From Marispirochaeta aestuarii (GTDB taxonomy: Bacteria > Spirochaetota > Spirochaetia > JC444 > Marispirochaetaceae), in contig NZ_MWQY01000002.1 in assembly GCF_002087085.1 (NCBI RefSeq), positions 1-64,000 of the forward strand: a stretch of 64,000 nt of DNA, in the 5' to 3' direction. Positions 1 to 64,000 of the stretch are shown here, in pieces. Positions within the stretch are counted from its first letter, which is position 1; every line of letters begins with the position of its first letter. Both the position numbers and the translations under genes were made by a program. The notes under the pieces were generated by a model, which was not told the DNA's origin, did not search any database, and worked only from the letters and a program-made list of their open reading frames with translations.

Positions 1-21
1 TAACCTATAGCACATGTAAAT

Positions 22-60
22 TTAAAAAGGGACTGCCTACTTAATAGACAGCCCCCTTCT
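22..60 (-). terminator. Intrinsic terminator of the 2-hydroxyacid dehydrogenase gene
   Basis: Read on the minus strand, a stem of GGG-x-CTG paired with CAG-x-CCC with a short AT-rich loop is followed by a run of five T. It lies just past the stop codon of the dehydrogenase gene, so it probably ends that single-gene transcript. The stem has one internal mismatch. Confidence 0.65.
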
Positions 61-87
61 TTTTGCCCGAATCTCGAATGTGCCGGT

Positions 88-1062
88 CTACTTTTTGATG
101 GCGGCCTTGTTTACAACACTCGCGGGGATCTCCCCCATCAGGACCTGGGCGGCAGCTCGGGCAGCCTTCTGCTGAAGGTCCGCCTGGGCTTCCTCGGAAT
201 AAAAGCCCTTGTGGTCCGAAAGCACAACGTTATCCATTGCCTTGAGGGGATAGTCCGCCGGTGCCGGTTCCTGTTCGTGAACATCTATACCGGCCCAGGC
301 GATCCTGCCGGACTTGAGGGCATCCACCAGGGCAGCGGTATCCACCAGACCGCCCCGGGAGGTGTTTACCAGGATTGAACTGGGCTTCATTTTGGAGAAG
401 GCCTCGGCGTTGAAAAGATGCTTTGTCTTCTCGTTCAGCGGTGCATGGATGGAAACATAGTCAGACTCTTTCAGCAGGGTATCGAAATCAACCTTCCGGC
501 CGCCGGCTTTTTTGATCTCGTCCTCATCAACAAAGGGATCATAGATAAGGACTTCTCCCAGGTTAAAACCCTTCAGCTTTCGGTGCAGGGCCCGGGGAAT
601 GTGTCCGTAGCCCACAAGACCGAACTTGCGTCCCGCTATACGATAGATGGGGGTGGGACCGTTGGCGTCCCAGTCCCCTTTGCGAACCGAAGCGTCCCGG
701 AAGCGGATCTGCCGGGCGCAGGCCATAAAGAGGGCCAGAGCCTGGTCGGAAACTTCTTCCATACAGTAGTCGGGGACGTTACAGATCAGAATGCCCTTTT
801 CCGTAGCCGCAGCAGCGTCTATGCTGTCATACCCGACTCCGTAACGGGCGATAACCCTGCACTTTTCAAATTTGCCCAGGAGCTCAGCCCCCAGGGGAGC
901 CAGGTTTACCACAATGGCGTCCGCATCCTTACACTCGGCAACGATCTGATCATCCGAGGGATTTACATTGGTTATTTCAACAACCTCGGCCCCGGCTTTT
1001 TTGAACTCTTCCCTTTCCAGGGCATGACTTTCATAACGATCGTCAATTATTACTGCCTTCAT
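88..1062 (-). CDS. D-isomer-specific 2-hydroxyacid dehydrogenase (CtBP-like)
   Basis: A 324-residue NAD-dependent oxidoreductase that interconverts a 2-oxoacid and a D-2-hydroxyacid in the cytoplasm. The Rossmann loop is GYGHIPRA near residues 151-158. The catalytic set of the family is visible: Arg236 in NTSRGG, Glu265 in HEQEP and His284 in SDHKGFYSEE. The last motif resembles the C-terminal-binding-protein branch rather than phosphoglycerate dehydrogenase, and there is no C-terminal ACT domain. The length is normal. It stands alone and divergent from TRAP operon 1, so it may act on the hydroxyacid or sugar acid that transporter brings in. The exact substrate cannot be read from the sequence. 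Confidence 0.88.
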   Translation of the reverse strand: MKAVIIDDRYESHALEREEFKKAGAEVVEITNVNPSDDQIVAECKDADAIVVNLAPLGAELLGKFEKCRVIARYGVGYDSIDAAAATEKGILICNVPDYCMEEVSDQALALFMACARQIRFRDASVRKGDWDANGPTPIYRIAGRKFGLVGYGHIPRALHRKLKGFNLGEVLIYDPFVDEDEIKKAGGRKVDFDTLLKESDYVSIHAPLNEKTKHLFNAEAFSKMKPSSILVNTSRGGLVDTAALVDALKSGRIAWAGIDVHEQEPAPADYPLKAMDNVVLSDHKGFYSEEAQADLQQKAARAAAQVLMGEIPASVVNKAAIKK

Positions 1063-1251
1063 AAAAACTCCTTATTGCATCATTTAACAGCATACGGGAA
1101 TCACAATTACTATTTCATCTTTAGTTAAATAAGTAGCGATAGTCAAGAACAGTATAGCATAAAATAGTATACGAAAAAAGGATTTTCCTTGACCTGAATG
1201 GAGGACTATGAGAAAATTGTACAAACATATCTGAATGACTAGGAGGTCAGA
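1063..1251. promoter_or_regulatory. Divergent promoter region between dehydrogenase and TRAP operon 1
   Basis: An AT-rich gap with a GTATAC core (1167-1172) and a TTGTAC half-site near 1217-1222, similar to sites before TRAP operon 3. On the minus strand TATACT is a good -10 candidate, but the -35 is poor. On the plus strand TTGACC (1189-1194) is followed only by a weak -10. The ribosome-binding site of the first TRAP gene is AGGAGGT. Promoter placement is tentative. Confidence 0.35.
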
Positions 1252-2259
1252 ATGAGAAAGCTTTTACTTGTATTGCTCGTCGTTATGTTGGCGATGGGCA
1301 CAATTGTTGCGGAAGGTCAAAAGGAGACCGGCGGCAAAGCAGCACCAGTTACTCTGAAATTCGCCCACGTGTACGAAACCAGCGAAGCATTCCATGAATA
1401 CGCCCTGTGGGCAGCCGACGAGATCGCAAAGCGTACTGACGGACGTTACAAGATCGAAGTATTCCCCGCTTCCTCTCTTGGTAAGGAATCGGACATCGTT
1501 GAAGGCTTGAGCCTCGGTACCGTGGACATCGTATACGCCGGCGGCGGTTTTCTTGCCGGTACCTACGGACCTCTCGGAATGACCAAAGCCGCTTTCATGT
1601 TCAAGGATTTCGACCACTGGAAGAACTTTGCCGACAGCGACTTCTTTAACGAGCTTGCAGACGGCTACGCGGACGCTTCCGGCGGCCACCAGGCCCTGGC
1701 GGTAACCTACTACGGCGCCCGCTGTGTTACCTCGAACAAACCCATCAATACCCCCGCGGATATGAAGAACCTGAAGATCCGGGTTCCCAATGCCCCGGTC
1801 TACCTGCTCTTTACCGAAGCTGTCGGCGCCAATGCGGCTCCAATCGCTTTTGCCGAGGTTTACCTGGCACTGCAGCAGGGTGTTGTCGATGCCCAGGAGA
1901 ACCCCCTTCCCACCATCAAGGCGAAGAAGTTCTACGAGGTCCAGGACTACATCAACATGACCAAGCACATGACAAACAACCTCTTCACCATTGTCGGCTC
2001 CATGACCTGGAACAAGCTCAGCGATGCCGACAAAGAGATCTTTGAGGATGTCCTGAAAGAAGCTGCAGCCAAGGCTTCAAACGCCATAGACCAGGCCGAA
2101 AAAGACCTGATCCCCTGGTTCGAAGAGCAGGGTGTAACCGTCAACCAGAATGTTGACCGGGCAGCCTTTATCAAGACTGTTGCTCCTTACCTGACCAGCG
2201 GCGACAAGATGACCTGGACTGTTGAACAGTACAACAAGATGCAGGCCCTGGCGGATTAA
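1252..2259 (+). CDS. dctP: TRAP transporter binding protein (DctP family), system 1
   Basis: A 335-residue periplasmic solute-binding protein of a tripartite ATP-independent transporter. It captures an organic or sugar acid and hands it to the membrane subunits. The first ~20 residues are a signal peptide (MRKLLLVLLVVMLAMGTIVA) followed by EGQKETG, the spirochaete-style mature start. The DctP fold is recognisable from LKIRVPNAPVYLLF, which contains the conserved carboxylate-binding Arg, and from YLALQQGVVDAQENP. It is first in the operon, with an AGGAGGT ribosome-binding site and a stem-loop before the next gene. The ligand is unknown. The divergent hydroxyacid dehydrogenase and nearby aldolase suggest a sugar acid. 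Confidence 0.93.
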   Translation: MRKLLLVLLVVMLAMGTIVAEGQKETGGKAAPVTLKFAHVYETSEAFHEYALWAADEIAKRTDGRYKIEVFPASSLGKESDIVEGLSLGTVDIVYAGGGFLAGTYGPLGMTKAAFMFKDFDHWKNFADSDFFNELADGYADASGGHQALAVTYYGARCVTSNKPINTPADMKNLKIRVPNAPVYLLFTEAVGANAAPIAFAEVYLALQQGVVDAQENPLPTIKAKKFYEVQDYINMTKHMTNNLFTIVGSMTWNKLSDADKEIFEDVLKEAAAKASNAIDQAEKDLIPWFEEQGVTVNQNVDRAAFIKTVAPYLTSGDKMTWTVEQYNKMQALAD

Positions 2260-2299
2260 CAACTTCCGCTCAACTGTAATTTTTGCTATACTTTTATCT

Positions 2300-2327
2300 C
2301 GCGGGGAACATATGTTCCCCGCGTTTT
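2300..2327 (+). terminator. Perfect palindrome with T-run after dctP 1 (attenuating hairpin)
   Basis: Bases 2300-2323 are a perfect 24-bp palindrome with half-arm CGCGGGGAACAT, followed by TTTT. It lies between the binding-protein and small-permease genes of one operon. It can act as a partial terminator or an mRNA-stabilising 3' end, giving more binding protein than permease. The effect is inferred from position and structure. Confidence 0.7.
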
Positions 2328-2353
2328 CTATTGATTGGTTAAGGAGTTGCAAT

Positions 2354-2935
2354 ATGTCCACGGGAGATACCCAACCCCCAAAAAGCGGCGACAACGATAA
2401 AAACCAGATGATGGACAAGGAGTACGACTTTCACTTCAAGGATTACGCCATAGAGGATTACCTTGTACTGATTGTCTTCTGGTTCCTTGCCGCGGTAGTC
2501 TTTGCCCAGTTCTTCACCCGCTATTTTTTAAACTCATCCATCGCCTGGACGGAGGAAGTAGCCCGCTATCTTCTTATCGCCACCGGATTTATGGGCTCGG
2601 TAATGGCCGTGCGTAAGCGGGGCCACATTTATGTTGAGGTTTTCTACCGCTTTCTGCCCGCCAAGGTAGGAAGGGTAATGTCCACCATGGTGGACATCAT
2701 CAAGATTATCTTTTTCGGTATCGGTATGTACCTGTCTTTCCGCATCATGCCCATTATGGCGCGTCAGCGAATGACCGCTTTGCCCTATCCCATGAGTTAC
2801 ATCTACATCCCGGTTCTGGTCGGCTTCGTCATCATGACCATCCGCAGTGTTCAGGTGGCCTGGGAACACTGGAAGAGCGGTTATATCCCGGTCATTAATG
2901 ACTCGGACCATCCATTACCGGAAGAGATCGAGTAG
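2354..2935 (+). CDS. dctQ: TRAP transporter small permease (DctQ family), system 1
   Basis: A 193-residue four-helix inner-membrane subunit that bridges the binding protein and the large permease. The start is set at the ATG at 2354 because TAAGGAG lies 8 bases upstream; the longer open frame would run through the upstream hairpin. The N-terminal ~35 residues are hydrophilic. Hydrophobic segments follow around IEDYLVLIVFWFLAAVVFA and YLLIATGFMGSVMAV, with the conserved WTEEVARYLL motif between them and a conserved RKRGHI after the second. It ends 12 bases before dctM. Confidence 0.9.
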   Translation: MSTGDTQPPKSGDNDKNQMMDKEYDFHFKDYAIEDYLVLIVFWFLAAVVFAQFFTRYFLNSSIAWTEEVARYLLIATGFMGSVMAVRKRGHIYVEVFYRFLPAKVGRVMSTMVDIIKIIFFGIGMYLSFRIMPIMARQRMTALPYPMSYIYIPVLVGFVIMTIRSVQVAWEHWKSGYIPVINDSDHPLPEEIE

Positions 2936-2947
2936 GGAGGCTGTTCA

Positions 2948-4222
2948 ATGATTGCTGTACTGTTTATTTCAATGCTTATCCTGATTGTTATCGGAGCCCC
3001 CATTGCCATAGCCCTGGGCGGATCCTCCATGATATGGGTGTACCTGACCAATGCGGTTCCTGATTTCGCCATCCTTCACCGCATGGTAATGGGTGTCGAC
3101 AGCTTCCCCCTGCTGGCAGTGCCCTTCTTTATTCTCGCAGGAAGCCTGATGAACGCCGCGGGGCTTACAAACCAGATCTTCGACTTTGCCAAGGCCTGCG
3201 TCGGCTGGCTTCCCGGTGGGCTGGGCCACGTCAATGTCGGCGCGAGCATAATATTTGCCGGTATGTCCGGTGCCGCGGTAGCCGATGCCGGAGGGCTGGG
3301 AACCATCGAGATCAAGGCCATGGACGATGCAGGCTACGACCGGGACTTCTCGGTGGCTGTAACCGCCGCCTCCTCGACGATAGGTCCCATAATCCCGCCG
3401 AGCCTGCCCATGGTTATCTACGGAGTCATGGCATCAACCTCAATCGGTGCACTCTTTATTGCTGGTTTTATTCCCGGTCTCCTGATGGGGCTCGCCCTCT
3501 CCATTCTGGTCTACTACTTCGCGAAGAAAAGACATTACCCGAAGGATTCATCCTTCTCGCTGAAACGCCTGGGTCAAACCTTTATCAAGGGACTGCCGGC
3601 GCTTTTCTCTCCGGTCATTATTATAGGCGGCATCGCCACCGGGGTATTTACCCCCACCGAAGCTGCCATTGCAGCGGTGGCCTACTCCCTGATTCTGGGC
3701 TTTGTCTACCGCACCATGACGGTAAAGAAGTTCATGGCCGTCAGCATGGAGACCATCGAATCCACGGCGGTTATTCTGCTGATAGTGGCAGGGGCATCCA
3801 TCTTTGCCTGGATCCTTACGGCCAACCGGGTAACGGAGAACTTCGCATCCGCCCTGCTCGCCTTCTCCCAGAACAAGTTTGTAGTGTTGATGCTTATAAA
3901 CATCATTCTCTTTGTGGTGGGATTCTTTATGGAGACCCTGGCGGCCATTACCATCCTCACCCCCGTACTGCTGCCCACGGTCGTTGCACTGGGAGTCGAT
4001 CCGATCCACTTTGGGGTAATCATGGTCCTGAACCTGATGATCGGTCTTCTGACCCCTCCGGTCGGAATGGTACTGTACGTATTGTCCCGAGTGGCGAAGG
4101 TGCCCTTTGAACGCTGTGCCTCAGCTACGCTGCCTTTTCTGATTCCCCTGGTTACAGTCCTGCTGCTGGTTACCTTTGTGGAACCCATCGCCATGTGGCT
4201 GCCCAGGCTTATCTTTCAGTAA
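2948..4222 (+). CDS. dctM: TRAP transporter large permease (DctM family), system 1
   Basis: A 424-residue multi-pass inner-membrane protein that carries out ion-coupled solute import with DctP and DctQ. Typical DctM stretches are LPGGLGHVNVGASIIFAGMSG, FIPGLLMGL, GVFTPTEAAIAAVAYSL and NLMIGLLTPPVGMVLYV. Length and hydrophobic pattern are normal for the family. A strong ribosome-binding site (AGGGAGG) precedes the ATG. It is the last gene of the operon, followed by a bidirectional terminator shared with the convergent aldolase gene. Confidence 0.95.
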   Translation: MIAVLFISMLILIVIGAPIAIALGGSSMIWVYLTNAVPDFAILHRMVMGVDSFPLLAVPFFILAGSLMNAAGLTNQIFDFAKACVGWLPGGLGHVNVGASIIFAGMSGAAVADAGGLGTIEIKAMDDAGYDRDFSVAVTAASSTIGPIIPPSLPMVIYGVMASTSIGALFIAGFIPGLLMGLALSILVYYFAKKRHYPKDSSFSLKRLGQTFIKGLPALFSPVIIIGGIATGVFTPTEAAIAAVAYSLILGFVYRTMTVKKFMAVSMETIESTAVILLIVAGASIFAWILTANRVTENFASALLAFSQNKFVVLMLINIILFVVGFFMETLAAITILTPVLLPTVVALGVDPIHFGVIMVLNLMIGLLTPPVGMVLYVLSRVAKVPFERCASATLPFLIPLVTVLLLVTFVEPIAMWLPRLIFQ

Positions 4223-4239
4223 GACAGTTTCATGGGAAT

Positions 4240-4285
4240 AAAAAAAGCCCGTCCTGCGCTGAGCAGAACGGGCTTTTTATTTTTT
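4240..4285. terminator. Bidirectional intrinsic terminator
   Basis: An A-run, the stem AGCCCGT/ACGGGCT with an inner CTGC/GCAG, then a T-rich run. It has U-tracts on both strands and lies between the convergent dctM 1 and aldolase genes, so it can stop transcription from both sides. Confidence 0.85.
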
Positions 4286-4306
4286 CCGGCTGCAGAAGAC
4301 CCGGAC

Positions 4307-5209
4307 TCAGACCATCCCTTCGGCTTCCAGAGCCGCCCTGAGACCGGCCTTCTGCTCATCCGTGAGGGGAGCGAGGGGCAGCCGGGGAGCTCCCCCTGCA
4401 TAGCCCATGATATCCATAGCGGCCTTTACTCCCAGGACTCCGTATTTTCCCGCGGCATTTGAGCTCAGCTTTCTGATCCATACATCGAAGGATGCAGCCT
4501 CGTCAGCTTTTCCCGCTTCGTGCAGCCGCTGCAGCTCGCAGCACTTTTCCGGCAGATAGTCGGCGATGGAGAGCACCCCGCCAACGGCCCCGTGCTTGAG
4601 GCCTTCGTAGAATTTGTTTATGGTACCCGCCAGGATATAAAAGTTCGACCCCCTGGGAACGGCATCGATATAGGGTACTATGGGTTCGCTGGAGGTATCC
4701 TTCATTCCAGCGATGTTCGGATGCTCAGCCACCCGGCGGATAAGATCCGTAGAAATCACCACCCCCCCGGCGTATTTGGGGATATTGTACAGCAGTACCG
4801 GTACAGGAGATGCATCCGCAACGCTGGTGTAGTAGCGAACCAGGGCATCGTCGGTCATGGCGGAGGTGAAGTAGTGGGGAGGCAGCAGGGATGCAAAATC
4901 AACCCCCAGGTCCGCATAGAGTTTAATGATTTCGATTGTCGCCTTCGCCGATTCCCTCCCCGCTCCGGCAAGGATCGTCTTTGAGGGGTCCCGGTATTTT
5001 GCATAGACCCGGATTACCTTGACCGACTCCTCGTCGGTAAGACTGCGGAACTCCCCGTTGGTACCCAGGGGCATGAAGCCGCGGATATCCGTGGAGTTGT
5101 ACTTTTCCAGGTTTCCTCTGATCCTGTCGAAGGCTACCTCTTCCGTTCCGGCCTCGAAAACCGTGGCGCAGGGGGGGAATACCCCGTTCAGTCTGCTTGC
5201 ATAGTCCAT
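4307..5209 (-). CDS. DapA/N-acetylneuraminate lyase family aldolase
   Basis: A 300-residue class I aldolase of the dihydrodipicolinate synthase superfamily, which makes or splits 2-oxoacids through a Schiff base. The start is the ATG at 5209, with CTGGAG seven bases upstream; an upstream in-frame ATG at 5242 lacks a site. Visible family residues are Tyr141 in LLYNIPKYAGG and Schiff-base Lys170 in IAGMKDTS. The phosphate/carboxylate loop is GTNGEF. The GVFPPCATVF start and the context (TRAP transporter, GntR regulator, no lysine genes beside it) favour catabolic use, such as a 2-keto-3-deoxy sugar acid or hydroxy-oxoglutarate, over lysine synthesis. Confidence 0.85.
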   Translation of the reverse strand: MDYASRLNGVFPPCATVFEAGTEEVAFDRIRGNLEKYNSTDIRGFMPLGTNGEFRSLTDEESVKVIRVYAKYRDPSKTILAGAGRESAKATIEIIKLYADLGVDFASLLPPHYFTSAMTDDALVRYYTSVADASPVPVLLYNIPKYAGGVVISTDLIRRVAEHPNIAGMKDTSSEPIVPYIDAVPRGSNFYILAGTINKFYEGLKHGAVGGVLSIADYLPEKCCELQRLHEAGKADEAASFDVWIRKLSSNAAGKYGVLGVKAAMDIMGYAGGAPRLPLAPLTDEQKAGLRAALEAEGMV

Positions 5210-5255
5210 AAATACTCCAGAATTAAAATTAGGAAGGGGCATTTCACCCCGGAAA

Positions 5256-6020
5256 TTACAGTATCAGATGTCCTTTAAGCTCCTGCTGAGCCTGGTTCGG
5301 CCGCACCTGGCAGCGGTACTCAAAGGCATCGGGCTTATGGATGGTCCGTTCCCACCAGAGGGGGATATGCTCGTCGATATAGCCGACGGAAGTCACCAGA
5401 AAGCCCGCTTTTCCCTCCTCAATCTCCAGGAGTTCAGCCTCTTCTCTGGTAATGGTTACGGCGGAAATCGTCTCGTCCGTTCCGGTAATGTTCAGATCAT
5501 ACTTGTCGGTGAACAGGCGGTAGAGGGAATCCTTCAGGCTCTGCTCAAAGAGGTCCGGACAGTAATCCGCCACAATATAGCGGTGTTCCAGAATCATGGG
5601 AACGTCATTGGCCTTGCGGAGCCGTTCAATACGATAGATGTCCTCCTCTGGCCCTACCTGCAGTTTTTCGGAAATGGCAGCTTCGATATTCTTTGCCTTC
5701 AGGCGCTCAAAGCGGAGTACCACCGATTTCGCCTCGTAGCCGGCATGTCTGGCGTTCTCGGTAAAACTGGTCAGTTTCAGCAGCTTCCCCACCGAAGGTT
5801 TCGAGCGGATAAAGGTCCCCACACCCTTGCGGAATTCCAGAAGTCCCTCAGAGACCAGACTGGAGAGAGACTTGTTCGCCGTGGCCCGACTCACATCGTA
5901 CTCCTCACAGATCATCCGTTCGGTGAGAAATTTATCTCCCACCTGATACTCATCGCCGGAGATTTTCTGACGCAGCAGCCTGTTCAGCTGCTGATAGATT
6001 GGATCCTTGTTAATCATCAT
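5256..6020 (-). CDS. GntR family regulator with UTRA ligand domain
   Basis: A 254-residue DNA-binding repressor of the HutC/UTRA subfamily. The start is the ATG at 6020, seven bases past AAGGCGG. Residues ~5-70 form the winged helix (YQQLNRLLRQKISGDEYQVGDKFLTERMICEEYDVSRATANKSLSSLVSEGLLEFRKGVGTFI in pieces). Residues ~85-245 form the UTRA effector domain, with IYRIERLRKANDVPMILEHRYI and LVTSVGYIDEHIPLWWERTIH. Effectors of this subfamily are usually sugar phosphates or small acids. It is divergent from the transaldolase-like operon, whose promoter carries a matching palindrome, and it lies upstream of the aldolase gene with 46 bases between. Confidence 0.88.
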   Translation of the reverse strand: MMINKDPIYQQLNRLLRQKISGDEYQVGDKFLTERMICEEYDVSRATANKSLSSLVSEGLLEFRKGVGTFIRSKPSVGKLLKLTSFTENARHAGYEAKSVVLRFERLKAKNIEAAISEKLQVGPEEDIYRIERLRKANDVPMILEHRYIVADYCPDLFEQSLKDSLYRLFTDKYDLNITGTDETISAVTITREEAELLEIEEGKAGFLVTSVGYIDEHIPLWWERTIHKPDAFEYRCQVRPNQAQQELKGHLIL

Positions 6021-6145
6021 ATGCATTCCGCCTTTTTTACAACGCATTTTACCCTGCCCCGGGGACAAAATCAACCTTTGGCCAAGCCACCAACCACTTT
6101 TTTCACCAAATTCACCCCTATTTTACTGGTTTTACCCGAATAAAC

Positions 6146-6175
6146 TTGACAGGTGGCCTATCCACGTAGTATGGT
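6146..6175 (+). promoter_or_regulatory. Promoter of the transaldolase-like/transketolase operon
   Basis: TTGACA at 6146-6151 and TATGGT at 6170-6175 with an 18-base spacer. The spacer holds an inverted GTGG...CCAC pair (6153-6165), a half-site match to the operator just downstream. Transcription should start near 6182. Confidence 0.65.
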
Positions 6176-6187
6176 AGCTTTCAGAAC

Positions 6188-6204
6188 GAGTGGACAGTCC
6201 ACTC
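6188..6204. promoter_or_regulatory. Operator palindrome for the GntR/UTRA regulator
   Basis: GAGTGGACAGTCCACTC is a perfect inverted repeat with 7-bp arms around CAG, just downstream of the predicted start of the sugar-phosphate operon and about 20 bases before the first ATG. Position and the adjacent divergent GntR gene make it the likely repressor site. Confidence 0.65.
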
Positions 6205-6222
6205 ATATGACAGGAGGATCAA

Positions 6223-7587
6223 ATGGATCAGTTCAATCTGGGTCGTACCGTACCCATGACACCGCACCTTTCCGCCAATCTTCGTTCCCTCGTCGGATCG
6301 TCAAAGGATATCCAGGGGGCGAGCCTCATAGATGACGATGCAGACTACCTGCAGCACGTGCTGGATATTCCCATATCCTGGGACAGCTACTCCCGAATCC
6401 GGCCCGTGGTACGCAGGATCGGGGTTACAGGAAACTACAAGCAGGTTCTGGACACCTTTCCCACCCCTGCCAATGAGACACCCCCGGGATTCCGGATTGA
6501 TTTCAACCTGGAAGCCGAGGGTATTCTGCGGGTGGATCTTGTCAGGGATATCAGCTACGACAAAAACAGCCAGAAGCGGGCCACAAATTTTCTTTTTTCC
6601 GCCGACAGCGCCAATCCCTACGAGGTCGCGGCCATAAAAAGCCAGCTGGCAAATCTTACCTGCAATCCCGGAATAATCTACGACCTCTTCATCAACAATC
6701 CCAAGGCGAATGTGGGCAACAAGTACAAAGACCGGGACGAGGTCATGCTTGCCCTGGGGGAGATCCTGGGACCGGGCTGCGACATAAGCGTGGAGGTCAA
6801 CAACCCCTTCGACGATGTAGAGAAGATCCTGGACGAAGCGGAACACTTCCGGGAGATGCTTTCTCCCTACCGGGTCGTCATAAAAATTCCCCACACCGGA
6901 CCGATCAACGCGGAAAATGTCGATCAGCTCCTTCAGGGAGACAAACTCTTCAGCGGGCGTTTTGACCAGGGAAGCACCGAGGACATGCTCCGGGGCCATA
7001 ACCTGGCGATGATTCTGCGGGAAAAGGGCTTCAAGATCAATTTTACCCTCATGTTCGAAGCTCAGCAGACCGCAATGGCTCTGCAGGCAAAGCCTTACTT
7101 TATCAACAGCTTTGTCCGTCACCGGCTGGCCCAGAGCCAGGAGATGAAACGCCTCCTGGACTTCTTTGATCTTACCGAAGATGTTTCGTATATTGAGAAA
7201 CTGCGGAGTTTCATGATCGCGAAGGACTACCTGAGCCCCGCCGACAAGGATATGAACCTGATCGAGGTCATGAAGATGGCCAGGCGAATTCTTCAGCAGC
7301 GGGGTGTCCATGGAGAGGGACATATTGACGGCCTTGATGGTGTACGTCATAATTTACGTATGCTCCGGCAGGTAAACCTTCCGGAAACCAGGCTGATAAT
7401 CTGCAGCATGGAGGGGGATTACAACTATCCCGATATCGACCGGCTTCTGGCTGATCCGGAATTTGCCGACATGATGGACAGAGTGGTGGTAACCGCCGAA
7501 CCTGAATATCTGGCCCGTTTTACCAGTGCCAACCAGGTGGTTTCCTACCAGCGTCGCTTCATGAACGCTGCCAGCGGAGCAAAATAA
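6223..7587 (+). CDS. Transaldolase-superfamily protein, long divergent form
   Basis: A 454-residue protein whose middle and C-terminal parts match the transaldolase/fructose-6-phosphate aldolase barrel. LTCNPGIIYDLF (~145-156) resembles the TTNPS strand, and VEVNNPFDDVEKILDEA follows. VVIKIPHTGPINAENV holds Lys221, the expected Schiff-base lysine. INFTLMFEAQQTAMALQA and FINSFVRHR correspond to the TxxFS...Q and SPFVGR strands. The first ~125 residues look like an added N-terminal region, and the length is well above ordinary transaldolases. AGGAGG precedes the ATG. It begins an operon with an RpiB-like isomerase and split transketolase, so a sugar-phosphate aldol cleavage or transfer role is likely. 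The substrate is uncertain. Confidence 0.72.
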   Translation: MDQFNLGRTVPMTPHLSANLRSLVGSSKDIQGASLIDDDADYLQHVLDIPISWDSYSRIRPVVRRIGVTGNYKQVLDTFPTPANETPPGFRIDFNLEAEGILRVDLVRDISYDKNSQKRATNFLFSADSANPYEVAAIKSQLANLTCNPGIIYDLFINNPKANVGNKYKDRDEVMLALGEILGPGCDISVEVNNPFDDVEKILDEAEHFREMLSPYRVVIKIPHTGPINAENVDQLLQGDKLFSGRFDQGSTEDMLRGHNLAMILREKGFKINFTLMFEAQQTAMALQAKPYFINSFVRHRLAQSQEMKRLLDFFDLTEDVSYIEKLRSFMIAKDYLSPADKDMNLIEVMKMARRILQQRGVHGEGHIDGLDGVRHNLRMLRQVNLPETRLIICSMEGDYNYPDIDRLLADPEFADMMDRVVVTAEPEYLARFTSANQVVSYQRRFMNAASGAK

Positions 7588-7592
7588 CGTAA

Positions 7593-7682
7593 GGACACCT
7601 TTAAAACGTGGTATTTTTTCCATAGTCGAGGAGGAAAGGTTTTGCCGCGCCCGCGGGAAAAGAGCAGTTTTTTGAGGTGTCC
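7593..7682 (+). repeat. Long-loop inverted repeat between transaldolase-like and rpiB genes
   Basis: GGACACCT (7593-7600) pairs with AGGTGTCC (7675-7682), with further A/T pairing inside the arms. Inside the loop are a CCGCG-CC-CGCGG hairpin (7645-7656) and a free AGGAGG sequence without a start codon near it. In mRNA this would fold as a branched element just upstream of the next ribosome-binding site. It may be a processing or attenuation structure. Function unknown. Confidence 0.5.
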
Positions 7683-7720
7683 GTAAATTTTTTCCAGGAA
7701 GACACAGTAAGGAGCAGTAC

Positions 7721-8170
7721 ATGAGTAAACGAGTAGCCATAGGATGCGACCCAAACGCCAGCGATCTCAAGGATTACATTAAATCCTGTCTGGATGAATG
7801 GGGCTATGAGTACACCGACATGGGCAGCGAAGATCCCATCTATGCCAATGTCGCTTTTAAAGTCGGCGAAGCCGTGGCACGGGGAGAATACGACCGGGGA
7901 ATACTGCTGTGCGGTACCGGTATCGGCGTAAGCATCGCCGCCAACAAGGTGCCCGGGATCTACGCGGCCCTCTGTACCGACGTCTATTCCGCTGAACGGG
8001 CGGTAAAGAGCAACAACGCCAATGTCATGACCATGGGCGCCCAGACCATCGGTCCGATAATCGCCAGGGATATGGTAAAAACCTATCTTGAGGCGGATTG
8101 GGAGCCCGGAACCAGGTCCGAACCCAAGGTCCAGGCCTACGTTGATTACGCAAAAAAGCACGAGGCCTAG
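7721..8170 (+). CDS. rpiB: RpiB/LacAB family sugar-phosphate isomerase
   Basis: A 149-residue cytoplasmic aldose-ketose isomerase, of the family that converts ribose-5-P to ribulose-5-P or allose/galactose-type phosphates. It starts MSKRVAIGCDPNASDLKDYI, where the usual His of the AxDHAG loop is replaced by the CDPNAS variant. The conserved LLCGTGIGVSIAANKVPGIYAA loop carries the general-base Cys, and NVMTMGAQTIG follows. TAAGGAG lies upstream of the ATG. Its place between a transaldolase-like protein and a transketolase fits pentose-phosphate interconversion, though the altered substrate loop leaves another sugar phosphate possible. Confidence 0.85.
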   Translation: MSKRVAIGCDPNASDLKDYIKSCLDEWGYEYTDMGSEDPIYANVAFKVGEAVARGEYDRGILLCGTGIGVSIAANKVPGIYAALCTDVYSAERAVKSNNANVMTMGAQTIGPIIARDMVKTYLEADWEPGTRSEPKVQAYVDYAKKHEA

Positions 8171-8189
8171 GGAGCGGCGGGAAAACACT

Positions 8190-9056
8190 ATGAGTCTAAG
8201 CGCACAGGAAAAATGGGAACTGGAAGAGAAGGCCCTGTCCCTGCGGGAGAAAGTCCTCAGAATGATCAAGGCCTCCGGTTCCGGTCACCTGGGAGGAGCC
8301 CTTTCTGCAACCGAGATACTTACGGCCCTCTACTTTCGTATTATGAGGGTGGATCCCCAACGGCCCGACTGGCCCGAGAGGGACCGTTTCGTCCTCTCCG
8401 CGGGACACAAATGTCTTATCCTCTATGCAGCCCTGGCGGAGAAGGGTTTTCTGCCGGAAAGCTATCTGGATACCTACGGAGACCTTAAGTCCCCCCTGCC
8501 GGGCCACCCCAGCATGGAAAAACAGCCGGGAGTAGAGGCCAATACCGGAGCCCTGGGACACGGACTCTCCATAGCCGGCGGCATGGCCATGGGTCTGCGG
8601 GCCCAGGAGAAAAAGAACCGGGTTTTCGTACTCATGGGGGACGGAGAACAGGCGGAGGGCTCCAACTGGGAGGCCGCAGCGGCAGCCTCCTACCACAAAC
8701 TGGACAATCTGCTGGCCTTTGTCGACCGCAACGGACTCCAGATCGGCGGGAAGACAACCGAAGTAATGAGTTACGAACCTCTGGAAGATCGCTGGTCCGC
8801 CTTCGGCTGGAGCGTTAAAACCATCGACGGCAACAATATCGAACAGGTGGTGGAAGCCATCGAATCGGCACCTTTCGAGGCGGGAAAACCCTCGGTAATC
8901 ATCGCCGATACGGTCAAATCCAAGGGACTCTCTTTCGCCGAAGGAGACGCGGCCTACCACTACTGGAAGGCCGGTGCCGATGAAATGAAAACCGCTGACG
9001 CTGACCTGAAAAAGGCTCGCGAAATTCTGGAAAACGCACGGAAGGGGTTGAAATGA
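8190..9056 (+). CDS. Transketolase, N-terminal half (thiamine-diphosphate subunit), copy 1
   Basis: A 288-residue half transketolase carrying the thiamine-diphosphate-binding domain. The start is the ATG at 8190; the open frame extends upstream into rpiB. Key stretches are ASGSGHLGGALSATEIL, DRFVLSAGHKCLILYA, GALGHGLSIAGGMAMG and the ThDP motif GDGEQAEGSNWEAAAAASYHKLDNL, ending near FVDRNG. It transfers two-carbon units between sugar phosphates once paired with the next gene's product, whose ATG overlaps its stop by four bases. Confidence 0.92.
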   Translation: MSLSAQEKWELEEKALSLREKVLRMIKASGSGHLGGALSATEILTALYFRIMRVDPQRPDWPERDRFVLSAGHKCLILYAALAEKGFLPESYLDTYGDLKSPLPGHPSMEKQPGVEANTGALGHGLSIAGGMAMGLRAQEKKNRVFVLMGDGEQAEGSNWEAAAAASYHKLDNLLAFVDRNGLQIGGKTTEVMSYEPLEDRWSAFGWSVKTIDGNNIEQVVEAIESAPFEAGKPSVIIADTVKSKGLSFAEGDAAYHYWKAGADEMKTADADLKKAREILENARKGLK

Positions 9057-10012
9057 AAACGGTAAGCTGGAACAGAACATTCACCGAAGCAAAGGATCCC
9101 CGCAAGACCTTCGGGGAAGCCCTGACTGACGCGGGAAGCGCTATACCCGAAATAATAGCCCTCTCCACCGACAGCTCCTCAGGTTCCGGAATGGGCCCCT
9201 TCGCCAAAAAGTTCCCGGAGCGGCATTACGAGTTCGGCATCATGGAGCAGGGGGCCATAGGGTATGCCGCGGGGCTTGCATCCACGGGCCTGATCCCTTT
9301 TTACGCTGCCATCGCCCCCTTTGTAACCGCCCGGCCCTACGAGATGTTCCGCAACGACCTGGGTTATATGCAGCAGAATGTCAAGGTTGTGGGACGCTGC
9401 GCAGGTCTCACCTACTCCCACCTGGGTCCGACTCACCATTCCCTGGATGATATCGCCATTATCCGGACCATCCCCGGTGTAACGATCCTGAATCCCGGCG
9501 ACCCGGTAAGCATTCACAAGGCCGTACAGGCGGCGGCCGAGTTCAAGGGACCGGCCTATATCCGCATAGGAAGTCCACCCATGCCCGGCATCTATAATGG
9601 CGATGTTCCCTTCGAGGCGGGCAAGGGTAACGTCCTTATGGACGGGACGGATGTAACGATCATAGCCACCGGTACCATGCTCGCCAATGCCGTCAAGGCC
9701 GCCATGAGCCTGGAATCCGAAGGGGTCAGCGTCTGCCTGATCGACATGCACACGGTAAAGCCCCTGGATACGGAGCTTGTACTGGAGGCGGCTGAACGTA
9801 CCGGACGCATCGTCACCGTGGAAGAACACTATGTGACCGGCGGTCTCGGAAGTGCCGTGGCTGAGCTCTGCTCCGCAAATCGGCCAACCCCGGTCCACAT
9901 GATCGGCGTCAAGGACCAGTACGCCAGCAACGGACCCTACGAGGAGCTCCTGGGACTCTACGGCCTGCAGGCCGGACAGATCGCCGACACGGTCAGAAAT
10001 ATCTTGAAATAA
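9053..10012 (+). CDS. Transketolase, C-terminal half (pyrimidine-binding subunit), copy 1
   Basis: A 319-residue partner of the preceding half, with the pyrimidine-binding and C-terminal transketolase domains. GIMEQGAIGYAAGLASTGLIPFYA holds the conserved cofactor-activating Glu. THHSLDDIAIIRTIPGVTILNPGD is the conserved His segment, and VCLIDMHTVKPLD with EEHYVTGGLGSAVAE forms the last domain. The genes overlap by four bases, as expected for subunits made one-to-one. An intrinsic terminator follows at 10022. Confidence 0.92.
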   Translation: MKTVSWNRTFTEAKDPRKTFGEALTDAGSAIPEIIALSTDSSSGSGMGPFAKKFPERHYEFGIMEQGAIGYAAGLASTGLIPFYAAIAPFVTARPYEMFRNDLGYMQQNVKVVGRCAGLTYSHLGPTHHSLDDIAIIRTIPGVTILNPGDPVSIHKAVQAAAEFKGPAYIRIGSPPMPGIYNGDVPFEAGKGNVLMDGTDVTIIATGTMLANAVKAAMSLESEGVSVCLIDMHTVKPLDTELVLEAAERTGRIVTVEEHYVTGGLGSAVAELCSANRPTPVHMIGVKDQYASNGPYEELLGLYGLQAGQIADTVRNILK

Positions 10013-10021
10013 CACTCTATT

Positions 10022-10049
10022 CCCCCGGTTCTGTACCGGGGGATTTTTC
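10022..10049 (+). terminator. Intrinsic terminator after transketolase copy 1
   Basis: CCCCCGGT paired with ACCGGGGG, loop TCTGT, then ATTTTT. It separates the transketolase genes from the FGGY kinase gene 40 bases on. Some read-through is possible because no clear promoter is visible before the kinase. Confidence 0.85.
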
Positions 10050-10088
10050 TGTGACAAGCAGAACAATCAAAGGGACAAGGAGAGGGGC

Positions 10089-11438
10089 ATGAACATTCTT
10101 GGAGTCGACATCGGTACCACCTCGATGAAAATGGGGGTTTTTACCACCGATAAGGACGGAAATCTTGAACAGGTGCGGGAGTATTCGGAATCCTATCCCG
10201 TAAATGTCTACAACAACGGTACCTTCGGGGATATCGAGCAGGAAAAATGGGAGAAGGCCTTCCGCAACGGCTGCCGGCAAATGGCGGACCTGATGGGGGG
10301 AATCGACGCGGTATCCCTTTCCGGTACGACCCCGGGCTTAAGCGCCATGGACGCCGATGGAAAAGCGACCTATCCGGCCATCCTGATGCTGGACCAGAGA
10401 TCCCGCAAGCAGGCCGCCGATATCATCCGGACCGTTGGTCTTCAGAAAATTCTGGATGAAACCTCCAATATGCCGGTCGCCGGAGGCTGTTCCCTGGCGA
10501 GTATCCTGTGGATCAAGGAAAACGAACCGGAGGCCTACGAAAAGTCCGTATGCTTCGGCCATTCCAACACCTACATAGCAAAATGGCTCACCGGCTCCTT
10601 CGCCATCGATCCCTCCTCCGCCTCCCTGAGCGCCCTGTACAATACAGTACGGAACGATCTTACCTGGAACAAGGAGATCGCCTCGGCCTTCGGGTTGTCC
10701 GTCGACCGCCTGCCGAAGGTTATTCACTCCTATGACAGCGCAGGAAACGTCAAGGCGGACCTTGCAGCGGAACTGGGTATGACCAAAAAGCCCCCGGTAA
10801 TAATCGGCGGAAACGACGCGGTACTGGCGGCCTACGACGCCGGGGTAAACGAACCGGGTCAGATGATCAATGTCAACGGTACCTGCGAGATCAGCCTTGT
10901 CTGTCTGCCCAAATGTTACCCCTCCACGGAATACAATATACGGGCCCATGTGCTTCCCGACCGCTGGCTTACCCTCTACGTCATGAACGCAGGAGGCAAG
11001 GCTTTTGAGTGGTTCCAGCAGCTCTTCTGCTCCGAGATGACCCCCGACCAGTTCTGGTCGGACTTTATGCCCGTCGCCATGGAGAAATGGCTGACCCGGG
11101 AGAGCAATGTACGCTACACCCCCTATCTGATGGGATCCCGTTACTCCCTGGAACCCCTGAAAGCCGAGTTTACCGGCATGAACCAGGAATCCGACCGGGA
11201 AGAACTCCTTGCAGCCATGGTCCGGGGTCTCTGCGAATATCAGCGGGAGCACCTCAAGGAGATCTCCCTGGAGATCCCCATTTCAAAGGAGATCTTCGTA
11301 ACCGGCGGTGCGGTTAACGACATTCTGATTGAAGCAAAAAAACAGTGGATGCGGGACAGCAGCTACGTCTATCGTGACCAGTCCTCCCTTCGCGGAGCGG
11401 CCCTTCTGGCCCGCAAGCACCTCGAAGGTGAACTGTGA
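10089..11438 (+). CDS. FGGY family carbohydrate kinase (xylulokinase-like)
   Basis: A 449-residue ATP-dependent sugar or polyol kinase. The N-terminal phosphate-binding loop is NILGVDIGTTSMKMGVF. AVSLSGTTPGLSAMD and ILMLDQRSRKQA are in the substrate-domain position. VIIGGNDAVLAAYDAGV and FVTGGAVNDILIEAKKQWM belong to the second actin-like domain. It is slightly shorter than the usual 480-500 residues. AAGGAG precedes the ATG. The following dehydrogenase gene overlaps it by four bases, pointing to a pathway in which a polyol or keto-sugar is oxidised and phosphorylated. The sugar cannot be read from the sequence. Confidence 0.88.
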   Translation: MNILGVDIGTTSMKMGVFTTDKDGNLEQVREYSESYPVNVYNNGTFGDIEQEKWEKAFRNGCRQMADLMGGIDAVSLSGTTPGLSAMDADGKATYPAILMLDQRSRKQAADIIRTVGLQKILDETSNMPVAGGCSLASILWIKENEPEAYEKSVCFGHSNTYIAKWLTGSFAIDPSSASLSALYNTVRNDLTWNKEIASAFGLSVDRLPKVIHSYDSAGNVKADLAAELGMTKKPPVIIGGNDAVLAAYDAGVNEPGQMINVNGTCEISLVCLPKCYPSTEYNIRAHVLPDRWLTLYVMNAGGKAFEWFQQLFCSEMTPDQFWSDFMPVAMEKWLTRESNVRYTPYLMGSRYSLEPLKAEFTGMNQESDREELLAAMVRGLCEYQREHLKEISLEIPISKEIFVTGGAVNDILIEAKKQWMRDSSYVYRDQSSLRGAALLARKHLEGEL

Positions 11439-12184
11439 GTGTGGCAGGCAAAACCGTCCTTGTAACCGGGGCGGGAGCCAATATCGGCCGGGCGATAGCT
11501 GAACTTTTCGCCCGGCAGGGGGCCCGGGTGGCCATAACCACCCGATCCAATGCCGGGGGAGGAGAAGCCGCCGCGGAGGCTGTTCGCCGACAGGGCGGAG
11601 AAGCCCTCTTTTTCGCTGCCGACCTGACCGACGAAAACCAGGTTGACCAGCTTTTCCGCCGCGTGGAACAGAGCTTCGGTCCCGTGGAGGTGCTTATCAA
11701 CAACGCCGGCGCGGCCCTTCCCACCCCCTTTCTCGACTCCGAAGTCAGCCAGTGGCGGAATGTTTTCGAGATCAACTTTTTTACCGCCCTGAACTGCTCC
11801 CGCCGGGCAGCCCCTGGAATGATCGACAAAGGCAAAGGGTCAATAATCAATACCGTCTCGGTCCGGGGTTTCGACCATACCGGCCGGGAGGGGATTATGG
11901 CCTACTCCGCGGCCAAGGCTGCCCTGATCAATTTTACCAAGACCCTGGCCAAAGAGCTTGCACCTGGGATCTGCGTAAATGCGGTATCCCCCGGTTTTGT
12001 CCTTACCTCCGCTTACGACACGGCGCCGGAGGAGGTAAAGAAGGGCTTTATCGAATCCACAATGATCAAACGCTGGATACAGCCGGAGGAACTGGCGGAA
12101 GCATACCTCTACCTTGCCGGTCAATCTGCAGCAACCGGGACAGTCCTCGGTGTCGACGGCGGCTTTCTGCTCAAACAGGCCTGA
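11435..12184 (+). CDS. Short-chain dehydrogenase/reductase, copy 1
   Basis: A 249-residue NAD(P)-dependent classical SDR. It starts with GTG overlapping the kinase stop (GTGA), so it is probably translationally coupled. Visible are the nucleotide loop TGAGANIGRAIAE, the NNAGA motif, the serine strand IINTVSVRG and the catalytic pair AYSAAKAAL. VNAVSPGFVLTSAY and GVDGGF complete the fold. It probably oxidises or reduces the polyol or keto-sugar handled by the upstream kinase. Confidence 0.9.
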   Translation: MSVAGKTVLVTGAGANIGRAIAELFARQGARVAITTRSNAGGGEAAAEAVRRQGGEALFFAADLTDENQVDQLFRRVEQSFGPVEVLINNAGAALPTPFLDSEVSQWRNVFEINFFTALNCSRRAAPGMIDKGKGSIINTVSVRGFDHTGREGIMAYSAAKAALINFTKTLAKELAPGICVNAVSPGFVLTSAYDTAPEEVKKGFIESTMIKRWIQPEELAEAYLYLAGQSAATGTVLGVDGGFLLKQA

Positions 12185-12190
12185 GACGCC

Positions 12191-12219
12191 CTGCCTCCCC
12201 TGACCTCATGGGGAGGCAG
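12191..12219 (+). terminator. Strong stem-loop after the kinase/SDR pair, no T-run
   Basis: CTGCCTCCCC pairs perfectly with GGGGAGGCAG around a nine-base loop. There is no following T-run, so it may protect the 3' end of the mRNA or be a weak terminator. The next gene has its own promoter. Confidence 0.5.
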
Positions 12220-12221
12220 GC

Positions 12222-12254
12222 TTGCACACTTCAGTTTTGTACGATATCATACAA
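12222..12254 (+). promoter_or_regulatory. Promoter and TTGTAC/ATACAA palindrome before SDR copy 2
   Basis: TTGCAC (12222-12227) and TATCAT (12245-12250) are 17 bases apart. Overlapping the -10 is TTGTACGATATCATACAA (12237-12254), symmetric at all but two positions (one base pair and its mirror). Its TTGTA half-sites resemble those near the GntR genes, so a second regulator may act here besides the LacI protein. Confidence 0.5.
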
Positions 12255-12269
12255 TTGGAACGATTCAAT
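12254..12269. promoter_or_regulatory. LacI-type operator copy 1 (ATTGGAACGATTCAAT)
   Basis: This 16-mer is identical, on the opposite strand, to the one at 14314-14329 and matches 13 of 16 bases at 14154-14169. It begins four bases after the -10 of the SDR promoter, covering the expected start of transcription. This ties SDR copy 2 to the LacI regulator encoded next to it. Confidence 0.75.
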
Positions 12270-12291
12270 AACCACATTTCTGGAGTTTTTA

Positions 12292-13026
12292 ATGGCGAAA
12301 AAGATAATTATAACCGGTGCCAGTACCGGAATCGGGGCTGAGACTTCCCGTATGCTGGCCCCGGGAAACGAAATCATTGTACACTACTACTCTTCCAAAG
12401 GTCCGGCGGAAGCCGTTGCCGCGGATATCGAAAAAGCGGGAGGAAAGGCCCACCTGCTTCAGGCTGACCTTTCAAAATCCGATGAATGCGAACGCTTTGT
12501 CGCTGAATGCGCCAAACTGTTCCCCGTTGTGGATGTCCTGGTCAACAATGCCGGCGGTCTTATTCGGCGCCAGCCGATAAACGAACTGGACTGGGATTTC
12601 ATGATCGAAACCTTCGCCCTGAATACCTTTTCCACCATGAAGGTTACCTCCCTCTGCGTACCCCTGCTGGAAAAGGCGGAAGATCCGGTTATCATCAACA
12701 TGACCTCCATTGCCATGCGCCACGGTGCCCCCTCCGCCACCCTCTACGGAGCATCCAAGGGAGCCCTGGATACCTTTACCCGCGGGGCCGCCACGGAGCT
12801 GGCACCGAAGAAGATACGGGTAAATGCGGTAGCCCCGGGAGTCATCGAAACCCCCTTCCACGAAAAGGTCTCCACCCCGGAAAAGATGAAGAGCTTCAAG
12901 GAGAATACGCCCCTTAAGCGGAACGGCCGGGCCCGGCATATCGCCCAGGCTGTCAAGTATCTTATCGAGAACGACTTCATGACCGGCGCGACGGTGGATG
13001 TAAACGGCGGGCTGTTCATGTACTAG
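12292..13026 (+). CDS. Short-chain dehydrogenase/reductase, copy 2
   Basis: A 244-residue classical SDR. The start is the ATG at 12292 after TGGAG; the open frame continues upstream only as an artefact. It has TGASTGIG, NNAGG, the serine strand IINMTSIAM and the catalytic LYGASKGAL, then VNAVAPGVIETPFH and DVNGGLFMY. It has its own promoter with a LacI-type operator, so it belongs to the regulon of the convergent LacI gene and its TRAP operon rather than to the upstream kinase operon. It probably oxidises or reduces a sugar, polyol or hydroxyacid. Confidence 0.9.
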   Translation: MAKKIIITGASTGIGAETSRMLAPGNEIIVHYYSSKGPAEAVAADIEKAGGKAHLLQADLSKSDECERFVAECAKLFPVVDVLVNNAGGLIRRQPINELDWDFMIETFALNTFSTMKVTSLCVPLLEKAEDPVIINMTSIAMRHGAPSATLYGASKGALDTFTRGAATELAPKKIRVNAVAPGVIETPFHEKVSTPEKMKSFKENTPLKRNGRARHIAQAVKYLIENDFMTGATVDVNGGLFMY

Positions 13027-13049
13027 GGGTCAGTACAGACCGTAAAAAG

Positions 13050-13087
13050 CCATCGGCGGCAGTATCAGGCGCCGATGGTTTTTTTTT
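13050..13087 (+). terminator. Intrinsic terminator after SDR copy 2, inside the end of lacI
   Basis: CCATCGGCG pairs with CGCCGATGG and is followed by nine T. The stem overlaps the last codons of the convergent LacI gene, whose C-terminal GQKKTIGA is read through it. Confidence 0.88.
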
Positions 13088-14132
13088 GCCCCGGGTTCAA
13101 CTTTTCGGCGGTTCCGCAGGACTCCCGTATCGCAAGCCGGGGAGTTATCAGTATCCGTTCCGGGGTTCCCGGATTCTCAATCAGTTGCAGAAGAAAACCC
13201 GCCGCCCTCCGGGCTATGAGTTCCGGAGGAATGGCAATGGTGGAGAGGGAGGGAGTCCACAGCCTGGCTTCGGAGATATCGTCGAAACCAATGACGCCGA
13301 AATTCCGCCCCGGCTGAATACCCTTTGATCGCAGCCCCAGCATGACCCCCAGGGCTATAATGTCATTATAGCAGAAGGCCGCCGTGGGAGGATCGGGACG
13401 GGACACCAGTTCCCGAATGGCCGCGTAACCTCCCCAGCGGCTCCCCTGGGCGGTGACCATTAATTCCGGATCCGGGCTGTAACCATACTTGTCAAAGGCG
13501 ATCCGGAATCCCTCCAGCCGCTCAGGCCGGGGCGACGAGCCGTCCTCGCCTCCCACAAAAGCGATTCGCCTGTGGCCTGCCGCAAGCAGACGTTCCACCG
13601 CCATGGTCGTACCCACGACGTTATCGGCGCCCACATAATTCCCCGGATAATCGCTGAGATAGCGGTTTATAAATACCGAAGGAACATTACTGTTGACCAG
13701 AGGACCCAGATCTTCCCGGGTGGAAAACCTGGCGGGACTGATAAGCAGCCCCTCCACATTATGTTCGAGGAGGGTGGAGATGGCCTTTCTCTGACGTTCC
13801 GGGCTCTCGGTCGTATTGGCGAGCATAACGACGATTCCCTCCGGTTCGAGACACTCCTCTATTACCGGCACCAGCTCGGCAAAGAAGGGGTTACCCAGAT
13901 CATTGATGAGGACCCCGACAATAAAGGAGCGGCTGGTCCGCAGGTTGGCGGCGGTACGATTGTAGACATATCCAAGGGATTCGCTTGCCGCTTTTACCAG
14001 GGCCGCGGTCTCCTTCGTTATAAGGGGGCTGTTTTTCAGCACAAGAGAGACCGTCGACTTTGAGACCCCCGCCTCCCGGGCGATATCCTTGATCGTCACC
14101 CTTCTCTTGGTTTTTCCTGTCTGCCGGTTCAC
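13065..14132 (-). CDS. LacI family transcriptional repressor
   Basis: A 355-residue regulator. Residues ~12-60 are the LacI helix-turn-helix (TIKDIAREAGVSKSTVSLVLKNSP). The rest is a periplasmic-binding-protein-like effector domain, with VGVLINDLGNPFFAELVPVIEE, FINRYLSDYPGNYVGADNV, RRIAFVGGEDGSSPRPERLEGF and GVIGFDDISEARLWTPSLSTI. It is divergent from TRAP operon 2. The intergenic region holds two copies of a 16-bp operator, one on its own promoter, so autoregulation is likely. A third copy lies on the SDR copy 2 promoter. The effector is probably the substrate of TRAP 2 or a breakdown product. Confidence 0.93.
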   Translation of the reverse strand: MNRQTGKTKRRVTIKDIAREAGVSKSTVSLVLKNSPLITKETAALVKAASESLGYVYNRTAANLRTSRSFIVGVLINDLGNPFFAELVPVIEECLEPEGIVVMLANTTESPERQRKAISTLLEHNVEGLLISPARFSTREDLGPLVNSNVPSVFINRYLSDYPGNYVGADNVVGTTMAVERLLAAGHRRIAFVGGEDGSSPRPERLEGFRIAFDKYGYSPDPELMVTAQGSRWGGYAAIRELVSRPDPPTAAFCYNDIIALGVMLGLRSKGIQPGRNFGVIGFDDISEARLWTPSLSTIAIPPELIARRAAGFLLQLIENPGTPERILITPRLAIRESCGTAEKLNPGQKKTIGA

Positions 14133-14153
14133 CCTACAAATACCTTCTTTGAA

Positions 14154-14169
14154 ATTGGAACGGTGTAAT
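14154..14169. promoter_or_regulatory. LacI-type operator copy 2, on the lacI promoter
   Basis: ATTGGAACGGTGTAAT matches the other two operators at 13 of 16 positions. It overlaps the end of the lacI -10 and the predicted start of transcription, the place expected for autorepression. It is the weakest match of the three. Confidence 0.65.
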
Positions 14170-14196
14170 TCTATGCTCCCATAAGCGAACTGTCAA
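14168..14196 (-). promoter_or_regulatory. Promoter of lacI
   Basis: On the minus strand TTGACA (14196-14191), a 17-base spacer and TAGAAT (14173-14168) form a near-consensus sigma-70-type promoter about 35 bases upstream of the lacI start codon. Confidence 0.75.
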
Positions 14197-14280
14197 TAAA
14201 TAAAAAACCCAACTTGAACACATTATCCGGAAGCTTAAACTAAAAATAGTACAAAATTGCAGTACTGAAAAACAATTTTC

Positions 14281-14309
14281 TTGACAGCAACCAAAACCCC
14301 TGCTATCGT
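14281..14309 (+). promoter_or_regulatory. Promoter of TRAP operon 2
   Basis: TTGACA at 14281-14286, a 17-base spacer and TATCGT at 14304-14309 preceded by TGC, giving an extended -10. Transcription should start near 14316, inside the operator that follows. Confidence 0.75.
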
Positions 14310-14313
14310 TTTC

Positions 14314-14329
14314 ATTGAATCGTTCCAAT
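14314..14329. promoter_or_regulatory. LacI-type operator copy 3, on the TRAP operon 2 promoter
   Basis: ATTGAATCGTTCCAAT is the exact reverse complement of the operator at 12254-12269. It starts five bases after the -10, so bound repressor would block initiation of the TRAP/CoA-transferase/glycyl-radical operon. Confidence 0.78.
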
Positions 14330-14378
14330 CCAATGCACGAAAGAACTGTGCACGGAAAAATTAACAGGAGGACTATTC

Positions 14379-15392
14379 ATGAAAAAGATTGTTGGACTGA
14401 CTCTCGCACTGATGCTGATCTTCAGCCTTGCTTCCTTTGCGGAAGGCGGAAAAGAGAGCGGAACACCTGAGTCCATTACTCTCGTCGGCGGCGTCATGCT
14501 TCCCAAGGGACATGTATACTATCAGGCAATGGAAAAGTTTGTTGAGCTCCTCGATGAGTACTACACCGGTCCCATCGAACTGAAGTACGAACTTCACCAC
14601 TCCGGCTCCATCGGAACCGAAAAGGACATGTTCGAGTTCATGATGCAGGGAGTTTCCGTAGACTTTGCGGTTGTATCCCCCGCGTGGGCCGCAACCTGGG
14701 ACAAAACAGCCCCCATCATCGACGCACCCTTCCTTTTCAGGAGCATCGAGCACTGGGAACAGTCCCTTGAAGCCGGCGCCCTCGACTCTATCGCGGAAAC
14801 CATTCGGAAAAAAGGCGTCCGTTTCATCGGTTACGGCGGAGGCGGAGCCCGCAGCCTGATCCTGAATCAGCCGGTCAGCAGCCTCGAAGACTTCGGCAAG
14901 ATCGACCTGCGGGTCCAGGGTTCCCCCCTGCACGCCGCGGTATTCGGCGCCATCGGCCTGAACCCCACTCCCCTGGACTATACCGAGGTATATAACGCCA
15001 TAAAAACCGGTGTTGTCGACGGTCTCGAGAACGAACCCGCCGGACTTGAGGGCATGAAATTCTACGAGGTCGCTCCCTACTATGCTCTTTCCGAGCATCA
15101 GATCACCACCCGTATCCTCTGCTTCTCCGAGTCTAGACTTCAGAGCTTTCCCCAGGACCTGCAGGATGCCATTATAAAGGCCGGACTCGACGCCGGACGC
15201 TGGCACCGCAAGGCGGAAGTGGCTCTGGGACAGCAGATCATAGACAAACTGGTAGCCGGCCATGGCCTCAAGGTAATCGAGTTTACCAAAGCGCAGAAAG
15301 ACGAGATGGCCCGCAGGGCAATGCCGGAAGTAATGAAGTACGCCGAAGAAGTCGGTGCCACCGATATCGTCGAAACAATCCAGAATCTCTAG
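14379..15392 (+). CDS. dctP: TRAP transporter binding protein (DctP family), system 2
   Basis: A 337-residue exported solute-binding protein. The signal peptide (MKKIVGLTLALMLIFSLASFA) is followed by EGGKESG. Conserved DctP regions include YELHHSGSIGTEKDMFEFM, FGKIDLRVQGSPLHAAVFGAIG with the ligand Arg, and YTEVYNAIKTGVVDGLENEPAG. The ATG has CAGGAGG upstream. It is the first gene of the LacI-controlled operon and is followed by a strong hairpin. Its ligand is likely the compound broken down by the downstream CoA-transferase, hydratase and glycyl-radical-type enzyme. Confidence 0.93.
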   Translation: MKKIVGLTLALMLIFSLASFAEGGKESGTPESITLVGGVMLPKGHVYYQAMEKFVELLDEYYTGPIELKYELHHSGSIGTEKDMFEFMMQGVSVDFAVVSPAWAATWDKTAPIIDAPFLFRSIEHWEQSLEAGALDSIAETIRKKGVRFIGYGGGGARSLILNQPVSSLEDFGKIDLRVQGSPLHAAVFGAIGLNPTPLDYTEVYNAIKTGVVDGLENEPAGLEGMKFYEVAPYYALSEHQITTRILCFSESRLQSFPQDLQDAIIKAGLDAGRWHRKAEVALGQQIIDKLVAGHGLKVIEFTKAQKDEMARRAMPEVMKYAEEVGATDIVETIQNL

Positions 15393-15415
15393 AGATTAAG
15401 CTTTTCACCTTACCC

Positions 15416-15443
15416 GCAGGCCGGAGGACTCCGGCCTGCTTTT
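15416..15443 (+). terminator. Stem-loop after dctP 2 (attenuating hairpin)
   Basis: GCAGGCCGGA pairs perfectly with TCCGGCCTGC around GGAC and is followed by TTTT. As in the other transporter operons, it sits between the binding-protein gene and the membrane-subunit genes. Partial termination or mRNA protection is inferred. Confidence 0.75.
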
Positions 15444-15467
15444 CCATTAATTCAGAGGAGCAAACCG

Positions 15468-16025
15468 ATGCCCTTGAAACTGTTTGATCTGTACGCGAAA
15501 TTCCTTATCCGCGTAATGATTGTCCTGATGTTCATCCTGCTGGGCGCCGTCGCCCTGACTGTTGCAGGCCGCTACATACCCTTTATTCCCCGCTTCCTGT
15601 GGACCCTGGAAGTCACCAACATATCCCTTATCTGGATGGTTTTTGTGGGCTCGGTAGTCGGCCTCAGGGAATCCCGGCACTTCTACATCGATATCTTCGC
15701 CGGCGGAGTCCCTCCATGGTTCGAAATGTTTCTAAAAATTCTCAACTATTTTGTTACGCTGACTGTCACCTATGTATTTGTCCGTTACGGATACCGCTTT
15801 TTTATGCAGTGGGGACTGATCCAGACCTCTGAGCTTACCGGTATAAATCTTGGTTTTCTCTATGCCTCGGTCCCCTTTGCCGGCGTATCATGGCTGATAT
15901 TCTTGATTGAGAGGTTTTACCACGACTTTATAAAAAAGGACCAGACGGAAGAACACCACATGGCCGATTCCTACCAGGTCCATCACGAAGATGAAGACAC
16001 TAAAGAAGGAGAAACGGACAAATGA
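15468..16025 (+). CDS. dctQ: TRAP transporter small permease (DctQ family), system 2
   Basis: A 185-residue inner-membrane subunit with four hydrophobic segments, the first at VMIVLMFILLGAVALTVAG. The family signature LWTLEVTNISLIWMVFVGSVVGLRESRHFYID is present, with Leu in the usual first-Trp position. The last ~35 residues form a long acidic, His-rich tail (DQTEEHHMADSYQVHHEDED), which is unusual for DctQ. The next gene's ATG overlaps its stop. GAGGAG precedes the start. Confidence 0.9.
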   Translation: MPLKLFDLYAKFLIRVMIVLMFILLGAVALTVAGRYIPFIPRFLWTLEVTNISLIWMVFVGSVVGLRESRHFYIDIFAGGVPPWFEMFLKILNYFVTLTVTYVFVRYGYRFFMQWGLIQTSELTGINLGFLYASVPFAGVSWLIFLIERFYHDFIKKDQTEEHHMADSYQVHHEDEDTKEGETDK

Positions 16026-17326
16026 CAGCTGGAACAGTCGCCGCGATAATGTTCATACTGCTTATCGTCCTCATTATTTTACGCGTTCCGGTCAGTTTTA
16101 CCCTGGCCTTCGCCGTTGTACCTATTCTTTTGCTCACTCCCAGGGTCTCGCCGCTCATGCTGCTGCAGCGCATGATGGTTCAGTACGGGTCCTTTCTGCT
16201 ATTATCGATACCCTTCTTCTTACTGGCCGCTGTCATCATGAACGAGGCCAAGATCACCGACCGGCTGATCAGGTTCTCCCGCTCCATGGTGGGACCCCTT
16301 CCCGGCGGTCTTGGCCACGTTAATGTTGCGGTAAGTATGCTCTTTGCAGGTATCTCCGGTTCCTCCAATGCGGATGCCGCCGGTATCGGTTCCGTACTTA
16401 TTCCCGCCATGGAGAAAGAGGGCTACGACAAGAACTTCACCGTAGCCGTTACAGCCTGTTCGGCGGTAATGGGAAACATCATTCCCCCAAGTATTACCAT
16501 GGTTGTGTGGGGCGGGGTCATGAGTACCTCCGTTTCCGGGCTCTTTCTGGCCGGCTTTGTTCCCGGCGTAATGATCGCCCTCTTTCAGATGGCCCTGGTA
16601 CTCTACTTTGCCCTCAAGCGGGGATATCCCCGGGACGCGCGATTCAGCATAAAGGAATTTATTCAGAGCTTTCGCGGAGCAATCCTGGCCCTGGTTACAC
16701 CGCTGATTATCGTCGGCGGTATCGTCTTCGGAATCGTTACCCCCACCGAAGCTTCCATGGTGGCGGTTATCTACTCCCTTTTCCTGGGTATGTTCATCTA
16801 CAAAACCGTCTCCTTCAACAAGTTTGTCGGTCTCATGCTGGATACCGCCAAGCTGGCTTCCATCGTGCTCTTTGCCGTAGGAAGCGCCTCCATATACGGC
16901 TGGGTCCTGGCCTACTACAAAATCCCGAACTTCCTGGTTGACGTTCTCGGCGGTATTACGACCACACCCTCCCTGATGCTCATGATCTTTGTGGGAATTT
17001 TCCTGCTGGTGGGAACCTTCATGGACTCCGTTCCCGCCATCGTCATCCTCGGGCCCCTGCTCGCTCCCATTGCAGAGCATGTCGGGATACACCCCCTTCA
17101 CTTCGCCATCGTGGGAGTTGTCTCCCTGGCCTTCGGACTGGTAACCCCTCCCTACGGGCTCTGCCTGCTGATATCCAGCGAGATCGCCGGGATTAACGCC
17201 ATGCGTCCCCTCAAGGAGGTCGGACTCTTCCTGCTTTCCATGCTGGCGGTATTGCTTCTGATCATATTCTTTCCGTCCCTGACCCTGGCTATTCCCCAGG
17301 CCTTCATGCCGGAACTCTTTTTATAG
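16022..17326 (+). CDS. dctM: TRAP transporter large permease (DctM family), system 2
   Basis: A 434-residue multi-pass permease. Family landmarks are LPGGLGHVNVAVSMLFAGISGSS, FVPGVMIALFQM, GIVTPTEASMVAVIYSLFLG and FGLVTPPYGLCLLISSE. It overlaps the dctQ stop by four bases and ends seven bases before the CoA-transferase ATG, so transport and catabolism are one transcript. Length and hydrophobic pattern are typical. Confidence 0.95.
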   Translation: MTAGTVAAIMFILLIVLIILRVPVSFTLAFAVVPILLLTPRVSPLMLLQRMMVQYGSFLLLSIPFFLLAAVIMNEAKITDRLIRFSRSMVGPLPGGLGHVNVAVSMLFAGISGSSNADAAGIGSVLIPAMEKEGYDKNFTVAVTACSAVMGNIIPPSITMVVWGGVMSTSVSGLFLAGFVPGVMIALFQMALVLYFALKRGYPRDARFSIKEFIQSFRGAILALVTPLIIVGGIVFGIVTPTEASMVAVIYSLFLGMFIYKTVSFNKFVGLMLDTAKLASIVLFAVGSASIYGWVLAYYKIPNFLVDVLGGITTTPSLMLMIFVGIFLLVGTFMDSVPAIVILGPLLAPIAEHVGIHPLHFAIVGVVSLAFGLVTPPYGLCLLISSEIAGINAMRPLKEVGLFLLSMLAVLLLIIFFPSLTLAIPQAFMPELFL

Positions 17327-17332
17327 ACTGTT

Positions 17333-18859
17333 ATGAAAGATAAAATACTGAGCGCCGAAGCCGCCGTCGCCCTCATAGGGGACGGCGCACGGGTTGCCCT
17401 CCACGGTTCGGGGGGCGGCATCTGTGAACCCACCCTGCTGTTGAAGAAGCTGGGAGAACGCTTTCAGAAAAACGGAAACCCAAAGGGAATAAGCATTGTC
17501 CATTCCACGGGCATAGGCAACAAGGAGGGCACCGGAATCGACCTTATCGCCTTTGCGGGCCTTGTCAAGCGTGACATTGCAGGACATTTCGGGATGTCCC
17601 CCAAAATGGGAGAGCTGATCCTGGGAAACCAGGTGGAGGCCTATAACTTTCCCCAGGGGGTACTCTCCCATATGTTTCACGCCGTGGCTGCCAGAACACC
17701 GGGGGTCATTACCAAGATAGGCCTCAACACCTACGTGGACCCGCGCCTCGAGGGCGGAAAGGCCAACGATCTCGCCACGGAAGACCTGGTAAAGGTCATA
17801 GAACTGGATGGCGAAGAGTGGCTCTTCTTCCCCCGCTTTGAGTTCGACTTTGCCTTTGTCCGGGGAACCACCGCCGACCTTAACGGAAATATAACCAATG
17901 AGGAAGACGGGCCCTTTCTGGAGGGGATGGCAATCGCCCAGGCAGTCAAAAACTGCGGAGGGACGGTTATAGCCCAGGTCAAGTATCTGGCTGAGAACGG
18001 AACCCTGGACCCGCAGCAGGTACGTATCCCGGGAATCTACGTCGATCATATCGTCGTGGATCCCGAACAGACCCAGACCTGTCTGCACAGCTACGAACCC
18101 TCCTTTGCCGGGAAGGTCCGGATTCCCCTTACAAGGATGGAACCCCTGTCCCTGGGACCGAAGAAGATTATTGCCCGGCGGGCGGCGAAGGAACTCTTCG
18201 AAGGAGCCATCGTAAACCTTGGATATGGCGCACCTGACGGAGTGGCAGCCGTGGCTTCCGAAGAAGGCATCCTGGACAAGTTTACCCTGACCGTCGAACA
18301 GGGATCCATCGGCGGACGTCCCGCGGGGGGCGTAGTCTTCGGCACCGCCTACAACCCGGAGGCCATAATTCCCATGGACGCCCAGTTCACATTCTACGAC
18401 GGCGGCGGGCTGGATCTGGCCTATCTTGGCATGGCCCAGGTCGATCAGCACGGGAACGTCAACTCCAGCCGGGTCGGACGCATGCTCGCAGGCTGCGGAG
18501 GCTTCATCAATATTACCCAGAACGCAAAAAAGGTGATCTTCTGCGGGACCTTTACTGCCAAGGGGCTCAAGTGCTCCGTGGGAGACGGCAAAATCAGCAT
18601 CGACCAGGAAGGTTCGGTACGGAAATTCGTGGACCGGGCGGCCCAGATCACCTTCAGCGGTGATTACGCCGGCAGCCTCGGACAGCCGGTACTCTATGTC
18701 ACGGAACGGGCGGTTTTTTCCCGCAGCCCGGAAGGGCTGATGCTGGAGGAGATTGCCCCGGGAGTCGACCTTGAACGGGACATTCTGGCACATATGGATT
18801 TCAAGCCCCTTATTTCACCGGATCTGAAAGAGATGGACCCGGACTTCTTCCGGGAGTGA
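17333..18859 (+). CDS. Propionate/acetate-type CoA-transferase (fused class I)
   Basis: A 508-residue fused alpha-beta family I CoA-transferase, which moves CoA between acyl-CoA (often acetyl- or propionyl-CoA) and a free carboxylic acid. LHGSGGGICEPTLLLKKLGERF is in the first domain. The second domain holds the active-site Glu322 in LTVEQGSIGGRPAGGVVFG, which forms the glutamyl-CoA thioester in the family, then DAQFTFYDGGGLDLAYLGMAQVD. Length fits Pct-type enzymes. The following enoyl-CoA hydratase suggests that the imported acid, or a product of the glycyl-radical-type enzyme, is activated to its CoA ester and hydrated or dehydrated. No clear ribosome-binding site shows beyond the dctM end, so coupling is likely. 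Confidence 0.9.
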   Translation: MKDKILSAEAAVALIGDGARVALHGSGGGICEPTLLLKKLGERFQKNGNPKGISIVHSTGIGNKEGTGIDLIAFAGLVKRDIAGHFGMSPKMGELILGNQVEAYNFPQGVLSHMFHAVAARTPGVITKIGLNTYVDPRLEGGKANDLATEDLVKVIELDGEEWLFFPRFEFDFAFVRGTTADLNGNITNEEDGPFLEGMAIAQAVKNCGGTVIAQVKYLAENGTLDPQQVRIPGIYVDHIVVDPEQTQTCLHSYEPSFAGKVRIPLTRMEPLSLGPKKIIARRAAKELFEGAIVNLGYGAPDGVAAVASEEGILDKFTLTVEQGSIGGRPAGGVVFGTAYNPEAIIPMDAQFTFYDGGGLDLAYLGMAQVDQHGNVNSSRVGRMLAGCGGFINITQNAKKVIFCGTFTAKGLKCSVGDGKISIDQEGSVRKFVDRAAQITFSGDYAGSLGQPVLYVTERAVFSRSPEGLMLEEIAPGVDLERDILAHMDFKPLISPDLKEMDPDFFRE

Positions 18860-18869
18860 GGACCTTTTC

Positions 18870-19646
18870 ATGATTACCACTGTAAAAATCGAACTGCGCG
18901 CCCCGGTGGCGCGCATCATTTTCAGCGTTGATCCGCCGGGAAAACCCCCGGCGGTGGATTATGATGTTATCGACCAGCTGGAGGAGGCTGTAAAAGGTAT
19001 CGCCTCCGCAGGTCCCGATATTCGTCTGGTCCTTGTGGAGAGTTCGGAACCCAGATATTTTGTAGTCGGGGCCAACCTGAAGGCCCTGCAGCAGATCGAC
19101 AGCCAGAGTATCCGACCCTGGGTACGCCGGGGACACGATGTATTCAACATGCTGCAGGAACTGGAGCTTCCGGTCATCGCTGTTGTGCGCGGCTTTGCCG
19201 GCGGAGGCGGACTTGAGCTGGCCCTGGCCTGCGACTTTATCTATGCCGCCGATAATGCCCGTTTCGCCCTGCCGGAAGCAGGGCTGGGTCTTATTCCCGG
19301 CTGGGGAGGGAGTCACCGCCTTCCCTTAAGGATCGGCGCAGCCCGGGCCAAGGAGATGGCCTTCTCCGCCCGGCCGATCGATGCCGCAACTGCCTATGAC
19401 TGGGGACTGATCAACTGGTACGGACCGGAAGAGGAGCTTCAGCAAAAGCTCGAGGAGATCTCCGCAAGCATCAGCGCAAACAGCCGGATATCCGTGGCCA
19501 TGGAAAAACAGCTTATCAATTCCGCTGACAGTCCGGACAATCCCCGCATGAAATTCGAAGAGGCCGCCGCCTCCACCGCCGCCATGAGTTCCAGCGATAC
19601 CTCCCGCAGACTTGAGGAGTTTTTCGAAAAACGGCGGAAAAAATAG
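18870..19646 (+). CDS. Enoyl-CoA hydratase/isomerase family protein
   Basis: A 258-residue crotonase-fold enzyme that adds or removes water on an acyl-CoA. Both catalytic glutamates of true hydratases are in place: one in AGGGGLELALACD and one in ALPEAGLGLIPGWGGSHRL. The oxyanion-hole region is near YFVVGANLKAL, where the usual FCAGADL is altered. The N-terminus (TTVKIELRAPVARIIFSVDPPGKPPAVDYDVIDQL) carries a short insert. It follows the CoA-transferase by ten bases and probably acts on its CoA product. Confidence 0.88.
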   Translation: MITTVKIELRAPVARIIFSVDPPGKPPAVDYDVIDQLEEAVKGIASAGPDIRLVLVESSEPRYFVVGANLKALQQIDSQSIRPWVRRGHDVFNMLQELELPVIAVVRGFAGGGGLELALACDFIYAADNARFALPEAGLGLIPGWGGSHRLPLRIGAARAKEMAFSARPIDAATAYDWGLINWYGPEEELQQKLEEISASISANSRISVAMEKQLINSADSPDNPRMKFEEAAASTAAMSSSDTSRRLEEFFEKRRKK

Positions 19647-19672
19647 CAGATTATCTACACAGGAGTCGCCTT

Positions 19673-22054
19673 ATGTCGTATCTGGACAACCCCATCCGGC
19701 TGCAGGAAGTCCGCAGTTTCTACCTTGAACGTCTTCTCAAGCCGAAGCTTACATCTGAACGGGCGGATATCGTGACCAGGTCCTATGCCCGAACCGAAGG
19801 TTCCCATCCCATAACCCGGCGGGCACAGGCCCTTAAGGACATCCTTGCCGAAATGAGCATCTACATCAAACCCTGGGAACTCCTGGCGGGCAATCTTGGA
19901 CCGGAACCCGTCTCCGCTCCGGTATTTCCCGAGGGCGGTGCCGATTTTATCCTCGAAGAGATGGACAGCTACGGCACCCGGCCGGGAGACAAGTTCGAAG
20001 TCAGCGAAGAGACAAAAACAGAGCTCCGGAGGATCCTTCCCCTGTGGAAAGGAAAAACCCTGAAGGAGTACGGCCTCTCCCTGATGCCGGAAGGTCCGGT
20101 ACGGATGCGGGAAGCCGGGGTATTCTCCGCGGAAAACATGCTCACCTGCGGTACCGGACACTTTCTGCCGGATTATACCAAGGTACTGGAGCAGGGCTTT
20201 CGCGGCATAAGCGAACAGGCTAAAGCAGCCCTTATGACCCTGGACCTGAGCCGGGAAGAGGGATACGAAAAACGCATCTTTTACGAGGCCGTGCTGACCA
20301 TCTGTGCCGCCGTCAGAGACTTCTCCCTCCGTTACGCCGAGCTTGCCGATTCCATGGCCGCTGAAGAAAAGGAGGAAGAACGGCGAAGGGAACTGAAAAA
20401 AATCGCGGAGGTCTGCCGCAGGGTGCCCTGGGAGCCCGCCGCAGGTTTCGCCGAAGCCGTCCAGAGCCTCTGGTTCACCCACCTGGTCTGTTATATCGAC
20501 TCCAACGGTTACGGCGTAACCCTGGGACGCTCCGCCTCCTGTCTGTATCCCTGGTATCGATCAAGTATTGCTTCCGGAGAGATCGACAGGGAAGGAGCGC
20601 TGGCTCTTCTTGTAAGTCTCTTTTTCAAGACAAACGACATCCTGAAGCTCTACAACAACAACGCCGCCCAGAATTACGGCGGCTTTCCCGTGGGACAGCC
20701 GGTCCAGCTGGGGGGAATCAACGCCGCCGGAGAGGACGATACCAACGAACTGAGCTTCCTCTTTCTGGAGGCGGAGAAAAAGGTAAAACTTTATCAGCCG
20801 GATATCGGCTTTCTGTGGACCGAAAAGATCAATCCCGGGTTTTTCCGGGCGGCAACGGAACTTGTGGCAACAAACTCAAAGCCCAAGTTTTTCAACTACC
20901 ATGTGGGTTCCGCCATGTACCGCCAGGCGGGATTATCGGAAGAGACTGCCCAAAAGGACTGGGCCTTTATCGGCTGCGTCGAATACGGAGTCCCGGGTAA
21001 AACCTGGACCTGGGCCGACGCCGCCATGTTCAACCTGGCAAAATGCCTTGAACTGGCCCTTAACGACGGGATAGACCCGGTAAGCGGCAGCCGCCTCGGG
21101 CCCCAGACAGGAAGCCCGGAGGACTTCAAGGATTTCAGCCAGTTTCTCTCCGCCCTGCAGCGGCAGATTGCCTACATGTTTGACCTGACGGTTCAGGGCA
21201 TAACCGCTTTACAGGTTGCCCATAAACACTGCTGGCCGGAACCCTACGAATCTCTGCTTGTAGACGGCTGCATGCAGAGCGGCAGGGAGGTCAACCAGGG
21301 CGGCGCCACATCCTACCACACAGGCGTCCAGTTCGTGGGATTCGCCACGGTGGTGGATTCACTGCTTGCGATAAAACACTTTGTGTTCGAGCACCGGAGC
21401 ATAAACTTCCGGGACCTGGTGGACAACCTTGGAGAAAATTTCAGGAATAATGAGGTACTCCGTGTACGTCTTTTGCGGGAGACCCCCCGGTTTGGTATGG
21501 ACAGGGATGATATAAACTCCCTGGCGGGAGAGGTTTTCACCTACTGCTGCGACACCGCAGGCCGTTACCGGGATATATGGGGAGGGCTCTATACTGCAAG
21601 TCTCTACAGCCTCACGGCCCATGTAGGTTTCGGCGCCCGGGTCGGGGCGACTCCGGACGGCCGGATGGCCTTCTCTCCCCTATCCGATGCCAGTTCACCA
21701 TCTCAGGGACTGCAGAACGGCTCCGTGACCGAGATCTTCACCACCCAGTCGAAGCTCCCTCACCACAAGGCCATAAACGGTACCCTGCTGAACATGAAGC
21801 TCAACAAGAAACTGCTGTCCGGCCCGGAAGGAACGGCCAGGCTGCAGAACCTTATAAGCACCTACTTCAAGATGGGAGGCTTTCATGTTCAGTTCAATGT
21901 CGTGGACGTGGAGGTTCTCAAGGATGCCCAGGCGAATCCGGACAAGTATCCAGATTTCCTGATCCGGGTCGCCGCTTACGTTACCAACTGGAATCAGCTG
22001 AGCCGGGATGTTCAGAACGAGATAATATCCCGGGCCGAGATGGAGAGTTTTTAG
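19673..22054 (+). CDS. Glycyl-radical-family enzyme (PFL/dehydratase type) with Gly-to-Ala at the radical site
   Basis: A 793-residue member of the pyruvate formate-lyase/glycerol dehydratase superfamily. Family landmarks are VGDRHPITR-like GSHPITRRAQAL near the start, Cys435 and Glu437 in FIGCVEYG (thiyl and acid/base positions), TWTWADAAMFNLAK, and GFHVQFNVVDVEVLKDAQANP near the end. The radical loop, normally RVxGY, reads LIRVAAYV, so the glycine is Ala768 (codon GCT at 21974-21976). Everything around it aligns. Family members add or remove water, or split C-C, C-N or C-S bonds, on small alcohols and acids. The substrate class cannot be fixed. An activase gene follows directly. Whether this protein is active is open. 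Confidence 0.85.
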   Translation: MSYLDNPIRLQEVRSFYLERLLKPKLTSERADIVTRSYARTEGSHPITRRAQALKDILAEMSIYIKPWELLAGNLGPEPVSAPVFPEGGADFILEEMDSYGTRPGDKFEVSEETKTELRRILPLWKGKTLKEYGLSLMPEGPVRMREAGVFSAENMLTCGTGHFLPDYTKVLEQGFRGISEQAKAALMTLDLSREEGYEKRIFYEAVLTICAAVRDFSLRYAELADSMAAEEKEEERRRELKKIAEVCRRVPWEPAAGFAEAVQSLWFTHLVCYIDSNGYGVTLGRSASCLYPWYRSSIASGEIDREGALALLVSLFFKTNDILKLYNNNAAQNYGGFPVGQPVQLGGINAAGEDDTNELSFLFLEAEKKVKLYQPDIGFLWTEKINPGFFRAATELVATNSKPKFFNYHVGSAMYRQAGLSEETAQKDWAFIGCVEYGVPGKTWTWADAAMFNLAKCLELALNDGIDPVSGSRLGPQTGSPEDFKDFSQFLSALQRQIAYMFDLTVQGITALQVAHKHCWPEPYESLLVDGCMQSGREVNQGGATSYHTGVQFVGFATVVDSLLAIKHFVFEHRSINFRDLVDNLGENFRNNEVLRVRLLRETPRFGMDRDDINSLAGEVFTYCCDTAGRYRDIWGGLYTASLYSLTAHVGFGARVGATPDGRMAFSPLSDASSPSQGLQNGSVTEIFTTQSKLPHHKAINGTLLNMKLNKKLLSGPEGTARLQNLISTYFKMGGFHVQFNVVDVEVLKDAQANPDKYPDFLIRVAAYVTNWNQLSRDVQNEIISRAEMESF

Positions 22055-22059
22055 GCGCC

Positions 22060-23001
22060 GTGGATAATACCGTGCACAACGAAATCAGGGGGACAGTTTT
22101 TAACTGCGAAACCTTCAGCCTCCACAACGGACCGGGTATACGGACGACCCTTTTTCTCAAGGGCTGTCCCCTGCGCTGCCTGTGGTGCGCCAACCCTGAA
22201 AGCTGGAGTATGGAAGCCGAAGTCAGCTACAACCGGGAACTCTGCATCCCTGAATGCCACGAATGCGAGAAGGTTGCCGGAAGCGGCCTTCTTGAACGGG
22301 ACCGTGAGGGAAAAATTGTCATACCTCCCGCAGCCCCGCGAAGCGATCCTGCCCTTATAGCCGCTGCCCGGGCCTGCCCCGCCCGGGCGCTTTCGGTTGA
22401 GGGTTACACCATATCCGTGGACGAAGCCGCAAAGCTGCTCTGCAGGGACCGGCCTTTTTTCGAGGAATCCGGAGGCGGAGTTACCCTCTCCGGGGGTGAA
22501 CCTCTTCTGCAGCCCGAATTTTCGGCTGCGCTCCTGGGACGCCTGAAAACAGAGGGAATTCACACAGCCCTGGATACCTGCGGAGATGCTGCCCCGGAAG
22601 TATACAGGGAAGTTAGCAGTCTTGCAGACCTCATCCTCTTCGATTTCAAGGCCGCCCACAGCGGACTCCACAGGGAATGCACCGGACAATCCAACGAGAG
22701 GATTCTGGTGAACCTGGAGCAGACTGCCGCGGAACGTCCGGAGCAGCTGCGGGTACGTATTCCCTTTATTCCCGGACTCAATGGAACCGAAGGGGAGTTA
22801 TCTGCCATGGCCAGGGTATTAAAGGGACTGGGGATATCCCGGGCGGAACTTCTTCCTTACCATCGCCTGGGAATTCACAAGTACCGGCAGCAGGGCAAGG
22901 AATATACTTTGGGATCAGTGGAAATCCCGGGTTCGGAAATCCTGAAGACAGCAGTCCGTATCTGCAGGGACCTGGGAGTCGAACTGCATATACAGCACTA
23001 G
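22060..23001 (+). CDS. Glycyl-radical enzyme activating protein (radical SAM)
   Basis: A 313-residue radical SAM activase. FSLHNGPGIRTTLFLKGCPLRCLWCANPES carries the Cx3Cx2C [4Fe-4S] motif. CIPECHEC with a later ACPARAL suggests one auxiliary iron-sulfur cluster. SGGGVTLSGGEPLLQPEF is the SAM-binding GGE region, and DLILFDFKAAHSGLHRECTG follows. The GTG at 22060 is preferred because GGAG lies just upstream and it follows the enzyme stop at once; GTG at 22072 is an alternative. All cofactor residues are intact, which makes the missing glycine in its apparent partner more striking. Confidence 0.9.
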   Translation: MDNTVHNEIRGTVFNCETFSLHNGPGIRTTLFLKGCPLRCLWCANPESWSMEAEVSYNRELCIPECHECEKVAGSGLLERDREGKIVIPPAAPRSDPALIAAARACPARALSVEGYTISVDEAAKLLCRDRPFFEESGGGVTLSGGEPLLQPEFSAALLGRLKTEGIHTALDTCGDAAPEVYREVSSLADLILFDFKAAHSGLHRECTGQSNERILVNLEQTAAERPEQLRVRIPFIPGLNGTEGELSAMARVLKGLGISRAELLPYHRLGIHKYRQQGKEYTLGSVEIPGSEILKTAVRICRDLGVELHIQH

Positions 23002-23007
23002 AAGAGC

Positions 23008-23682
23008 CTAGTTCTTAACCTGGGACTCCTGGACCATATTCCCCTGGATTACCAGGGTGAGGACCCGGATTTTACTGTTCTCGATATGCCGGGTAAGCAG
23101 TTCCGAGGCTTTCTCGATATCCCGGATACAGAGGGCGTCTATCAGCTCTATATGCTCCTGGATAGTGACATCCTTGGAAAACTGCTGCCTCAGGCTCAGC
23201 TCCCAGAAGGTCTGGGTAAGCCGGTACAGCTGATCCAGCATACGGATAAGCCGCCGCCTGCCGCTGGATTGAATAAGATAGGAGTGAAAATACCCGTCCA
23301 CCCGTGCATGCTCCTGGAAGTCGAGACTGTCCTTCAACCCCAGGATAAGGGCCTTCATTTCAAGCAGCTTCTGTATGCTCAGAGAGTTTGCCGCCCTTCG
23401 CAGGGCCAGAGACTCGAGTTCCCTGCGCAGTTCGTAAATATCCTCGAGATCGTCCGCGGTAAAGGGAAAAATACGGGCTCCCCTCTTGGGAAGAATCTCT
23501 ATCAGGTGGTCCTGTTCGAGATTCTGCAGTACACTGCGCACCGGGGATCTGCTGACATTGAACTCCCGGGCCAGGAGGTCCTCCCGCAACCAGGTATCTT
23601 CAGGATATTCGTTTTGTATTATCCTGTTGAAAAGGGTGGTGTAAATTTCATGCCGAGTCGTTTTAGTATTCTTGTTTTCCAT
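23008..23682 (-). CDS. GntR family regulator, FCD subfamily, paralogue A
   Basis: A 224-residue repressor-type protein. Residues ~8-75 form the winged helix (IYTTLFNRIIQNEYPEDTWLREDLLAREFNVSRSPVRSVLQNLEQDHLIEI in pieces). The rest is an all-helical FCD effector domain with HARVDGYFHSYLIQSSGRRRL and TIQEHIELIDALCIRD. It is closely related along its length to the regulator at 32742 (shared IYTTLF, FPFTADDLEDI, SGRRRLI-like and HIxNSKIR stretches). It converges on the activase gene and is divergent from TRAP operon 3, whose promoter holds TTGTA/TACAA sites. Confidence 0.9.
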   Translation of the reverse strand: MENKNTKTTRHEIYTTLFNRIIQNEYPEDTWLREDLLAREFNVSRSPVRSVLQNLEQDHLIEILPKRGARIFPFTADDLEDIYELRRELESLALRRAANSLSIQKLLEMKALILGLKDSLDFQEHARVDGYFHSYLIQSSGRRRLIRMLDQLYRLTQTFWELSLRQQFSKDVTIQEHIELIDALCIRDIEKASELLTRHIENSKIRVLTLVIQGNMVQESQVKN

Positions 23683-23777
23683 AATGTCCCAACCCTAACC
23701 ATTATTACACGGCCCCGGAGTATTGTATATAAGAAAATTTTCTCTTTTTCGCGCCCATATTGATTAAATCAGGTAAA

Positions 23778-23837
23778 CTTGTATACAGTTCAGATGCAGC
23801 TCGCTCTACTTATCGATTTAATATCGTTTATGTATAC
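23778..23837. promoter_or_regulatory. Two GTATAC sites upstream of TRAP operon 3
   Basis: GTATAC occurs at 23781-23786 (context TTGTATACAG) and 23832-23837 (TGTATACGAT). FCD-type GntR proteins commonly bind short palindromes with GT...AC cores, and the divergent GntR gene is the likely source of the binding protein. These are candidate operators only. Confidence 0.45.
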
Positions 23838-23862
23838 GATCAGCAAAGCTTATGGAAAATGT

Positions 23863-23891
23863 TTGACGTAAAGTCCATATCGTAGTATAAA
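23863..23891 (+). promoter_or_regulatory. Promoter of TRAP operon 3
   Basis: TTGACG (23863-23868), a 17-base spacer and TATAAA (23886-23891). Transcription should start near 23898, leaving a leader of about 60 bases before the binding-protein ATG. Confidence 0.75.
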
Positions 23892-23899
23892 GGATGTAA

Positions 23900-23924
23900 T
23901 ACAACCCTTTATCTCTGGGTTGTA
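23900..23924. promoter_or_regulatory. Inverted repeat at the TRAP operon 3 start
   Basis: TACAACCC and GGGTTGTA are perfect inverted arms nine bases apart, right at the predicted transcription start. They contain TACAA and TTGTA half-sites like those elsewhere in the GntR-bounded module. It could be the main GntR operator or a 5' hairpin in the leader. Confidence 0.55.
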
Positions 23925-23957
23925 CAAATACTAAATCTTGTGGAAAAGGAGTTTTTC

Positions 23958-25118
23958 ATGCAAGGAAAAAAATGGCTAGGTAAACTTTCCATTTCTCTCT
24001 TGGTAGTGTTGTCTCTTCTTGCCGTTTCATGCGCCAAAGAAGAGCCTGCCCAGGCTGCAGCCCCCGCGGCTCCCGCCGAATCTCAGCAGGCAGCATCCTC
24101 TGAGGCCATCCCCGACATGATCGATATGACCATGCCTTCGAGTACGGTTACCCTCAGACTGGCTTACGATGACCCCACCCTCTGGCCCAAGCAGGCAAAT
24201 GTTCCCGACCCCGAGCATGCTCAGGCACTGCTCTTCAAGGACTACGTGGAAAGCCAGACCGGCGGAGCTGTCAAGATTGACCTCTACGGTGCCGGCCAGC
24301 TCGGAACCTACCGGGAAACCCTGGAAATGGTTCAGCAGGGCTCCATGGACATCAACATTGGTACCGGATCTCTCGGTTCTTTCTTTGATCCCTTCCAGAT
24401 CTTCACCATCCCCTACCTCTTCAGCTCAGACGACATCGCCGTCGGCTACTTCGAGCGGAGCGAATGGTGGGCAGACCTGATGGATCAGATGGAAGACGAA
24501 ACCGGCATGAAGTACCTCGGTATGGGTCAGAACGGCTGGAGAAACTTCACCAACAACGTACGTGAAATCCGCAAACCCGAAGACCTCAAGGGCATCAAGT
24601 TCCGCGTTATGCAGAGCCCCGTATACGTGAAGATGATCGAGTCCATGGGCGGAAGCGCTGTTCCCATCGCCTGGAACGAGCTCTACACCGCACTGCAGAC
24701 CGGTGTTGTTGACGGCGAAGAGAACCCCATCTCCTCCATCGCCCTGGGTAAACTCCAGGAAGTTCAGAAATACCTGACCATGGACGGCCACGTATGGTCC
24801 GAAAACGTCATGGTTATGAACGCTGCGAAGTTCAACGACATGCCCGTAGGCGTTCAGCAGATCCTGGTTCAGGGCGGAATGCTGGCAGCTCGTGCCAACA
24901 ACGTTGCAGAGAGAATGGTATCCAATATCGTCAAGTTCGAAGAAGTTGCCAAGCAGATGCAGGTTTACTTCCCCACCGCCGGCGAAAAGGCTGAATTCCG
25001 CAAGGTTTCCCAGCCCGCGGTTATCGAATACCTGGAAGGCGAGCTTGGAGAAGACATGGTTAACGGCTTCCTGACCAGTGTTCAGCAGATGGAAGCAGAA
25101 CTCGGTTGGAGACGCTAA
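23958..25118 (+). CDS. dctP: TRAP transporter binding protein (DctP family, lipoprotein), system 3
   Basis: A 386-residue solute-binding protein. The ATG at 23958 is used because AAGGAG lies just before it. The signal ends in the lipobox LLAVSC, so it is probably lipid-anchored. A low-complexity Ala/Pro/Glu linker (QAAAPAAPAESQQAASSE) follows, then the DctP domain with YGAGQLGTYRETLEMVQQGSMD, FRVMQSPVYVKMIESMGGSAVPIAWNELYTALQTGVVDGEENP. The lipid anchor and linker set it apart from the other two binding proteins in the window. A hairpin separates it from dctQ. Confidence 0.93.
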   Translation: MQGKKWLGKLSISLLVVLSLLAVSCAKEEPAQAAAPAAPAESQQAASSEAIPDMIDMTMPSSTVTLRLAYDDPTLWPKQANVPDPEHAQALLFKDYVESQTGGAVKIDLYGAGQLGTYRETLEMVQQGSMDINIGTGSLGSFFDPFQIFTIPYLFSSDDIAVGYFERSEWWADLMDQMEDETGMKYLGMGQNGWRNFTNNVREIRKPEDLKGIKFRVMQSPVYVKMIESMGGSAVPIAWNELYTALQTGVVDGEENPISSIALGKLQEVQKYLTMDGHVWSENVMVMNAAKFNDMPVGVQQILVQGGMLAARANNVAERMVSNIVKFEEVAKQMQVYFPTAGEKAEFRKVSQPAVIEYLEGELGEDMVNGFLTSVQQMEAELGWRR

Positions 25119-25165
25119 TCTCTTCTTGCCTTTTTTCTACCGACACCCCTTAAGGGTGTTGCGAT

Positions 25166-25199
25166 GGCAGTCCGCTCTCACAGGCGGGCTGCCGTCTTT
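25166..25199 (+). terminator. Stem-loop after dctP 3 (attenuating hairpin)
   Basis: GGCAG-T-CCGC pairs with GCGG-G-CTGCC around TCTCACAG and is followed by GTCTTTA. A smaller ACACCC/GGGTGT palindrome lies just upstream. This is the third TRAP operon in the window with a stem-loop at this exact place. Confidence 0.65.
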
Positions 25200-25237
25200 A
25201 TCTAATCTACTTCGCTATCAATTGGAGATAATCACCA

Positions 25238-25753
25238 ATGGTAAAATATCTGAAACAAGCCAGTGACATTGTGCATGTGGTCACCAAGTGGTGGCTCTTT
25301 GTCTATGTCCTGTCCGTAACTATTCTGGCGATTGTCGGCGTCTTCTTCCGCGCCATCGGGAACTCCCTCTCGTGGAACGAGGAACTTATGCGCTGGATAC
25401 TCATCGGTATCGGTTACATCGGAGCTGCGGTGGCCCTCAAGGAACGGAGCCACATAGGCATTGAGTTTTTCATTACCCGGATGAAGCCCAAACTCCGCAA
25501 GTTCTCCATTATCCTCGGATACCTTACAATCGTCCTTTTTCTGCTTGTTGTACTTATTTACGGTTACAAATCCGCAGACGTCGCCTGGCGACAGAAGGGG
25601 TCGATTCTGCGAGTTCCCATGTACTGGGTTAAACTAAACCTGCCCCTGGGCTCACTGTTCATGCTCGTTCACATGACCTACTTCACCGTCGGTTTCTTTA
25701 AGGAGAAAGGCGATGACCGTGAGTACCTGCTGAGCGGCGGACACGACTTTTAA
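25238..25753 (+). CDS. dctQ: TRAP transporter small permease (DctQ family), system 3
   Basis: A 171-residue inner-membrane subunit with four hydrophobic segments: WWLFVYVLSVTILAIVGVFF, WILIGIGYIGAAVAL, YLTIVLFLLVVLIYGY and LPLGSLFMLVHMTYF. The conserved SWNEELMRWILIGIGYIGAAVALKERSHIGIE block is present. GGAGATAATCACC precedes the ATG. It ends 17 bases before dctM. Confidence 0.91.
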   Translation: MVKYLKQASDIVHVVTKWWLFVYVLSVTILAIVGVFFRAIGNSLSWNEELMRWILIGIGYIGAAVALKERSHIGIEFFITRMKPKLRKFSIILGYLTIVLFLLVVLIYGYKSADVAWRQKGSILRVPMYWVKLNLPLGSLFMLVHMTYFTVGFFKEKGDDREYLLSGGHDF

Positions 25754-25770
25754 GGGAGCCGGAGAATTTT

Positions 25771-27066
25771 ATGAATATTGCAGTATACACAATGGTTTTC
25801 CTTTTTGTAATTCTTCTTGTAATAGGCGTACCCATCGCCTTTGTACTGGGTCTGGTACCCCTTATCTACCTCCTCTTCTTCAAAGGTCTTCCCCTTATAG
25901 CCATTGCCTCGAAACTCTACGGAGGGATCGATAACTACGTTCTGTTGGCCCTGCCCTTCTTTATCCTCGCCGGTAACATAATGAACAACACGGGAATAAC
26001 GAAGGACCTGGTCAACTTTGCGCGTCTTCTGGTCGGTCGTGTCCGGGGTGCCCTGGCGCAGGTAAATATCGTCGTCAGTATCGCCTTTGCGGGTCTCACC
26101 GGAGCGGCTGTTGCGGACACCGCGGCCATCGGCTCCATTCTGATTCCCGCCATGAAGGAAGAGGGCTATTCCGCAGAATACTCTGCGGCTGTTACCACGG
26201 CCTCCTCGGTTATCGGACCGATCATTCCCCCCAGCATAATCATGGTAATTTATGCCTCGGTTACCGGAGAATCCGTAGGAGCCCTGTTCATGGGCGGCTT
26301 CCTCCCCGGTCTCGCGGTGGCCCTCTCCCTGATGATCCTGGCCTATATTTACGCCATCAGGCTGAACCATCCGAAGCGGACAGAACGGATCAGCGCCAAA
26401 GAAGCCTTCTACATAATCCGTCGATCCGTTCTTGCAATGATGGTCCCCCTTATAATCATCGGTGGTATTCTTACCGGTGTCTTTACCCCCACGGAAGCTG
26501 CAGCTGTTGCCTGTCTCTACGCTTTTCTGGTAGGCGTGTTCTATTACAAAACCCTTACCGTGAAGAACATGATCGACAGCCTCATTGACGCAGGCCGGGT
26601 TTCTGCAACCATCCTGCTGATCATCTCCGCAAGCCAGCTCTTCAGCATGGTACTGACCATCGAGAAGATCCCCGAGCATATTGCCGAGGTGATGACCTCC
26701 GTCATTACCAACAAGTATGTCTTCCTGCTGGTTGTCAACGTGCTGTTCTTCTTTATGGGAATGGTTATGGAGATATCCGCCAGCGTTATCATGCTCACCC
26801 CCATCCTGCTGCCTCTGGCCATGGAATACGGTGTACATCCCCTGCACTTTGCCCTGATCATGCTGGTCAACCTGAATATCGGCCTTACCACGCCGCCTGT
26901 TGGGGTATGTCTCTTTACGGCTGTGCCGATTGCCAAGTGTTCCGTGGAAAAGATGGTCCCCAAGGTAATGCCCTTTGTAATCGCCGAGATGATCGCTGTT
27001 CTGTTTATTACCTATGTTCCGGAGATCACCCTCTTCCTGCCGAGACTCACGGGCTTTATCGAATAG
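25771..27066 (+). CDS. dctM: TRAP transporter large permease (DctM family), system 3
   Basis: A 431-residue multi-pass permease with VNIVVSIAFAGLTGAAVADTAAIGS, FLPGLAVALSLMIL, GVFTPTEAAAVACLYAFLVG and NLNIGLTTPPVGVCLFTAVPI. It completes TRAP system 3 and ends at a strong two-way terminator shared with the convergent larA-type gene. GGGAGCCGGAG provides the ribosome-binding site. Confidence 0.95.
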   Translation: MNIAVYTMVFLFVILLVIGVPIAFVLGLVPLIYLLFFKGLPLIAIASKLYGGIDNYVLLALPFFILAGNIMNNTGITKDLVNFARLLVGRVRGALAQVNIVVSIAFAGLTGAAVADTAAIGSILIPAMKEEGYSAEYSAAVTTASSVIGPIIPPSIIMVIYASVTGESVGALFMGGFLPGLAVALSLMILAYIYAIRLNHPKRTERISAKEAFYIIRRSVLAMMVPLIIIGGILTGVFTPTEAAAVACLYAFLVGVFYYKTLTVKNMIDSLIDAGRVSATILLIISASQLFSMVLTIEKIPEHIAEVMTSVITNKYVFLLVVNVLFFFMGMVMEISASVIMLTPILLPLAMEYGVHPLHFALIMLVNLNIGLTTPPVGVCLFTAVPIAKCSVEKMVPKVMPFVIAEMIAVLFITYVPEITLFLPRLTGFIE

Positions 27067-27090
27067 TTAGAAAGAGTATTTTATTTCAGA

Positions 27091-27134
27091 TAAAAAAAAG
27101 CCGGCGAAGCGTACGCTTCAGCCGGCTTTTTTTA
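27091..27134. terminator. Bidirectional intrinsic terminator
   Basis: An A-run, AGCCGGC, GAAGCG-TA-CGCTTC, then GCCGGCT and a T-run make a long, almost perfect hairpin with U-tracts on both strands. It ends TRAP operon 3 and the convergent LarA-type gene. Confidence 0.92.
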
Positions 27135-27149
27135 TCCCGGGACGGCAGC

Positions 27150-28454
27150 TTACAGAAGATTCCCTTCAGCATCGAACTCCATCTCTTTCGGGTCCTCGAG
27201 GATCTCGATATCCGGGTTCTTTTTTGCCTCATCCAGCATGGATTCGGAAATCCAGATCTCATCCACGTGGGAGGAGTTCCGTATTCTCAAGACTCTGGGA
27301 TTGTCCACACCGTTACCCGTGCGCACATACATGGCGGCCTGAATGGCGAGACGGTCGGTTTTCAGTACCATGGGCATACGGACGGTTATGGCAACTCTGG
27401 CGGTCAGGGCGTTGGGATAGCCCGCATCGAAGTCCGCCTGATCAAAAACCTTCCTGGTTGTGTAATTGGCCATGCCTATTCCGATACAGTTACCGTGGGT
27501 TGCCTCGGAAAGGTTCAGTACTACATACTCCTCCACCCTGGGGGGACCCGAGGCAAACTCGGTACAGTAACTTCCCGTAATATTGGGATCCATACCGTCT
27601 CCGGAATGGTTCTTTCCTATCTCATCCACCACCATGATGTCGAGCTTGTCAAAAAAGATCCGCGCCATCTTTTCCTTGGCTTCCTTAAGAAGCTTCGGCT
27701 CCTCCTCGGGGATCTCTTCTGGGGTAAGGGCGATAATGCGGTTGGTCTCGTCATGGGCATTCTCGATGATGGAGAGCCCGAAGAGAATATTGGCATTCTT
27801 CAGAATAGCCATTCCGTAGGCTACAACATTCTCCGCCATCTTGCGGAAACCCTGGCTGTGACAGGCCTCGGCCCCCTGGTGCTTGGCAACTCCAATAGCC
27901 ATCATCTTGAGCATGCCGCTCTCGTAGGGCCCCCTGAAAGCCGTATGGGCTTTTATTCTTCCCACCAGGACTATGCCGTCAGCCTCCGAGGCATACTTGT
28001 CAATATAAACAGGGCGCCCGTCCTCAAGGGTGGCCACCTGCACGACCTCCATGGAGGCCTTTATCGGGGCTCCCACATATTCCTCGGTAACGCCGAAACC
28101 TTCGATCATTTCCCGTTGACCTTCCGCGGTTCCGCCGCCGTGGCTCCCCATGGCGGGGAAGACAAAGGGTTTTGCGCCCAGTTCTTTAAGGGCCGCAACG
28201 GTCTCCCTGATGATCAGGGCGATATTGGCAATACCGCGGCTGCCGCAGGTAACCGCAACGGTCATTCCCGGTTTTATGGTTCCCGCGATCTTCTGCTGGT
28301 TTATCTGCTTCTTTATTTCCCCTGGAATATCTTCCAGTACGTCGTCATTCAGTTTCTGACGGACCTTGACCATCCTTGGAAGCGGGGTACCGCCAATCAT
28401 TCGTTGGACAACACCATTCCGATCCCAGACACTTTCGCGCAGATTAGTACTCAT
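27150..28454 (-). CDS. larA: LarA-type nickel-dependent racemase/epimerase family protein
   Basis: A 434-residue protein of the lactate racemase family (DUF2088 domain plus C-terminal domain). The start is the ATG at 28454, since GAGGGAG lies eight bases upstream. Residues matching the known LarA active site are Arg73 in TCGSRG, His105 in MGSHGGG, His170 in IKAHTAF, Lys183 in GPYESGMLKMM and His199 in AEACHS. These hold the nickel-pincer cofactor and act as acid/base groups in the family. Homologues racemise or epimerise various 2-hydroxyacids, so D/L-lactate is only one option. The cofactor-making genes larB, larC and larE are not in the window. It is divergent from the aldehyde:ferredoxin oxidoreductase operon. 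Confidence 0.85.
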   Translation of the reverse strand: MSTNLRESVWDRNGVVQRMIGGTPLPRMVKVRQKLNDDVLEDIPGEIKKQINQQKIAGTIKPGMTVAVTCGSRGIANIALIIRETVAALKELGAKPFVFPAMGSHGGGTAEGQREMIEGFGVTEEYVGAPIKASMEVVQVATLEDGRPVYIDKYASEADGIVLVGRIKAHTAFRGPYESGMLKMMAIGVAKHQGAEACHSQGFRKMAENVVAYGMAILKNANILFGLSIIENAHDETNRIIALTPEEIPEEEPKLLKEAKEKMARIFFDKLDIMVVDEIGKNHSGDGMDPNITGSYCTEFASGPPRVEEYVVLNLSEATHGNCIGIGMANYTTRKVFDQADFDAGYPNALTARVAITVRMPMVLKTDRLAIQAAMYVRTGNGVDNPRVLRIRNSSHVDEIWISESMLDEAKKNPDIEILEDPKEMEFDAEGNLL

Positions 28455-28500
28455 TCCACACACTCCCTCTAGTACAGGTATTCGATTATGTTAAAATACA

Positions 28501-28529
28501 ATTATCTTCTATAATCATTACTTTATCAA
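28501..28529 (-). promoter_or_regulatory. Promoter of the LarA-type gene
   Basis: On the minus strand TTGATA (28529-28524), a 17-base spacer and GATAAT (28506-28501). A TACAA half-site overlaps the -10, fitting control by one of the GntR paralogues. Confidence 0.6.
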
Positions 28530-28795
28530 CAATAATATCAAAATTGTATTAAGGTAACCCGGGGGAACAGGGGATTTCAGCACATGCCGGGCTGCAGGAG
28601 TTCACCCCACGGATTCTCTGCAGCCTGCGGGTGATTGCCCGGATCACACATTCGGCAGATTATTCAGTATCCTGAATACTGTACCTATATACTAATATAC
28701 ACATAACCTGTTCCTGAGTAAAAGTCGCTTTCCCCGGATTAAGCAGAAATTGCTCAAGATAAGTATACAATTTAATACAATCAAAGCCCTTTTGG

Positions 28796-28824
28796 TTGCG
28801 TAATAACAATAATTGGCGTACAAT
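28796..28824 (+). promoter_or_regulatory. Promoter of the AOR/E1 operon
   Basis: TTGCGT (28796-28801), a 17-base spacer and TACAAT (28819-28824). A GTATAC site and a TAATACAA half-site lie 15-35 bases upstream of the -35. Confidence 0.6.
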
Positions 28825-28853
28825 ATGAGAACACTTTTTGACAGGAGTCATTT

Positions 28854-30605
28854 GTGAAAGGTTTTTTCAACCGAATACTCAGAATCGATGCAACAGATCA
28901 CAGTTTTACATATGAGGACATTTCCGACGATATTCTCAAAACAACCCTTGGGGGAAAGGGCCTGGGGACCCATCTGCTGACGGAGGAGAACCCTCCCGGC
29001 GTCGATCCCTTTTCTCCGGAAAATCGCCTGATTATCTGTGTCGGTCCTATAACCGGCACCCGTATATGGAGCCAGTCCCGGTATGCCGTCTTTTCCAAAA
29101 GTCCTGCTACAGGAGGTTTCTGCGAATCCTACTGCGGAGGAGAACTTGCCCCAAAAATCAAGGGCTGCGGAGTGGATGCAATCATCATACAGGGGAAAAG
29201 CAGCTCCCGGGTATACCTCAGCATAGACGAGGAGGGGGTCGAGTTCCACGACGCCGGGGAAATCACGGGTGCAGAATGCTATGACGCTGAACGCTACATC
29301 CTCTCCAGAGCCGGCAAGGGTGCCGGAGCGATGGTTATAGGTCCCGCAGGGGAGAACCTGGTGGCCCAGGCGGCCATAAAATCCGATCTGTGGCGGAGTG
29401 CCGGGCGCGGCGGGCTGGGAGCAGTAATGGGATCCAAGGAAATAAAGGGGATTTCCTTCAAAGGGACAAAAAAGGCTGAAATAGCTGATCCTGAGAAACT
29501 GACGGAGCTGGTCAAGAAGATCGCCACAACCTGGAAAGACTCTCCGGTAACAAAGAAATACCAGACCTACGGTACCCCCTCCCAGGTGGCGGTAACCAAC
29601 GGCGCAGGCTGCTTTCCAACCCGCTACTGGCAGAGCGGGGTATCGGAACACTGGCAGAACCTGAGTGCCGACTATATGCATGAGCATTTCGAGGTGTCCA
29701 GGCACGGATGTCCTTCCTGCTTTCTGCAGTGCACCAAGCACGCAAAAGTAAAGTCCGGAAGGCACGCGGGGCTCGAGATCGACGGCCCGGAGTACGAAAC
29801 CATCTATGCCCTGGGGGGACTGAACTGTCTTGATTCCCTGGAAGAGGTCGCCTGGCTCAACGACATCTGCGACCGCCTGGGGCTGGACACCATGAGTGCA
29901 GGAAATCTCTCTGCCCTGGCGGTGGAAGCCTACAAATGCGGTAAAACCGATTTCGCCATCGATTACAACCAGCCCGACCGGATGGCGGAGTTTTTCAGGC
30001 TCCTTGCCAATGCGGAAGGTGTGGGTGCCATCTTTGCGAAGGGTATAAAAACCGCCGCCGCGGAACTTGACCTTGAGGATATCGCAATTCATGTAAAGGG
30101 CCTCGAGCCGGCAGGATTCGATCCCCGGGTTCTCAAAGGCATGGGGCTCTCCTATGCCACGTCTCCCCGGGGCGCCTGTCACCTTCGGGGGACCTTTTAC
30201 AAGGCGGAACTTACCGGCGAGGTCGACCCCGAGGAGATCTCCGGCAAGGCGCGCTATCACATTGACTACGAAGACCGGGCGGCCCTTTTTGATTCAATGA
30301 TTCTCTGCCGCTTTTTCCGGGATTTTTATCTCTGGGATGAACTTTCCGAGATGATTGAAGCCACAACAGGCATGAAGATGGACAAGGAAGAACTGGAGCT
30401 TCTTGCCAACCAGATTACCCAGAAGACCAGGGCTTTTAACCGAAGGGAGGGGATAGGCCCGGAACAGGACACCCTGCCGAAGAGACTGCTCAAGGAAGCT
30501 ACAAAAGAGGGGGCCGTACTCACCGAAGCGGACCTTCAGATAATGATACGGGAATACAATAATATAAGGAAAGAACGGGATGAAAAAGCACACGTTATCA
30601 GTTGA
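28854..30605 (+). CDS. Aldehyde:ferredoxin oxidoreductase family (tungsten/molybdenum) enzyme
   Basis: A 583-residue AOR-type enzyme that oxidises an aldehyde (or acts on a related substrate) with ferredoxin, using a pterin-bound W or Mo. It starts with GTG after AGGAG. The N-terminal domain has FFNRILRIDATDHSFTYEDI and LGGKGLGTHLL. The [4Fe-4S] ligands are Cys286, Cys289, Cys293 (HGCPSCFLQC) and Cys442 (RGACHLRG). GGRGLGAVMGSK-like AGRGGLGAVMGSKEIKGI is the pterin-binding region. It overlaps the next gene by 26 bases. In anaerobes it often removes aldehydes made during acid or alcohol breakdown. Confidence 0.92.
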   Translation: MKGFFNRILRIDATDHSFTYEDISDDILKTTLGGKGLGTHLLTEENPPGVDPFSPENRLIICVGPITGTRIWSQSRYAVFSKSPATGGFCESYCGGELAPKIKGCGVDAIIIQGKSSSRVYLSIDEEGVEFHDAGEITGAECYDAERYILSRAGKGAGAMVIGPAGENLVAQAAIKSDLWRSAGRGGLGAVMGSKEIKGISFKGTKKAEIADPEKLTELVKKIATTWKDSPVTKKYQTYGTPSQVAVTNGAGCFPTRYWQSGVSEHWQNLSADYMHEHFEVSRHGCPSCFLQCTKHAKVKSGRHAGLEIDGPEYETIYALGGLNCLDSLEEVAWLNDICDRLGLDTMSAGNLSALAVEAYKCGKTDFAIDYNQPDRMAEFFRLLANAEGVGAIFAKGIKTAAAELDLEDIAIHVKGLEPAGFDPRVLKGMGLSYATSPRGACHLRGTFYKAELTGEVDPEEISGKARYHIDYEDRAALFDSMILCRFFRDFYLWDELSEMIEATTGMKMDKEELELLANQITQKTRAFNRREGIGPEQDTLPKRLLKEATKEGAVLTEADLQIMIREYNNIRKERDEKAHVIS

Positions 30606-32751
30606 TTTTCATTGGGAAAAATGGTCTGCCGAGGAAGCGGACCTGAAGGGACTCGGGAAAAAAACCGCAGCCAGGCTGCTTTTTGAGATAGACCTGATCC
30701 ATCATTTTGAGCAGGAACTGCTGCGCCTCAAGAATGCCGATGCCGTATGGGGACCGGTTCATTCCAGTGTAGGCCAGGAGGCCGTAGCGGCGGCCAGCAT
30801 AGGCCCTTTGAAAAAGAGCGACAAGGTTCTGGGAAGTCACCGGGCGCACCACCAGTTTCTGAGCAAAGCCCTTAACTATGTCCTCGGCGACTGGGACCCG
30901 GGCACCCAGGAGTGGCCCGGGGAGGCCCAGGAAGTAGTGAACCGCACCTTTGCGGAGATCCTCGGCCTTGCTCCCGGGTACTGCGGCGGCCGGGGCGGTT
31001 CCATGCACCTTCGCTGGAAGGAGGCGGGTTTTCTCGGTTCCAACGCCATCGTGGGCGGAGGAATACCTCTGGCAGTGGGCGCGGCCTACGCCGAGCAGAA
31101 ACTAAAAAGCGGAAATGTAGTGGTATGCTATTTCGGGGACGGAGCGGCAAACCAGGGAGCCTTCCATGAAGCCCTGAATCTGGCGGGAATCTGGAAGCTT
31201 CCCATCATTTTCTTTGTGGAGAACAACGAGTTCGCCGTGGGAACCCGGAATGACGACGCCTGCGCCGTAAAGGACATATCCCAGCGGGCAGCCAGTTACG
31301 GCATGGACGGATATATTGTCGACGGGCAGGACACACCCGGAATATACCGCCTCATGGAGAAGGTAAGCGGAGAAATCAGAAAAGGCGGACGTCCTGCAAT
31401 AGTCGAGGCAAAGTGCTGGCGTCATTATCACCATGCCGGGGATGTTCCGGGAAGCTCCTACGGATACCGGGACAAGGAAGAGGAAGCCCGTCGCCTGGCA
31501 TTGGACCCCCGAACCCGTTTTCCCGAGTCACTTCTTGAACAGAAGCTCCTTACAAAAAAGGAGATCAGTGCGATTGAAGCCGCGGCAAAGAAAGCAGTTG
31601 AAACTGCGCTGGACTTCTGTGTCGAAGGCGAAGATAAAACCATCATAAAAGAGTCGCTGTGGCCGGACCCTGCAACTGCTGGCGAGGGTATGCGCTCCGA
31701 CGGCAGCGAACTTGAGGGACTGCCCTATATTGACGATACCTACAGCGGGCCGAAAAAGAAGGCCAGATACTCGGAGTCCATAGCGCTTGTTACCGGCCGC
31801 TGGATGGAGAAGGACTCAACCGTTTATGAATTCGGAGAGGAGATCGCCAACTTCGGCGGGGGAGCTTACGGGGCGACCAAGGGACTCCCCGATCGCTTCC
31901 CCGAGCAGGTCGTAAATACCCCCATCTCCGAGGCCGGTTTTACGGGATTGGCCTGCGGCGCTGCCATGACCGGGCTCAAAACAATTATCGAGATAATGTT
32001 CCCCGATTTCGCCCTGGTGGCAGGAGACCAGCTCTTTAACCAGATAGCCAAAGCCCGGCACATGTACGGCGGCAAAACCGACCTGCCCCTGGTGGCCCGT
32101 GCCAGAATAGCCACCGGCGTCGGCTACGGAGGGCAGCACTCCATGGATCCGGTGGCCCTTTTCGCCCTCTTTTCCGGCTGGAGGATCGTGGCCCCGGGCA
32201 ATGCTTTCGACTATATCGGCCTGTTCAACACCGCCATGCACTCCAATGACCCGGTGATTTTTCTTGAACATCATTCCCTGTATACAAAAAGCTTTGAAAT
32301 CCCTGAGAATGATCTGGACTACTGCATTCCCTTCGGGAAGGCGAAGATTATCAAGCCTGGCGACGATATTACGGTATTGGTGTACGGGGTCATGGGAGAA
32401 CGATGCAGGAAAATAGCAGAAAAACTCTCCGGTCAGGGGGTTTCTGCGGAAATTATAGACCTCAGGTCTCTTGATCTACCATCCATAGATTATGATACAA
32501 TCGGCAGGTCACTGCAGAAAACCGGCGTTATGGCGATCGTGGAGGAAGCTGCGGGTGCCCAGACCATCGGTCCGAGAATCGCGGAACAGGTTATGGTCAG
32601 GTTCTTCGACTATCTGGATGCGCCGGTGGGCTGCATCTCTTCGCTGAATGTCCCCAACTCCGTTTCCCGAAGGCTGGAAGCTGCGGCTATAATCAGCGAT
32701 GATGAAATCGAGGAAAAACTTACAGCTATGGCAAAAAGAGCATGGAGATGA
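30580..32751 (+). CDS. 2-oxoacid dehydrogenase E1, fused alpha-beta
   Basis: A 723-residue thiamine-diphosphate enzyme with both E1 halves in one chain. The alpha part (~35-340) has GRGGSMHLRW, GGGIPLAVGAAYAEQ and the cofactor motif GDGAANQGAFHEALNLAGIWKLPIIFFVENN (Asp187). The beta part (~395-720) has EEIANFGGGAYGATKGL, TPISEAGFTGLACGAAMTGLKTIIEIMFPDF and GVGYGGQHSMDP. Such enzymes decarboxylate pyruvate, acetoin or branched 2-oxoacids onto a lipoyl E2. No E2, E3 or lipoyl domain is encoded in the window, so it may use a distant E2 or work alone as a decarboxylase or ligase. It overlaps both neighbours. Confidence 0.88.
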   Translation: MKKHTLSVDFHWEKWSAEEADLKGLGKKTAARLLFEIDLIHHFEQELLRLKNADAVWGPVHSSVGQEAVAAASIGPLKKSDKVLGSHRAHHQFLSKALNYVLGDWDPGTQEWPGEAQEVVNRTFAEILGLAPGYCGGRGGSMHLRWKEAGFLGSNAIVGGGIPLAVGAAYAEQKLKSGNVVVCYFGDGAANQGAFHEALNLAGIWKLPIIFFVENNEFAVGTRNDDACAVKDISQRAASYGMDGYIVDGQDTPGIYRLMEKVSGEIRKGGRPAIVEAKCWRHYHHAGDVPGSSYGYRDKEEEARRLALDPRTRFPESLLEQKLLTKKEISAIEAAAKKAVETALDFCVEGEDKTIIKESLWPDPATAGEGMRSDGSELEGLPYIDDTYSGPKKKARYSESIALVTGRWMEKDSTVYEFGEEIANFGGGAYGATKGLPDRFPEQVVNTPISEAGFTGLACGAAMTGLKTIIEIMFPDFALVAGDQLFNQIAKARHMYGGKTDLPLVARARIATGVGYGGQHSMDPVALFALFSGWRIVAPGNAFDYIGLFNTAMHSNDPVIFLEHHSLYTKSFEIPENDLDYCIPFGKAKIIKPGDDITVLVYGVMGERCRKIAEKLSGQGVSAEIIDLRSLDLPSIDYDTIGRSLQKTGVMAIVEEAAGAQTIGPRIAEQVMVRFFDYLDAPVGCISSLNVPNSVSRRLEAAAIISDDEIEEKLTAMAKRAWR

Positions 32752-33398
32752 AAGAAAAAACGGCCCTTGGTTCACATGACATCTACACTACCCTGTTCGA
32801 CAGGATCATTCACAATCAGTATCCCTCGGAAAACTTTCTGAGGGAAGACAGTCTTGCAAAGGAGTTCGGGACATCCCGGACTCCTATCCGCAACGTACTC
32901 AAGCGACTGGAACAGGACCAGCTGATCCAGATTATTCCAAACCGCGGGGCAAAGACTTTTCCTTTTACCGCCGATGATCTGGAGGATATCTTCGAGATCC
33001 GCCGGTCCCTTGAGGCCCTGGCCCTGGAGTTTGCAATTCCGGCCCTGAGTATCCAGCGACTGATCGAGATACGCAAGGAGATCCAGGAAATCAGCAATAC
33101 CAAGGACTATATGCGTCATGCCGAAGTTGACGCCGAACTTCATACTTATCTTATTGAATCCTGCGGTCGACGGCGGCTGATTAATATGGTCAACCAGCTC
33201 TACCATCTGATTCAGACCTTTCGGGAACTCGGGTTCAGGGACAACGAAGTACGTACCACCACCTGCGAAGAGCACCTCAGGCTGATAGACGCCATCTGCG
33301 TCAGGGACACAAAACTCGCCATCGATGTTCTGAAGACCCACATACAGAACTCAAAGGTGCGCATCATGCAGAAAGTTGTCCGCGGACAGGTTAATTAA
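32742..33398 (+). CDS. GntR family regulator, FCD subfamily, paralogue B
   Basis: A 218-residue regulator closely similar to the one at 23008. It has the winged helix near residues 11-75 with DIYTTLFDRIIHNQYPSENFLREDSLAKEFGTSRTPIRNVLKRLEQDQLIQI in pieces. The FCD domain contains HAEVDAELHTYLIESCGRRRLINMV and TCEEHLRLIDAICVRD. It is co-transcribed with the AOR and E1 genes (10-base overlap with E1), so it probably controls its own operon. ATG at 32748 is a possible alternative start. Confidence 0.9.
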   Translation: MEMKEKTALGSHDIYTTLFDRIIHNQYPSENFLREDSLAKEFGTSRTPIRNVLKRLEQDQLIQIIPNRGAKTFPFTADDLEDIFEIRRSLEALALEFAIPALSIQRLIEIRKEIQEISNTKDYMRHAEVDAELHTYLIESCGRRRLINMVNQLYHLIQTFRELGFRDNEVRTTTCEEHLRLIDAICVRDTKLAIDVLKTHIQNSKVRIMQKVVRGQVN

Positions 33399-33409
33399 GG
33401 AAAAACATA

Positions 33410-34270
33410 ATGACAGAATGGAATCCCGAAGTCCTGGCCAGACTCCTTGACGAGTGCGGCCGCATTGCCCTTGATCTCTATGATGATCCAGGAATCTCCG
33501 TAAAGAACGACCAGAGCCTGGTAACCAGGGCCGACCACGCAGTGGAAGGTTTTCTTGCACAAAGCTTCCATAAACCGGAAGAGGGCTCATTTTTAATCGG
33601 AGAGGAAACCATCGCCACCCGGTCCTCATCATATATAGAAGAGGCCTTTCGCCACACGGCCTGGATAGTGGATCCCATCGACGGCACGGTTCCCTACGCC
33701 CATCACCTTGCCCACTGGGGAGTCTCCGTCGGCTTTATGCAGCAGGGACGGCTCACCGAGGGAGCGGTCTATCTGCCGGTAACCCGGGAATACTACATCA
33801 GCCATCACGGGGAGATCCTCTACGCCCGCCCCGCTCCGGGAGAAAAACCTGTCCTGGCACCGCTGAAGATTGAGCGGTCCGCCTCCGGAGAAAAATCCAT
33901 TGTCGGGATCTCCCAGGATGTCGTCCGGGGAAAACTGGGAAATCTCGCGAACCCGGTTCAAACCCTGGGATGCGTGGTTGTTCCCTTCGCCTATATGCTT
34001 CAGGGCCGCTTCATGGCTTATGTGGGGTATATGAAACTCTGGGATCTGGCCGGCTCTCTCCCCCTGCTTAAAAACGCCGGGTTTATTGTCCGGAGTGCGG
34101 ACGGACAGGATCTCGATCCGCAAATTTCACCCAGGCAGTTCGTTCTGAACCCGGATCATGAACGCTTCTGTTACCTCCGGAGCAACCTGATCGCAGCCCC
34201 GAACGAGGAGATCTACCAACAGGTCCGCTCGCAGGTCAGCCTGCCCGAAGTAATGATTCCCGGCCCCTGA
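33410..34270 (+). CDS. Inositol monophosphatase family protein
   Basis: A 286-residue Mg-dependent, Li-sensitive-type phosphatase. The metal-binding sites are GEET (~64-67), DPIDGT (~87-92) and WDLAG (~207-211), all intact. Around the second motif it reads VDPIDGTVPYAHHLAHWGVSVGF. Family members remove phosphate from inositol-1-P, sugar phosphates, fructose-1,6-bisphosphate or 3'-phosphoadenosine compounds. It is last in the AOR/E1/GntR operon, so a role on a phosphorylated sugar or polyol intermediate is likely. AAGGAAAAA precedes the ATG. Confidence 0.85.
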   Translation: MTEWNPEVLARLLDECGRIALDLYDDPGISVKNDQSLVTRADHAVEGFLAQSFHKPEEGSFLIGEETIATRSSSYIEEAFRHTAWIVDPIDGTVPYAHHLAHWGVSVGFMQQGRLTEGAVYLPVTREYYISHHGEILYARPAPGEKPVLAPLKIERSASGEKSIVGISQDVVRGKLGNLANPVQTLGCVVVPFAYMLQGRFMAYVGYMKLWDLAGSLPLLKNAGFIVRSADGQDLDPQISPRQFVLNPDHERFCYLRSNLIAAPNEEIYQQVRSQVSLPEVMIPGP

Positions 34271-34300
34271 GAGAGCCGGGAGAATCCTCGTCAAGTCCGA

Positions 34301-35245
34301 TTATTTCCTGCTCTTAACAACTTTGATAATATCTTTTACCATCTCGTTCGGCGTATAGGTGGGGGTCCAGCCCAGCTCGGCGGAGATGCGCTCGGTACTG
34401 ATGTTCCACTCTTTGTAGCCTTCCACAACAGCCATAATTACCGGGTCCGGCTTGAAGGTGTATTTTGCCTCGGGAATGATCTCCTTGACCGTCTTGATCA
34501 TCTCGGAAACCACAACCCGTCCGGAAGCCACATTATAGATCCTGCTCGGTGCCGTATCGGCAAAGGCGATCTGAAATAGTGCATCCGCAGCATCCTTCAG
34601 GTAAACGACCGGATACGCGGTGTCCTCGGTAACCTCAACCTCGTAGGCCTGACCGAGAGCGGGCTTCTCCGCTATATGAGAGGTAAAAAGACTCGCCGAC
34701 CCTGCTGCCTGGCGGAAAGGTCCGGTTACCGCGGCGAAACGGGCTGCCCGGAAGTCGAGTCCGTGACGACGTTCATACAGAAGCCCCATGTGCTCACCCA
34801 TGAGTTTTGTAAAGCCGTACCATCCGTCGGGTTCAGCGGGCATATCCTCTTTAATCGGCTGAGGGAGTCCCCGCCCGTACACTCCGATGGTGCTGGCAAA
34901 AACAGTGCGGCGCTTGCCGTTCCTGACGGCCGCGTCGAGAACGTAGTTGAGACCGTTGATATTTACAGCGATGGCCATATTCGGATCTCTGTCACAACCG
35001 GCGGTCAGGATTCCGGCCAGGTGAATAATCGGGTCCTCGGTTCCGCTCTTCGTTACCAGGTGATTGACCATTGAACGATCCCGGATATCCCCCTGAATAA
35101 ACTCGACTTTTCCCTTCCATTTTTCCAGCAGTTCCGGCTTGGGATCCGCAAAATCAAAGGCCAGAACCTCTTTTCCGCTTGCAAGTACACGATCAATTAT
35201 CTCGGGACCGAGAAAACCGCCGGCCCCGGTTACCAATACAGCCAT
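34301..35245 (-). CDS. NAD-dependent epimerase/dehydratase family (extended SDR)
   Basis: A 314-residue extended short-chain dehydrogenase. The ATG at 35245 follows GGAGG by five bases; the upstream in-frame ATG overlaps that site. VLVTGAGGFLGPEIIDRV is the NAD loop. FASTIGVYGRG holds the serine strand and WYGFTKLMGEH the catalytic Tyr and Lys. The lack of a nucleotide-sugar-specific tail and its place between catabolic genes favour a dehydrogenase of the erythronate or uronate type over UDP-glucose epimerase, but this is inference. It is divergent from the GntR at 35347. Confidence 0.85.
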   Translation of the reverse strand: MAVLVTGAGGFLGPEIIDRVLASGKEVLAFDFADPKPELLEKWKGKVEFIQGDIRDRSMVNHLVTKSGTEDPIIHLAGILTAGCDRDPNMAIAVNINGLNYVLDAAVRNGKRRTVFASTIGVYGRGLPQPIKEDMPAEPDGWYGFTKLMGEHMGLLYERRHGLDFRAARFAAVTGPFRQAAGSASLFTSHIAEKPALGQAYEVEVTEDTAYPVVYLKDAADALFQIAFADTAPSRIYNVASGRVVVSEMIKTVKEIIPEAKYTFKPDPVIMAVVEGYKEWNISTERISAELGWTPTYTPNEMVKDIIKVVKSRK

Positions 35246-35264
35246 GTAAACCTCCATATAAATA

Positions 35265-35293
35265 TTGACAGATTCGTTGGTACTAGATATTAT
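35265..35293 (+). promoter_or_regulatory. Promoter of the GntR/transketolase copy 2 operon
   Basis: TTGACA (35265-35270), a 17-base spacer and TATTAT (35288-35293), close to consensus. Transcription should start near 35300. Confidence 0.75.
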
Positions 35294-35300
35294 ACTGATA

Positions 35301-35322
35301 TATCTATCGTACGCAATAGATA
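35301..35322. promoter_or_regulatory. Palindromic operator before the third FCD-type GntR
   Basis: TATCTAT and ATAGATA are perfect 7-bp arms around CGTACGCA, giving 8 of 11 paired positions over 22 bases. It begins at the predicted transcription start, a typical autorepressor position. Confidence 0.6.
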
Positions 35323-35346
35323 AGCCAGGAATATATAAGGAAGCCC

Positions 35347-36021
35347 GTGATTAATACTGCAGGACAAAGCGGAACGGCGGATATAAGCAAAAAGGCTGTT
35401 CTTCAGGACTTTATCTACACATCCATCAAGGAACGCATTATTAACGGGGAAATTCCTCCCGGCGGAATCATCATCGAGAACAGCTTTACCGAGGAGTTCG
35501 GAACCTCCCGTACACCTATTCGGGAAGCCCTTTTACGCCTGCAGCGGGACCGCCTGGTGTCCATCTATCCCCGGCAGGGAACCTTTGCCACCCAGATTTC
35601 AATCAAGGACGTCTACGAGATCTTCGATATCCGGCTCCTCATTGAACCTGCCGTTGCCCGTCAAATCTGTCCCACAGTTGACCTGGAAAAGATGGAGAGT
35701 TTCAGGGAGCAGTTCGGCGACAAGAACCTTGCCCAGATCTCCTACAAGAAATGGTTTTATCTGGACCGGAGTTTTCATGATTTCCTGATAGAGTCCTCCG
35801 GCAACGAGACGCTCATACGGACCTATCAGGACATAATGGACCAGCATCTGCGGGTGCGGATTCTTGCAGGCAAGAGTCCCAGCCGGGCGAATAAGACAAA
35901 CGATGAACATATTCGAATCATAGACGCCTTTGCCCGCCGGGATGCCGAGGCGGTGGAACAGTACATGCGTGAGCATATAATCGCGTCCAGAGAGGCCGCG
36001 GTTACCTTAGATAGATTTTAG
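35347..36021 (+). CDS. GntR family regulator, FCD subfamily, third member
   Basis: A 224-residue regulator that starts with GTG after AAGGA. The winged helix lies at ~15-85 (IYTSIKERIINGEIPPGGIIIENSFTEEFGTSRTPIREALLRLQRDRLVSIYPRQGTF in pieces). The FCD domain has DVYEIFDIRLLIEPAVARQI, LDRSFHDFLIESSGNETLI and NDEHIRIIDAFARRD, with the Asp/His metal-site residues. It is more distant from the two paralogues in the GntR-bounded module than they are from each other. It heads an operon with transketolase copy 2 and probably controls it and the divergent epimerase. Confidence 0.9.
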   Translation: MINTAGQSGTADISKKAVLQDFIYTSIKERIINGEIPPGGIIIENSFTEEFGTSRTPIREALLRLQRDRLVSIYPRQGTFATQISIKDVYEIFDIRLLIEPAVARQICPTVDLEKMESFREQFGDKNLAQISYKKWFYLDRSFHDFLIESSGNETLIRTYQDIMDQHLRVRILAGKSPSRANKTNDEHIRIIDAFARRDAEAVEQYMREHIIASREAAVTLDRF

Positions 36022-36048
36022 CATTTGTATATCAACGGAGGTACAGGA

Positions 36049-36906
36049 ATGCAGACAACTACCGGCAGGTCGACGGAACTCGCCCGGCTTGCTCAACAGT
36101 TTCGCCTGGAAGTGCTTGATGTTTTGCACAAGAAGGGCACGGGACACTGGGGAGGAGCCTCTTCGGTGGCCGATCTTTTGACCCATCTTTATTTTGAACG
36201 GATGAATATCCGTCCTGATGATCCTAAATGGGAGGAGCGGGACCGGCTGGTTCTGAGCAAGGGTCATGCATCGGCCATGCTCTACACCGTCCTTGCCCAT
36301 CGCGGCTATTTTCCCGTGGAAGAGGTTCAGACCTTCAGGGATCTGAACAGCCGTCTGCAGGGACACCCCTGCATGAATAAAACTGCGGGCGTGGAAATGT
36401 CCACCGGAGCACTGGGGCACGGAATATCCGTCGGCCTGGGCATGTCCCTGGCTTCTCAGCTCTCGGGCAAGAACTTCTGGAGCTACGTCATTACCGGCGA
36501 AGGCTGTCTCGACGAGGGACAGAGCTGGGAAGGTATCATGGCAGCCGCCAAGTTCAAACCGAAAAAGCTCGCCCTTCTGGTTGACTACAACAAGGTTCAG
36601 CTCGACGGAGCCGCTTCCGAGATCATGCCCCTGGATCCGCTGGATGAAAAATTCCGGGCCTTCGGCTGGCGTGTAGCCCCCAAGGTCTACGATGGTCACA
36701 ATCATGACGAAATAGCCGAGGCCTTCACATGGCTCGATTCCGAAGAGGCAGGGCCGTCGGTAATGATTTTCCGGACCCACAAGGGTAAGGGCGTCTCCTT
36801 CATGGAAGACAACCACAAGTGGCACGGAGCCCCCATTGATGACGAAACCTACGCCAAGGCCAGACCGGAACTGGAAGCCGGCCTTGCGAAACTGGAGGCA
36901 AAATAA
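36049..36906 (+). CDS. Transketolase, N-terminal half (thiamine-diphosphate subunit), copy 2
   Basis: A 285-residue cofactor-binding half. The ATG at 36049 follows GGAGG. Landmarks are KGTGHWGGASSVADLLTHLYF, DRLVLSKGHASAMLYT, GALGHGISVGLGMSLA and GEGCLDEGQSWEGIMAAAKFKPKKLALLVDYNKVQLDG. It parallels the pair at 8190-10012 but is clearly a separate paralogue. Its last base is the first base of the next gene. Confidence 0.92.
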   Translation: MQTTTGRSTELARLAQQFRLEVLDVLHKKGTGHWGGASSVADLLTHLYFERMNIRPDDPKWEERDRLVLSKGHASAMLYTVLAHRGYFPVEEVQTFRDLNSRLQGHPCMNKTAGVEMSTGALGHGISVGLGMSLASQLSGKNFWSYVITGEGCLDEGQSWEGIMAAAKFKPKKLALLVDYNKVQLDGAASEIMPLDPLDEKFRAFGWRVAPKVYDGHNHDEIAEAFTWLDSEEAGPSVMIFRTHKGKGVSFMEDNHKWHGAPIDDETYAKARPELEAGLAKLEAK

Positions 36907-37862
36907 TGGCAACTGCAAAGGTATCAGACAAACAGGTCTCCATGAGAGACGCCTTTGGTCAGGCTCTTGTTGAGATTGGAAAAACCAAACCTGAACTCGT
37001 TGTTCTCGACGCTGATGTTTCATCATCCACCAAGACCGGACTATTCGGCGCAGCCTATCCGGATCGCTTTTTTAACGTGGGCGTCGCGGAAGCCAACATG
37101 ACCGATGTGGCCGCCGGACTCGCAACCTGCGGGTACCGGCCGGTAATCAGCACCTTCGCCCTGTTCCTGGCCCTCAAATGTACCGACCAGATCAGGAACG
37201 TAATCTGCTACAACAATCTCCCGGTGGTAATCGTGGCGGGATACGGCGGACTCTCCGACTCCTTTGACGGAGCGAGCCATCAGGCCCTGACGGACATCGC
37301 GATAATGCGGGCTCTGCCCAACATGCGGGTTGTTGTGGCCGCTGATGGCAGGGAAGCCGAGGAAGCCCTCAAGGAAGCCCTTGAGCATGACGGACCTACC
37401 TACATCCGCATAAGCAGAAACCCTGCACCCCTCCTGGAGATCGATGAGCCCTTCAAGACCGGTAAAGGCCGGATCCTGCGGGAAGGAAAGGACTGCACCA
37501 TCGCAACTGCGGGCGTCCCCGTCCCCATGGCCCTTGAAGCGGCGGAAAAACTTGCTGCGGAAGGAATCTCCGCGGAGGTCCTGGAGCTGCACACGATCAA
37601 GCCCGTGGATACGGACCTGCTCAAAAAAAGCGTCGGCAAAACCGGCGCCGTGGTCAGCGCAGAGGAACACAATATCTACGGCGGTATCGGCGGAGCCGTG
37701 GCGGAAGCCCTTTCCAGGAGCACCCCGGCTCCCATGGAGTACGTGGGTGTGGCGGATACTTTCACAGAATCCGGTCCCTATGATACCCTGCTCACCAAGT
37801 ACGGTATTTCCGTAGAGGCCATTACCGAGGCTGTAAAAAAAGCGGTAAAACGCAAAGCCTGA
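36906..37862 (+). CDS. Transketolase, C-terminal half (pyrimidine-binding subunit), copy 2
   Basis: A 318-residue partner subunit. NVGVAEANMTDVAAGLATCGYRPVISTFA holds the cofactor-activating Glu. GASHQALTDIAIMRALPNMRVVVAADG is the His segment, followed by ELHTIKPVDTDLL and EEHNIYGGIGGAVAEAL. TAATG joins it to the preceding gene. With the GntR gene it forms a three-gene operon ending at the terminator near 37969. Confidence 0.92.
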   Translation: MATAKVSDKQVSMRDAFGQALVEIGKTKPELVVLDADVSSSTKTGLFGAAYPDRFFNVGVAEANMTDVAAGLATCGYRPVISTFALFLALKCTDQIRNVICYNNLPVVIVAGYGGLSDSFDGASHQALTDIAIMRALPNMRVVVAADGREAEEALKEALEHDGPTYIRISRNPAPLLEIDEPFKTGKGRILREGKDCTIATAGVPVPMALEAAEKLAAEGISAEVLELHTIKPVDTDLLKKSVGKTGAVVSAEEHNIYGGIGGAVAEALSRSTPAPMEYVGVADTFTESGPYDTLLTKYGISVEAITEAVKKAVKRKA

Positions 37863-37968
37863 AAAGTGTAAAAGGTTTACATCGCCGACGGCACAGACGC
37901 GCGGGAGCCGCTTTTCACACCCGTCAGACATCTCCCGTGGCCGTGCGGCAGAACATATTCCGATCCAT

Positions 37969-38008
37969 AAACCCCTCACGCAGGCAGCTGCTGAGGGGTT
38001 TATTCGTC
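37969..38008 (+). terminator. Intrinsic terminator after transketolase copy 2
   Basis: AAACCCCTCA pairs perfectly with TGAGGGGTTT, with a smaller GCAG/CTGC hairpin in the loop, followed by ATTCGTCTT. The 100 bases before it hold only short GC-rich repeats and no gene. Confidence 0.75.
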
Positions 38009-38099
38009 TTGATGCAAATATAAGCGTTATGATAAACTTTTCTTTGACAAATACAGCGGTTGCCCCTGGGGCAGCCACCCTATTTTTCAGGAGCAGTAG

Positions 38100-39212
38100 A
38101 TGCGTGTAGGATTTATCGGCTGGCGAGGTATGGTCGGTTCGGTGCTGATGGACCGGATGCGGGAAGAAAAGGACTTTTCAGGATTTGAACCGGTCTTCTT
38201 TACCACATCCCAGATTGGACAGAAGGCCCCCGACGTCGGGATCGAAGCCCCCCCATTGAAGGACGCCTTTTCGGTTGAGGAACTGAAAAAGCTGGATGTT
38301 GTGGTAACATGTCAGGGCGGTGACTACACAAAGAAAGTGCATCCCGAACTCAGAAAAAGCGGATGGCAGGGGTACTGGATTGACGCTGCCTCGGCACTTC
38401 GCATGAGTGATGACAGCATCATTATCCTGGATCCGGTAAACCGACAGGTAATCGACAAGGCCCTCAGCTCCGGGGTAAAGGACTATATAGGCGGAAACTG
38501 TACCGTCAGCCTCATGCTCATGGGACTGGGCGGTCTCTTTGATGCGGGGCTCGTGGAGTGGATCAGCTCCATGACCTATCAGGCTGCCTCCGGCGCCGGG
38601 GCAAAGAACATGCGGGAGCTCCTCTCTCAGATGGGCGCCCTGGAACGACCGGTAAGAAAGCTGCTGGATACCCCCTCTTCTGCAATTCTCGAAATCGACA
38701 GCATTGTTACCGAAACCCTCAACTCCCCGGATTTTCCCGTTTCGGAGTTCGGTGTACCCCTGGCAGGGAGCCTGATTCCCTGGATCGATGCGGCAGCCGA
38801 ACTCGGACAGAGCAAGGAGGAGTGGAAGGGGTACGCGGAGACCAACAAGATTCTCGACCTGGACCCGAAGATCCCCGTGGACGGCCTCTGTGTCAGGGTC
38901 GGTGCCATGCGCTGTCACAGCCAGGCCCTGACGATCAAACTGACAAAAAACGCTCCCATGGACGAGATTGAAGAGATTATCGCCGGCCACAACCAGTGGG
39001 TCGAACTTGTTCCCAACAACAAGGAAGAATCCATGAAGCGCCTGGCTCCGGCCACAGTCAGCGGGACCCTGAAGGTTCCGGTGGGCCGCCTTCGGAAGAT
39101 GCGCATGGGGGATGAATACCTCTCCGCCTTTACCGTTGGAGACCAGCTTCTGTGGGGAGCCGCCGAGCCCCTTAGACGGATGCTCTCGATTCTGAAGGAT
39201 TTTCCGGCTTAA
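38100..39212 (+). CDS. asd: Aspartate-semialdehyde dehydrogenase
   Basis: A 370-residue NADPH-dependent enzyme that reduces aspartyl-phosphate to aspartate semialdehyde, the branch point to lysine/diaminopimelate, threonine and methionine. It is the enterobacterial-type Asd: [20 protein letters not shown] at the start, active-site Cys134 in [19 protein letters not shown], and the substrate Arg and His in [21 protein letters not shown] precedes the ATG. It is a single-gene unit between two terminators and is the only clear housekeeping biosynthetic gene in this part. Confidence 0.96.
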
Positions 39213-39227
39213 AAAAGCCGATATGTA

Positions 39228-39259
39228 AACTGCCCGATTCCCGTCGGGCAGTTTTTTTT
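39228..39259 (+). terminator. Intrinsic terminator after asd
   Basis: AACTGCCCGA pairs with TCGGGCAGTT around TTCCCG and runs into an eight-T tract. Confidence 0.9.
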
Positions 39260-39309
39260 GTATTCTTTCAGCATTCTATCCGGCCCCGGCCGACAGGAAG
39301 GAATACGTC

Positions 39310-40470
39310 ATGACCGACTTGTTACGAAGCTTCGATTACGTCTTTCCCACAGAAATATGCTATGGTGAGAATATTGTCGCCGAACTGCCCCACAGGATTA
39401 AAAGAGACGGCATTTCCTCGGTGCTGCTGATCACCGACCCGGGCCTGAAGGATATGCCCTTTACCCGAAAGATCCTCGACGTCCTGAAAACCGGAGGCGT
39501 CCGCTGTGCCGTCTATGGCGGGGTTGAAGCGAATCCCAAGGATCACAACGTGCAGTCCGCCGCAGCCCTTGCCCGGGAGAAGGGTGCAGAGGCCCTCATT
39601 GCCCTGGGAGGCGGAAGCCCCATGGACTGTGCCAAGGCGGTGGCCATCCTCGCTCCCCAGGGCGGCGAAGTGCGGGACTACGAAGACAGCAGCAGAATCG
39701 GCGAAAAGATTCTGCCCCTGTATACCGTCCCTACCACCGCCGGAACCGGAAGCGAGGTGACCTTCAGCGCAGTCATTACCGACAGCAGGGCAAAGTTCAA
39801 GTTCACCGTTAAATCTCCACGAATAGCACCCCGGGCCGCCTTTATCGATCCGCAGCTTAGCGTCTCCATGCCTTCCGCCCTCACCGCCGCCACCGGAATG
39901 GATGCCCTCACCCATGCCATCGAGGCCTTCACCGCCAGGAACGCCAACCCTCTCTCCGACGCCGCCGCCCTTCATGCTGTAGACTTGATAAACTCATTTC
40001 TTGTCCGGGCTGTAAAAACGCCGGAGGATATGGAAGCCCGGGCCGGCATGATGCTCGGCAGTCTTATCGCAGGTATAGCCTTCAGCCACTCCGACGTTGC
40101 ATCGGTCCACTGCCTTGCGGAGGCCCTGGGCGGCATGTACGACAGCCCCCACGGGGTATGTAACGCGGTAGCCCTTCCGGTGGTAATGGAATACAACCTG
40201 GAGTATGCTCTGGATCTCTACGCCCGGATAGCCCGGGTAATGGGCATCGCCTTTGAAAGCTCCGAAGAAGGAGCACGCCGTGCCGTGGAACGGGTTAAGT
40301 TTCTGGCCGTCGAAGTGGGGCTACCGCGGTTCAGCGAACTGGGGATCCGGGAGAGCGACTTTCCCGTACTTGCAGAGAAATCTGCTCAAAATGGTAGCAA
40401 CCGGGACAATCCCAGACCCATGAAAAGCGAAGACTACCTGGAGCTCCTGAAGATTCTCCAGCGGGGATAG
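39310..40470 (+). CDS. Iron-containing alcohol dehydrogenase
   Basis: A 386-residue group III alcohol dehydrogenase that interconverts an alcohol and an aldehyde with NAD(P)H. The coenzyme loop is ALGGGSPMDCAKAVAIL and TTAGTGSEVTFSAVI follows. The Fe ligands are in GMDALTHAIEAFTA (Asp and His), HSDVASVHCLAEALGG (His) and DSPHGVCNAVALP (His). CAGGAAGGAA provides the ribosome-binding site. It is flanked by unrelated genes, so the substrate cannot be set; short-chain fermentation alcohols or diols are common in the family. Confidence 0.93.
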   Translation: MTDLLRSFDYVFPTEICYGENIVAELPHRIKRDGISSVLLITDPGLKDMPFTRKILDVLKTGGVRCAVYGGVEANPKDHNVQSAAALAREKGAEALIALGGGSPMDCAKAVAILAPQGGEVRDYEDSSRIGEKILPLYTVPTTAGTGSEVTFSAVITDSRAKFKFTVKSPRIAPRAAFIDPQLSVSMPSALTAATGMDALTHAIEAFTARNANPLSDAAALHAVDLINSFLVRAVKTPEDMEARAGMMLGSLIAGIAFSHSDVASVHCLAEALGGMYDSPHGVCNAVALPVVMEYNLEYALDLYARIARVMGIAFESSEEGARRAVERVKFLAVEVGLPRFSELGIRESDFPVLAEKSAQNGSNRDNPRPMKSEDYLELLKILQRG

Positions 40471-40597
40471 GATCTTATCTGTTTATATCCCTCTTCAGGA
40501 ACGCTTGAAAAGTTGGTTCATGATGTTTACTTTTACTCCCGAGGGGCTTACAGGCGGATCCCCGTACTGCCGGCAGCCCTGTCAAGGAGACAAGTAC

Positions 40598-43402
40598 ATG
40601 ATGAGACACAATATCGCAAGGATTCTGCCTGCCGTATTTTTACTTATAATCTTCAGCGGATGCGCAGGCCTTGCACCGGCCGGCAAAACGCCCTTGCCCC
40701 TGGACCCGAAAGTGCTGCAGGGAGAGCTGGACAACGGAATCCGGTATTTTATCCGCGAGAACCATGAACCGGAAAACAGGATATCCCTGCGCCTGTTTGT
40801 AAATGCCGGATCGGTACTGGAAGAAGACGACCAGCAGGGGCTTGCACATCTCCTTGAGCATATGGCCTTCAAGGGAAGTACCCACTTTGACGAGGGGGGA
40901 CTGGAAGATTTTCTGGAAGGCCTGGGCATGCGTTTCGGCCCCGATCTGAACGCCTACACCAGTTTCGATGAAACCGTCTACCAGCTGGAACTGCCGGCGG
41001 ATGATCCTGAAGTTATCGAGAAGGGCTTTCTTGTTCTGCAGGATTGGGCCGACGGAATCCGAATTGACCCGGAGGCCCTGAACAGGGAACGCCTTGTGGT
41101 TCGGGAGGAGTGGCGCCTGCGACAGGGAGCCCAGACCCGCATCAGGGATACCCAGATAAGCAGGCTGCTGGAAGGATCCCGCTATGCCGAACGCTTTCCC
41201 ATCGGCAAGATGGATGTGGTCATGAACATCTCCGCTGAAGGGGTCAGGGATTTCTATCAGCGCTGGTACCATCCGGGACTAATGGGGATAGCAGTCGTGG
41301 GGGACATCAATGCAGGGGAGGCGGAAAGTCTTATCCGCGAGTACTTCTCCGGTCTTTCGGAAAGCGAAAACAGTTCCCGGCGTCCGAATATTCCGGTCCC
41401 CCTCTCCCAGGAGAACCAGGCCCTGGTGCTCTCGGACCCGGAACTCACGATTGGAAGGGTAGAACTTATGACCAAGCTGCCGCCCTCCCCCCTTGAAAGC
41501 GTCGAGGACTATCGGCAGGAGATCAGGGAAATCCTTTTCTGGAACATGCTGAACTCACGGCTTGATGAACGTACAAGGGAGGCACAGCCTCCCTTCATGC
41601 GGGCCGGGGGTTCGAGCTACTCCTATGTGCGCGAGGTGGACCTGAGCTATCTCACGGCACAGGGGAATCCGGAAAACATCCTCGTATCTCTGCAGGAACT
41701 CCTGAAGGAGCTGCGCCGGGTTGAACTCCACGGCTTTACCGAGCCTGAATTGAAGCGGGAAAGGTCCCGGGTCATGAAGGCTGTTGAAAACGCCTGGAAG
41801 GAGCAGGAAAACCGGGAGTCCTCGTCCATAATCCGGGAGATCGGGGAGTACTACCTCAAAGGTGTCGGCATGCCGGGCATCGATTTCGAATACGAGCTCT
41901 TCAAAAAGGAGCTGCCCCTGGTGAGCCTGGAAGAGGTCAACTCCCTCTTTTACCGTTTCTTTCCCGATAAGGGTCGTCTGATTACAGTCTCCCTGCCGGC
42001 GAGCGATTCCCTCCCCGGTGAAGAAGATGTGCTTGGTCTGCTTGAGCGCGTATCAGAACAGGACCTGCCGCCCTACCGGGAGGAGATAATCGGAGAATCT
42101 CTTATTACAGAGCTCCCCAAACCGGGAACAATCAGCAATACACACAGCCTTCCGGCGGTGGAAACCAGCATCCTGGAACTCTCCAATGGTATGACCCTGG
42201 CCCTGAAACCCACGGATTTTCAGCAGAACCGGGTGCTTCTTGCAGGATTCAGTCCCGGAGGAGAAAGCCTGGTGCCCACGGAAGAGCTTCCTGCCGCACG
42301 TACCGCCGTGACCATTCTTGAGGAAAGCGGACTGGGCACCTTCGACGCAACAGGACTTGAGAAGTTCCTGGCCGACAAGGATGCCTCGGTAAAAAGCTAC
42401 ATAGGCAGGTATCATGAAGGATTCACCGGGGAGGCCTCCACCGGAGATCTTGAATACCTGTTCCAGCTGATTCATCTGTACTTCAGTGCCCCCCGTTTTG
42501 ACACATCCGCCTTTGATTCGGTGCGGGAGCGGCTTTCGACCTCCCTGGCCAACCGGGATAAATCCCCCCAGACCCTCTTCTCCGATACCCTGACCCGGCT
42601 GCTTTCCGGTGGCAGTCCACGACGGGAACCCTTTACCCTGGAAACCGTATCGAGGATGGACCTGGAAGCTTCGGAGCGTATATATCGCGAACGTTTCGCA
42701 GATCCCGGGGATTTTACCCTGATTTTTGTGGGAAACTTCGATCCCGAAACCCTGAAGGAATTTGCGAAAAAGTACCTTGCCTCTTTACCGGGTAAAGGTA
42801 CCGCGGAAAGCTGGCGGGACAACGGAGTCCGGCCGGTGGAAGCTCCGGTTTACGAAACAGTCCGCAAAGGAATCGAGGAGAAGGCAACTGCAGCTCTGAT
42901 GTTTACCCGTCCCATGACCTGGAGCCGGCAGGATGCCGCCCGGGCCGGGGCCGCTGCATCGATACTGGAAAACACCCTGCGGGAGCGAATCCGGGAGGAG
43001 CTGGGAGGCACCTACAGCATCTCGGCCTGGGCAAATCTTTACCGTCGTTCCTATGAACACGTGGAAGGAGGCGTCTACTTCGGTGCCGATCCCGGGCAGG
43101 TGGAAAACCTGAGCAGAGAGGTACTGAAAATCAGCCGGGAGATCGCTGAAACCGGTCCGGAAGAACAGTACGTGGAGAATGAAGTCGAAGCCTACCGGAG
43201 GGACTACGAGACCGGGATGAAAGAGAACAGCTTCTGGCTTAGGCATCTGGAACAGACCCTGCAGGACGGAGATGATCCTGAGGATCTCCTTACACCGGAG
43301 GAGTACGCGGAACTGGTCAGCAGCGAAGGGGTGAAAAATAAAATCAGCGAAATCTTCCGGGAGGAGAACCTGATTCAGGTGATTCTGTTACCGGAAAATT
43401 AG
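40598..43402 (+). CDS. M16 family zinc metallopeptidase, lipoprotein
   Basis: A 934-residue insulinase/pitrilysin-type protease. The start is the ATG at 40598 after AAGGAG, giving a signal peptide ending in the lipobox LIIFSGC (Cys22), so it is probably anchored to a membrane facing the periplasm. The inverted zinc motif HLLEH is at 84-88, with the distal Glu in LNRERLVVREEW. It has two M16 halves, each with an active-site-like and an inactive domain. The second half (~from residue 510) lacks HxxEH, as in PqqL-like and other M16B/C proteins. It probably degrades peptides or processes exported proteins. It converges with the nuclease gene and overlaps it by four bases. Confidence 0.9.
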   Translation: MMRHNIARILPAVFLLIIFSGCAGLAPAGKTPLPLDPKVLQGELDNGIRYFIRENHEPENRISLRLFVNAGSVLEEDDQQGLAHLLEHMAFKGSTHFDEGGLEDFLEGLGMRFGPDLNAYTSFDETVYQLELPADDPEVIEKGFLVLQDWADGIRIDPEALNRERLVVREEWRLRQGAQTRIRDTQISRLLEGSRYAERFPIGKMDVVMNISAEGVRDFYQRWYHPGLMGIAVVGDINAGEAESLIREYFSGLSESENSSRRPNIPVPLSQENQALVLSDPELTIGRVELMTKLPPSPLESVEDYRQEIREILFWNMLNSRLDERTREAQPPFMRAGGSSYSYVREVDLSYLTAQGNPENILVSLQELLKELRRVELHGFTEPELKRERSRVMKAVENAWKEQENRESSSIIREIGEYYLKGVGMPGIDFEYELFKKELPLVSLEEVNSLFYRFFPDKGRLITVSLPASDSLPGEEDVLGLLERVSEQDLPPYREEIIGESLITELPKPGTISNTHSLPAVETSILELSNGMTLALKPTDFQQNRVLLAGFSPGGESLVPTEELPAARTAVTILEESGLGTFDATGLEKFLADKDASVKSYIGRYHEGFTGEASTGDLEYLFQLIHLYFSAPRFDTSAFDSVRERLSTSLANRDKSPQTLFSDTLTRLLSGGSPRREPFTLETVSRMDLEASERIYRERFADPGDFTLIFVGNFDPETLKEFAKKYLASLPGKGTAESWRDNGVRPVEAPVYETVRKGIEEKATAALMFTRPMTWSRQDAARAGAAASILENTLRERIREELGGTYSISAWANLYRRSYEHVEGGVYFGADPGQVENLSREVLKISREIAETGPEEQYVENEVEAYRRDYETGMKENSFWLRHLEQTLQDGDDPEDLLTPEEYAELVSSEGVKNKISEIFREENLIQVILLPEN

Positions 43403-44316
43403 AAAATGGAAGGGGCCCTGTTTTCCAGATCCTCTTCCAGCTCATCCGGCAGGGAGGCGAAGAAGTCGTATCCCGTAAACTCTTCCACCCGGTCCACGGA
43501 GAAGAGGAAATCTTCGTACTCCCTGTCGGACAGCATCTCTCCGGTGTTGGGCATCAGAAAGCCCCAGGCTCTGATCCCCGGCTCCCGGTAATCGAGGACT
43601 ACCTTGAAGTAGTACAGGGGAATAACCGATCCCCCACCGCCGAGCCTGGGATATTCATCCTCCGTGAGGACCGGTCCGGTAATAACAATAACAGCTCCTT
43701 CCGCCTTCGCCAGTTCCCGTATCGCCTCTTCCAGTTCCCGCCAGGGTCCGCGGTTGAGTTCCGGAATCTGCGGGGCCACATTGGACATAAGAAAGGAATC
43801 CGCCATGGCCGCCTCGGACCATTTGACATCCGCCGCGGGGATCATATGCCCCCTGTCGTATCCGGAACCCGTATATGAGCTTGAAACAGGGGAACTGTCC
43901 CCCAGATCATCATCTTTACTGAAATAGTCGAGGCGCTCCAGGTCACCGGCGAGCTCCTCTGCCGTCAGTTCGTAGCCCACCCATAGAGGGATCTGTCTTT
44001 CCCTGCTGTAGGCGAGGAGAAACCCTTCTTTTTCAATGATCTCAAAGACCATTTCCTCCAGCGACACCGGTACGGCCAGGGTTTCCGGATTTTCCAGATA
44101 ATCACTGATACTCGAAGCCAGGGGCCTTTCCGCAACGGTCTTGACGGACTCCCCGACCATTTTGGTCGCCTCGCCGAGGGCTCCCCCCACCCGGTCGCCG
44201 ATCAGAACAATCAGTTCCCCCGTCCCCGCCTGGGCGACAAAGGTAATCAGTAAAACCACGAGAACCAGACCTGCAAAAAGAATCAGCAGAGCCCGGTTGG
44301 CACTGTTTTTCGCCAT
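43399..44316 (-). CDS. Membrane-anchored DNA/RNA non-specific endonuclease
   Basis: A 305-residue nuclease of the NUC1/Serratia family. Residues ~8-29 form a single membrane anchor or uncleaved signal (ALLILFAGLVLVVLLITFVA). The catalytic DRGHM is at 154-158, with metal-binding Asn188 in APQIPELNRGPWRELEE. The cut site works with one Mg and hydrolyses both DNA and RNA in the family. The outer position suggests nutrient scavenging or defence at the cell surface. It follows the histidine kinase gene with a 10-base gap and is probably co-transcribed with it. Confidence 0.9.
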   Translation of the reverse strand: MAKNSANRALLILFAGLVLVVLLITFVAQAGTGELIVLIGDRVGGALGEATKMVGESVKTVAERPLASSISDYLENPETLAVPVSLEEMVFEIIEKEGFLLAYSRERQIPLWVGYELTAEELAGDLERLDYFSKDDDLGDSSPVSSSYTGSGYDRGHMIPAADVKWSEAAMADSFLMSNVAPQIPELNRGPWRELEEAIRELAKAEGAVIVITGPVLTEDEYPRLGGGGSVIPLYYFKVVLDYREPGIRAWGFLMPNTGEMLSDREYEDFLFSVDRVEEFTGYDFFASLPDELEEDLENRAPSIF

Positions 44317-44326
44317 TATTCCTTAC

Positions 44327-45502
44327 CTATATCTTCCGCAGGGGGAGGAGAATAGTAATCTCCGTTCCCTTTCCCGGGGATGAGGTGATATCTATATCTC
44401 CGTGGTGGGCTTCCACAATGTTCTTGACTATAAGCATTCCCAGACCGGTTCCACCCTGCTTTGAGGACGAGTAGAAGGGCTCAAAAACGTGGGCCAGAAC
44501 CTCAGGGCTCATCCCTTCACCGGTATCCCGTACGACAATACGCAGAGAATCCTGATATTCATCAAAGCGGACACTCAGCTCGCCTTCCCGGCCCAGGGCC
44601 TTTCGGGCATTTTCCGTAAGGTTTACCAGTACCCGGAAGATTCTGGCATGGTCGAAGATGGCTGTGGTCACTCCCTGGTGCTCAAATTTCAGCCGGACCT
44701 TTTTGGAGCCGACTCTCTTACGAACCAGGGCTTCAAGCTTTTCAAGAAAGGGGCCCAGTTCCACGGGAGAGAAGTCCAGACGAATCTCGCCCCGGGAGTA
44801 ATCAAGAAACTCATTGGCAAGGCCTGCCAGCCGCTCGGATTCGCTCATAATGTTCTCGACATATTCCCGGTGCTTTTGTGGAAGCTCCTCGGAGCGTTTC
44901 AGGATCTCGGCATAGCCCTGAACAATGGATATGGGGTTACGGATATCGTGGAGAATCATGGAGGAGAATTTACCCAGGTTCGACAACCGCTCCTGCTGAA
45001 TCAGCTGGTCCTGGGCTTCCTGCAGTTCCTTGAGGGCCTGTTCCAGCTTCAGGTTACGCTGTTTCAGATCTTCTAAAAGGGTATCGTTGCTGCGACGGAC
45101 CATGGCGGAGAGAGAACGTATTACCGCAAGGGCGACTGCGGAGTTGTCGCGTATCAGCCGAAGGAATTCCTCCTCGTGAATCACAAGGGTCGTAACGGAG
45201 CTGCGGGCCTTGAGGGTCGCATATCTGGGCATGGCGTCCACCAGAGCCATCTCGCCGAAGGGTTTTCCCGGACCGTGCACAGTCAGGAGATCAGCATCCT
45301 GGGTCCCATAGCTTTTCCAGACCTCCACCTGCCCCTTCATCATGATAAAAAAGCGGTCCGCCGCATCTCCTTCCCTGAAAAGAATCTCCCCGGGAGCAAA
45401 GGACTCCTCCCGACAGTAACGGGCAAGCTCATCCAGATACTCGTTTTCCAGGTGGCTGAAAAAAGGAACGGTTTTAAGAAAACGGATATAATCCTGACTC
45501 AT
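44327..45502 (-). CDS. Soluble histidine kinase with N-terminal cyclic-nucleotide-binding domain
   Basis: A 391-residue sensor kinase without membrane segments. Residues ~10-130 form a Crp-like cNMP domain (FAPGEILFREGDAADRFFIMMKGQVEVW, FGEMALVDAMPRYATLKA). A coiled coil follows at ~138-175. The phospho-acceptor is His185 in ILHDIRNPISIVQGYAEI. The ATPase has NLTENARKAL (N box), DTGEGMSPEVLAHVFEPFYSS (G1/F) and GGTGLGMLIVKNIVEAHHG (G2). It thus senses a cyclic nucleotide or similar ligand in the cytoplasm. No response regulator is encoded next to it. The adjacent nuclease gene may be in the same operon. Confidence 0.92.
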   Translation of the reverse strand: MSQDYIRFLKTVPFFSHLENEYLDELARYCREESFAPGEILFREGDAADRFFIMMKGQVEVWKSYGTQDADLLTVHGPGKPFGEMALVDAMPRYATLKARSSVTTLVIHEEEFLRLIRDNSAVALAVIRSLSAMVRRSNDTLLEDLKQRNLKLEQALKELQEAQDQLIQQERLSNLGKFSSMILHDIRNPISIVQGYAEILKRSEELPQKHREYVENIMSESERLAGLANEFLDYSRGEIRLDFSPVELGPFLEKLEALVRKRVGSKKVRLKFEHQGVTTAIFDHARIFRVLVNLTENARKALGREGELSVRFDEYQDSLRIVVRDTGEGMSPEVLAHVFEPFYSSSKQGGTGLGMLIVKNIVEAHHGDIDITSSPGKGTEITILLPLRKI

Positions 45503-45683
45503 CCTTTACTCCCGGAAAAGTGGTATAAAGACAGTCTATCAGCAACAACAAACCGGGTAAAGCTCATATATGAGCACCCATAGATGGCGCTGGTTTTGCT
45601 GCAGCCAGGGCGGTGAACAGCAATTTTTTGCCCTCCAACGAGTTGACACGCTCATAATCTCCGTGATATTTTGAGGCTCACAC

Positions 45684-45757
45684 CGGGCTGTAGCGCAGTG
45701 GTTTAGCGTACTTGACTGGGGGTCAAGGGGTCGGCGGTTCAAATCCGCCCAGCCCGA
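45684..45757 (+). tRNA. tRNA-Pro (anticodon GGG)
   Basis: A complete cloverleaf: acceptor CGGGCTG/CAGCCCG, D-arm with AGCGCAGTGGTTTAGC, anticodon stem CTTGA/TCAAG with loop CTGGGGG (anticodon GGG at 45718-45720, reading CCC), and T-arm GGCGG-TTCAAAT-CCGCC. The discriminator base is A and CCA is not encoded. A terminator follows directly. The gene lies at the left edge of the AT-rich island, a common kind of insertion neighbourhood. Confidence 0.95.
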
Positions 45758-45795
45758 AAAAAAGAGCGATCGGAATCTCCGGTCGCTCTTTTTTT
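45757..45795. terminator. Intrinsic terminator after tRNA-Pro
   Basis: AGAGCGA(T)CGG pairs with CCGGTCGCTCT and continues into seven T, with an A-run on the other side. It ends the tRNA transcript and could also stop transcription leaving the island leftward. Confidence 0.85.
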
Positions 45796-45940
45796 CGGGC
45801 TTCCGGCGGTCATTCTCGGGATTTTCCCTTCGGGAAAACCCTGCCATGACCTTGGGCTTGCGAATTGCACAGCAATTCGCTGGGCCCAGCCCTCTGGATC
45901 ACTCTTCTGCAGAAAATCCGGGACTTCTTTTTCGGGCTTC
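45795..45940 (+). repeat. Structured repeat element, left copy
   Basis: It begins with TCGGGCTTCCGGCG (45795-45808) and ends at another TCGGGCTTC (45932-45940). Inside are two hairpins: GGGATTTTCCC/GGGAAAACCC (45818-45841) and TGGGC-TT-GCGAATTGC-ACA-GCAATTCGC-TGG-GCCCA (45853-45888). The same layout, with different but still paired stem sequences, is found at 51346-51491 on the other side of the island. It may be a REP/MITE-like element or the footprint of an insertion. Confidence 0.75.
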
Positions 45941-46247
45941 TTAGCGTACTTTCGGCAGAATCCTATCGGGTTTTTGCTTTTTGTGACCACCCATAAAATC
46001 CTCCCCGAAATCCTTCACTGATAAACCAGATTTTTGAGGAAGACATAATTCAGGAAGACTTTTCCATTTTTCCAGGGCCGGGAAAAATAGACCGTAAGAG
46101 TACGATTACTTTTTCTGTTTATACAGAAGGTTTATTCACATGGTACAAGTGCTCATAAATCAAGCTTTTATCAACAAAGGGTGTAAATACTCCAGATAGC
46201 AATCAAAACATTCTAACGCCCAATAGATCAGATCATATCATCAACTT
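45941..46247. other. Non-coding stretch left of the island genes
   Basis: About 300 AT-rich bases between the repeat element and the end of the NurA-like gene. No open frame, promoter or clear terminator for the leftward island operon is visible. TTAGCGTACTT (45941-45951) repeats an 11-base segment of the tRNA-Pro gene (45703-45713), possibly by chance. Confidence 0.5.
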
Positions 46248-47582
46248 CTATTCTAAACCGGAAAAAAGTTTTAGCACGGTAGCCGAAGGATAATTTGATA
46301 GAGAGGCGATGCCATTGACCAATTCAATGGGGACTAGAGCGCTTTCATGTCGATAACTGAGTATTTTGGGGATTGTCGCCATAATCCTATCTACTCCGAT
46401 GAGATCTTCTCGTCTGTTTGGTTTGTTCTCATTATCAAGGTACTGACCAGTCGGTATATTGAGTACAAATAGATGATGAGGGCTCTGCTTGAGAAGTACC
46501 TTTTCACCATAGTTAGTTCTAAATCCATAGGGATACTTGGGATCACGCTTCCGTTGAACCTCTGAATGTATAAACTTATGAGTAAGAGGAGAAAACCTTG
46601 AAGGTGCGCCCTTTTCTAATGGCTCAACAAGATGCGCATAGCCTTTAAAGAAGTCAACGAATTTACCAGTTTTCTCCTGACCACATAGATGAATAGTCAC
46701 TCCAATACTTTTTGCTTTTGAGATAAAATTGCGTAGATTCGGTACAAGCTTTGAGTATTGTCCTCGGAGTGTTAACGGACCATCCTTTAGAAACAGAGTT
46801 TCTTTTAATACATGATGGTTTTTTTGCCAAAGGTATCTGATAGCTGTAAATAACATCATAGTTTCATGAATCATCATATATGCAGAAGCGAGGGTTTCAG
46901 ATGCAGAATCTTCTGACATTTCCATATGAAGACCTATGATATCAGTCAAAAAGATTACAGATTGACATTCAGGGCATTCTATCTGATCAGTATCATATTT
47001 CATTCCAGGTAATTCTGCATAACACTCGGGACACTCAAATGCTGGGGAGTTACTCTTTGTACCTTCCTCCCATTTCTGATAGACCACCCATTTGAGGGTT
47101 TTATATGGCTCGCCATCTAATTGGGGATCCCTAAAGGAGTCGTATATGAGCTTGCGCATCCCATACAACCAATCAGTGCCGTGAATCCGTATATTCTTAA
47201 CAGGAAAGACAGTTGCATGATGCTGAGCACTCTCAGACATCAGTTTTCTTAATTGGTTTGGATGAGGATAATCGGGATCGATTTGTTCGATTTTAGTCGG
47301 ATCTATCCTCATTAATGCTGTTTTAACAAATGACACTTCCCGTTTAGGATTACCTGAAGATGCAAGGTGCTGCAATGACCCATCTGAAGCGAAGATGTAT
47401 TTTAAAGGTCGCGCAAATTTATCAACCTCGAACCAATCGATATCGGGTGATGTAATACTCGACGCATCTGGGTGCTCAAACTGTTCAACCACTTGATTGA
47501 CAAACTCACTGTTCAAAACATCTAGATGCCCAAGTTTCGAAGCAGATTCGCCACTTAATCTCTGTCCTGCTTGATATGGCAC
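46248..47582 (-). CDS. NurA-like nuclease with internal zinc ribbon
   Basis: A 444-residue protein that I assign to the NurA nuclease fold from motif order: FASDGSL (Asp67, the first metal-binding Asp in NurA), LMRIDP, LFLKDGPLTLRG (Asp267, second Asp-Gly motif), VTIHLCGQEKTGKFVDFF and HHLFVLNIPTGQ. CPEC...CPEC (Cys184, 187, 203, 206) forms an inserted zinc ribbon not typical of archaeal NurA. NurA proteins are nucleases that work with a HerA pump. It starts with GTG after AGGAGG, nine bases past the HerA-like gene. The similarity is distant, so the fold call is moderate, but the HerA neighbour supports it strongly. Confidence 0.68.
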   Translation of the reverse strand: MPYQAGQRLSGESASKLGHLDVLNSEFVNQVVEQFEHPDASSITSPDIDWFEVDKFARPLKYIFASDGSLQHLASSGNPKREVSFVKTALMRIDPTKIEQIDPDYPHPNQLRKLMSESAQHHATVFPVKNIRIHGTDWLYGMRKLIYDSFRDPQLDGEPYKTLKWVVYQKWEEGTKSNSPAFECPECYAELPGMKYDTDQIECPECQSVIFLTDIIGLHMEMSEDSASETLASAYMMIHETMMLFTAIRYLWQKNHHVLKETLFLKDGPLTLRGQYSKLVPNLRNFISKAKSIGVTIHLCGQEKTGKFVDFFKGYAHLVEPLEKGAPSRFSPLTHKFIHSEVQRKRDPKYPYGFRTNYGEKVLLKQSPHHLFVLNIPTGQYLDNENKPNRREDLIGVDRIMATIPKILSYRHESALVPIELVNGIASLSNYPSATVLKLFSGLE

Positions 47583-47591
47583 TTTTTCCTC

Positions 47592-49568
47592 CTATTCAAA
47601 CTTATATGCTTGAATCGGAACTACAAAGCGATGGCTAAAGGTGAGCATCCGCATGTATCCAGGAGTTTTTGAGCGCATAATCTCGCTTCCAAGCCCTTCA
47701 TATGCAATCTGTACTCTCTCAAGCGACCGTACCTCGTCTTGTGACGATAGATGACCAACAAAGAAATTTTCGGTCTGAGCTAGTAATTCCTGTGATATGG
47801 TCGATGGCGATTGTGTAGAATACACCATTCCTATGTGAAACTTAGCACCTTCCTTTGCAAAGCGAGAATATACATCCGTAAATTCCTTGTTGTCTCGAGG
47901 AAAGAGATTATGCGCTTCCTCAAAATACAGTTGAACGAAATGCTCCGATAGGTTATTTGAGATAAACTTCTTCTCTTGGTTATTGAACACAGCTCGAGAT
48001 AGCATATCGGAGAAATAGCGTCGCACTTCATCGGTTGCATTTCCTAAATCCAGGATTACAGTTTGACCAGCGTCGATTAAATCCAAAATTTCTTTTTGGA
48101 AATCACCGGCGGACATAGAATGATAGATTATGAATGGACGAAGAATAACGGTTCCGGAACGACCTTGCTTTGGAAAAAGGAACTCAAGCATAGCAACATC
48201 ATCAATATCGAAGTAATCTTTTCCTCCAGACGATTTTAATTCTTTATCACCTGGGTTCTCCTTCCGAAAGCTATCAATTACTCTAAGTTCGTTAAGTAAC
48301 TCACTGAGGTTTTTAGGAGTATTGGGTACCTCTTGATCTGCATTACTATAGGCCTTTTCGCGCAATGTCTTTTTAAAGTGCGGATCATACCCAAATGGGG
48401 CCTCACCTACTTTTCCGCCCAAACGTGACAGACGTGATTCATCAGCTTTGAATCCGGCACTATGCAAAATTGCCCAATATATCTGTATTTTCCGTATCGA
48501 ACGTCTTTTTGGGCTTTGCTCCATATGTGGGATATCTTCAACATTAGGCAACTCGACGCTCATGAAGCTCTTTATATAGTCAGAAGTCTTATTTGCCTGA
48601 GTCAGAAAAGACTTTAGAATCGAAAGACCAGAATCAGGCTGTTCATAAAAATTAAGCTTTAACTGCTTTGCATAATCAGCCCCCTCTCGAGGATTCAACG
48701 CATAAACCTGACAACGTTCCGAGTACTTACTTCTAATTGAAATATTCCCATCCTGCGGATTATCATTGGCATATTCACCGTTTATATCAAATATGAGCTG
48801 TCCGACATCACGTTTCTCATCGGTAGCTTTAATCACGGCTTCTGCCAACAACTTAACAACATTTGATTTACCTAACCGAGTCTTACCAAACATCGCCGTT
48901 CGAAAACCTTGAAAATCTCTGACTGATATTTGGGCACTAACGTTGTGAGGACTAACATTGGCAAATGGAAGTCGGCACTCAGTCATTCTCAAATCACCAA
49001 TACTTATCTGACGTTCTTTTCTAACGGTCCCATTTACAATAAGGTCCAACAACTTTTGATCCGGAGAATAGATGCGGTATCGATGAGCACTAACGACCGT
49101 GTTAACATCTCCTGAAAAAGCCAGCTCCTCGGAATTTTCAATATCTGGATAAAACATACCGAGTACAGTAGTGTTAAGAGCTCCCCATTGGAGTTCCGAC
49201 TGGGTCCATCGGTCAATTTCGGGCATAGATTTCTTATGTAGCTCAAAATAGGTTTGTTGTACTTGTTGGCTTAAAGGCGTCGGGGCCACATCTTCCACTC
49301 GCAGAAGTGTGAAATGGGGAGGTATTCCATCAAGTTTATCGGGTAGCATTACCAAGAATGATCCTTTTGGAAGTCCGCCGACCGCTCGTTTATACGGATC
49401 TGAAGTGATTATCCTTGCAGTATCGTATGACATCTCCATAGCATAACCGACAAATCGCATCTCATTGTAATGCTCAGACTCTTCAGCCTTCTTCTCAGTT
49501 TCCAAGAAATCATAGACCATTCTGAGAGGATTTTCTTGAAATTCCGCCTTCTGAATAAAGTTAAGCAT
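47592..49568 (-). CDS. HerA-like hexameric DNA-pumping ATPase
   Basis: A 658-residue FtsK/HerA superfamily ATPase. Walker A is GKTRLGKS (228-235). LIFDINGEY (258-266) is the HerA strand after it. Walker B is LYFEEAHN (547-554) with Glu-Glu, and the sensor/arginine region is RFAKEGAKFHIGMVYSTQSPSTI (569-591). The ~200-residue N-terminal part precedes the motor, where HerA proteins carry a HAS-barrel. HerA rings translocate along double-stranded DNA and feed a partner nuclease. The ATG shares its first base with the last base of the methylase stop (TAATG), so the two are translationally coupled. Confidence 0.88.
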   Translation of the reverse strand: MLNFIQKAEFQENPLRMVYDFLETEKKAEESEHYNEMRFVGYAMEMSYDTARIITSDPYKRAVGGLPKGSFLVMLPDKLDGIPPHFTLLRVEDVAPTPLSQQVQQTYFELHKKSMPEIDRWTQSELQWGALNTTVLGMFYPDIENSEELAFSGDVNTVVSAHRYRIYSPDQKLLDLIVNGTVRKERQISIGDLRMTECRLPFANVSPHNVSAQISVRDFQGFRTAMFGKTRLGKSNVVKLLAEAVIKATDEKRDVGQLIFDINGEYANDNPQDGNISIRSKYSERCQVYALNPREGADYAKQLKLNFYEQPDSGLSILKSFLTQANKTSDYIKSFMSVELPNVEDIPHMEQSPKRRSIRKIQIYWAILHSAGFKADESRLSRLGGKVGEAPFGYDPHFKKTLREKAYSNADQEVPNTPKNLSELLNELRVIDSFRKENPGDKELKSSGGKDYFDIDDVAMLEFLFPKQGRSGTVILRPFIIYHSMSAGDFQKEILDLIDAGQTVILDLGNATDEVRRYFSDMLSRAVFNNQEKKFISNNLSEHFVQLYFEEAHNLFPRDNKEFTDVYSRFAKEGAKFHIGMVYSTQSPSTISQELLAQTENFFVGHLSSQDEVRSLERVQIAYEGLGSEIMRSKTPGYMRMLTFSHRFVVPIQAYKFE

Positions 49569-50416
49569 TATAATTTATCCTCCAAAGCAAGATTGTGTAT
49601 AATGACTTCTTCATAACGGCCTCGATGATTAGACTTAGCTGCTATAGTACTTGGTCGAGTTACAGTCTCGATACTAAAAAATGAACTATAGAGGTCGACA
49701 ACTTGAGGATGATTCGCATTTGTGGCAACAACAACTGCCCCTCGCTTAGCAGCACTAATCAGTGCTATTGAGAGTCGAACTTGATCCTCCCAGGAAAAAA
49801 GCACCTCGTTATATTTTAAAAAGCCATTATTATTGTGACTGACAGTATACGGAGGATCAGCAAAGATGAAGTCCCCCTTCCCTGCTTTATGGATAGGCTC
49901 TTCAAAATCGCAAACTTTTAGTTCAGCATTAGCTAAGAGTTCTGCCCACAAGACAAAATCATCACTAGGAAGAACCACCGCAGTCTTAGTTCCCATCGGA
50001 ACATTGAACCTACCCTGACGGTTAACTCGATAGATTCCATTAAAGCAGGTTCGATTCAGATAAAGCATGCGAACAGCTTTATCCATTTTTGCTCCTGGGC
50101 TCTGCCCTCGATACTGATAATAGAAAAGTCTAGAGTGTTGGCTATGTAAAACCTCAAGGCGCTTTTGTAGTTCATGGGGATGTTGGCGTATCTGAAAATA
50201 TAGATTAATCAGCTCTTCATTCGTATCACTAAGTAAAGCCCTCTTCGGTTCAACCGCCGCGAATGCTGCTCCCCCCCCAAGAAAGGGCTCGATATATTTT
50301 CCAGAGAAACGGTATCTGAAAAACTCAGGATGGGATTGAATTAGCCAACGTTTACCACCGGCCCATTTAAGAAAAGGTTGTAATTGTTTTTTTTGTGAAG
50401 AGACAATCTTATTCAA
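49568..50416 (-). CDS. Dam-type DNA adenine-N6 methyltransferase
   Basis: A 282-residue class-alpha (D12 family) methyltransferase that transfers a methyl group from S-adenosylmethionine to adenine in DNA. PFLKWAGGKRWLI is the family start motif, YIEPFLGGGAAFAA is motif I, and FIFADPPYTVSHNNNG is the catalytic DPPY motif IV. LNRTCFNGIYRVNRQGRFNVPMG is the recognition-domain block shared with Dam and DpnM, suggesting a short site such as GATC, though this is not proven. It is the first intact gene of the island operon and probably marks self DNA for the HerA/NurA pair. Confidence 0.93.
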   Translation of the reverse strand: MNKIVSSQKKQLQPFLKWAGGKRWLIQSHPEFFRYRFSGKYIEPFLGGGAAFAAVEPKRALLSDTNEELINLYFQIRQHPHELQKRLEVLHSQHSRLFYYQYRGQSPGAKMDKAVRMLYLNRTCFNGIYRVNRQGRFNVPMGTKTAVVLPSDDFVLWAELLANAELKVCDFEEPIHKAGKGDFIFADPPYTVSHNNNGFLKYNEVLFSWEDQVRLSIALISAAKRGAVVVATNANHPQVVDLYSSFFSIETVTRPSTIAAKSNHRGRYEEVIIHNLALEDKL

Positions 50417-50429
50417 ACACTGATCCTCA

Positions 50430-50936
50430 TTATCTCGGCTCTGTTTCTTTAACTGGACTCATCTTATAGCGCTTATCATTAATCCTCGCAGAGGTAAATG
50501 AGTATTCTATTTTCATCTGAACAATTGGATCAGAGAGCATGTTATCACTATTCACTTCGACTATGAGAAAAGCCCCATCTTTCTTATGAATAGAGAAGTC
50601 AGAATAATAACTTCTTAGATCATGCCTCTCAGGAACTATATAGCTTATCTTGAAATTAGATTGTCTAATAATCAGCATCCTGGTATACCTCACTTTTTCA
50701 ACATCAGCGTGGCTAAAGTGATGTTTTGAAGTATTAGTCCAGCACTGGCTATGAGTCGAAGCATTATTACTCCATATGACAACTTTACTTTTTTGCTGCT
50801 GAATATTCTGGTTCACATTTTTCTTCCCTACCCCTATCTTTCCATGTACAATAAAAAGCCAGAGCTCGGAGTGGTAAGACATTCTAAGTTTTGTCTGATA
50901 CTTACTACAGACCTTGAATCCAGAATCAGTTTTCAC
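50430..50936 (-). pseudogene. Possible remnant of a restriction-type nuclease/helicase C-terminus
   Basis: A 168-residue open frame with no full-length family match that I can recognise. Its second half, SYYSDFSIHKKDGAFLIVEVNSDNMLSDPIVQMKIEYS, follows the spacing of the PD-(D/E)XK tail of type III/ResIII-like helicases (DF...iVEvK...K), but the expected Lys is Asn (EVN). SKVVIWSNNAS upstream resembles the vxWwxRN segment before that tail. It may be the 3' scrap of a restriction gene, or a small active or inactive protein. It lies 13 bases upstream of the methylase and on the same strand. No good ribosome-binding site shows at its first ATG. Confidence 0.4.
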
Positions 50937-51345
50937 CTAATTTAAACCATTATAATATGTACTCATAATCAGATTACCACATATTTGGAGTAAATGTAAT
51001 TAACTTTTTAACCTCTAAAAAAGACTATCATTCTTCACACCCATCCAAGAATCTCCTCCAAGACCTGCCAGCAATACATTCCCTTGGACTCGTTTGCCAT
51101 AACCATCTTTTAAATTATATTAAAAACGCTATGGTCACATTCATGAAAAATTGGTATTACCAAATCTTCAGCTTAATAGCCTTATATCTACAGTAATCAT
51201 AACCAAAAATGTTAATGATTTGACCAAGATTTTCAGGAACTGCCGGGTTAGTATTCGTCATATTTCACTTTATAATATTAACTCATGGCATTACAGGTAC
51301 CTTCTGGGAACACCAAAAAAACTTGGGAACTTAACTGAGGCTAAA
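50937..51345. other. AT-rich non-coding stretch right of the island genes
   Basis: About 410 very AT-rich bases with no convincing gene on either strand. One short plus-strand frame runs from here into the repeat element but lacks family features. The promoter of the island operon should lie here; no single -35/-10 pair stands out. Confidence 0.5.
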
Positions 51346-51491
51346 GGGCTTCCGGCGCTTGTTCTCGGTGCCCGCTCTCGCGGTCACCTGCCACAAGCTT
51401 GGGCTTGCAAACCGCTTCGCGGTTCGCTGGGCCCAGCACTCCAAACCACACTTCATCAAAAAGAATAGGGCTTTTTATCGGGCTTCCGGCG
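51346..51491 (+). repeat. Structured repeat element, right copy
   Basis: It begins with GGGCTTCCGGCG (51346-51357) and ends with TCGGGCTTCCGGCG (51478-51491). The first hairpin is GGTGCCCGC/GCGGTCACC. The second is TGGGC-TT-GCAAACCGC-TTC-GCGGTTCGC-TGG-GCCCA (51400-51435), the same length (36 bases) and internal loop as the left copy but with a different, still paired stem. It lies right after the stop of the ABC permease gene and could also affect that operon's 3' end. Confidence 0.75.
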
Positions 51492-51492
51492 A

Positions 51493-52530
51493 TTATTCGC
51501 TGCGCTCCTTGTCCAATGCCTTCTGCATGAGCACTGCGCCCAGGATCAGTATGCCTTTGATCAGGTCATTTACAAAGGCCGGGACACTGAAGGCGGAGAG
51601 GATCGCGTCGATGGCATAGAGAATCACGGCGCCGAAGAAGCTGCCCTGAATATGGCCCCTGCCGCCGGACATGGCGATTCCCCCGATGGCCACGGCGGCG
51701 ATTACATCCAGCTCGAACATCTTTCCGGCGGTGGATACATCCACGGATCCGAAGCGGGTTATGTAGAGGAACCCGGCAATACCGGTAAGGACTCCCGTCA
51801 GGGTGAATATGGCGACTTTTACCAACCGTACATTGATTCCCGTCAGCCGGGCGGCCCGCTCATTGGATCCCACGGCATATACGTACCGTCCGAATTTCGT
51901 CTTGGTCATCAGGAACCAGACAGCTATACTTACCAGGATAAACAATATGACCAGATACGGTACCGGCCCGAGTTTTCCGTAACCGATGGGACGGAGCAGC
52001 TTGAAGTAGGCATCGTTATCCACTATCAGCGGTCCTCCGTGGCCGAACTGGATCGTAATGGACCGGTATCCCACAAGGGTGGCCAGGGTTACGATAAAAG
52101 CGGCGACCCTCGCGACACCTATAAAAAATCCGTTGAAAAGGCCAAGAACAAATCCCATGAAAACGGCAGCAATCAGGGAAAGAAAAATACTGGTGGTGGA
52201 ATTAAAAACGACAACCCCGATGGATGCCGACAGGGCAAGCATCGACCCGACGGAGAGGTCAATATTACCGGAAAGGATCACCATGGACATCCCCAGAGCG
52301 ATTATTCCGATAAAGACCGAGGACTTCAGAAGGTTCATCAGGCTTGCCACCGTCAGAAACTGGTCACTGGCGATACGTCCGATTATAAGCAGCAGAATAA
52401 GGGACAATATGTAGTTGTGATCGATCAGGAGTTTTTTGAAAAAGGCGATCAGTTTTTCCTTTACCCCTGCACTCTCAGTCGCCTGAATAATTCCGGTTCC
52501 TCCGGTTGTGCCGTCTTTCTTACTGTTCAT
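51493..52530 (-). CDS. Sugar ABC transporter permease (RbsC-like)
   Basis: A 345-residue inner-membrane permease of the CUT2 (ribose/galactose/autoinducer-2) class. A hydrophilic N-terminal ~30 residues is followed by 8-10 hydrophobic segments. Family landmarks are ALGMSMVILSGNIDLSVGSMLALSA, FNGFFIGVARVAAFIVTLATL, FGRYVYAVGSNERAARLTGINV (the ATPase contact loop) and VIAAVAIGGIAMSGGRGHIQGSFFGA. It is last in the operon, three bases after the ATPase gene. Its stop codon abuts the right island repeat. Confidence 0.94.
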   Translation of the reverse strand: MNSKKDGTTGGTGIIQATESAGVKEKLIAFFKKLLIDHNYILSLILLLIIGRIASDQFLTVASLMNLLKSSVFIGIIALGMSMVILSGNIDLSVGSMLALSASIGVVVFNSTTSIFLSLIAAVFMGFVLGLFNGFFIGVARVAAFIVTLATLVGYRSITIQFGHGGPLIVDNDAYFKLLRPIGYGKLGPVPYLVILFILVSIAVWFLMTKTKFGRYVYAVGSNERAARLTGINVRLVKVAIFTLTGVLTGIAGFLYITRFGSVDVSTAGKMFELDVIAAVAIGGIAMSGGRGHIQGSFFGAVILYAIDAILSAFSVPAFVNDLIKGILILGAVLMQKALDKERSE

Positions 52531-52533
52531 AGC

Positions 52534-54033
52534 TCAGCTTACCTTCTTGTTTGATCCTGTTGCGTAATACATGATGTCAATCTCGTTTATCTCGTCCCGG
52601 GAGAACTCTTTATTGACTTCACCCTTGTACATGACCAGGCAGCGGTCGGCGATGCGGTGTATTTCGGGATACTCGGAGCTGAAAACGATCACGCTCTTGC
52701 CATCCTCCGCCAGTCGTGTAATGAGCTGGTATATCTCGAACTTGGCCCCCACATCGATTCCCTGGGTGGGGTTGTCCAGGATATAGACCTCCGAATCCAG
52801 GCCGAACCAGCGGGAGAATACAACCTTCTGCTGGTTTCCTCCGCTCAAGGAGGTTATGGGATGATCGGGGTCCGCGGCCTTGATATTGGTAATGCGCCTG
52901 TTCTCTTCAAAACGCCTGCGCTCTTCCCGGTCGCTGATGCAGAAACCTTTCTTTTTACTGGTAAAATAGGCCATGGAAAGATTGTCTTTTATTGAAAGGT
53001 CCTTCAGTATTGAGCGTTCCTTCCGGTTGCGGGGCACCATGGAGACACCTGATTTGATGACCTTCAATATGGGGGCGGACTGGATTTCCTTTCCCTTCAA
53101 TCTGATCGTTCCGGAGCTCACCTTCCGTGCACCGAAGAGGCACTCGCTCAGTTCTCCCCGGCCGTCACCGAAGAGACCGGTTATGGCCAGGATCTCTCCT
53201 TTTTTCAGGGAAAAATTCACATTGCGGAAGTGATCATTGCAGCCGAGATCCTCGACCTCCAGGACAACAGTATCCTCCTGAACGGTGTTGGACTTTTCGA
53301 CAACCTCATGAACCAGGCTGCGTCCAACCAGCATTTCTGTAGCCTGCTGCTCATCAATGTCTGCGATATTCCCGGTAGCGACAAATTTTCCGTCCCGCAG
53401 TACTGTATAGCGGTCACAGATTGCAAAGATTTCGGGCATTTTATGGGAGATGTAGATGCAGCTTATACCGTGATCTTTAAGGCCCCGCATTATCTCGAAG
53501 AGGTTCTCTATCTCCTCGTTGGTAAGGGCGGTGGTCGGTTCATCCATGATGATCAGCCGGCACTCGAAAAGAAGCGCCCGGGCTATCTCCACAAGCTGCT
53601 TGCGGGAGGTATCCAGATCACGCACATAGTCCTGGGGGTTAATGTCCAGTTTCATTGTGTGCAGAATTTTCCGGGACCGTTTTATCATCTCCCGCTTGTT
53701 CAGAAGGACTCCGCCGTGCAGGAGTTCGTTATGGAGAAACAGGTTCTCGTACACCTGCAGGTCATTGACCAGGTTCAGCTCCTGGTGAATAAAGCGTATG
53801 CCTAAATGAGAGGCCCGTATCGGGGTCAGGTGAGAATGGTCCTCCCCGTCAATCAGAATGCTCCCGGAATCCTGCCGCAGGATTCCTCCCAGCACATTCA
53901 TCAGGGTTGATTTGCCTGCGCCGTTTTCTCCCAGAAGCCCGTGGATCTCGGAATCCCCCACGGCAAGGGAGACATCCTGAACCGCCTTGACGGCATCGAA
54001 ACTCTTGTAAATCTTCTTCATCTCCAGATGCAT
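52534..54033 (-). CDS. Sugar ABC transporter ATP-binding protein (RbsA-like)
   Basis: A 499-residue tandem ABC ATPase. Domain 1 has Walker A GENGAGKST, LIIMDEPTTALT and DTSRKQLVEIARALLF in the signature position. Domain 2 has the degenerate ITGLFGDGRGELSECLF P-loop typical of the class, a good signature LSGGNQQKVVFSRWF and VYILDNPTQGIDVG. It powers import by the permease gene that follows, with the binding protein encoded upstream. Confidence 0.95.
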   Translation of the reverse strand: MHLEMKKIYKSFDAVKAVQDVSLAVGDSEIHGLLGENGAGKSTLMNVLGGILRQDSGSILIDGEDHSHLTPIRASHLGIRFIHQELNLVNDLQVYENLFLHNELLHGGVLLNKREMIKRSRKILHTMKLDINPQDYVRDLDTSRKQLVEIARALLFECRLIIMDEPTTALTNEEIENLFEIMRGLKDHGISCIYISHKMPEIFAICDRYTVLRDGKFVATGNIADIDEQQATEMLVGRSLVHEVVEKSNTVQEDTVVLEVEDLGCNDHFRNVNFSLKKGEILAITGLFGDGRGELSECLFGARKVSSGTIRLKGKEIQSAPILKVIKSGVSMVPRNRKERSILKDLSIKDNLSMAYFTSKKKGFCISDREERRRFEENRRITNIKAADPDHPITSLSGGNQQKVVFSRWFGLDSEVYILDNPTQGIDVGAKFEIYQLITRLAEDGKSVIVFSSEYPEIHRIADRCLVMYKGEVNKEFSRDEINEIDIMYYATGSNKKVS

Positions 54034-54066
54034 GGAACGTCCCTTAATCGCAAAGCAGAATTGTAG

Positions 54067-54089
54067 GGCCGGCAGACTGCCTGCCGGCC
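54067..54089 (-). terminator. Stem-loop between ABC binding-protein and ATPase genes
   Basis: GGCCGGCAG pairs perfectly with CTGCCGGCC around ACTGC. No strong T-run follows on the minus strand. It sits just after the binding-protein gene and before the ATPase gene, matching the position of the hairpins in the TRAP operons, and probably favours binding-protein mRNA. Confidence 0.65.
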
Positions 54090-54107
54090 TTTATTCAGAT
54101 TTTTTTA

Positions 54108-55115
54108 TTAATAGAATGAATAGCGAAGGCTGTATACAGGTCCCTTCATGAATTCCTTGTAATTACTGTTGTCCACCATTTCTGTGGGAACAAGGTGCAT
54201 GCCGGAAACGTCCTTCCCTTCCAGAACATCGATTCCCAGCTCGATGGCGTCTACGACCATGGCAGGAGAGAAGGAGAAGGTTACAATGTCGATCCCCTGG
54301 GCTTTGTAGTGATCATATACCGCCAGCAGTTCCCGGGGGGCACTTACGGCAGATACCAGTTTGATGTTGAGATCGGCATTTCCGTCGTAGCCTTCCAGGG
54401 CTGCAAGAAGACCAAAGGCCACATCCGCATCATGGTTGAATATAGCCTGGATGCTCTCTACCTCTTCCCGGGTACTGGAATTCAGGAAGGTTTCAAGCTG
54501 CGTCTGAGCGGTGTCCTTGCTCCAGTTGGTTACGTAATCGTTGACCCGGACAAAGTTGGGGTCCGCGGTCTTCCAGAATCCATCAGAACGCTGCTTGGGA
54601 ACACTGGAGTTGTCTCCCTTGAATTCCAGGATATTGACCTTGCCCTGTGCAAGCTCATCCTTGAAGTACTCGTTGAAGTAGCGGCCGGAATCCTCACCGA
54701 TGGTAAAATTGTCTCCCATGAGTTCGGCGGTCTCATCAAAATCGCTGATCAGCCGGTCGTAAATAATGAGGGGAATACCTTCATCAACAATCGTCTGGGC
54801 AGCTGCCTTGAGCTCATCACCGTTATGGGGCCACAGTACGACTACGTCAACGCCCTGGGCGACAACGGTATCGATCTGGTTGGCCTGCTCTACAACGTCA
54901 TCGGAAACCAGGAAAATATGATTGAAACCCTTGGCTTCGGCCAGTTCTTTGGTGGCATGTTCGGCATGCTTGATGCTCTCTCCCAGGAATCCGTGGTCGG
55001 CACTGGGCATTATTACCGCCAGGGTTTTTGCCCCGTCGTCCTTCTGTCCCCCGGCATAGATTACCGAGATGCCGGCCATGGCGAAAACCAACATGAACAC
55101 AATCAGCTTCTTCAC
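54108..55115 (-). CDS. Sugar ABC transporter substrate-binding protein (RbsB-like)
   Basis: A 335-residue periplasmic sugar-binding protein (Peripla_BP_4 type). The signal peptide MKKLIVFMLVFAMAGISVIYA is followed by GGQKDD, again the spirochaete style. The mature domain has LAVIMPSADHGFLGESIKHAEHATKELAEAKG, VDVVVLWPHNGDEL and IPLIIYDRLI. AAAAGGAG precedes the ATG. A hairpin stands on each side. The ligand is probably a monosaccharide or inositol-like polyol, judging from the Gfo/Idh and isomerase-type genes upstream. Confidence 0.92.
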   Translation of the reverse strand: MKKLIVFMLVFAMAGISVIYAGGQKDDGAKTLAVIMPSADHGFLGESIKHAEHATKELAEAKGFNHIFLVSDDVVEQANQIDTVVAQGVDVVVLWPHNGDELKAAAQTIVDEGIPLIIYDRLISDFDETAELMGDNFTIGEDSGRYFNEYFKDELAQGKVNILEFKGDNSSVPKQRSDGFWKTADPNFVRVNDYVTNWSKDTAQTQLETFLNSSTREEVESIQAIFNHDADVAFGLLAALEGYDGNADLNIKLVSAVSAPRELLAVYDHYKAQGIDIVTFSFSPAMVVDAIELGIDVLEGKDVSGMHLVPTEMVDNSNYKEFMKGPVYSLRYSFY

Positions 55116-55129
55116 TCTTTGCTCCTTTT

Positions 55130-55148
55130 AGAATTCCCATGGAATTCT
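55130..55148 (-). repeat. Inverted repeat just upstream of the ABC binding-protein gene
   Basis: AGAATTCC and GGAATTCT are perfect arms around CAT, just before the ribosome-binding site of the binding-protein gene. It could be a 5' hairpin or a protein-binding site. Confidence 0.5.
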
Positions 55149-55170
55149 TATTGTATTTTTTCAGCCCCTC

Positions 55171-56304
55171 TCAGGCTGTAAGATCCCGTATTTCAACAAG
55201 CGGCAGCTTCTTTGCAGACGGCACGGTTAATGCAGTCTGGCCCGGGTAGCTGTAGCCGGTTCCGGAGGCAAGGGGCCAGATCATCGGCCTTATAAAAGAG
55301 AGGCAGGCAGAAAAACCCTGCTCTATGGCGCCGTCGTTTTCCGTGCCCTTTGAGTTCAGTCCCTCGTTCTCTATGGAGAAGACCCCTTCAAAATTATTCT
55401 GCATCAGGTAGTCTATAAAGCTTCGCCAGTCCATGGAGTCAGAGCCGCCGAAACCAGGGACCATGGGTTCATAGGAAAAGCGGTCCCACTCGTTCAGAGG
55501 AAGCGGAACTCCGGCGGCGTCTGCCAATTCCTTTGCAACCAGCTGCTTTCCGAAAACGTTGCCCCAGTGAATGGACGCAGCATCCTTTTTCATACGAGTC
55601 GCTTTCAGATGCACCGATTTTATTCTCCCCATATCGCTGTGCCTGAGCACATCCACGGGGTCCACGAACTGCCAGACATCGTGGCTGGGATCGTAGGTCT
55701 CGCCGTGGGCCCTGGACGGGATAAGCTCGTACATCAGCTTTCTTGCCGCCAGGGTGGAAGGCAGGTTGTTCATGGTGCTCGTGAATCCTGCGGAGCACCA
55801 GCCTTCCATGGGGCAGTTTTCGTAGACCACTGTTACCCCCAGGTCTTCGGCATAGCTGATAACAGGGGCAAAAATGCGCCGGTACTCCCGCAGGTTCTTC
55901 TCGAAGGACCCCTCCTCGAGGTCCCATTCGTGGTTGTATCCGACGAAGGTCCCGACGGTAATTCCGTTTTCGTCTCCCCCCAGAAGGGCAGCCATCCTGA
56001 TCAGCTTGAGCAGGTGGTTCTGGTTTTTTATCCTCTCCGCTTCATCTCCGCCGATCAGGTTTTCGAAGGCCCCGATGGAGAAGCGGAGTCCCTTTTCGTT
56101 AAAGGAGTCTACAATCTGTTTCGCCCTCCCGGAATCGAAATTCTCGTAATCCAGGTGGGTTGCCACGTGGTCGACCCTGGTTCCGTCCCGCCGGAAAACA
56201 CAGAGTTCCAGCCCCTGGACTCCGATTCTCACAGCCCTCTGCATAAGCTCTTCCAGAGACAGCTTGGGATACGCGGAGCTCATGATCCATACCGGATTGT
56301 TCAT
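55171..56304 (-). CDS. Sugar phosphate isomerase/epimerase (xylose isomerase-like TIM barrel)
   Basis: A 377-residue AP-endonuclease-2-fold protein. The start is the ATG at 56304 with GGAGGTG upstream; it overlaps the stop of the oxidoreductase gene (ATGA). LRFSIGAFENLIGGDEAER, VVYENCPMEGWC, YDPSHDVWQFVDPVDVLRH, IKSVHLKATRM and VFSIENEGLN mark successive barrel strands. The Glu/Asp/His/Glu metal ligands of the family are plausible in these. It probably isomerises, epimerises or dehydrates the sugar or inositol derivative produced by the upstream oxidoreductase. Confidence 0.85.
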   Translation of the reverse strand: MNNPVWIMSSAYPKLSLEELMQRAVRIGVQGLELCVFRRDGTRVDHVATHLDYENFDSGRAKQIVDSFNEKGLRFSIGAFENLIGGDEAERIKNQNHLLKLIRMAALLGGDENGITVGTFVGYNHEWDLEEGSFEKNLREYRRIFAPVISYAEDLGVTVVYENCPMEGWCSAGFTSTMNNLPSTLAARKLMYELIPSRAHGETYDPSHDVWQFVDPVDVLRHSDMGRIKSVHLKATRMKKDAASIHWGNVFGKQLVAKELADAAGVPLPLNEWDRFSYEPMVPGFGGSDSMDWRSFIDYLMQNNFEGVFSIENEGLNSKGTENDGAIEQGFSACLSFIRPMIWPLASGTGYSYPGQTALTVPSAKKLPLVEIRDLTA

Positions 56305-57467
56305 ACACCCACCTCCATCCATTCACCTGTTTCGGCGCTCTTGATTATCGCTTCGCACAGGAGCATCTCGGCGAGTCCGTCCTGCAGGGTGGGATAATCA
56401 GACGCTCCGCCTTCCACACTGCGTCCCAGCACATCAGAATAAAAATCCCGGAGAATAAACTTCAGGGTGTCCCCGTAGCCCTCCTGGTGCCCTCCGGGGT
56501 AGGCTGACATTGAAGCTGCCCTGGAATGTAGAAGACCCGGGTCCTTCATCAGTATCTCGTTAGCCTGGTCCCGGTGACCGATTTTTATCCTGTTGGGGGC
56601 TTCGGAGTTCCAGGAGTAGGATACGTCCCGCCCCATCTGCCGGTATTCCATAAAGTTTTTGTAGCCTGCGCTTACCTGGCTCACCGTCAGGTTGCCCAGA
56701 ACGCCTCCTTCAAAGGAGAGGAGGATCTGAGCGTGATCCTCTGTGTCCACCGGATAGCTTGTATAGTCCGAGGGCTTCTTTTCCCCTCCCCGATCGAAGG
56801 TGTGGTCCCTGCCTCCCGCAGATTTCCTGCGGGTTTCGAACATGCGTCCGAACTGGGCCAGCACTTTCTCTATCTTGAGGCCCGTAACATACTGGGCCAG
56901 ATCCATCCAGTGGGTGCCGATATCTGCAACCGCCCGGGTTTTTCCGCTGAGCTTCGATTCCATGCGCCAGCTGTAATCGGTCTCGTGGAGCAGCCAGTCC
57001 TGCAGATAGGACCCCTGGAGGGCAAAGATCCGCCCGTCAGGGCTCTTCGAGTTTCGGCTTTTTATCTCCTGGATCATCGGGTAGTAACGAAGATTGTAGT
57101 TTACCGCGGCCTTCAGGTTCTTTGCTTCCGCAAGCCGGAGCAGATCCCGGGCCTCTGCCGAGGTCATGGCCAGGGGTTTTTCACACAGCACATGCTTGCC
57201 GTTTTCGAGGCAGTCTTTGGCCATGGGATAGTGCAGATAGTTCGGGGTACAGATGTGAACCAGATCGACATCCTCCCGGGCAATGACATCCCTGTAATCC
57301 CCGGAGTAAAAGGGAACATTCAGCCTGGCCGCAGCTTCTCCGGCAGCCTCTTCAGAACTCCCCGCAATGGCCGTCAGTTCCGCAAGGCCAGGATTTCTTC
57401 GTACAGCCTCAGCATGAACCGGACCGATAAAGCCGGTACCAATAACAGCAACCCGTAATCTTTCCAT
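56301..57467 (-). CDS. Gfo/Idh/MocA family oxidoreductase
   Basis: A 388-residue NAD(P)-dependent sugar or inositol dehydrogenase. The Rossmann loop is VAVIGTGFIGPVHAEAVRR. The family EKP motif is in HVLCEKPLAMT (catalytic Lys), and the C-terminal half has ADIGTHWMDLAQYVTG, with the Asp/His pair, and GNLTVSQVSAGYKN. It is the first gene of the sugar-uptake operon, with a good promoter, and is divergent from the ROK regulator. The substrate is likely the imported sugar or inositol. Confidence 0.9.
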   Translation of the reverse strand: MERLRVAVIGTGFIGPVHAEAVRRNPGLAELTAIAGSSEEAAGEAAARLNVPFYSGDYRDVIAREDVDLVHICTPNYLHYPMAKDCLENGKHVLCEKPLAMTSAEARDLLRLAEAKNLKAAVNYNLRYYPMIQEIKSRNSKSPDGRIFALQGSYLQDWLLHETDYSWRMESKLSGKTRAVADIGTHWMDLAQYVTGLKIEKVLAQFGRMFETRRKSAGGRDHTFDRGGEKKPSDYTSYPVDTEDHAQILLSFEGGVLGNLTVSQVSAGYKNFMEYRQMGRDVSYSWNSEAPNRIKIGHRDQANEILMKDPGLLHSRAASMSAYPGGHQEGYGDTLKFILRDFYSDVLGRSVEGGASDYPTLQDGLAEMLLCEAIIKSAETGEWMEVGV

Positions 57468-57498
57468 TTAAGTGCATTCCTCGTCGTTATCTTTACCG

Positions 57499-57527
57499 AT
57501 TCTACACCTCATTGTCTTATATGTCAA
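57499..57527 (-). promoter_or_regulatory. Promoter of the ABC sugar operon
   Basis: On the minus strand TTGACA (57527-57522), a 17-base spacer and TAGAAT (57504-57499), near consensus and about 25 bases upstream of the Gfo/Idh start codon. The gap to the ROK gene is AT-rich, as usual for ROK operators, but no single palindrome stands out. Confidence 0.75.
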
Positions 57528-57595
57528 CTTTTATGTTTTATTATAGTACTTACTTGTTTGGTTATAGATTGTTGATTTTTTTCAGGGGAAGGAAT

Positions 57596-58834
57596 ATGAT
57601 TCAGACACAGATGAATCATAAAGAGCTGATAACGCCCAACACTACAGCCCAGATATACAATATTATCCGCAGCAACGGCGAAATAAACAGAATGGACATA
57701 ACGCGGCTCAGCGGGGTCTCAAAGTCCACAATATCACTCCAGATAAACAAGCTTATCAAGCTCGGCCTGATAGAAGAAAAGACTCCCCCCGACAGCAGCC
57801 AGCGCAAGTTGAAGCTGCAGATCCGGGGAGACCTCGGGTTCGTAGCAGGGGTGTTCCTGGGCATCACCAAGCTCAGCATCATCATCTTCAACCTGGACCT
57901 GAGAATCGAGTGCGAAAAGGTCCACTACTTTGATTCCATAAGCGATCCGGAAGAATGCAACCGACAGATCATTCAGCAGCTGAAAGATCTCTGCAGGGAC
58001 AATGGAATCGAGCGACTCTGGGGAATCGGCATAGGCTTTCCCTTTCCCGTCAATTTCCGGGACGGAAAGCCCGACTCTCCGCCGAATGTTCCGCTGTGGC
58101 ACGATTATCCCCTGCGACGCATCTACGAAAAGGAGTTCGGCTGTCCCGTCCTGATCGATAACGACGTAAACGTCATGGCCCTGGGAGAAGGACATAAAGG
58201 CTGCACCACCGAAGAATCGGATTTTCTCTTTGTAAAAGTGGGTACGGGAATAGGAGCCGGCCTGATTGTGGACGGCAAGATATACCGGGGGGCCAAGGGC
58301 TGCGCCGGAGACATAGGACACATCGAGGTGGACGGCAGTAATGTCCGCTGCCACTGCGGAAACAAGGGCTGCCTCGAGGCGGTGGCCGGAGGAAAAGCCC
58401 TGGCAGCCAGAGCCACGGAAATCGCCGCAAAGAACGAGAGTCCCTACCTGAAGGAGCTGCTGACACGGAATCAGCAACTCAGTGCGATGGATATAAACAA
58501 CGGCGCCATTGCCGGAGACCTCTCCTGCATTCAGCTGATAAAAGAAGCCGGGACGGTTATTGGAAGTGTCCTGGCCAAGCTGGTCAGTTTTTTCAACCCC
58601 TCCTCCATTGTGATCGGCGGCGGATTATCGGCCTTCGGAAACCTTTTTGTCGGCGCAATGCGGGAAGCCGTAATCCGGCGCTCCCTCCACCTTGCAACCT
58701 TTGAACTGAATGTGTGCATTTCCGAACTGAAGGACAAATCCGGCCCCACCGGGGCGGGGACCCTCATAATTGATCATATCTTCTCGTCCCAGGAGTTTAC
58801 CAGTACCATAAAAAGAAACCTCAGGGCTGGATAA
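57596..58834 (+). CDS. ROK family transcriptional regulator (NagC/XylR-like)
   Basis: A 412-residue sugar-sensing repressor. The ATG at 57596 follows AGGGGAAGGA. Residues ~15-62 form the winged helix (TTAQIYNIIRSNGEINRMDITRLSGVSKSTISLQINKLIKLGLIEE in pieces). The ROK sugar-binding domain has LFVKVGTGIGAGLIVDGKIYRGAKGCAGDIGHIEVDG and the zinc motif CHCGNKGCLEAVAGG. It is divergent from the ABC sugar operon and is its likely regulator, with the imported sugar or its phosphate as effector. Confidence 0.92.
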   Translation: MIQTQMNHKELITPNTTAQIYNIIRSNGEINRMDITRLSGVSKSTISLQINKLIKLGLIEEKTPPDSSQRKLKLQIRGDLGFVAGVFLGITKLSIIIFNLDLRIECEKVHYFDSISDPEECNRQIIQQLKDLCRDNGIERLWGIGIGFPFPVNFRDGKPDSPPNVPLWHDYPLRRIYEKEFGCPVLIDNDVNVMALGEGHKGCTTEESDFLFVKVGTGIGAGLIVDGKIYRGAKGCAGDIGHIEVDGSNVRCHCGNKGCLEAVAGGKALAARATEIAAKNESPYLKELLTRNQQLSAMDINNGAIAGDLSCIQLIKEAGTVIGSVLAKLVSFFNPSSIVIGGGLSAFGNLFVGAMREAVIRRSLHLATFELNVCISELKDKSGPTGAGTLIIDHIFSSQEFTSTIKRNLRAG

Positions 58835-58836
58835 AA

Positions 58837-59748
58837 ATGCAGGAAGGTATTCTCCGATTCTTCAGCAGGATATCCACTCCCGGACTCGACGCCCTCGCCG
58901 AGGGAATCACCATGCTGGGGGAGCAGTACCTTTTTATCGCGGTTATAACCCTTGTCTTCTGGAACATCTCCAAAAAGGCGGGACTGCTTCTCGCCTTCAG
59001 CTACCTGACATCCGCCCTGGTCAACGTCGGGGTAAAGGTTCTGGTACGGGCTCCGAGACCCTTCGAGATCCTTGCGGACATCGAGGGTAAACGGGTGCAT
59101 ACGGCCACGGGATACTCCTTTCCAAGCGGCCACACCCAGGGGGCAGCCGGATTCCTGACTGCCGCGGCCCTGCTGCTGCGCAGGTTCTGGTTCAGCTGTT
59201 TCGCATTTATGCTTATGCTCCTCATAGCCCTGAGCAGGGTGTACCTGGGCGTCCACTGGCCGCTTGATGTTATCGCCGGGCTTCTTCTCGGTGTACTGAG
59301 CGCCTGGGGAACATTCCGCCTTCTGGAACCCATGCTGAACGATCCCCCCAGACTGCAGTCTATCCTTCTCCGGGGAATTTCACTTATCGTCACACTCACC
59401 CTTGCCCTCTTCGTCCTGGAGAAAACAGGAAGCCTGGATCCCGTAAAGATACGGGATTTTTACAAGCTCTCCGGCACGGCCGCGGGGGCCATGGCGGGCT
59501 GCATTCTGGAAATGCGGCTGATTAATTTCAAAACGGAGGCCAGCGCTATACGGAAGACACTGCGTTACCTCCTGGGGCTCGCTGTCGCTTTACTGCTCCT
59601 CGCAGGCCTCAAAACGATACTCCCCGACGACAACTGTTTCGCCTTTCTGCGATACCTTGCAGTATCCCTGTGGCTGATCTTCCTGTTCCCCTGGGCGGGG
59701 GTAAAGGCAGGGCTTTTTTATTCAGCGCTTTTGGAGAAAGATCCATGA
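58837..59748 (+). CDS. PAP2-family membrane phosphatase
   Basis: A 303-residue integral membrane phosphatase. The three conserved motifs are KVLVRAPRP (Lys67-Pro75), PSGH (97-100) and SRVYLGVHWPLD (Ser133-Asp144). Hydrophobic helices flank them, and a further 4-5 segments follow in the C-terminal half. Substrates in the family are phosphatidic acid, undecaprenyl diphosphate or lipid-A phosphates. It starts two bases after the ROK stop with no separate promoter, so it may be transcribed with it. The next gene's ATG overlaps its stop. Confidence 0.9.
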   Translation: MQEGILRFFSRISTPGLDALAEGITMLGEQYLFIAVITLVFWNISKKAGLLLAFSYLTSALVNVGVKVLVRAPRPFEILADIEGKRVHTATGYSFPSGHTQGAAGFLTAAALLLRRFWFSCFAFMLMLLIALSRVYLGVHWPLDVIAGLLLGVLSAWGTFRLLEPMLNDPPRLQSILLRGISLIVTLTLALFVLEKTGSLDPVKIRDFYKLSGTAAGAMAGCILEMRLINFKTEASAIRKTLRYLLGLAVALLLLAGLKTILPDDNCFAFLRYLAVSLWLIFLFPWAGVKAGLFYSALLEKDP

Positions 59749-60857
59749 AAGAAGAGGACGTACAGAACAGAATAGAATCCCTGTTCAGGAATCAGGTACG
59801 GAACGACGGGAGAGTAAAAAACGCATATCTGCTGGTAGACTCGGATAAACTGAACATTCACCTGAATGCCGCAGCAGGAACAACGGATGGATCAAAAGCA
59901 CATATCGGGCAGCCCAACCACCTTGCCAGCGTGGGAAAACTCTTCACCGCCGCACTGATCGGTATTCTCCACGAGAGGGGTCAGCTTGATTATGATGATC
60001 CTGTCGGCAGATATCTCGATGCCGATCTGATGAGGAGCCTGCATGTCTTCAAAGGCAAGGATTATTCGGACCAGATTACGATCAGGCATCTCCTGATGCA
60101 GACCTCCGGCCTGAATGACGTGTTCTATCATCTCTGGAAAAAGAAAATGGAAAACCCCGATTTCAGAATCAGCCCGCGGGGGGCGATAATCTGGGGCAAG
60201 GAGAATTTACAGCCGAAAGCCGTACCCGGCGGAAGGCATTTTTACACCGACACAAACTATTTTCTGCTGGGATTAATTATCGAGAGTATAACGAAAAAAG
60301 GATTTCATGAGGTCATGCATGAACTGATTTTCAAGCCCCTGGACATGGAGCATGCGTGGCTTTACGGACTGTCAGAACCTGAAACGGCCTCCGATTATCC
60401 CACGGCACGACTGTATATCAAAGGGCACGATCTGCTTTCCATTGAAGGTATTCATGAAATCGATTATGCAGGAGGCAGCGTGATCGCCCCCTTAAAAGAT
60501 TTTCTCAGCTTCATGAAGGCTCTGGTCGGTCACCGGATCGTGAAAAAGGAAACCCTGGACAGAATGATCGAGGATGATATTCCCATGGGATTTCCGATTC
60601 TGGGATTCAACTACGGGTATTCCATCTGGAAAACAGGGACAATCCCCCTGATCCTGCCCAGGGAATATTATTGCTGGGGCTGTGTCGGCGTAACCGGTGC
60701 ATTCATGTTCTATCACCCGGGGACCGAGTCCTTCATCATCGGAACCTTCAATGACTTTTCCTGGCGCGGAAAAGCCCTGAGGTTTATGGCCGGAAAGGTG
60801 ATAAAGGAACTGCTGCAGTACCAGGAGAAAAAAGGCATCAAGACATCATATTCTTGA
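59745..60857 (+). CDS. Serine hydrolase, beta-lactamase/D-aminopeptidase family
   Basis: A 370-residue class C-like serine hydrolase. The start is the ATG at 59745, overlapping the PAP2 stop (ATGA). The nucleophile motif is SVGK at 62-65 (HLASVGKLFTAALIG). The Tyr motif is YTDTNYFLLGLIIE, a common YxD variant. There is no signal peptide, so a cytoplasmic esterase or peptidase role is more likely than beta-lactam resistance. Context with PAP2 hints at envelope or lipid metabolism but is weak. Confidence 0.85.
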   Translation: MKEEDVQNRIESLFRNQVRNDGRVKNAYLLVDSDKLNIHLNAAAGTTDGSKAHIGQPNHLASVGKLFTAALIGILHERGQLDYDDPVGRYLDADLMRSLHVFKGKDYSDQITIRHLLMQTSGLNDVFYHLWKKKMENPDFRISPRGAIIWGKENLQPKAVPGGRHFYTDTNYFLLGLIIESITKKGFHEVMHELIFKPLDMEHAWLYGLSEPETASDYPTARLYIKGHDLLSIEGIHEIDYAGGSVIAPLKDFLSFMKALVGHRIVKKETLDRMIEDDIPMGFPILGFNYGYSIWKTGTIPLILPREYYCWGCVGVTGAFMFYHPGTESFIIGTFNDFSWRGKALRFMAGKVIKELLQYQEKKGIKTSYS

Positions 60858-60882
60858 CATCAGAACATTATCAATGTAAATT
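60854..60882 (+). promoter_or_regulatory. Promoter of vapBC
   Basis: TTGACA (60854-60859), a 17-base spacer and TAAATT (60877-60882). The ATG of the antitoxin gene is only seven bases past the -10, so the mRNA would start at or next to the first codon. Confidence 0.7.
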
Positions 60883-60888
60883 CTGTCC

Positions 60889-61137
60889 ATGAGAACAACT
60901 TTGACAATAGAGGACGATGTGGCCGCAATGATACGAAGGATACAAAGGCGGGATCAGAAACCCTTCAAGGTTGTGGTTAATGATCTGCTGCGCAAAGGCC
61001 TGGTGGAAAGCAGTCAGCAGGCTGAGGAACATCGGCACTATTCCACCCCGGAATTGAGCTCCGGTCCCTGCCGTTTTGCAGACCTTGATAACATTTCAGA
61101 AATTCTCGCAGTAGCAGAGCGTGAGGATTACTCTTGA
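60889..61137 (+). CDS. vapB: VapB-type antitoxin
   Basis: An 82-residue ribbon-helix-helix antitoxin. The N-terminal MRTTLTIEDDVAAMIRRIQRRDQKPFKVVVNDLLRKGL is the DNA-binding half, which normally represses its own promoter. The acidic C-terminus (FADLDNISEILAVAEREDYS) would wrap the toxin. It has no ribosome-binding site, in line with a leaderless mRNA. It overlaps the toxin gene by four bases. Confidence 0.88.
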   Translation: MRTTLTIEDDVAAMIRRIQRRDQKPFKVVVNDLLRKGLVESSQQAEEHRHYSTPELSSGPCRFADLDNISEILAVAEREDYS

Positions 61138-61562
61138 TTCTGATTGATGCAGATTTGCTGATTTATGCGAGCATGAAGTCCAGCTCCAGTCATGCCGGTG
61201 CCAAAGAGTGGTTGGACGGAAAGCTCAACGGAAACGCTCCGGTGGGGATCCCCTGGGAAAGTATGCTTGCATTTCTCCGAAGCGTCACCAATCCACGGAT
61301 ATTCTCTCCTCCGGTTTCCCCGGAGGAAGCCTGGAAGGTAATCAGGTACTGGACCTCCTGCAAACCCGTATGGATTCCTCAAGCGACGGAAAATCACCTT
61401 TCCATTCTGGAAAATATTTATCGCAGCATTAAACCAGCCGCGAATCTGGTTCCTGACGCCCATCTGGCCGCCCTGTCGATGGAACACGGTCTTACGCTCT
61501 GTTCCACCGACGGTGACTTTGCAAGATTTCCGAAGCTGTCCTGGGTAAACCCGCTGGCATAA
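61134..61562 (+). CDS. vapC: VapC-type PIN-domain toxin
   Basis: A 142-residue PIN ribonuclease, in this family usually cutting tRNA or rRNA. The acidic Mg site is complete: Asp5 (ILIDADLLIYA), Glu42 (PWESMLAF), Asp108 (LVPDAHLAAL) and Asp126 or Asp128 (CSTDGDF). It starts with TTG inside the antitoxin stop (TTGA), a weak start that should keep toxin low relative to antitoxin. It converges on the MFS gene. Confidence 0.9.
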   Translation: MILIDADLLIYASMKSSSSHAGAKEWLDGKLNGNAPVGIPWESMLAFLRSVTNPRIFSPPVSPEEAWKVIRYWTSCKPVWIPQATENHLSILENIYRSIKPAANLVPDAHLAALSMEHGLTLCSTDGDFARFPKLSWVNPLA

Positions 61563-61577
61563 TTCTTCCCGAAGGCT

Positions 61578-62837
61578 TTACGCGAAATTCCTGCGACGTT
61601 CCCACACACCGAGATAGAACAACCCGAGCGCTGCCAGAGCCGCGGCGGAGCTTACCATTATCCAGACCGACGGTATGCCTGAGAGGTCGGCGATCCGGCC
61701 TCCGACGGGCGGCGAAATGCTGAATCCGAGACCGGTTACCAGGGGAAGCACGGCATTGAAACGGCCCCGATGGCTCATGGGGGTATGGTTTGAAACATAG
61801 ACACGTTCGTTGGTGACGTTGAGAACCTCACCGGTGGTCCAGATAAGAGTGGACATAAAAAAGACCCAGGGAGAGCGGGCGAAGGCCAGTATTCCAAAAC
61901 CAAAGGCAAAGAGGAGCCCCGCAACAGCCACATTGAAGATGGGGGCAAAACGCTTCATCAGAGCTACTATAGGCGTCGTCAGGATAATGACGAGAACGGC
62001 GTTCATGGTCATCAGAAAACCGAAGAGCCTGGCGCCGTCGTCACCGAACAGTTCACCCGCCTGCATTGGAAGGGCGAAGCGATGCTGAGCGTAGGCGAAA
62101 CCGTAAAAAGTAATCAGAAACGAAAAGACCAGCAGCCTGGGCCGGGAAAGAAGCGCCCGAAAGAGTCCTCCGTCAAGGGCTTTTTCCGTGGAGTCTGAAA
62201 GCATGCTCAGCTCCAGCTCTTCCCGGGACGGAAGGGTCTCGGGAATAAACACGCCAACCAGGACCAGGGCGGCACAGGCGGCGCAGGCGTTTCCCCAGAA
62301 GAGCCAGGAGGGGGCTGCAGCAAACAGGAAGCCTGCGATGAGCTGCCCGATTCCAAAGCCGAGGTTATGGCCCATGTAGATCAGGCTGAAAGCCGTCTGT
62401 CTGTTCTCCGGCCTGGTTACATCCATGCTCATGGCCTGTCTCGCCGGGTCGGTTATACCGTCGAAAAACACGGAGGCAATTACGAAACCCGCTATCATGT
62501 AGGGGTCGGAAAGAAAGCCGCAGGGAACAAACATGAGGGCGCTCAGGAACTGGGATATCATCATGACGCGCTTGCGGCCAAAGAGGTCTGTCATTTTACC
62601 GCCGATGAGATTACCCGGAACATAGGCTATGGTAGTCAGAAAGAGGATGTCCCCCGTCTCCTTCGGTGAGAGTCCGAAACGCCGGGTGAGAATCAGGGCG
62701 AGGAAGGGAAAGACAAAAATACCGGTGCCGTTCACCACTGTGGCGGTAAAAAGGGCATAGACGCTGGCAGGCAGATCCCTATAGGGGGTGGCGGCCCTCG
62801 ACAGAATATTTTTTTTAAATTCGGGAACTGGTTTCAT
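61578..62837 (-). CDS. Major facilitator superfamily transporter
   Basis: A 419-residue membrane transporter with about 12 hydrophobic segments. The ATG at 62837 is chosen because the protein then starts just before the first helix (VYALFTATVVNGTGIFVFPFLALIL); the longer open frame adds ~140 residues of unlikely, Arg-rich sequence. The motif A-type loop GGKMTDLFGRKRVMMISQ lies between helices 2 and 3, and DGITDPARQAMSMDVT and YMGHNLGFGIGQLIAGFLF follow. It resembles drug or metabolite exporters of the MFS_1 group. Substrate unknown. The ribosome-binding site is weak. Confidence 0.88.
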   Translation of the reverse strand: MKPVPEFKKNILSRAATPYRDLPASVYALFTATVVNGTGIFVFPFLALILTRRFGLSPKETGDILFLTTIAYVPGNLIGGKMTDLFGRKRVMMISQFLSALMFVPCGFLSDPYMIAGFVIASVFFDGITDPARQAMSMDVTRPENRQTAFSLIYMGHNLGFGIGQLIAGFLFAAAPSWLFWGNACAACAALVLVGVFIPETLPSREELELSMLSDSTEKALDGGLFRALLSRPRLLVFSFLITFYGFAYAQHRFALPMQAGELFGDDGARLFGFLMTMNAVLVIILTTPIVALMKRFAPIFNVAVAGLLFAFGFGILAFARSPWVFFMSTLIWTTGEVLNVTNERVYVSNHTPMSHRGRFNAVLPLVTGLGFSISPPVGGRIADLSGIPSVWIMVSSAAALAALGLFYLGVWERRRNFA

Positions 62838-63079
62838 GATTACAGGACTGTACCCGGTATGGGGTGCTTTGTTCCAGAAGTTCCATGCTGTTATGAACAG
62901 GTATTTCCGGTTTTTTACAGGTCCGGACATCTTAAAACAGCTGGACCCCCTGTTTTCCCCAGGTGATGGTACCCTGCATCTGCCTTGCCTTCCCCTTCCG
63001 TTTTCGGGTAGCCTTTGGGCATGACAGATCCCGGGCCGGTTCACCCGGCACATACGCGCGGAAACAAGGGATACCCCCG

Positions 63080-63586
63080 GTGAACCTTGTACTCTCCCTG
63101 CGGGGGGACGGTCGGCTTGAACTGCGTCCCTCGAGGGTGTTCCGTGTTCTCCTCGGAATAATCGCAGCCGTTCTCGGAACAGCCATCGCCTTTTCAGCGG
63201 CCGCGGGGGAAAATACGGCTCTGATGCCCCTTCTTCTGATGGCCGCATCCCTGCTGGCATCGCTCTACGAGGAACGCTGGATATTCTCAGCGGACGGTGG
63301 AATCGAGAGCCGTCATGGGCTGCTGTTTCTCAAGGCTGTGCGCATCTACCCGTCTGAAGAGGTGGAGAAATTTACCCTCTCCTCCTTTACCAAGGGAAAA
63401 CTGAGAGGCACCGACCCGCAGGCCCCTTCCTTTCTGCCAAGCTACCTTGTACTCGCCGTAGAAACTCGCGGGGACGGAGACCGGACGATAGAGATTCTCA
63501 GATACGCAAAAAAGGAGAGGCTCGAAACCAGAGCGGCGAAGATCGCCGGATTCTGTTCCAAGCCTCTCCTGAACAGGATCGGATAG
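63080..63586 (+). CDS. Small membrane protein, function unknown
   Basis: A 168-residue protein if it starts at GTG 63080, which follows AAGGGA; an in-frame ATG at 62963 would add a less plausible N-terminus. VLLGIIAAVLGTAIAFSAAAG and ALMPLLLMAASLLASLYEE are two membrane segments. The rest is soluble: ERWIFSADGGIESRHGLLFLKAVRIYPSEEVEKFTL, a layout like PH-type bPH2/DUF304 proteins. I do not recognise the family with confidence. It lies between a divergent MFS gene and a convergent ABC ATPase gene. Confidence 0.6.
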   Translation: MNLVLSLRGDGRLELRPSRVFRVLLGIIAAVLGTAIAFSAAAGENTALMPLLLMAASLLASLYEERWIFSADGGIESRHGLLFLKAVRIYPSEEVEKFTLSSFTKGKLRGTDPQAPSFLPSYLVLAVETRGDGDRTIEILRYAKKERLETRAAKIAGFCSKPLLNRIG

Positions 63587-63591
63587 CCTGA

Positions 63592-64000
63592 CTACTTCAG
63601 TCCTTTTGTATCCTGGTACAGGTAGCAGGCAACCTCGTGGGCGCTGTCGGTTTCCAGAAGCTCAGGAATATTCCCCTTACAGACATCCATCCTCTTCGGG
63701 CAGCGGTCGTAGAAATAGCAGCCGTGGCGCTCCCTGTCGGGGGAAGGAACATCTCCGGTCAGAATGATTCGTCTGCGCTGCCGCTCAACCTTCGGGTCCG
63801 GGATCGGCGCTGCAGAAAGCAGAGCCTGGGTATAGGGGTGCCGTGGATTCCTGTAGAGCTCCGTCGCCTCGGCGATCTCGACGATTTTTCCCAGGTACAT
63901 TACCGCGACCCGGGTGCTGATATACTCGATGACCGCCAGATCATGGGCAATAAAGAGATAGGTAAGCCCAAGATCCTTCTGCAGCTCCACCAGCAGATTC
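63592..64000 (-). CDS. Oligopeptide/dipeptide ABC transporter ATP-binding protein (partial, C-terminal part)
   Basis: The last ~136 residues of an OppF/DppF/DppD-type ATPase; the rest runs past the right edge of the window. [32 protein letters not shown] contains the His switch. [16 protein letters not shown] and the C-terminal cysteine motif ([24 protein letters not shown]) are typical of the peptide/nickel subgroup, where four Cys can bind an iron-sulfur cluster or zinc. An open frame to the edge shows that it is cut by the window and not broken. Confidence 0.92.

Follow-up and report, generated by a model that had tools for sequence, protein, structure and literature searches.

A probable alanyl radical enzyme with an altered activase in Marispirochaeta aestuarii

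The stretch of DNA analyzed here (the window; 64,000 nucleotides from the start of contig NZ_MWQY01000002.1 of the anaerobe Marispirochaeta aestuarii) encodes a 793-residue radical enzyme of the PFL2/glycerol dehydratase family in which alanine occupies the position of the radical glycine (19673–22054, forward strand). Its retained catalytic residues, its dedicated activase and its conservation in a second species, read by analogy with characterized homologs, suggest that it is a working alanyl-type radical enzyme, to which we assign a probability of roughly 0.85. Homologs of glycyl radical enzymes (GREs) with other residues at the radical position have been described as aminoacyl radical enzymes, comprising 17 sequences with Ala, the alanyl radical enzymes (AREs), 21 with Ser and 71 with Thr (Fu et al., J Am Chem Soc 2024, PMC11528403). 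The Ala enzyme of Desulfoscipio geothermicus (DgARE), combined with its own activase, gave a 1:3:3:1 EPR quartet, which was assigned to a stable alpha-carbon alanyl radical at A762; the reaction is known for none of the 17 AREs of 2024, which form a monophyletic clade in the tree of that study (PMC11528403).

These findings bear on how the present gene is to be interpreted. The original prediction, made from the window alone, had recognized a GRE that is intact except for its radical glycine, which is substituted, and that has an activase beside it; this part of its interpretation stands. It further held that Ala cannot carry the radical, a premise contradicted by the EPR results on alanyl radical enzymes, and an alanyl radical was absent from the four explanations that it offered: a dead enzyme, a spare radical domain, a non-radical route and a sequencing error (PMC11528403).

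The altered radical site in an otherwise complete enzyme

The canonical GRE fingerprint RVxG[FWY] is replaced by RVAAY at residues 765–769 (21965–21979, forward strand; codons CGG GTC GCC GCT TAC), with Ala768 encoded by GCT at 21974–21976. A fresh reading of the open reading frame and its codons agreed with the site as it had first been described and placed. The remainder of the protein is that of a typical family member. Both Pfam models are matched above their cut-offs (PFL-like, PF02901, 603 bits; Gly_radical, PF01228, 86 bits), the radical domain is complete according to the latter, and the alignment to glycerol dehydratase 1r8w reaches nearly to the end of the protein. The thiyl-radical loop Cys435-Val-Glu437 is retained (20975–20983, forward strand, coordinates computed from residue numbers), as had been proposed, and both Cys435 and Glu437 are invariant in an alignment of 26 GRE homologs.

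Searches of 60 relatives recovered one true ortholog, which is from a congener (genome G002, locus L005/L054) and is 88% identical over all 793 residues. It too lacks the fingerprint Gly and reads RVAAY, with codons CGG GTA GCA GCC TAC. GCT and GGT differ by a single base, and a sequencing or assembly error at 21975 had accordingly been raised as an explanation, with inspection of close homologs as the check. The congener genome (6 contigs) is a separate assembly and encodes Ala with a different synonymous codon, GCC, and neighboring loop residues and the activase are altered in step with Ala768. That two assemblies should share one error and yet differ in the synonymous codon is not credible, so that this explanation can be regarded as ruled out and the Ala as fixed in both species.

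The substitution is rare among the relatives sampled. The distinct GRE C-termini in all fetched loci comprise 51 with Gly and only 2 with Ala, those of M. aestuarii and its congener, and an Ala-type enzyme was seen in these two species only. No ortholog was found in a second congener (G001) or in the family's other genome (G003), nor did sampling 394 genomes from the class and 392 from the phylum add another. Among genome contigs, the search for other Ala enzymes yielded four distant relatives, all with Gly (RVSGY in one and RLYGF in three; L034 and L035–L037), and none was found among viral contigs. Plasmid matches were all below 60% identity.

Selection and evolutionary history

The case for a dead or decaying protein is that a residue long regarded as indispensable is gone. 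Against it, both species have the enzyme at full length and in the same gene order, and comparison of the two orthologs gave a dN of 0.07 and a dS of about 1.5, which is saturated, for a dN/dS of 0.05. A Gly-type GRE from the same two genomes, used as a control, is less conserved (81% identity, dN/dS 0.065); the Ala enzyme is thus under constraint at least as strong as that on a Gly-type GRE. Decay, one of the original options, is therefore strongly disfavored and is considered very improbable.

The Ala pair is isolated in the tree, on a long stem of 1.42 changes per site with support of 100/100; the tree covers relatives from this phylum only, so that it does not reveal the true sister group. 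Of 49 positions with a single residue throughout the other 24 aligned GREs, 10 changed along this stem and were then held (D288A, D409Y, K606R, R636W, G673A, S691T, L762F, G768A, S770V, and F773W); four of these fall within the radical loop or next to it. Other lineages show 0 to 4 changes at such positions, the exception being one long-branched outlier with 9. The Ala lineage looks to have been rebuilt and then maintained, rather than to be decaying.

Predicted structure and active site

An AlphaFold model of the Ala enzyme, built from a 26-row alignment, has a mean pLDDT of 90.8 and a pTM of 0.92. Foldseek placed 1,2-propanediol dehydratase 9rcp (TM-score 0.96, 1.4 Å) and glycerol dehydratase 1r8w (TM-score 0.95, 1.5 Å) at the top of its ranking, and VIA-align agreed with a Z of about 52; both comparisons report on fold and not on function. 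In the sequence alignment, His163, Cys435, Glu437, Asp449, and Tyr645 match glycerol dehydratase residues His164, Cys433, Glu435, Asp447, and Tyr640. The substrate site differs from that of glycerol dehydratase, with Tyr280-Gly281 replacing His281-Ser282 and Phe338 replacing Tyr339. Judged from these alignments, the elimination machinery appears to be present, while the substrate pocket appears to be different.

A radical domain supplied in trans

GrcA supplies a spare radical domain for oxygen-damaged PFL in E. coli, and the original prediction had suggested that a separate small glycyl radical protein of this GrcA/YfiD type might serve the Ala enzyme in the same way. This in-trans role is a precedent for such a rescue, and the C-terminus of the Ala enzyme matches GrcA models weakly. 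A search with PF01228 nevertheless found no free-standing GrcA-type domain in the M. aestuarii genome (97% complete, 78 contigs) or in that of the congener, which extends to both genomes the earlier statement that the window holds no GrcA-like gene. Matches above the cut-off were full-length GREs only, three in M. aestuarii and four in the congener, and two extra matches in M. aestuarii score below 15 bits. As the Ala enzyme also has a complete radical domain of its own, and as the genome search yielded no candidate gene, rescue by a GrcA-type protein is regarded as even less probable than decay.

The activase and its Asp-to-Asn change

The radical SAM activase is encoded immediately downstream of the enzyme (22060–23001, forward strand, from a GTG start at 22060) and matches TIGR02494 above the cut-off. 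Its CX3CX2C motif consists of C35, C39, and C42 (numbered, as below, in the translation from 22063), consistent with the claim that the cluster-binding Cys are present, and alignment with the congener activase revealed further conserved Cys at 61, 65, 68, and 105 in both species. Between the two species, the activases share 64% identity at a dN/dS of 0.11–0.12. A control activase pair drifts similarly (69% identity, dN/dS 0.107), so that fast drift of activases is usual in these genomes.

These observations also bear on the idea that the protein has retained the GRE fold yet uses no radical, acting for instance as a two-electron lyase or in binding or regulation, the activase being kept for some other reason. 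Such a change of function would fit the absence of the canonical Gly, the alteration of ten otherwise invariant positions and a likewise altered activase motif. It would leave unexplained the retention of the radical Cys and of a dedicated CX3CX2C activase under purifying selection, with a dN/dS like that of the control activase, and Ala-type homologs do form radicals (PMC11528403). A non-radical role is accordingly considered improbable, albeit less so than decay or rescue in trans, and an alanyl-type radical enzyme remains the preferred reading.

DGxGxR is a motif of GRE activases, in which Asp16 of PFL-activase anchors the central glycine; its hydrogen bond to residue 734 was present in about 80% of simulation frames, and Asn38 acts as a second anchor (PMC9326890). 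The present activase reads NGPGIR in both species, and alignment to 3c8f places its Asn codon, AAC (22126–22128, forward strand), at the position of Asp16; this Asn is residue 22, or 23 when counted from the GTG start. The counterpart of Asn38 is conserved as Asn44. Across all fetched loci, Asp occupies this position in 78 activases and Asn in two, exactly those beside the Ala enzymes; one further match with G at this position does not resemble an activase. Within the M. aestuarii genome, the activases adjoining the two Gly-type GREs carry Asp. A nucleotide pattern encoding the Asn form occurred only in the M. aestuarii genome among 179 genomes of the phylum, a sample that did not include the congener.

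PFL-activase removes the pro-S hydrogen of Gly, and in L-Ala the hydrogen sits at the pro-R place, so that, as noted in PMC11528403, an approach from the opposite face is required; the main text of that paper makes no mention of the DGxGxR position of activases. The loss of Asp at the anchor is a plausible part of a switch to the other hydrogen face, and the activase change might be a partner mutation that lets the activase take the L-Ala hydrogen from the face opposite to that of Gly. We offer the partner mutation as a speculative idea that is on balance unlikely to be correct in this form. Because the pairing of Asn with Ala represents one evolutionary event, it provides a lead and not a statistical proof, and the Asn could alternatively reflect weakened glycine anchoring. 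NGPGIR is possibly a new activase signature. If the partner-mutation idea is true, NGxGxR marks alanyl radical systems, and the Asn change accounts for part of the dedicated specificity left open in PMC11528403. The paired change yields a testable idea of how an activase reads Ala versus Gly, and which hydrogen face it attacks.

Genomic context and a possible pathway

The gene order around the enzyme is kept in both species: DctP-DctQ-DctM, CoA-transferase, crotonase, enzyme, activase, GntR, DctP-DctQ-DctM, and LarA-type isomerase. Both TRAP transporters are of the carboxylate type. The first (14379–17326, forward strand) consists of DctP (14379–15392; PF03480 and synteny), DctQ (15468–16025), and DctM (16022–17326), the latter two assigned from sequence and order. 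It is followed in the enzyme operon by a fused CoA-transferase of 508 residues (17333–18859, forward strand; PF01144, syntenic and 91% identical in the congener) and an enoyl-CoA hydratase family protein of 258 residues (18870–19646, forward strand; PF00378, 89% identical). Both catalytic glutamates of the latter are visible by inspection, at the positions expected for this family. A divergent GntR/FCD regulator (23008–23682, reverse strand; PF07729 and PF00392, 91% identical) separates the enzyme operon from the second TRAP transporter (23940–27066, forward strand; 94–97% identical), which comprises DctP (23940–25118; PF03480), DctQ (25238–25753), and DctM (25771–27066). The conserved neighbor beyond it encodes a nickel-pincer (LarA-type) isomerase of group 22 (27150–28463, reverse strand; NF052515 above the cut-off, and synteny), which we infer to be linked to the pathway of the enzyme.

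Several features of the surroundings are recorded here as separate observations. In the congener, the DctP of the first transporter (L054, 4236–5247) is split by a frameshift, reflecting either decay or an assembly error, while the window copy is intact. Upstream of the operon, a module at 10089–14132 encodes an FGGY sugar kinase, two short-chain dehydrogenases and a LacI-type regulator, and similar genes adjoin the operon in the congener. On the far side, 28854–32751 holds an aldehyde:ferredoxin oxidoreductase gene and then an overlapping gene for a 723-residue protein in which an alpha-like and a beta-like half of pyruvate dehydrogenase E1 are fused; another GntR regulator adjoins.

In the mechanism envisaged, the adjacent activase would cleave SAM and remove the alpha-hydrogen of Ala768, leaving, by analogy with the EPR results on DgARE, a stable alpha-carbon alanyl radical. 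The Ala768 radical would then take a hydrogen atom from Cys435, and the resulting thiyl radical would start an eliminase-type reaction. Its substrate would be a small carboxylate brought in by the TRAP transporters, from which water or some other leaving group departs, and the product may be processed by the CoA-transferase and the enoyl-CoA hydratase. Read in the simplest way, the operon content suggests a tentative pathway, somewhat short of an even chance, in which a radical lyase acts on a carboxylate taken up from outside and bearing a hydroxyl or other substituent, and the product is converted to a CoA thioester and hydrated. Conservation of the operon with its transporters, CoA-transferase and hydratase in two species means that the substrate can be hunted via the pathway.

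Comparison with known systems

The closest parallel is with the AREs as exemplified by DgARE. In both systems Ala replaces the radical Gly (here as RVAAY, in the window and the congener), the radical Cys in the middle of the protein is conserved (Cys435, invariant in 26 sequences), a CX3CX2C radical SAM activase is encoded adjacently (22060–23001), and the GRE fold is nearest to that of GRE eliminases (here best matched by propanediol and glycerol dehydratases). This likeness was judged by the published criteria of sequence, fold and gene context. On these features, set against the published AREs by description, the 793-residue enzyme very probably belongs to the ARE class, of which it is a probable new member.

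The closest solved structures are those of B12-independent glycerol dehydratase (1r8w) and 1,2-propanediol dehydratase (5i2g, 9rco), at 35–37% identity and TM-scores of 0.95–0.96. The Cys, Glu, His163, Asp449, and Tyr645 shared with these enzymes are retained in the alignment, whereas the radical site is Ala here and Gly there and pocket residues differ. PFL has the radical-loop architecture of the Ala enzyme in common, but it has a Cys pair and Gly734; its activase (3c8f, 3cb8) shares the fold of the present activase, with Asp16 there and Asn here. The PFL system also has GrcA as a spare part, whereas none was found in this genome.

Follow-up and report, generated by a model that had tools for sequence, protein, structure and literature searches.

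The locus described here lies in a 64,000-nucleotide stretch of the Marispirochaeta aestuarii genome (contig NZ_MWQY01000002.1, positions 1 to 64,000; hereafter the window) and carries three tightly coupled minus-strand genes, the methylase coming first, then HerA and then NurA (Table 1). The open reading frame listing and the sequence agree with the coordinates and order given in the original prediction, and with the close coupling that it described: within the TAATG at 49568 the Dam stop and the HerA start have one base in common, and the gap between HerA and NurA is 9 bases.

Table 1. Features of the methylase–HerA–NurA locus and its immediate surroundings (window positions)
Feature	Position	Strand	Evidence
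tRNA-Pro(ggg), left edge of the variable region	45684..45757	+	ARAGORN; synteny with two congeners
Intergenic repeat with GGGCTTCCGGCG and internal palindrome	45797-45915, 51346-51462, 51480-51505		
Predicted NurA/TdpB-fold nuclease, 444 aa, GTG start	46248..47582	-	AF2 model; match to TdpB 8wfd
Zinc ribbon inserted in NurA, C184-C206, CPEC...CPEC	46965..47033	-	Sequence
HerA/TdpA-type hexameric DNA-translocase ATPase, 658 aa	47592..49568	-	Pfam DUF87; TdpA 8wet
Walker A GKTRLGKS (Lys234) of HerA	48864..48887	-	Alignment (residues invariant)
Dam/DpnM-type D12 N6-adenine methylase, 282 aa, TTG start	49568..50416	-	Pfam, NCBIfam and DpnM/EcoDam matches
DPPY catalytic motif, methylase residues 187-190	49847..49858	-	Sequence
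Decayed restriction-gene remnant, 5' of Dam	50454..50820	-	Match to L025 gene

The genes had been placed in an AT-rich, repeat-bounded setting beside a tRNA. The base composition (GC 38–42% in the island versus about 55% for the surrounding genome region) and the tRNA are as described; the tRNA-Pro gene and its left flank are syntenic in two congeners, the DNA downstream of it is different in each, and HerA is absent from both of the congeners of the host that we examined. The bounding repeats do not stand: other members of their family are scattered over the genome, so that the flanking copies provide no evidence of attachment sites, and we rejected that reading of them. Copies related to the GGGCTTCCGGCG repeat occur elsewhere in the genome (C2 225 kb, C3, C23 and C37) and in a congener. 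Counts of GATC in the window were uninformative (343 observed versus 365 expected).

The first gene encodes a Dam-type adenine methylase, as had been predicted, with matches to Pfam MethyltransfD12 (3e-41) and NCBIfam dam (3e-60), the closest characterized enzyme being DpnM (2dpm, 1e-49), followed by EcoDam (6e-26). The D12 domain, the DPPY motif (at its originally assigned place) and the SAM-binding motif are all present, and alignments to EcoDam and DpnM show that FLKWAGGK, the NG.xR segment and FNVPxG are kept, segments in which the GATC contacts of EcoDam sit. Since these contact residues seem to be retained, GATC is the likely, predicted motif of the enzyme, whose predicted role is the protection of host DNA. 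Methylase genes are few per genome, with 4 D12 matches in the 4.2 Mb of the host genome.

The second protein is likewise the HerA-like pump that was expected, scoring above the cut-off against Pfam DUF87/HerA (2e-11) and matching the PADLOC HerA model (4e-22), with Lys234 in its anticipated place. Against the PDB, the HerA family profile finds TdpA (8wet, 5e-38) as its best match, the next family following at 7e-19. The Walker A residues, EEAH, R569 and Q586 are invariant across an alignment of nine HerA homologues, and the Walker A, Walker B, arginine finger and sensor elements of HerA/FtsK translocases can all be recognized in the window protein.

For the 444-residue protein, no significant match was obtained in Pfam, PADLOC, NCBIfam or PHROGs, and a PDB search with the NurA profile returned zinc-ribbon noise only and no usable match. 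Distant homologues are named NurA by PGAP, and one of them reaches the Pfam NurA cut-off. An AlphaFold (AF2) model (mb5c6069373c2) was built from a 20-row alignment and has a pLDDT of 87.2 and a pTM of 0.87; single-sequence AlphaFold gave a pLDDT of 31 only. One row of that alignment, from locus L055, is mostly not NurA, since L055 is an in-frame NurA–methylase fusion. By Foldseek and VIA-align the model is nearest to TdpB (8wfd; Z 20.9, 309/358 residues, 10% identity), then to the NurA proteins of Sulfolobus (Z 14.7), Thermococcus, Pyrococcus and Deinococcus (Z 11.0); overall, NurA/TdpB chains score Z 10–21, and the next fold, Endonuclease V, scores Z 8.7. Asp67 is the same in all 20 aligned rows and Asp267 in at least 90% of them, and the model places these active-site aspartates in what appears to be an RNase H-like NurA fold. 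The zinc ribbon is retained by most homologues and missing in L026, L049 and L051. The model thus gives, with high confidence, a NurA-fold nuclease with an inserted zinc ribbon; structure prediction, which had been proposed as the check on this assignment, thus found the NurA/TdpB fold, and Asp67 and CPEC...CPEC lie where they had been assigned.

We show that the linkage of the three genes is conserved. The profile used to collect homologues was built from the nuclease only, so that the count of neighbouring methylases is unbiased by the search. The nuclease family occurs in 8/393 genomes of the window's phylum and in 15/395 genomes of a second phylum, where one genome (G415) gave a weak partial match and was left out of the locus count, and it was further found on plasmids, viral contigs and isolated Vibrio phages. 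After near-duplicates had been collapsed, 25 independent loci with readable flanks were available (L015 stops at a contig edge), and a DNA methylase immediately adjoins HerA–NurA in 23 of them. The adjacent methylases fall into five classes, namely three of D12 type (the Dam class, in the window, L002, L025, L056, L057 and L058; a second in L012 and L045; a third in L013/L014, L047, L048 and L065/L066) and two of N4/N6 type (one upstream of the pair, in L043 and L044; the other mostly downstream, in L008, L011, L026, L049, L050/L051, L052, L053/L054 and L055), with in addition a C5 methylase at a contig edge in L027. In L046 (6441-15271), one of the two remaining loci, HerA–NurA stands directly 5' of HsdR, HsdM and an HsdS-like ORF, as if it were part of a Type I restriction–modification (R-M) operon. 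The one group without a neighbouring methylase consists of three near-identical cyanobacterial plasmids (L007, L009 and L010), which carry an HTH gene, HerA and NurA; no annotated methylase was found across most of the sequence of two of these plasmids, and their HerA–NurA pairs perhaps rely on methylation by the host chromosome. Mapped on the HerA+NurA tree, methylase class requires six changes for seven states, which is the minimum (shuffled mean 14.8), and distances between D12 methylases correlate with those between HerA–NurA pairs (r 0.93; none of 5000 permutations as high). The methylase is a co-inherited partner of HerA–NurA that has been swapped a few times over deep history, and methylase and nuclease are encoded as a conserved unit, as in R-M systems; the fixed partnership originally proposed thus extends to unrelated genomes, plasmids and temperate phages. 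Of the outcomes named beforehand as refuting the original interpretation, neither the lack of a NurA-like fold nor the lack of conserved linkage was observed, and the interpretation is supported.

The cassette is also mobile. A block of 4,531 bp with 99.5% identity, comprising only the three genes and short flanks, is shared by two genera (L013 and L014); the L058 cassette has a CI-type repressor on one side and an integrase on the other, the L056 cassette is on a contig with a portal gene, and in two Vibrio cyclitrophicus temperate phages (L065/L066), which offer a copy amenable to experiment, HerA–NurA and a D12 methylase occupy the interval from integrase to excisionase. Among its neighbours are defence genes: AbiTii in L009, PDC-S02 and HsdR in L002, and, in L043 (9361-12489) and L044 (9972-13100), PtuB and a Septu-type PtuA whose N-terminus is HNH-like, both after NurA. 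In L043, the copy to which PADLOC was applied, PtuA overlaps NurA by 4 bases, and it is possible that these two loci represent a composite methylase–HerA–NurA–Septu system. Restriction genes are found as well. In L026 (1182-8161) two N4/N6 methylases, of which one has HEAT repeats, come after HerA–NurA together with a CfrBI-type endonuclease; in L027 and L051 a C5 methylase accompanies a putative restriction endonuclease (REase); and in L025 a Res-like gene lies directly upstream of dam and overlaps it. The C-terminal endonuclease region of this last gene matches the DNA 5' of Dam in the window (41% identity over 98 aa, E 8e-21), where a second frame with stops is also present. This stretch, which did not figure in the original prediction, is the decayed C-terminal endonuclease part of a restriction helicase–nuclease gene, and the ancestral operon of the window was probably Res–Dam–HerA–NurA; given such a remnant, Dam may formerly have worked with the lost enzyme as well.

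Several copies are broken. In L008 an IS element interrupts HerA; in the L013 (10464-12536)/L014 pair the HerA of G111 ends prematurely with a nonsense codon at position 42, which its twin in G126 does not have; and one of the Vibrio phage isolates carries a frameshift in HerA. L054 is without HerA and without the NurA N-terminus. In L055 (G715, 8547-9947) NurA residues 1-106 run in frame straight into the methylase from its residue 16 onward, a deletion that drops the nuclease body and leaves HerA and the methylase, and on finding this fusion we rejected the listing of L055 as a methylase-less locus. In all five clearly broken loci it is HerA or NurA that is hit and the methylase always reads through, which is what a restriction system predicts. 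We dropped this asymmetry as proof, because gene lengths alone would produce it about 0.3 of the time and it is therefore not significant.

The closest characterized relative of the cassette is TdpAB. TdpABC (PDB 8wet and 8wfd) likewise combines a pump, a nuclease and a DNA-marking enzyme, TdpA and TdpB being the best solved matches of both effectors, and a TdpA-like pump and a TdpB-like nuclease are encoded together in the window. Phosphorothioate on self DNA stops both translocation and cutting by TdpAB. The marker in the window is instead a Dam-type base methylase, the nuclease has only about 10% identity to TdpB and an inserted zinc ribbon, and HerA has 658 rather than 586 residues; no gene for TdpC, the phosphorothioate writer, is present at the locus, whose only neighbours are the D12 methylase and the restriction-gene remnant. 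Since the partner is a D12 methylase and TdpC is absent from the locus, we do not file the cassette as Tdp. The gene set had not been recognized as a named system, a statement that needs to be narrowed, as the set belongs to a type already known and differs from it in having a methylase in the marking role; the exact methylase–HerA–NurA set may already have been described somewhere. The HerA–NurA end-resection complexes of Sulfolobus, Pyrococcus, Thermococcus and Deinococcus share the same two folds and active-site logic (Z 11.0–14.7); they belong to a repair setting and have no methylase, whereas the window cassette is mobile and defence-linked. The Thermococcus complex cuts both strands of double-stranded DNA and may destroy foreign DNA (PMC12977600). 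In Thermus thermophilus, the ICETh1 element has TdtA, a member of the HerA/FtsK family, on one transcript with a Type IIG restriction enzyme, a NurA-like nuclease and an N4/N6 methylase. DNA donation depends on TdtA, the nuclease and the restriction enzyme, and losing the methylase has only a minor effect (PMC5365140, PMC7767461). By its published description (PMC5365140) this operon has the same kinds of genes as the window cassette plus the restriction enzyme, but it differs in its role in donation, its membrane-located pump, its gene order and its class of methylase. The methylase itself is closest to that of DpnII/Dam-type R-M systems (DpnM, E 1e-49), although the window is without a DpnII-type endonuclease and the effector is a pump–nuclease pair. 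HerA–DUF4297 and SIR2–HerA defences likewise join a HerA hexamer to a partner effector; their effectors are other enzymes, and they are not known to include a methylase. HerA–DUF4297 is a HerA–nuclease defence (PMC11291478).

The cassette is real and conserved and most likely a restriction-like defence, and we think it probable that it constitutes a compact, mobile R-M-like system built on a TdpAB-type engine and gated by methylation. This is supported by TdpAB as the best match of both effectors, the 23/25 linkage, the co-divergence of methylase and effectors, the defence neighbours and the mobility; on the other side stand the methylase-free cyanobacterial plasmids and the lost restriction gene, which may have been the original partner of Dam. 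Dam, with GATC as its predicted motif, would methylate the host DNA. HerA hexamers would assemble with the NurA-fold nuclease into a single machine through which double-stranded DNA is threaded and which cleaves its two strands, as the biochemistry of TdpAB and of HerA–NurA suggests, and modification on the threaded DNA would block loading, translocation or cutting, the candidate readers of methylation being the zinc ribbon and the HerA entry domain. Because TdpAB is blocked by modification and the Thermococcus HerA–NurA cuts double-stranded DNA, we suggest that the pump–nuclease would degrade unmethylated phage or plasmid DNA and spare methylated host DNA.

A different account makes HerA–NurA an accessory shredder that is blind to methylation: the first cut would come from another restriction enzyme, which has its own cognate methylase, and HerA–NurA would then degrade from the ends; in the window that enzyme would have decayed, and the cassette would act on phage DNA ends or be losing its function. 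The restriction genes adjoining L025 (Res-like), L026 (CfrBI), L046 (HsdRMS), L027 and L051 (putative REase), the remnant in the window and the action of HerA–NurA on DNA ends in vitro (PMC12977600, PMC9960219) all suit this account, which we nevertheless consider rather unlikely, considering that most loci, including phage/prophage copies and the 4.5-kb transferred unit, consist of methylase, HerA and NurA only and that methylase class tracks the HerA–NurA phylogeny. Near-universal adjacency to several methylase classes that co-diverge with HerA–NurA also makes it very unlikely that phage DNA ends or proteins set off the defence irrespective of methylation and that Dam is retained for reasons such as gene control or the shielding of the element from other restriction systems, even though the cyanobacterial copies have no adjoining methylase and HerA–DUF4297 and SIR2–HerA offer a precedent. 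The strongest fact contrary to a restriction role is the use of the ICETh1 gene set in DNA donation, after which the window genes might be read as a TdtA-like transfer device whose HerA/FtsK pump and NurA prepare donor DNA, the methylase being ancillary. The open reading frame listing identified no integrase or transfer gene in the 5-kb window island, and the copies in temperate phages lie between integrase, repressor or excisionase; such a device seems to us scarcely probable at all.

Within the methylation-gated reading, a bolder proposal, which we put forward tentatively and with some doubt, is that HerA–NurA reads methylation and restricts DNA by itself: it would be a ring-shaped translocase and nuclease without sequence specificity, and base methylation on the DNA inside the ring would control its movement or cutting. 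Unrelated methylases of at least five classes would have been fitted to this engine, the phosphorothioate-gated TdpAB being one branch of a general modification-gated pump. The PADLOC 2023 models contain no match to the nuclease, and defence surveys relying on them would therefore overlook the system. If the preferred, methylation-gated restriction reading is true, the TdpAB-type pump–nuclease would not be confined to phosphorothioate, and evolution would have joined it more than once to ordinary base methylases. The outcome would be a small restriction system without a site-specific endonuclease, which raises the question of how a ring that threads any DNA senses a methyl group.
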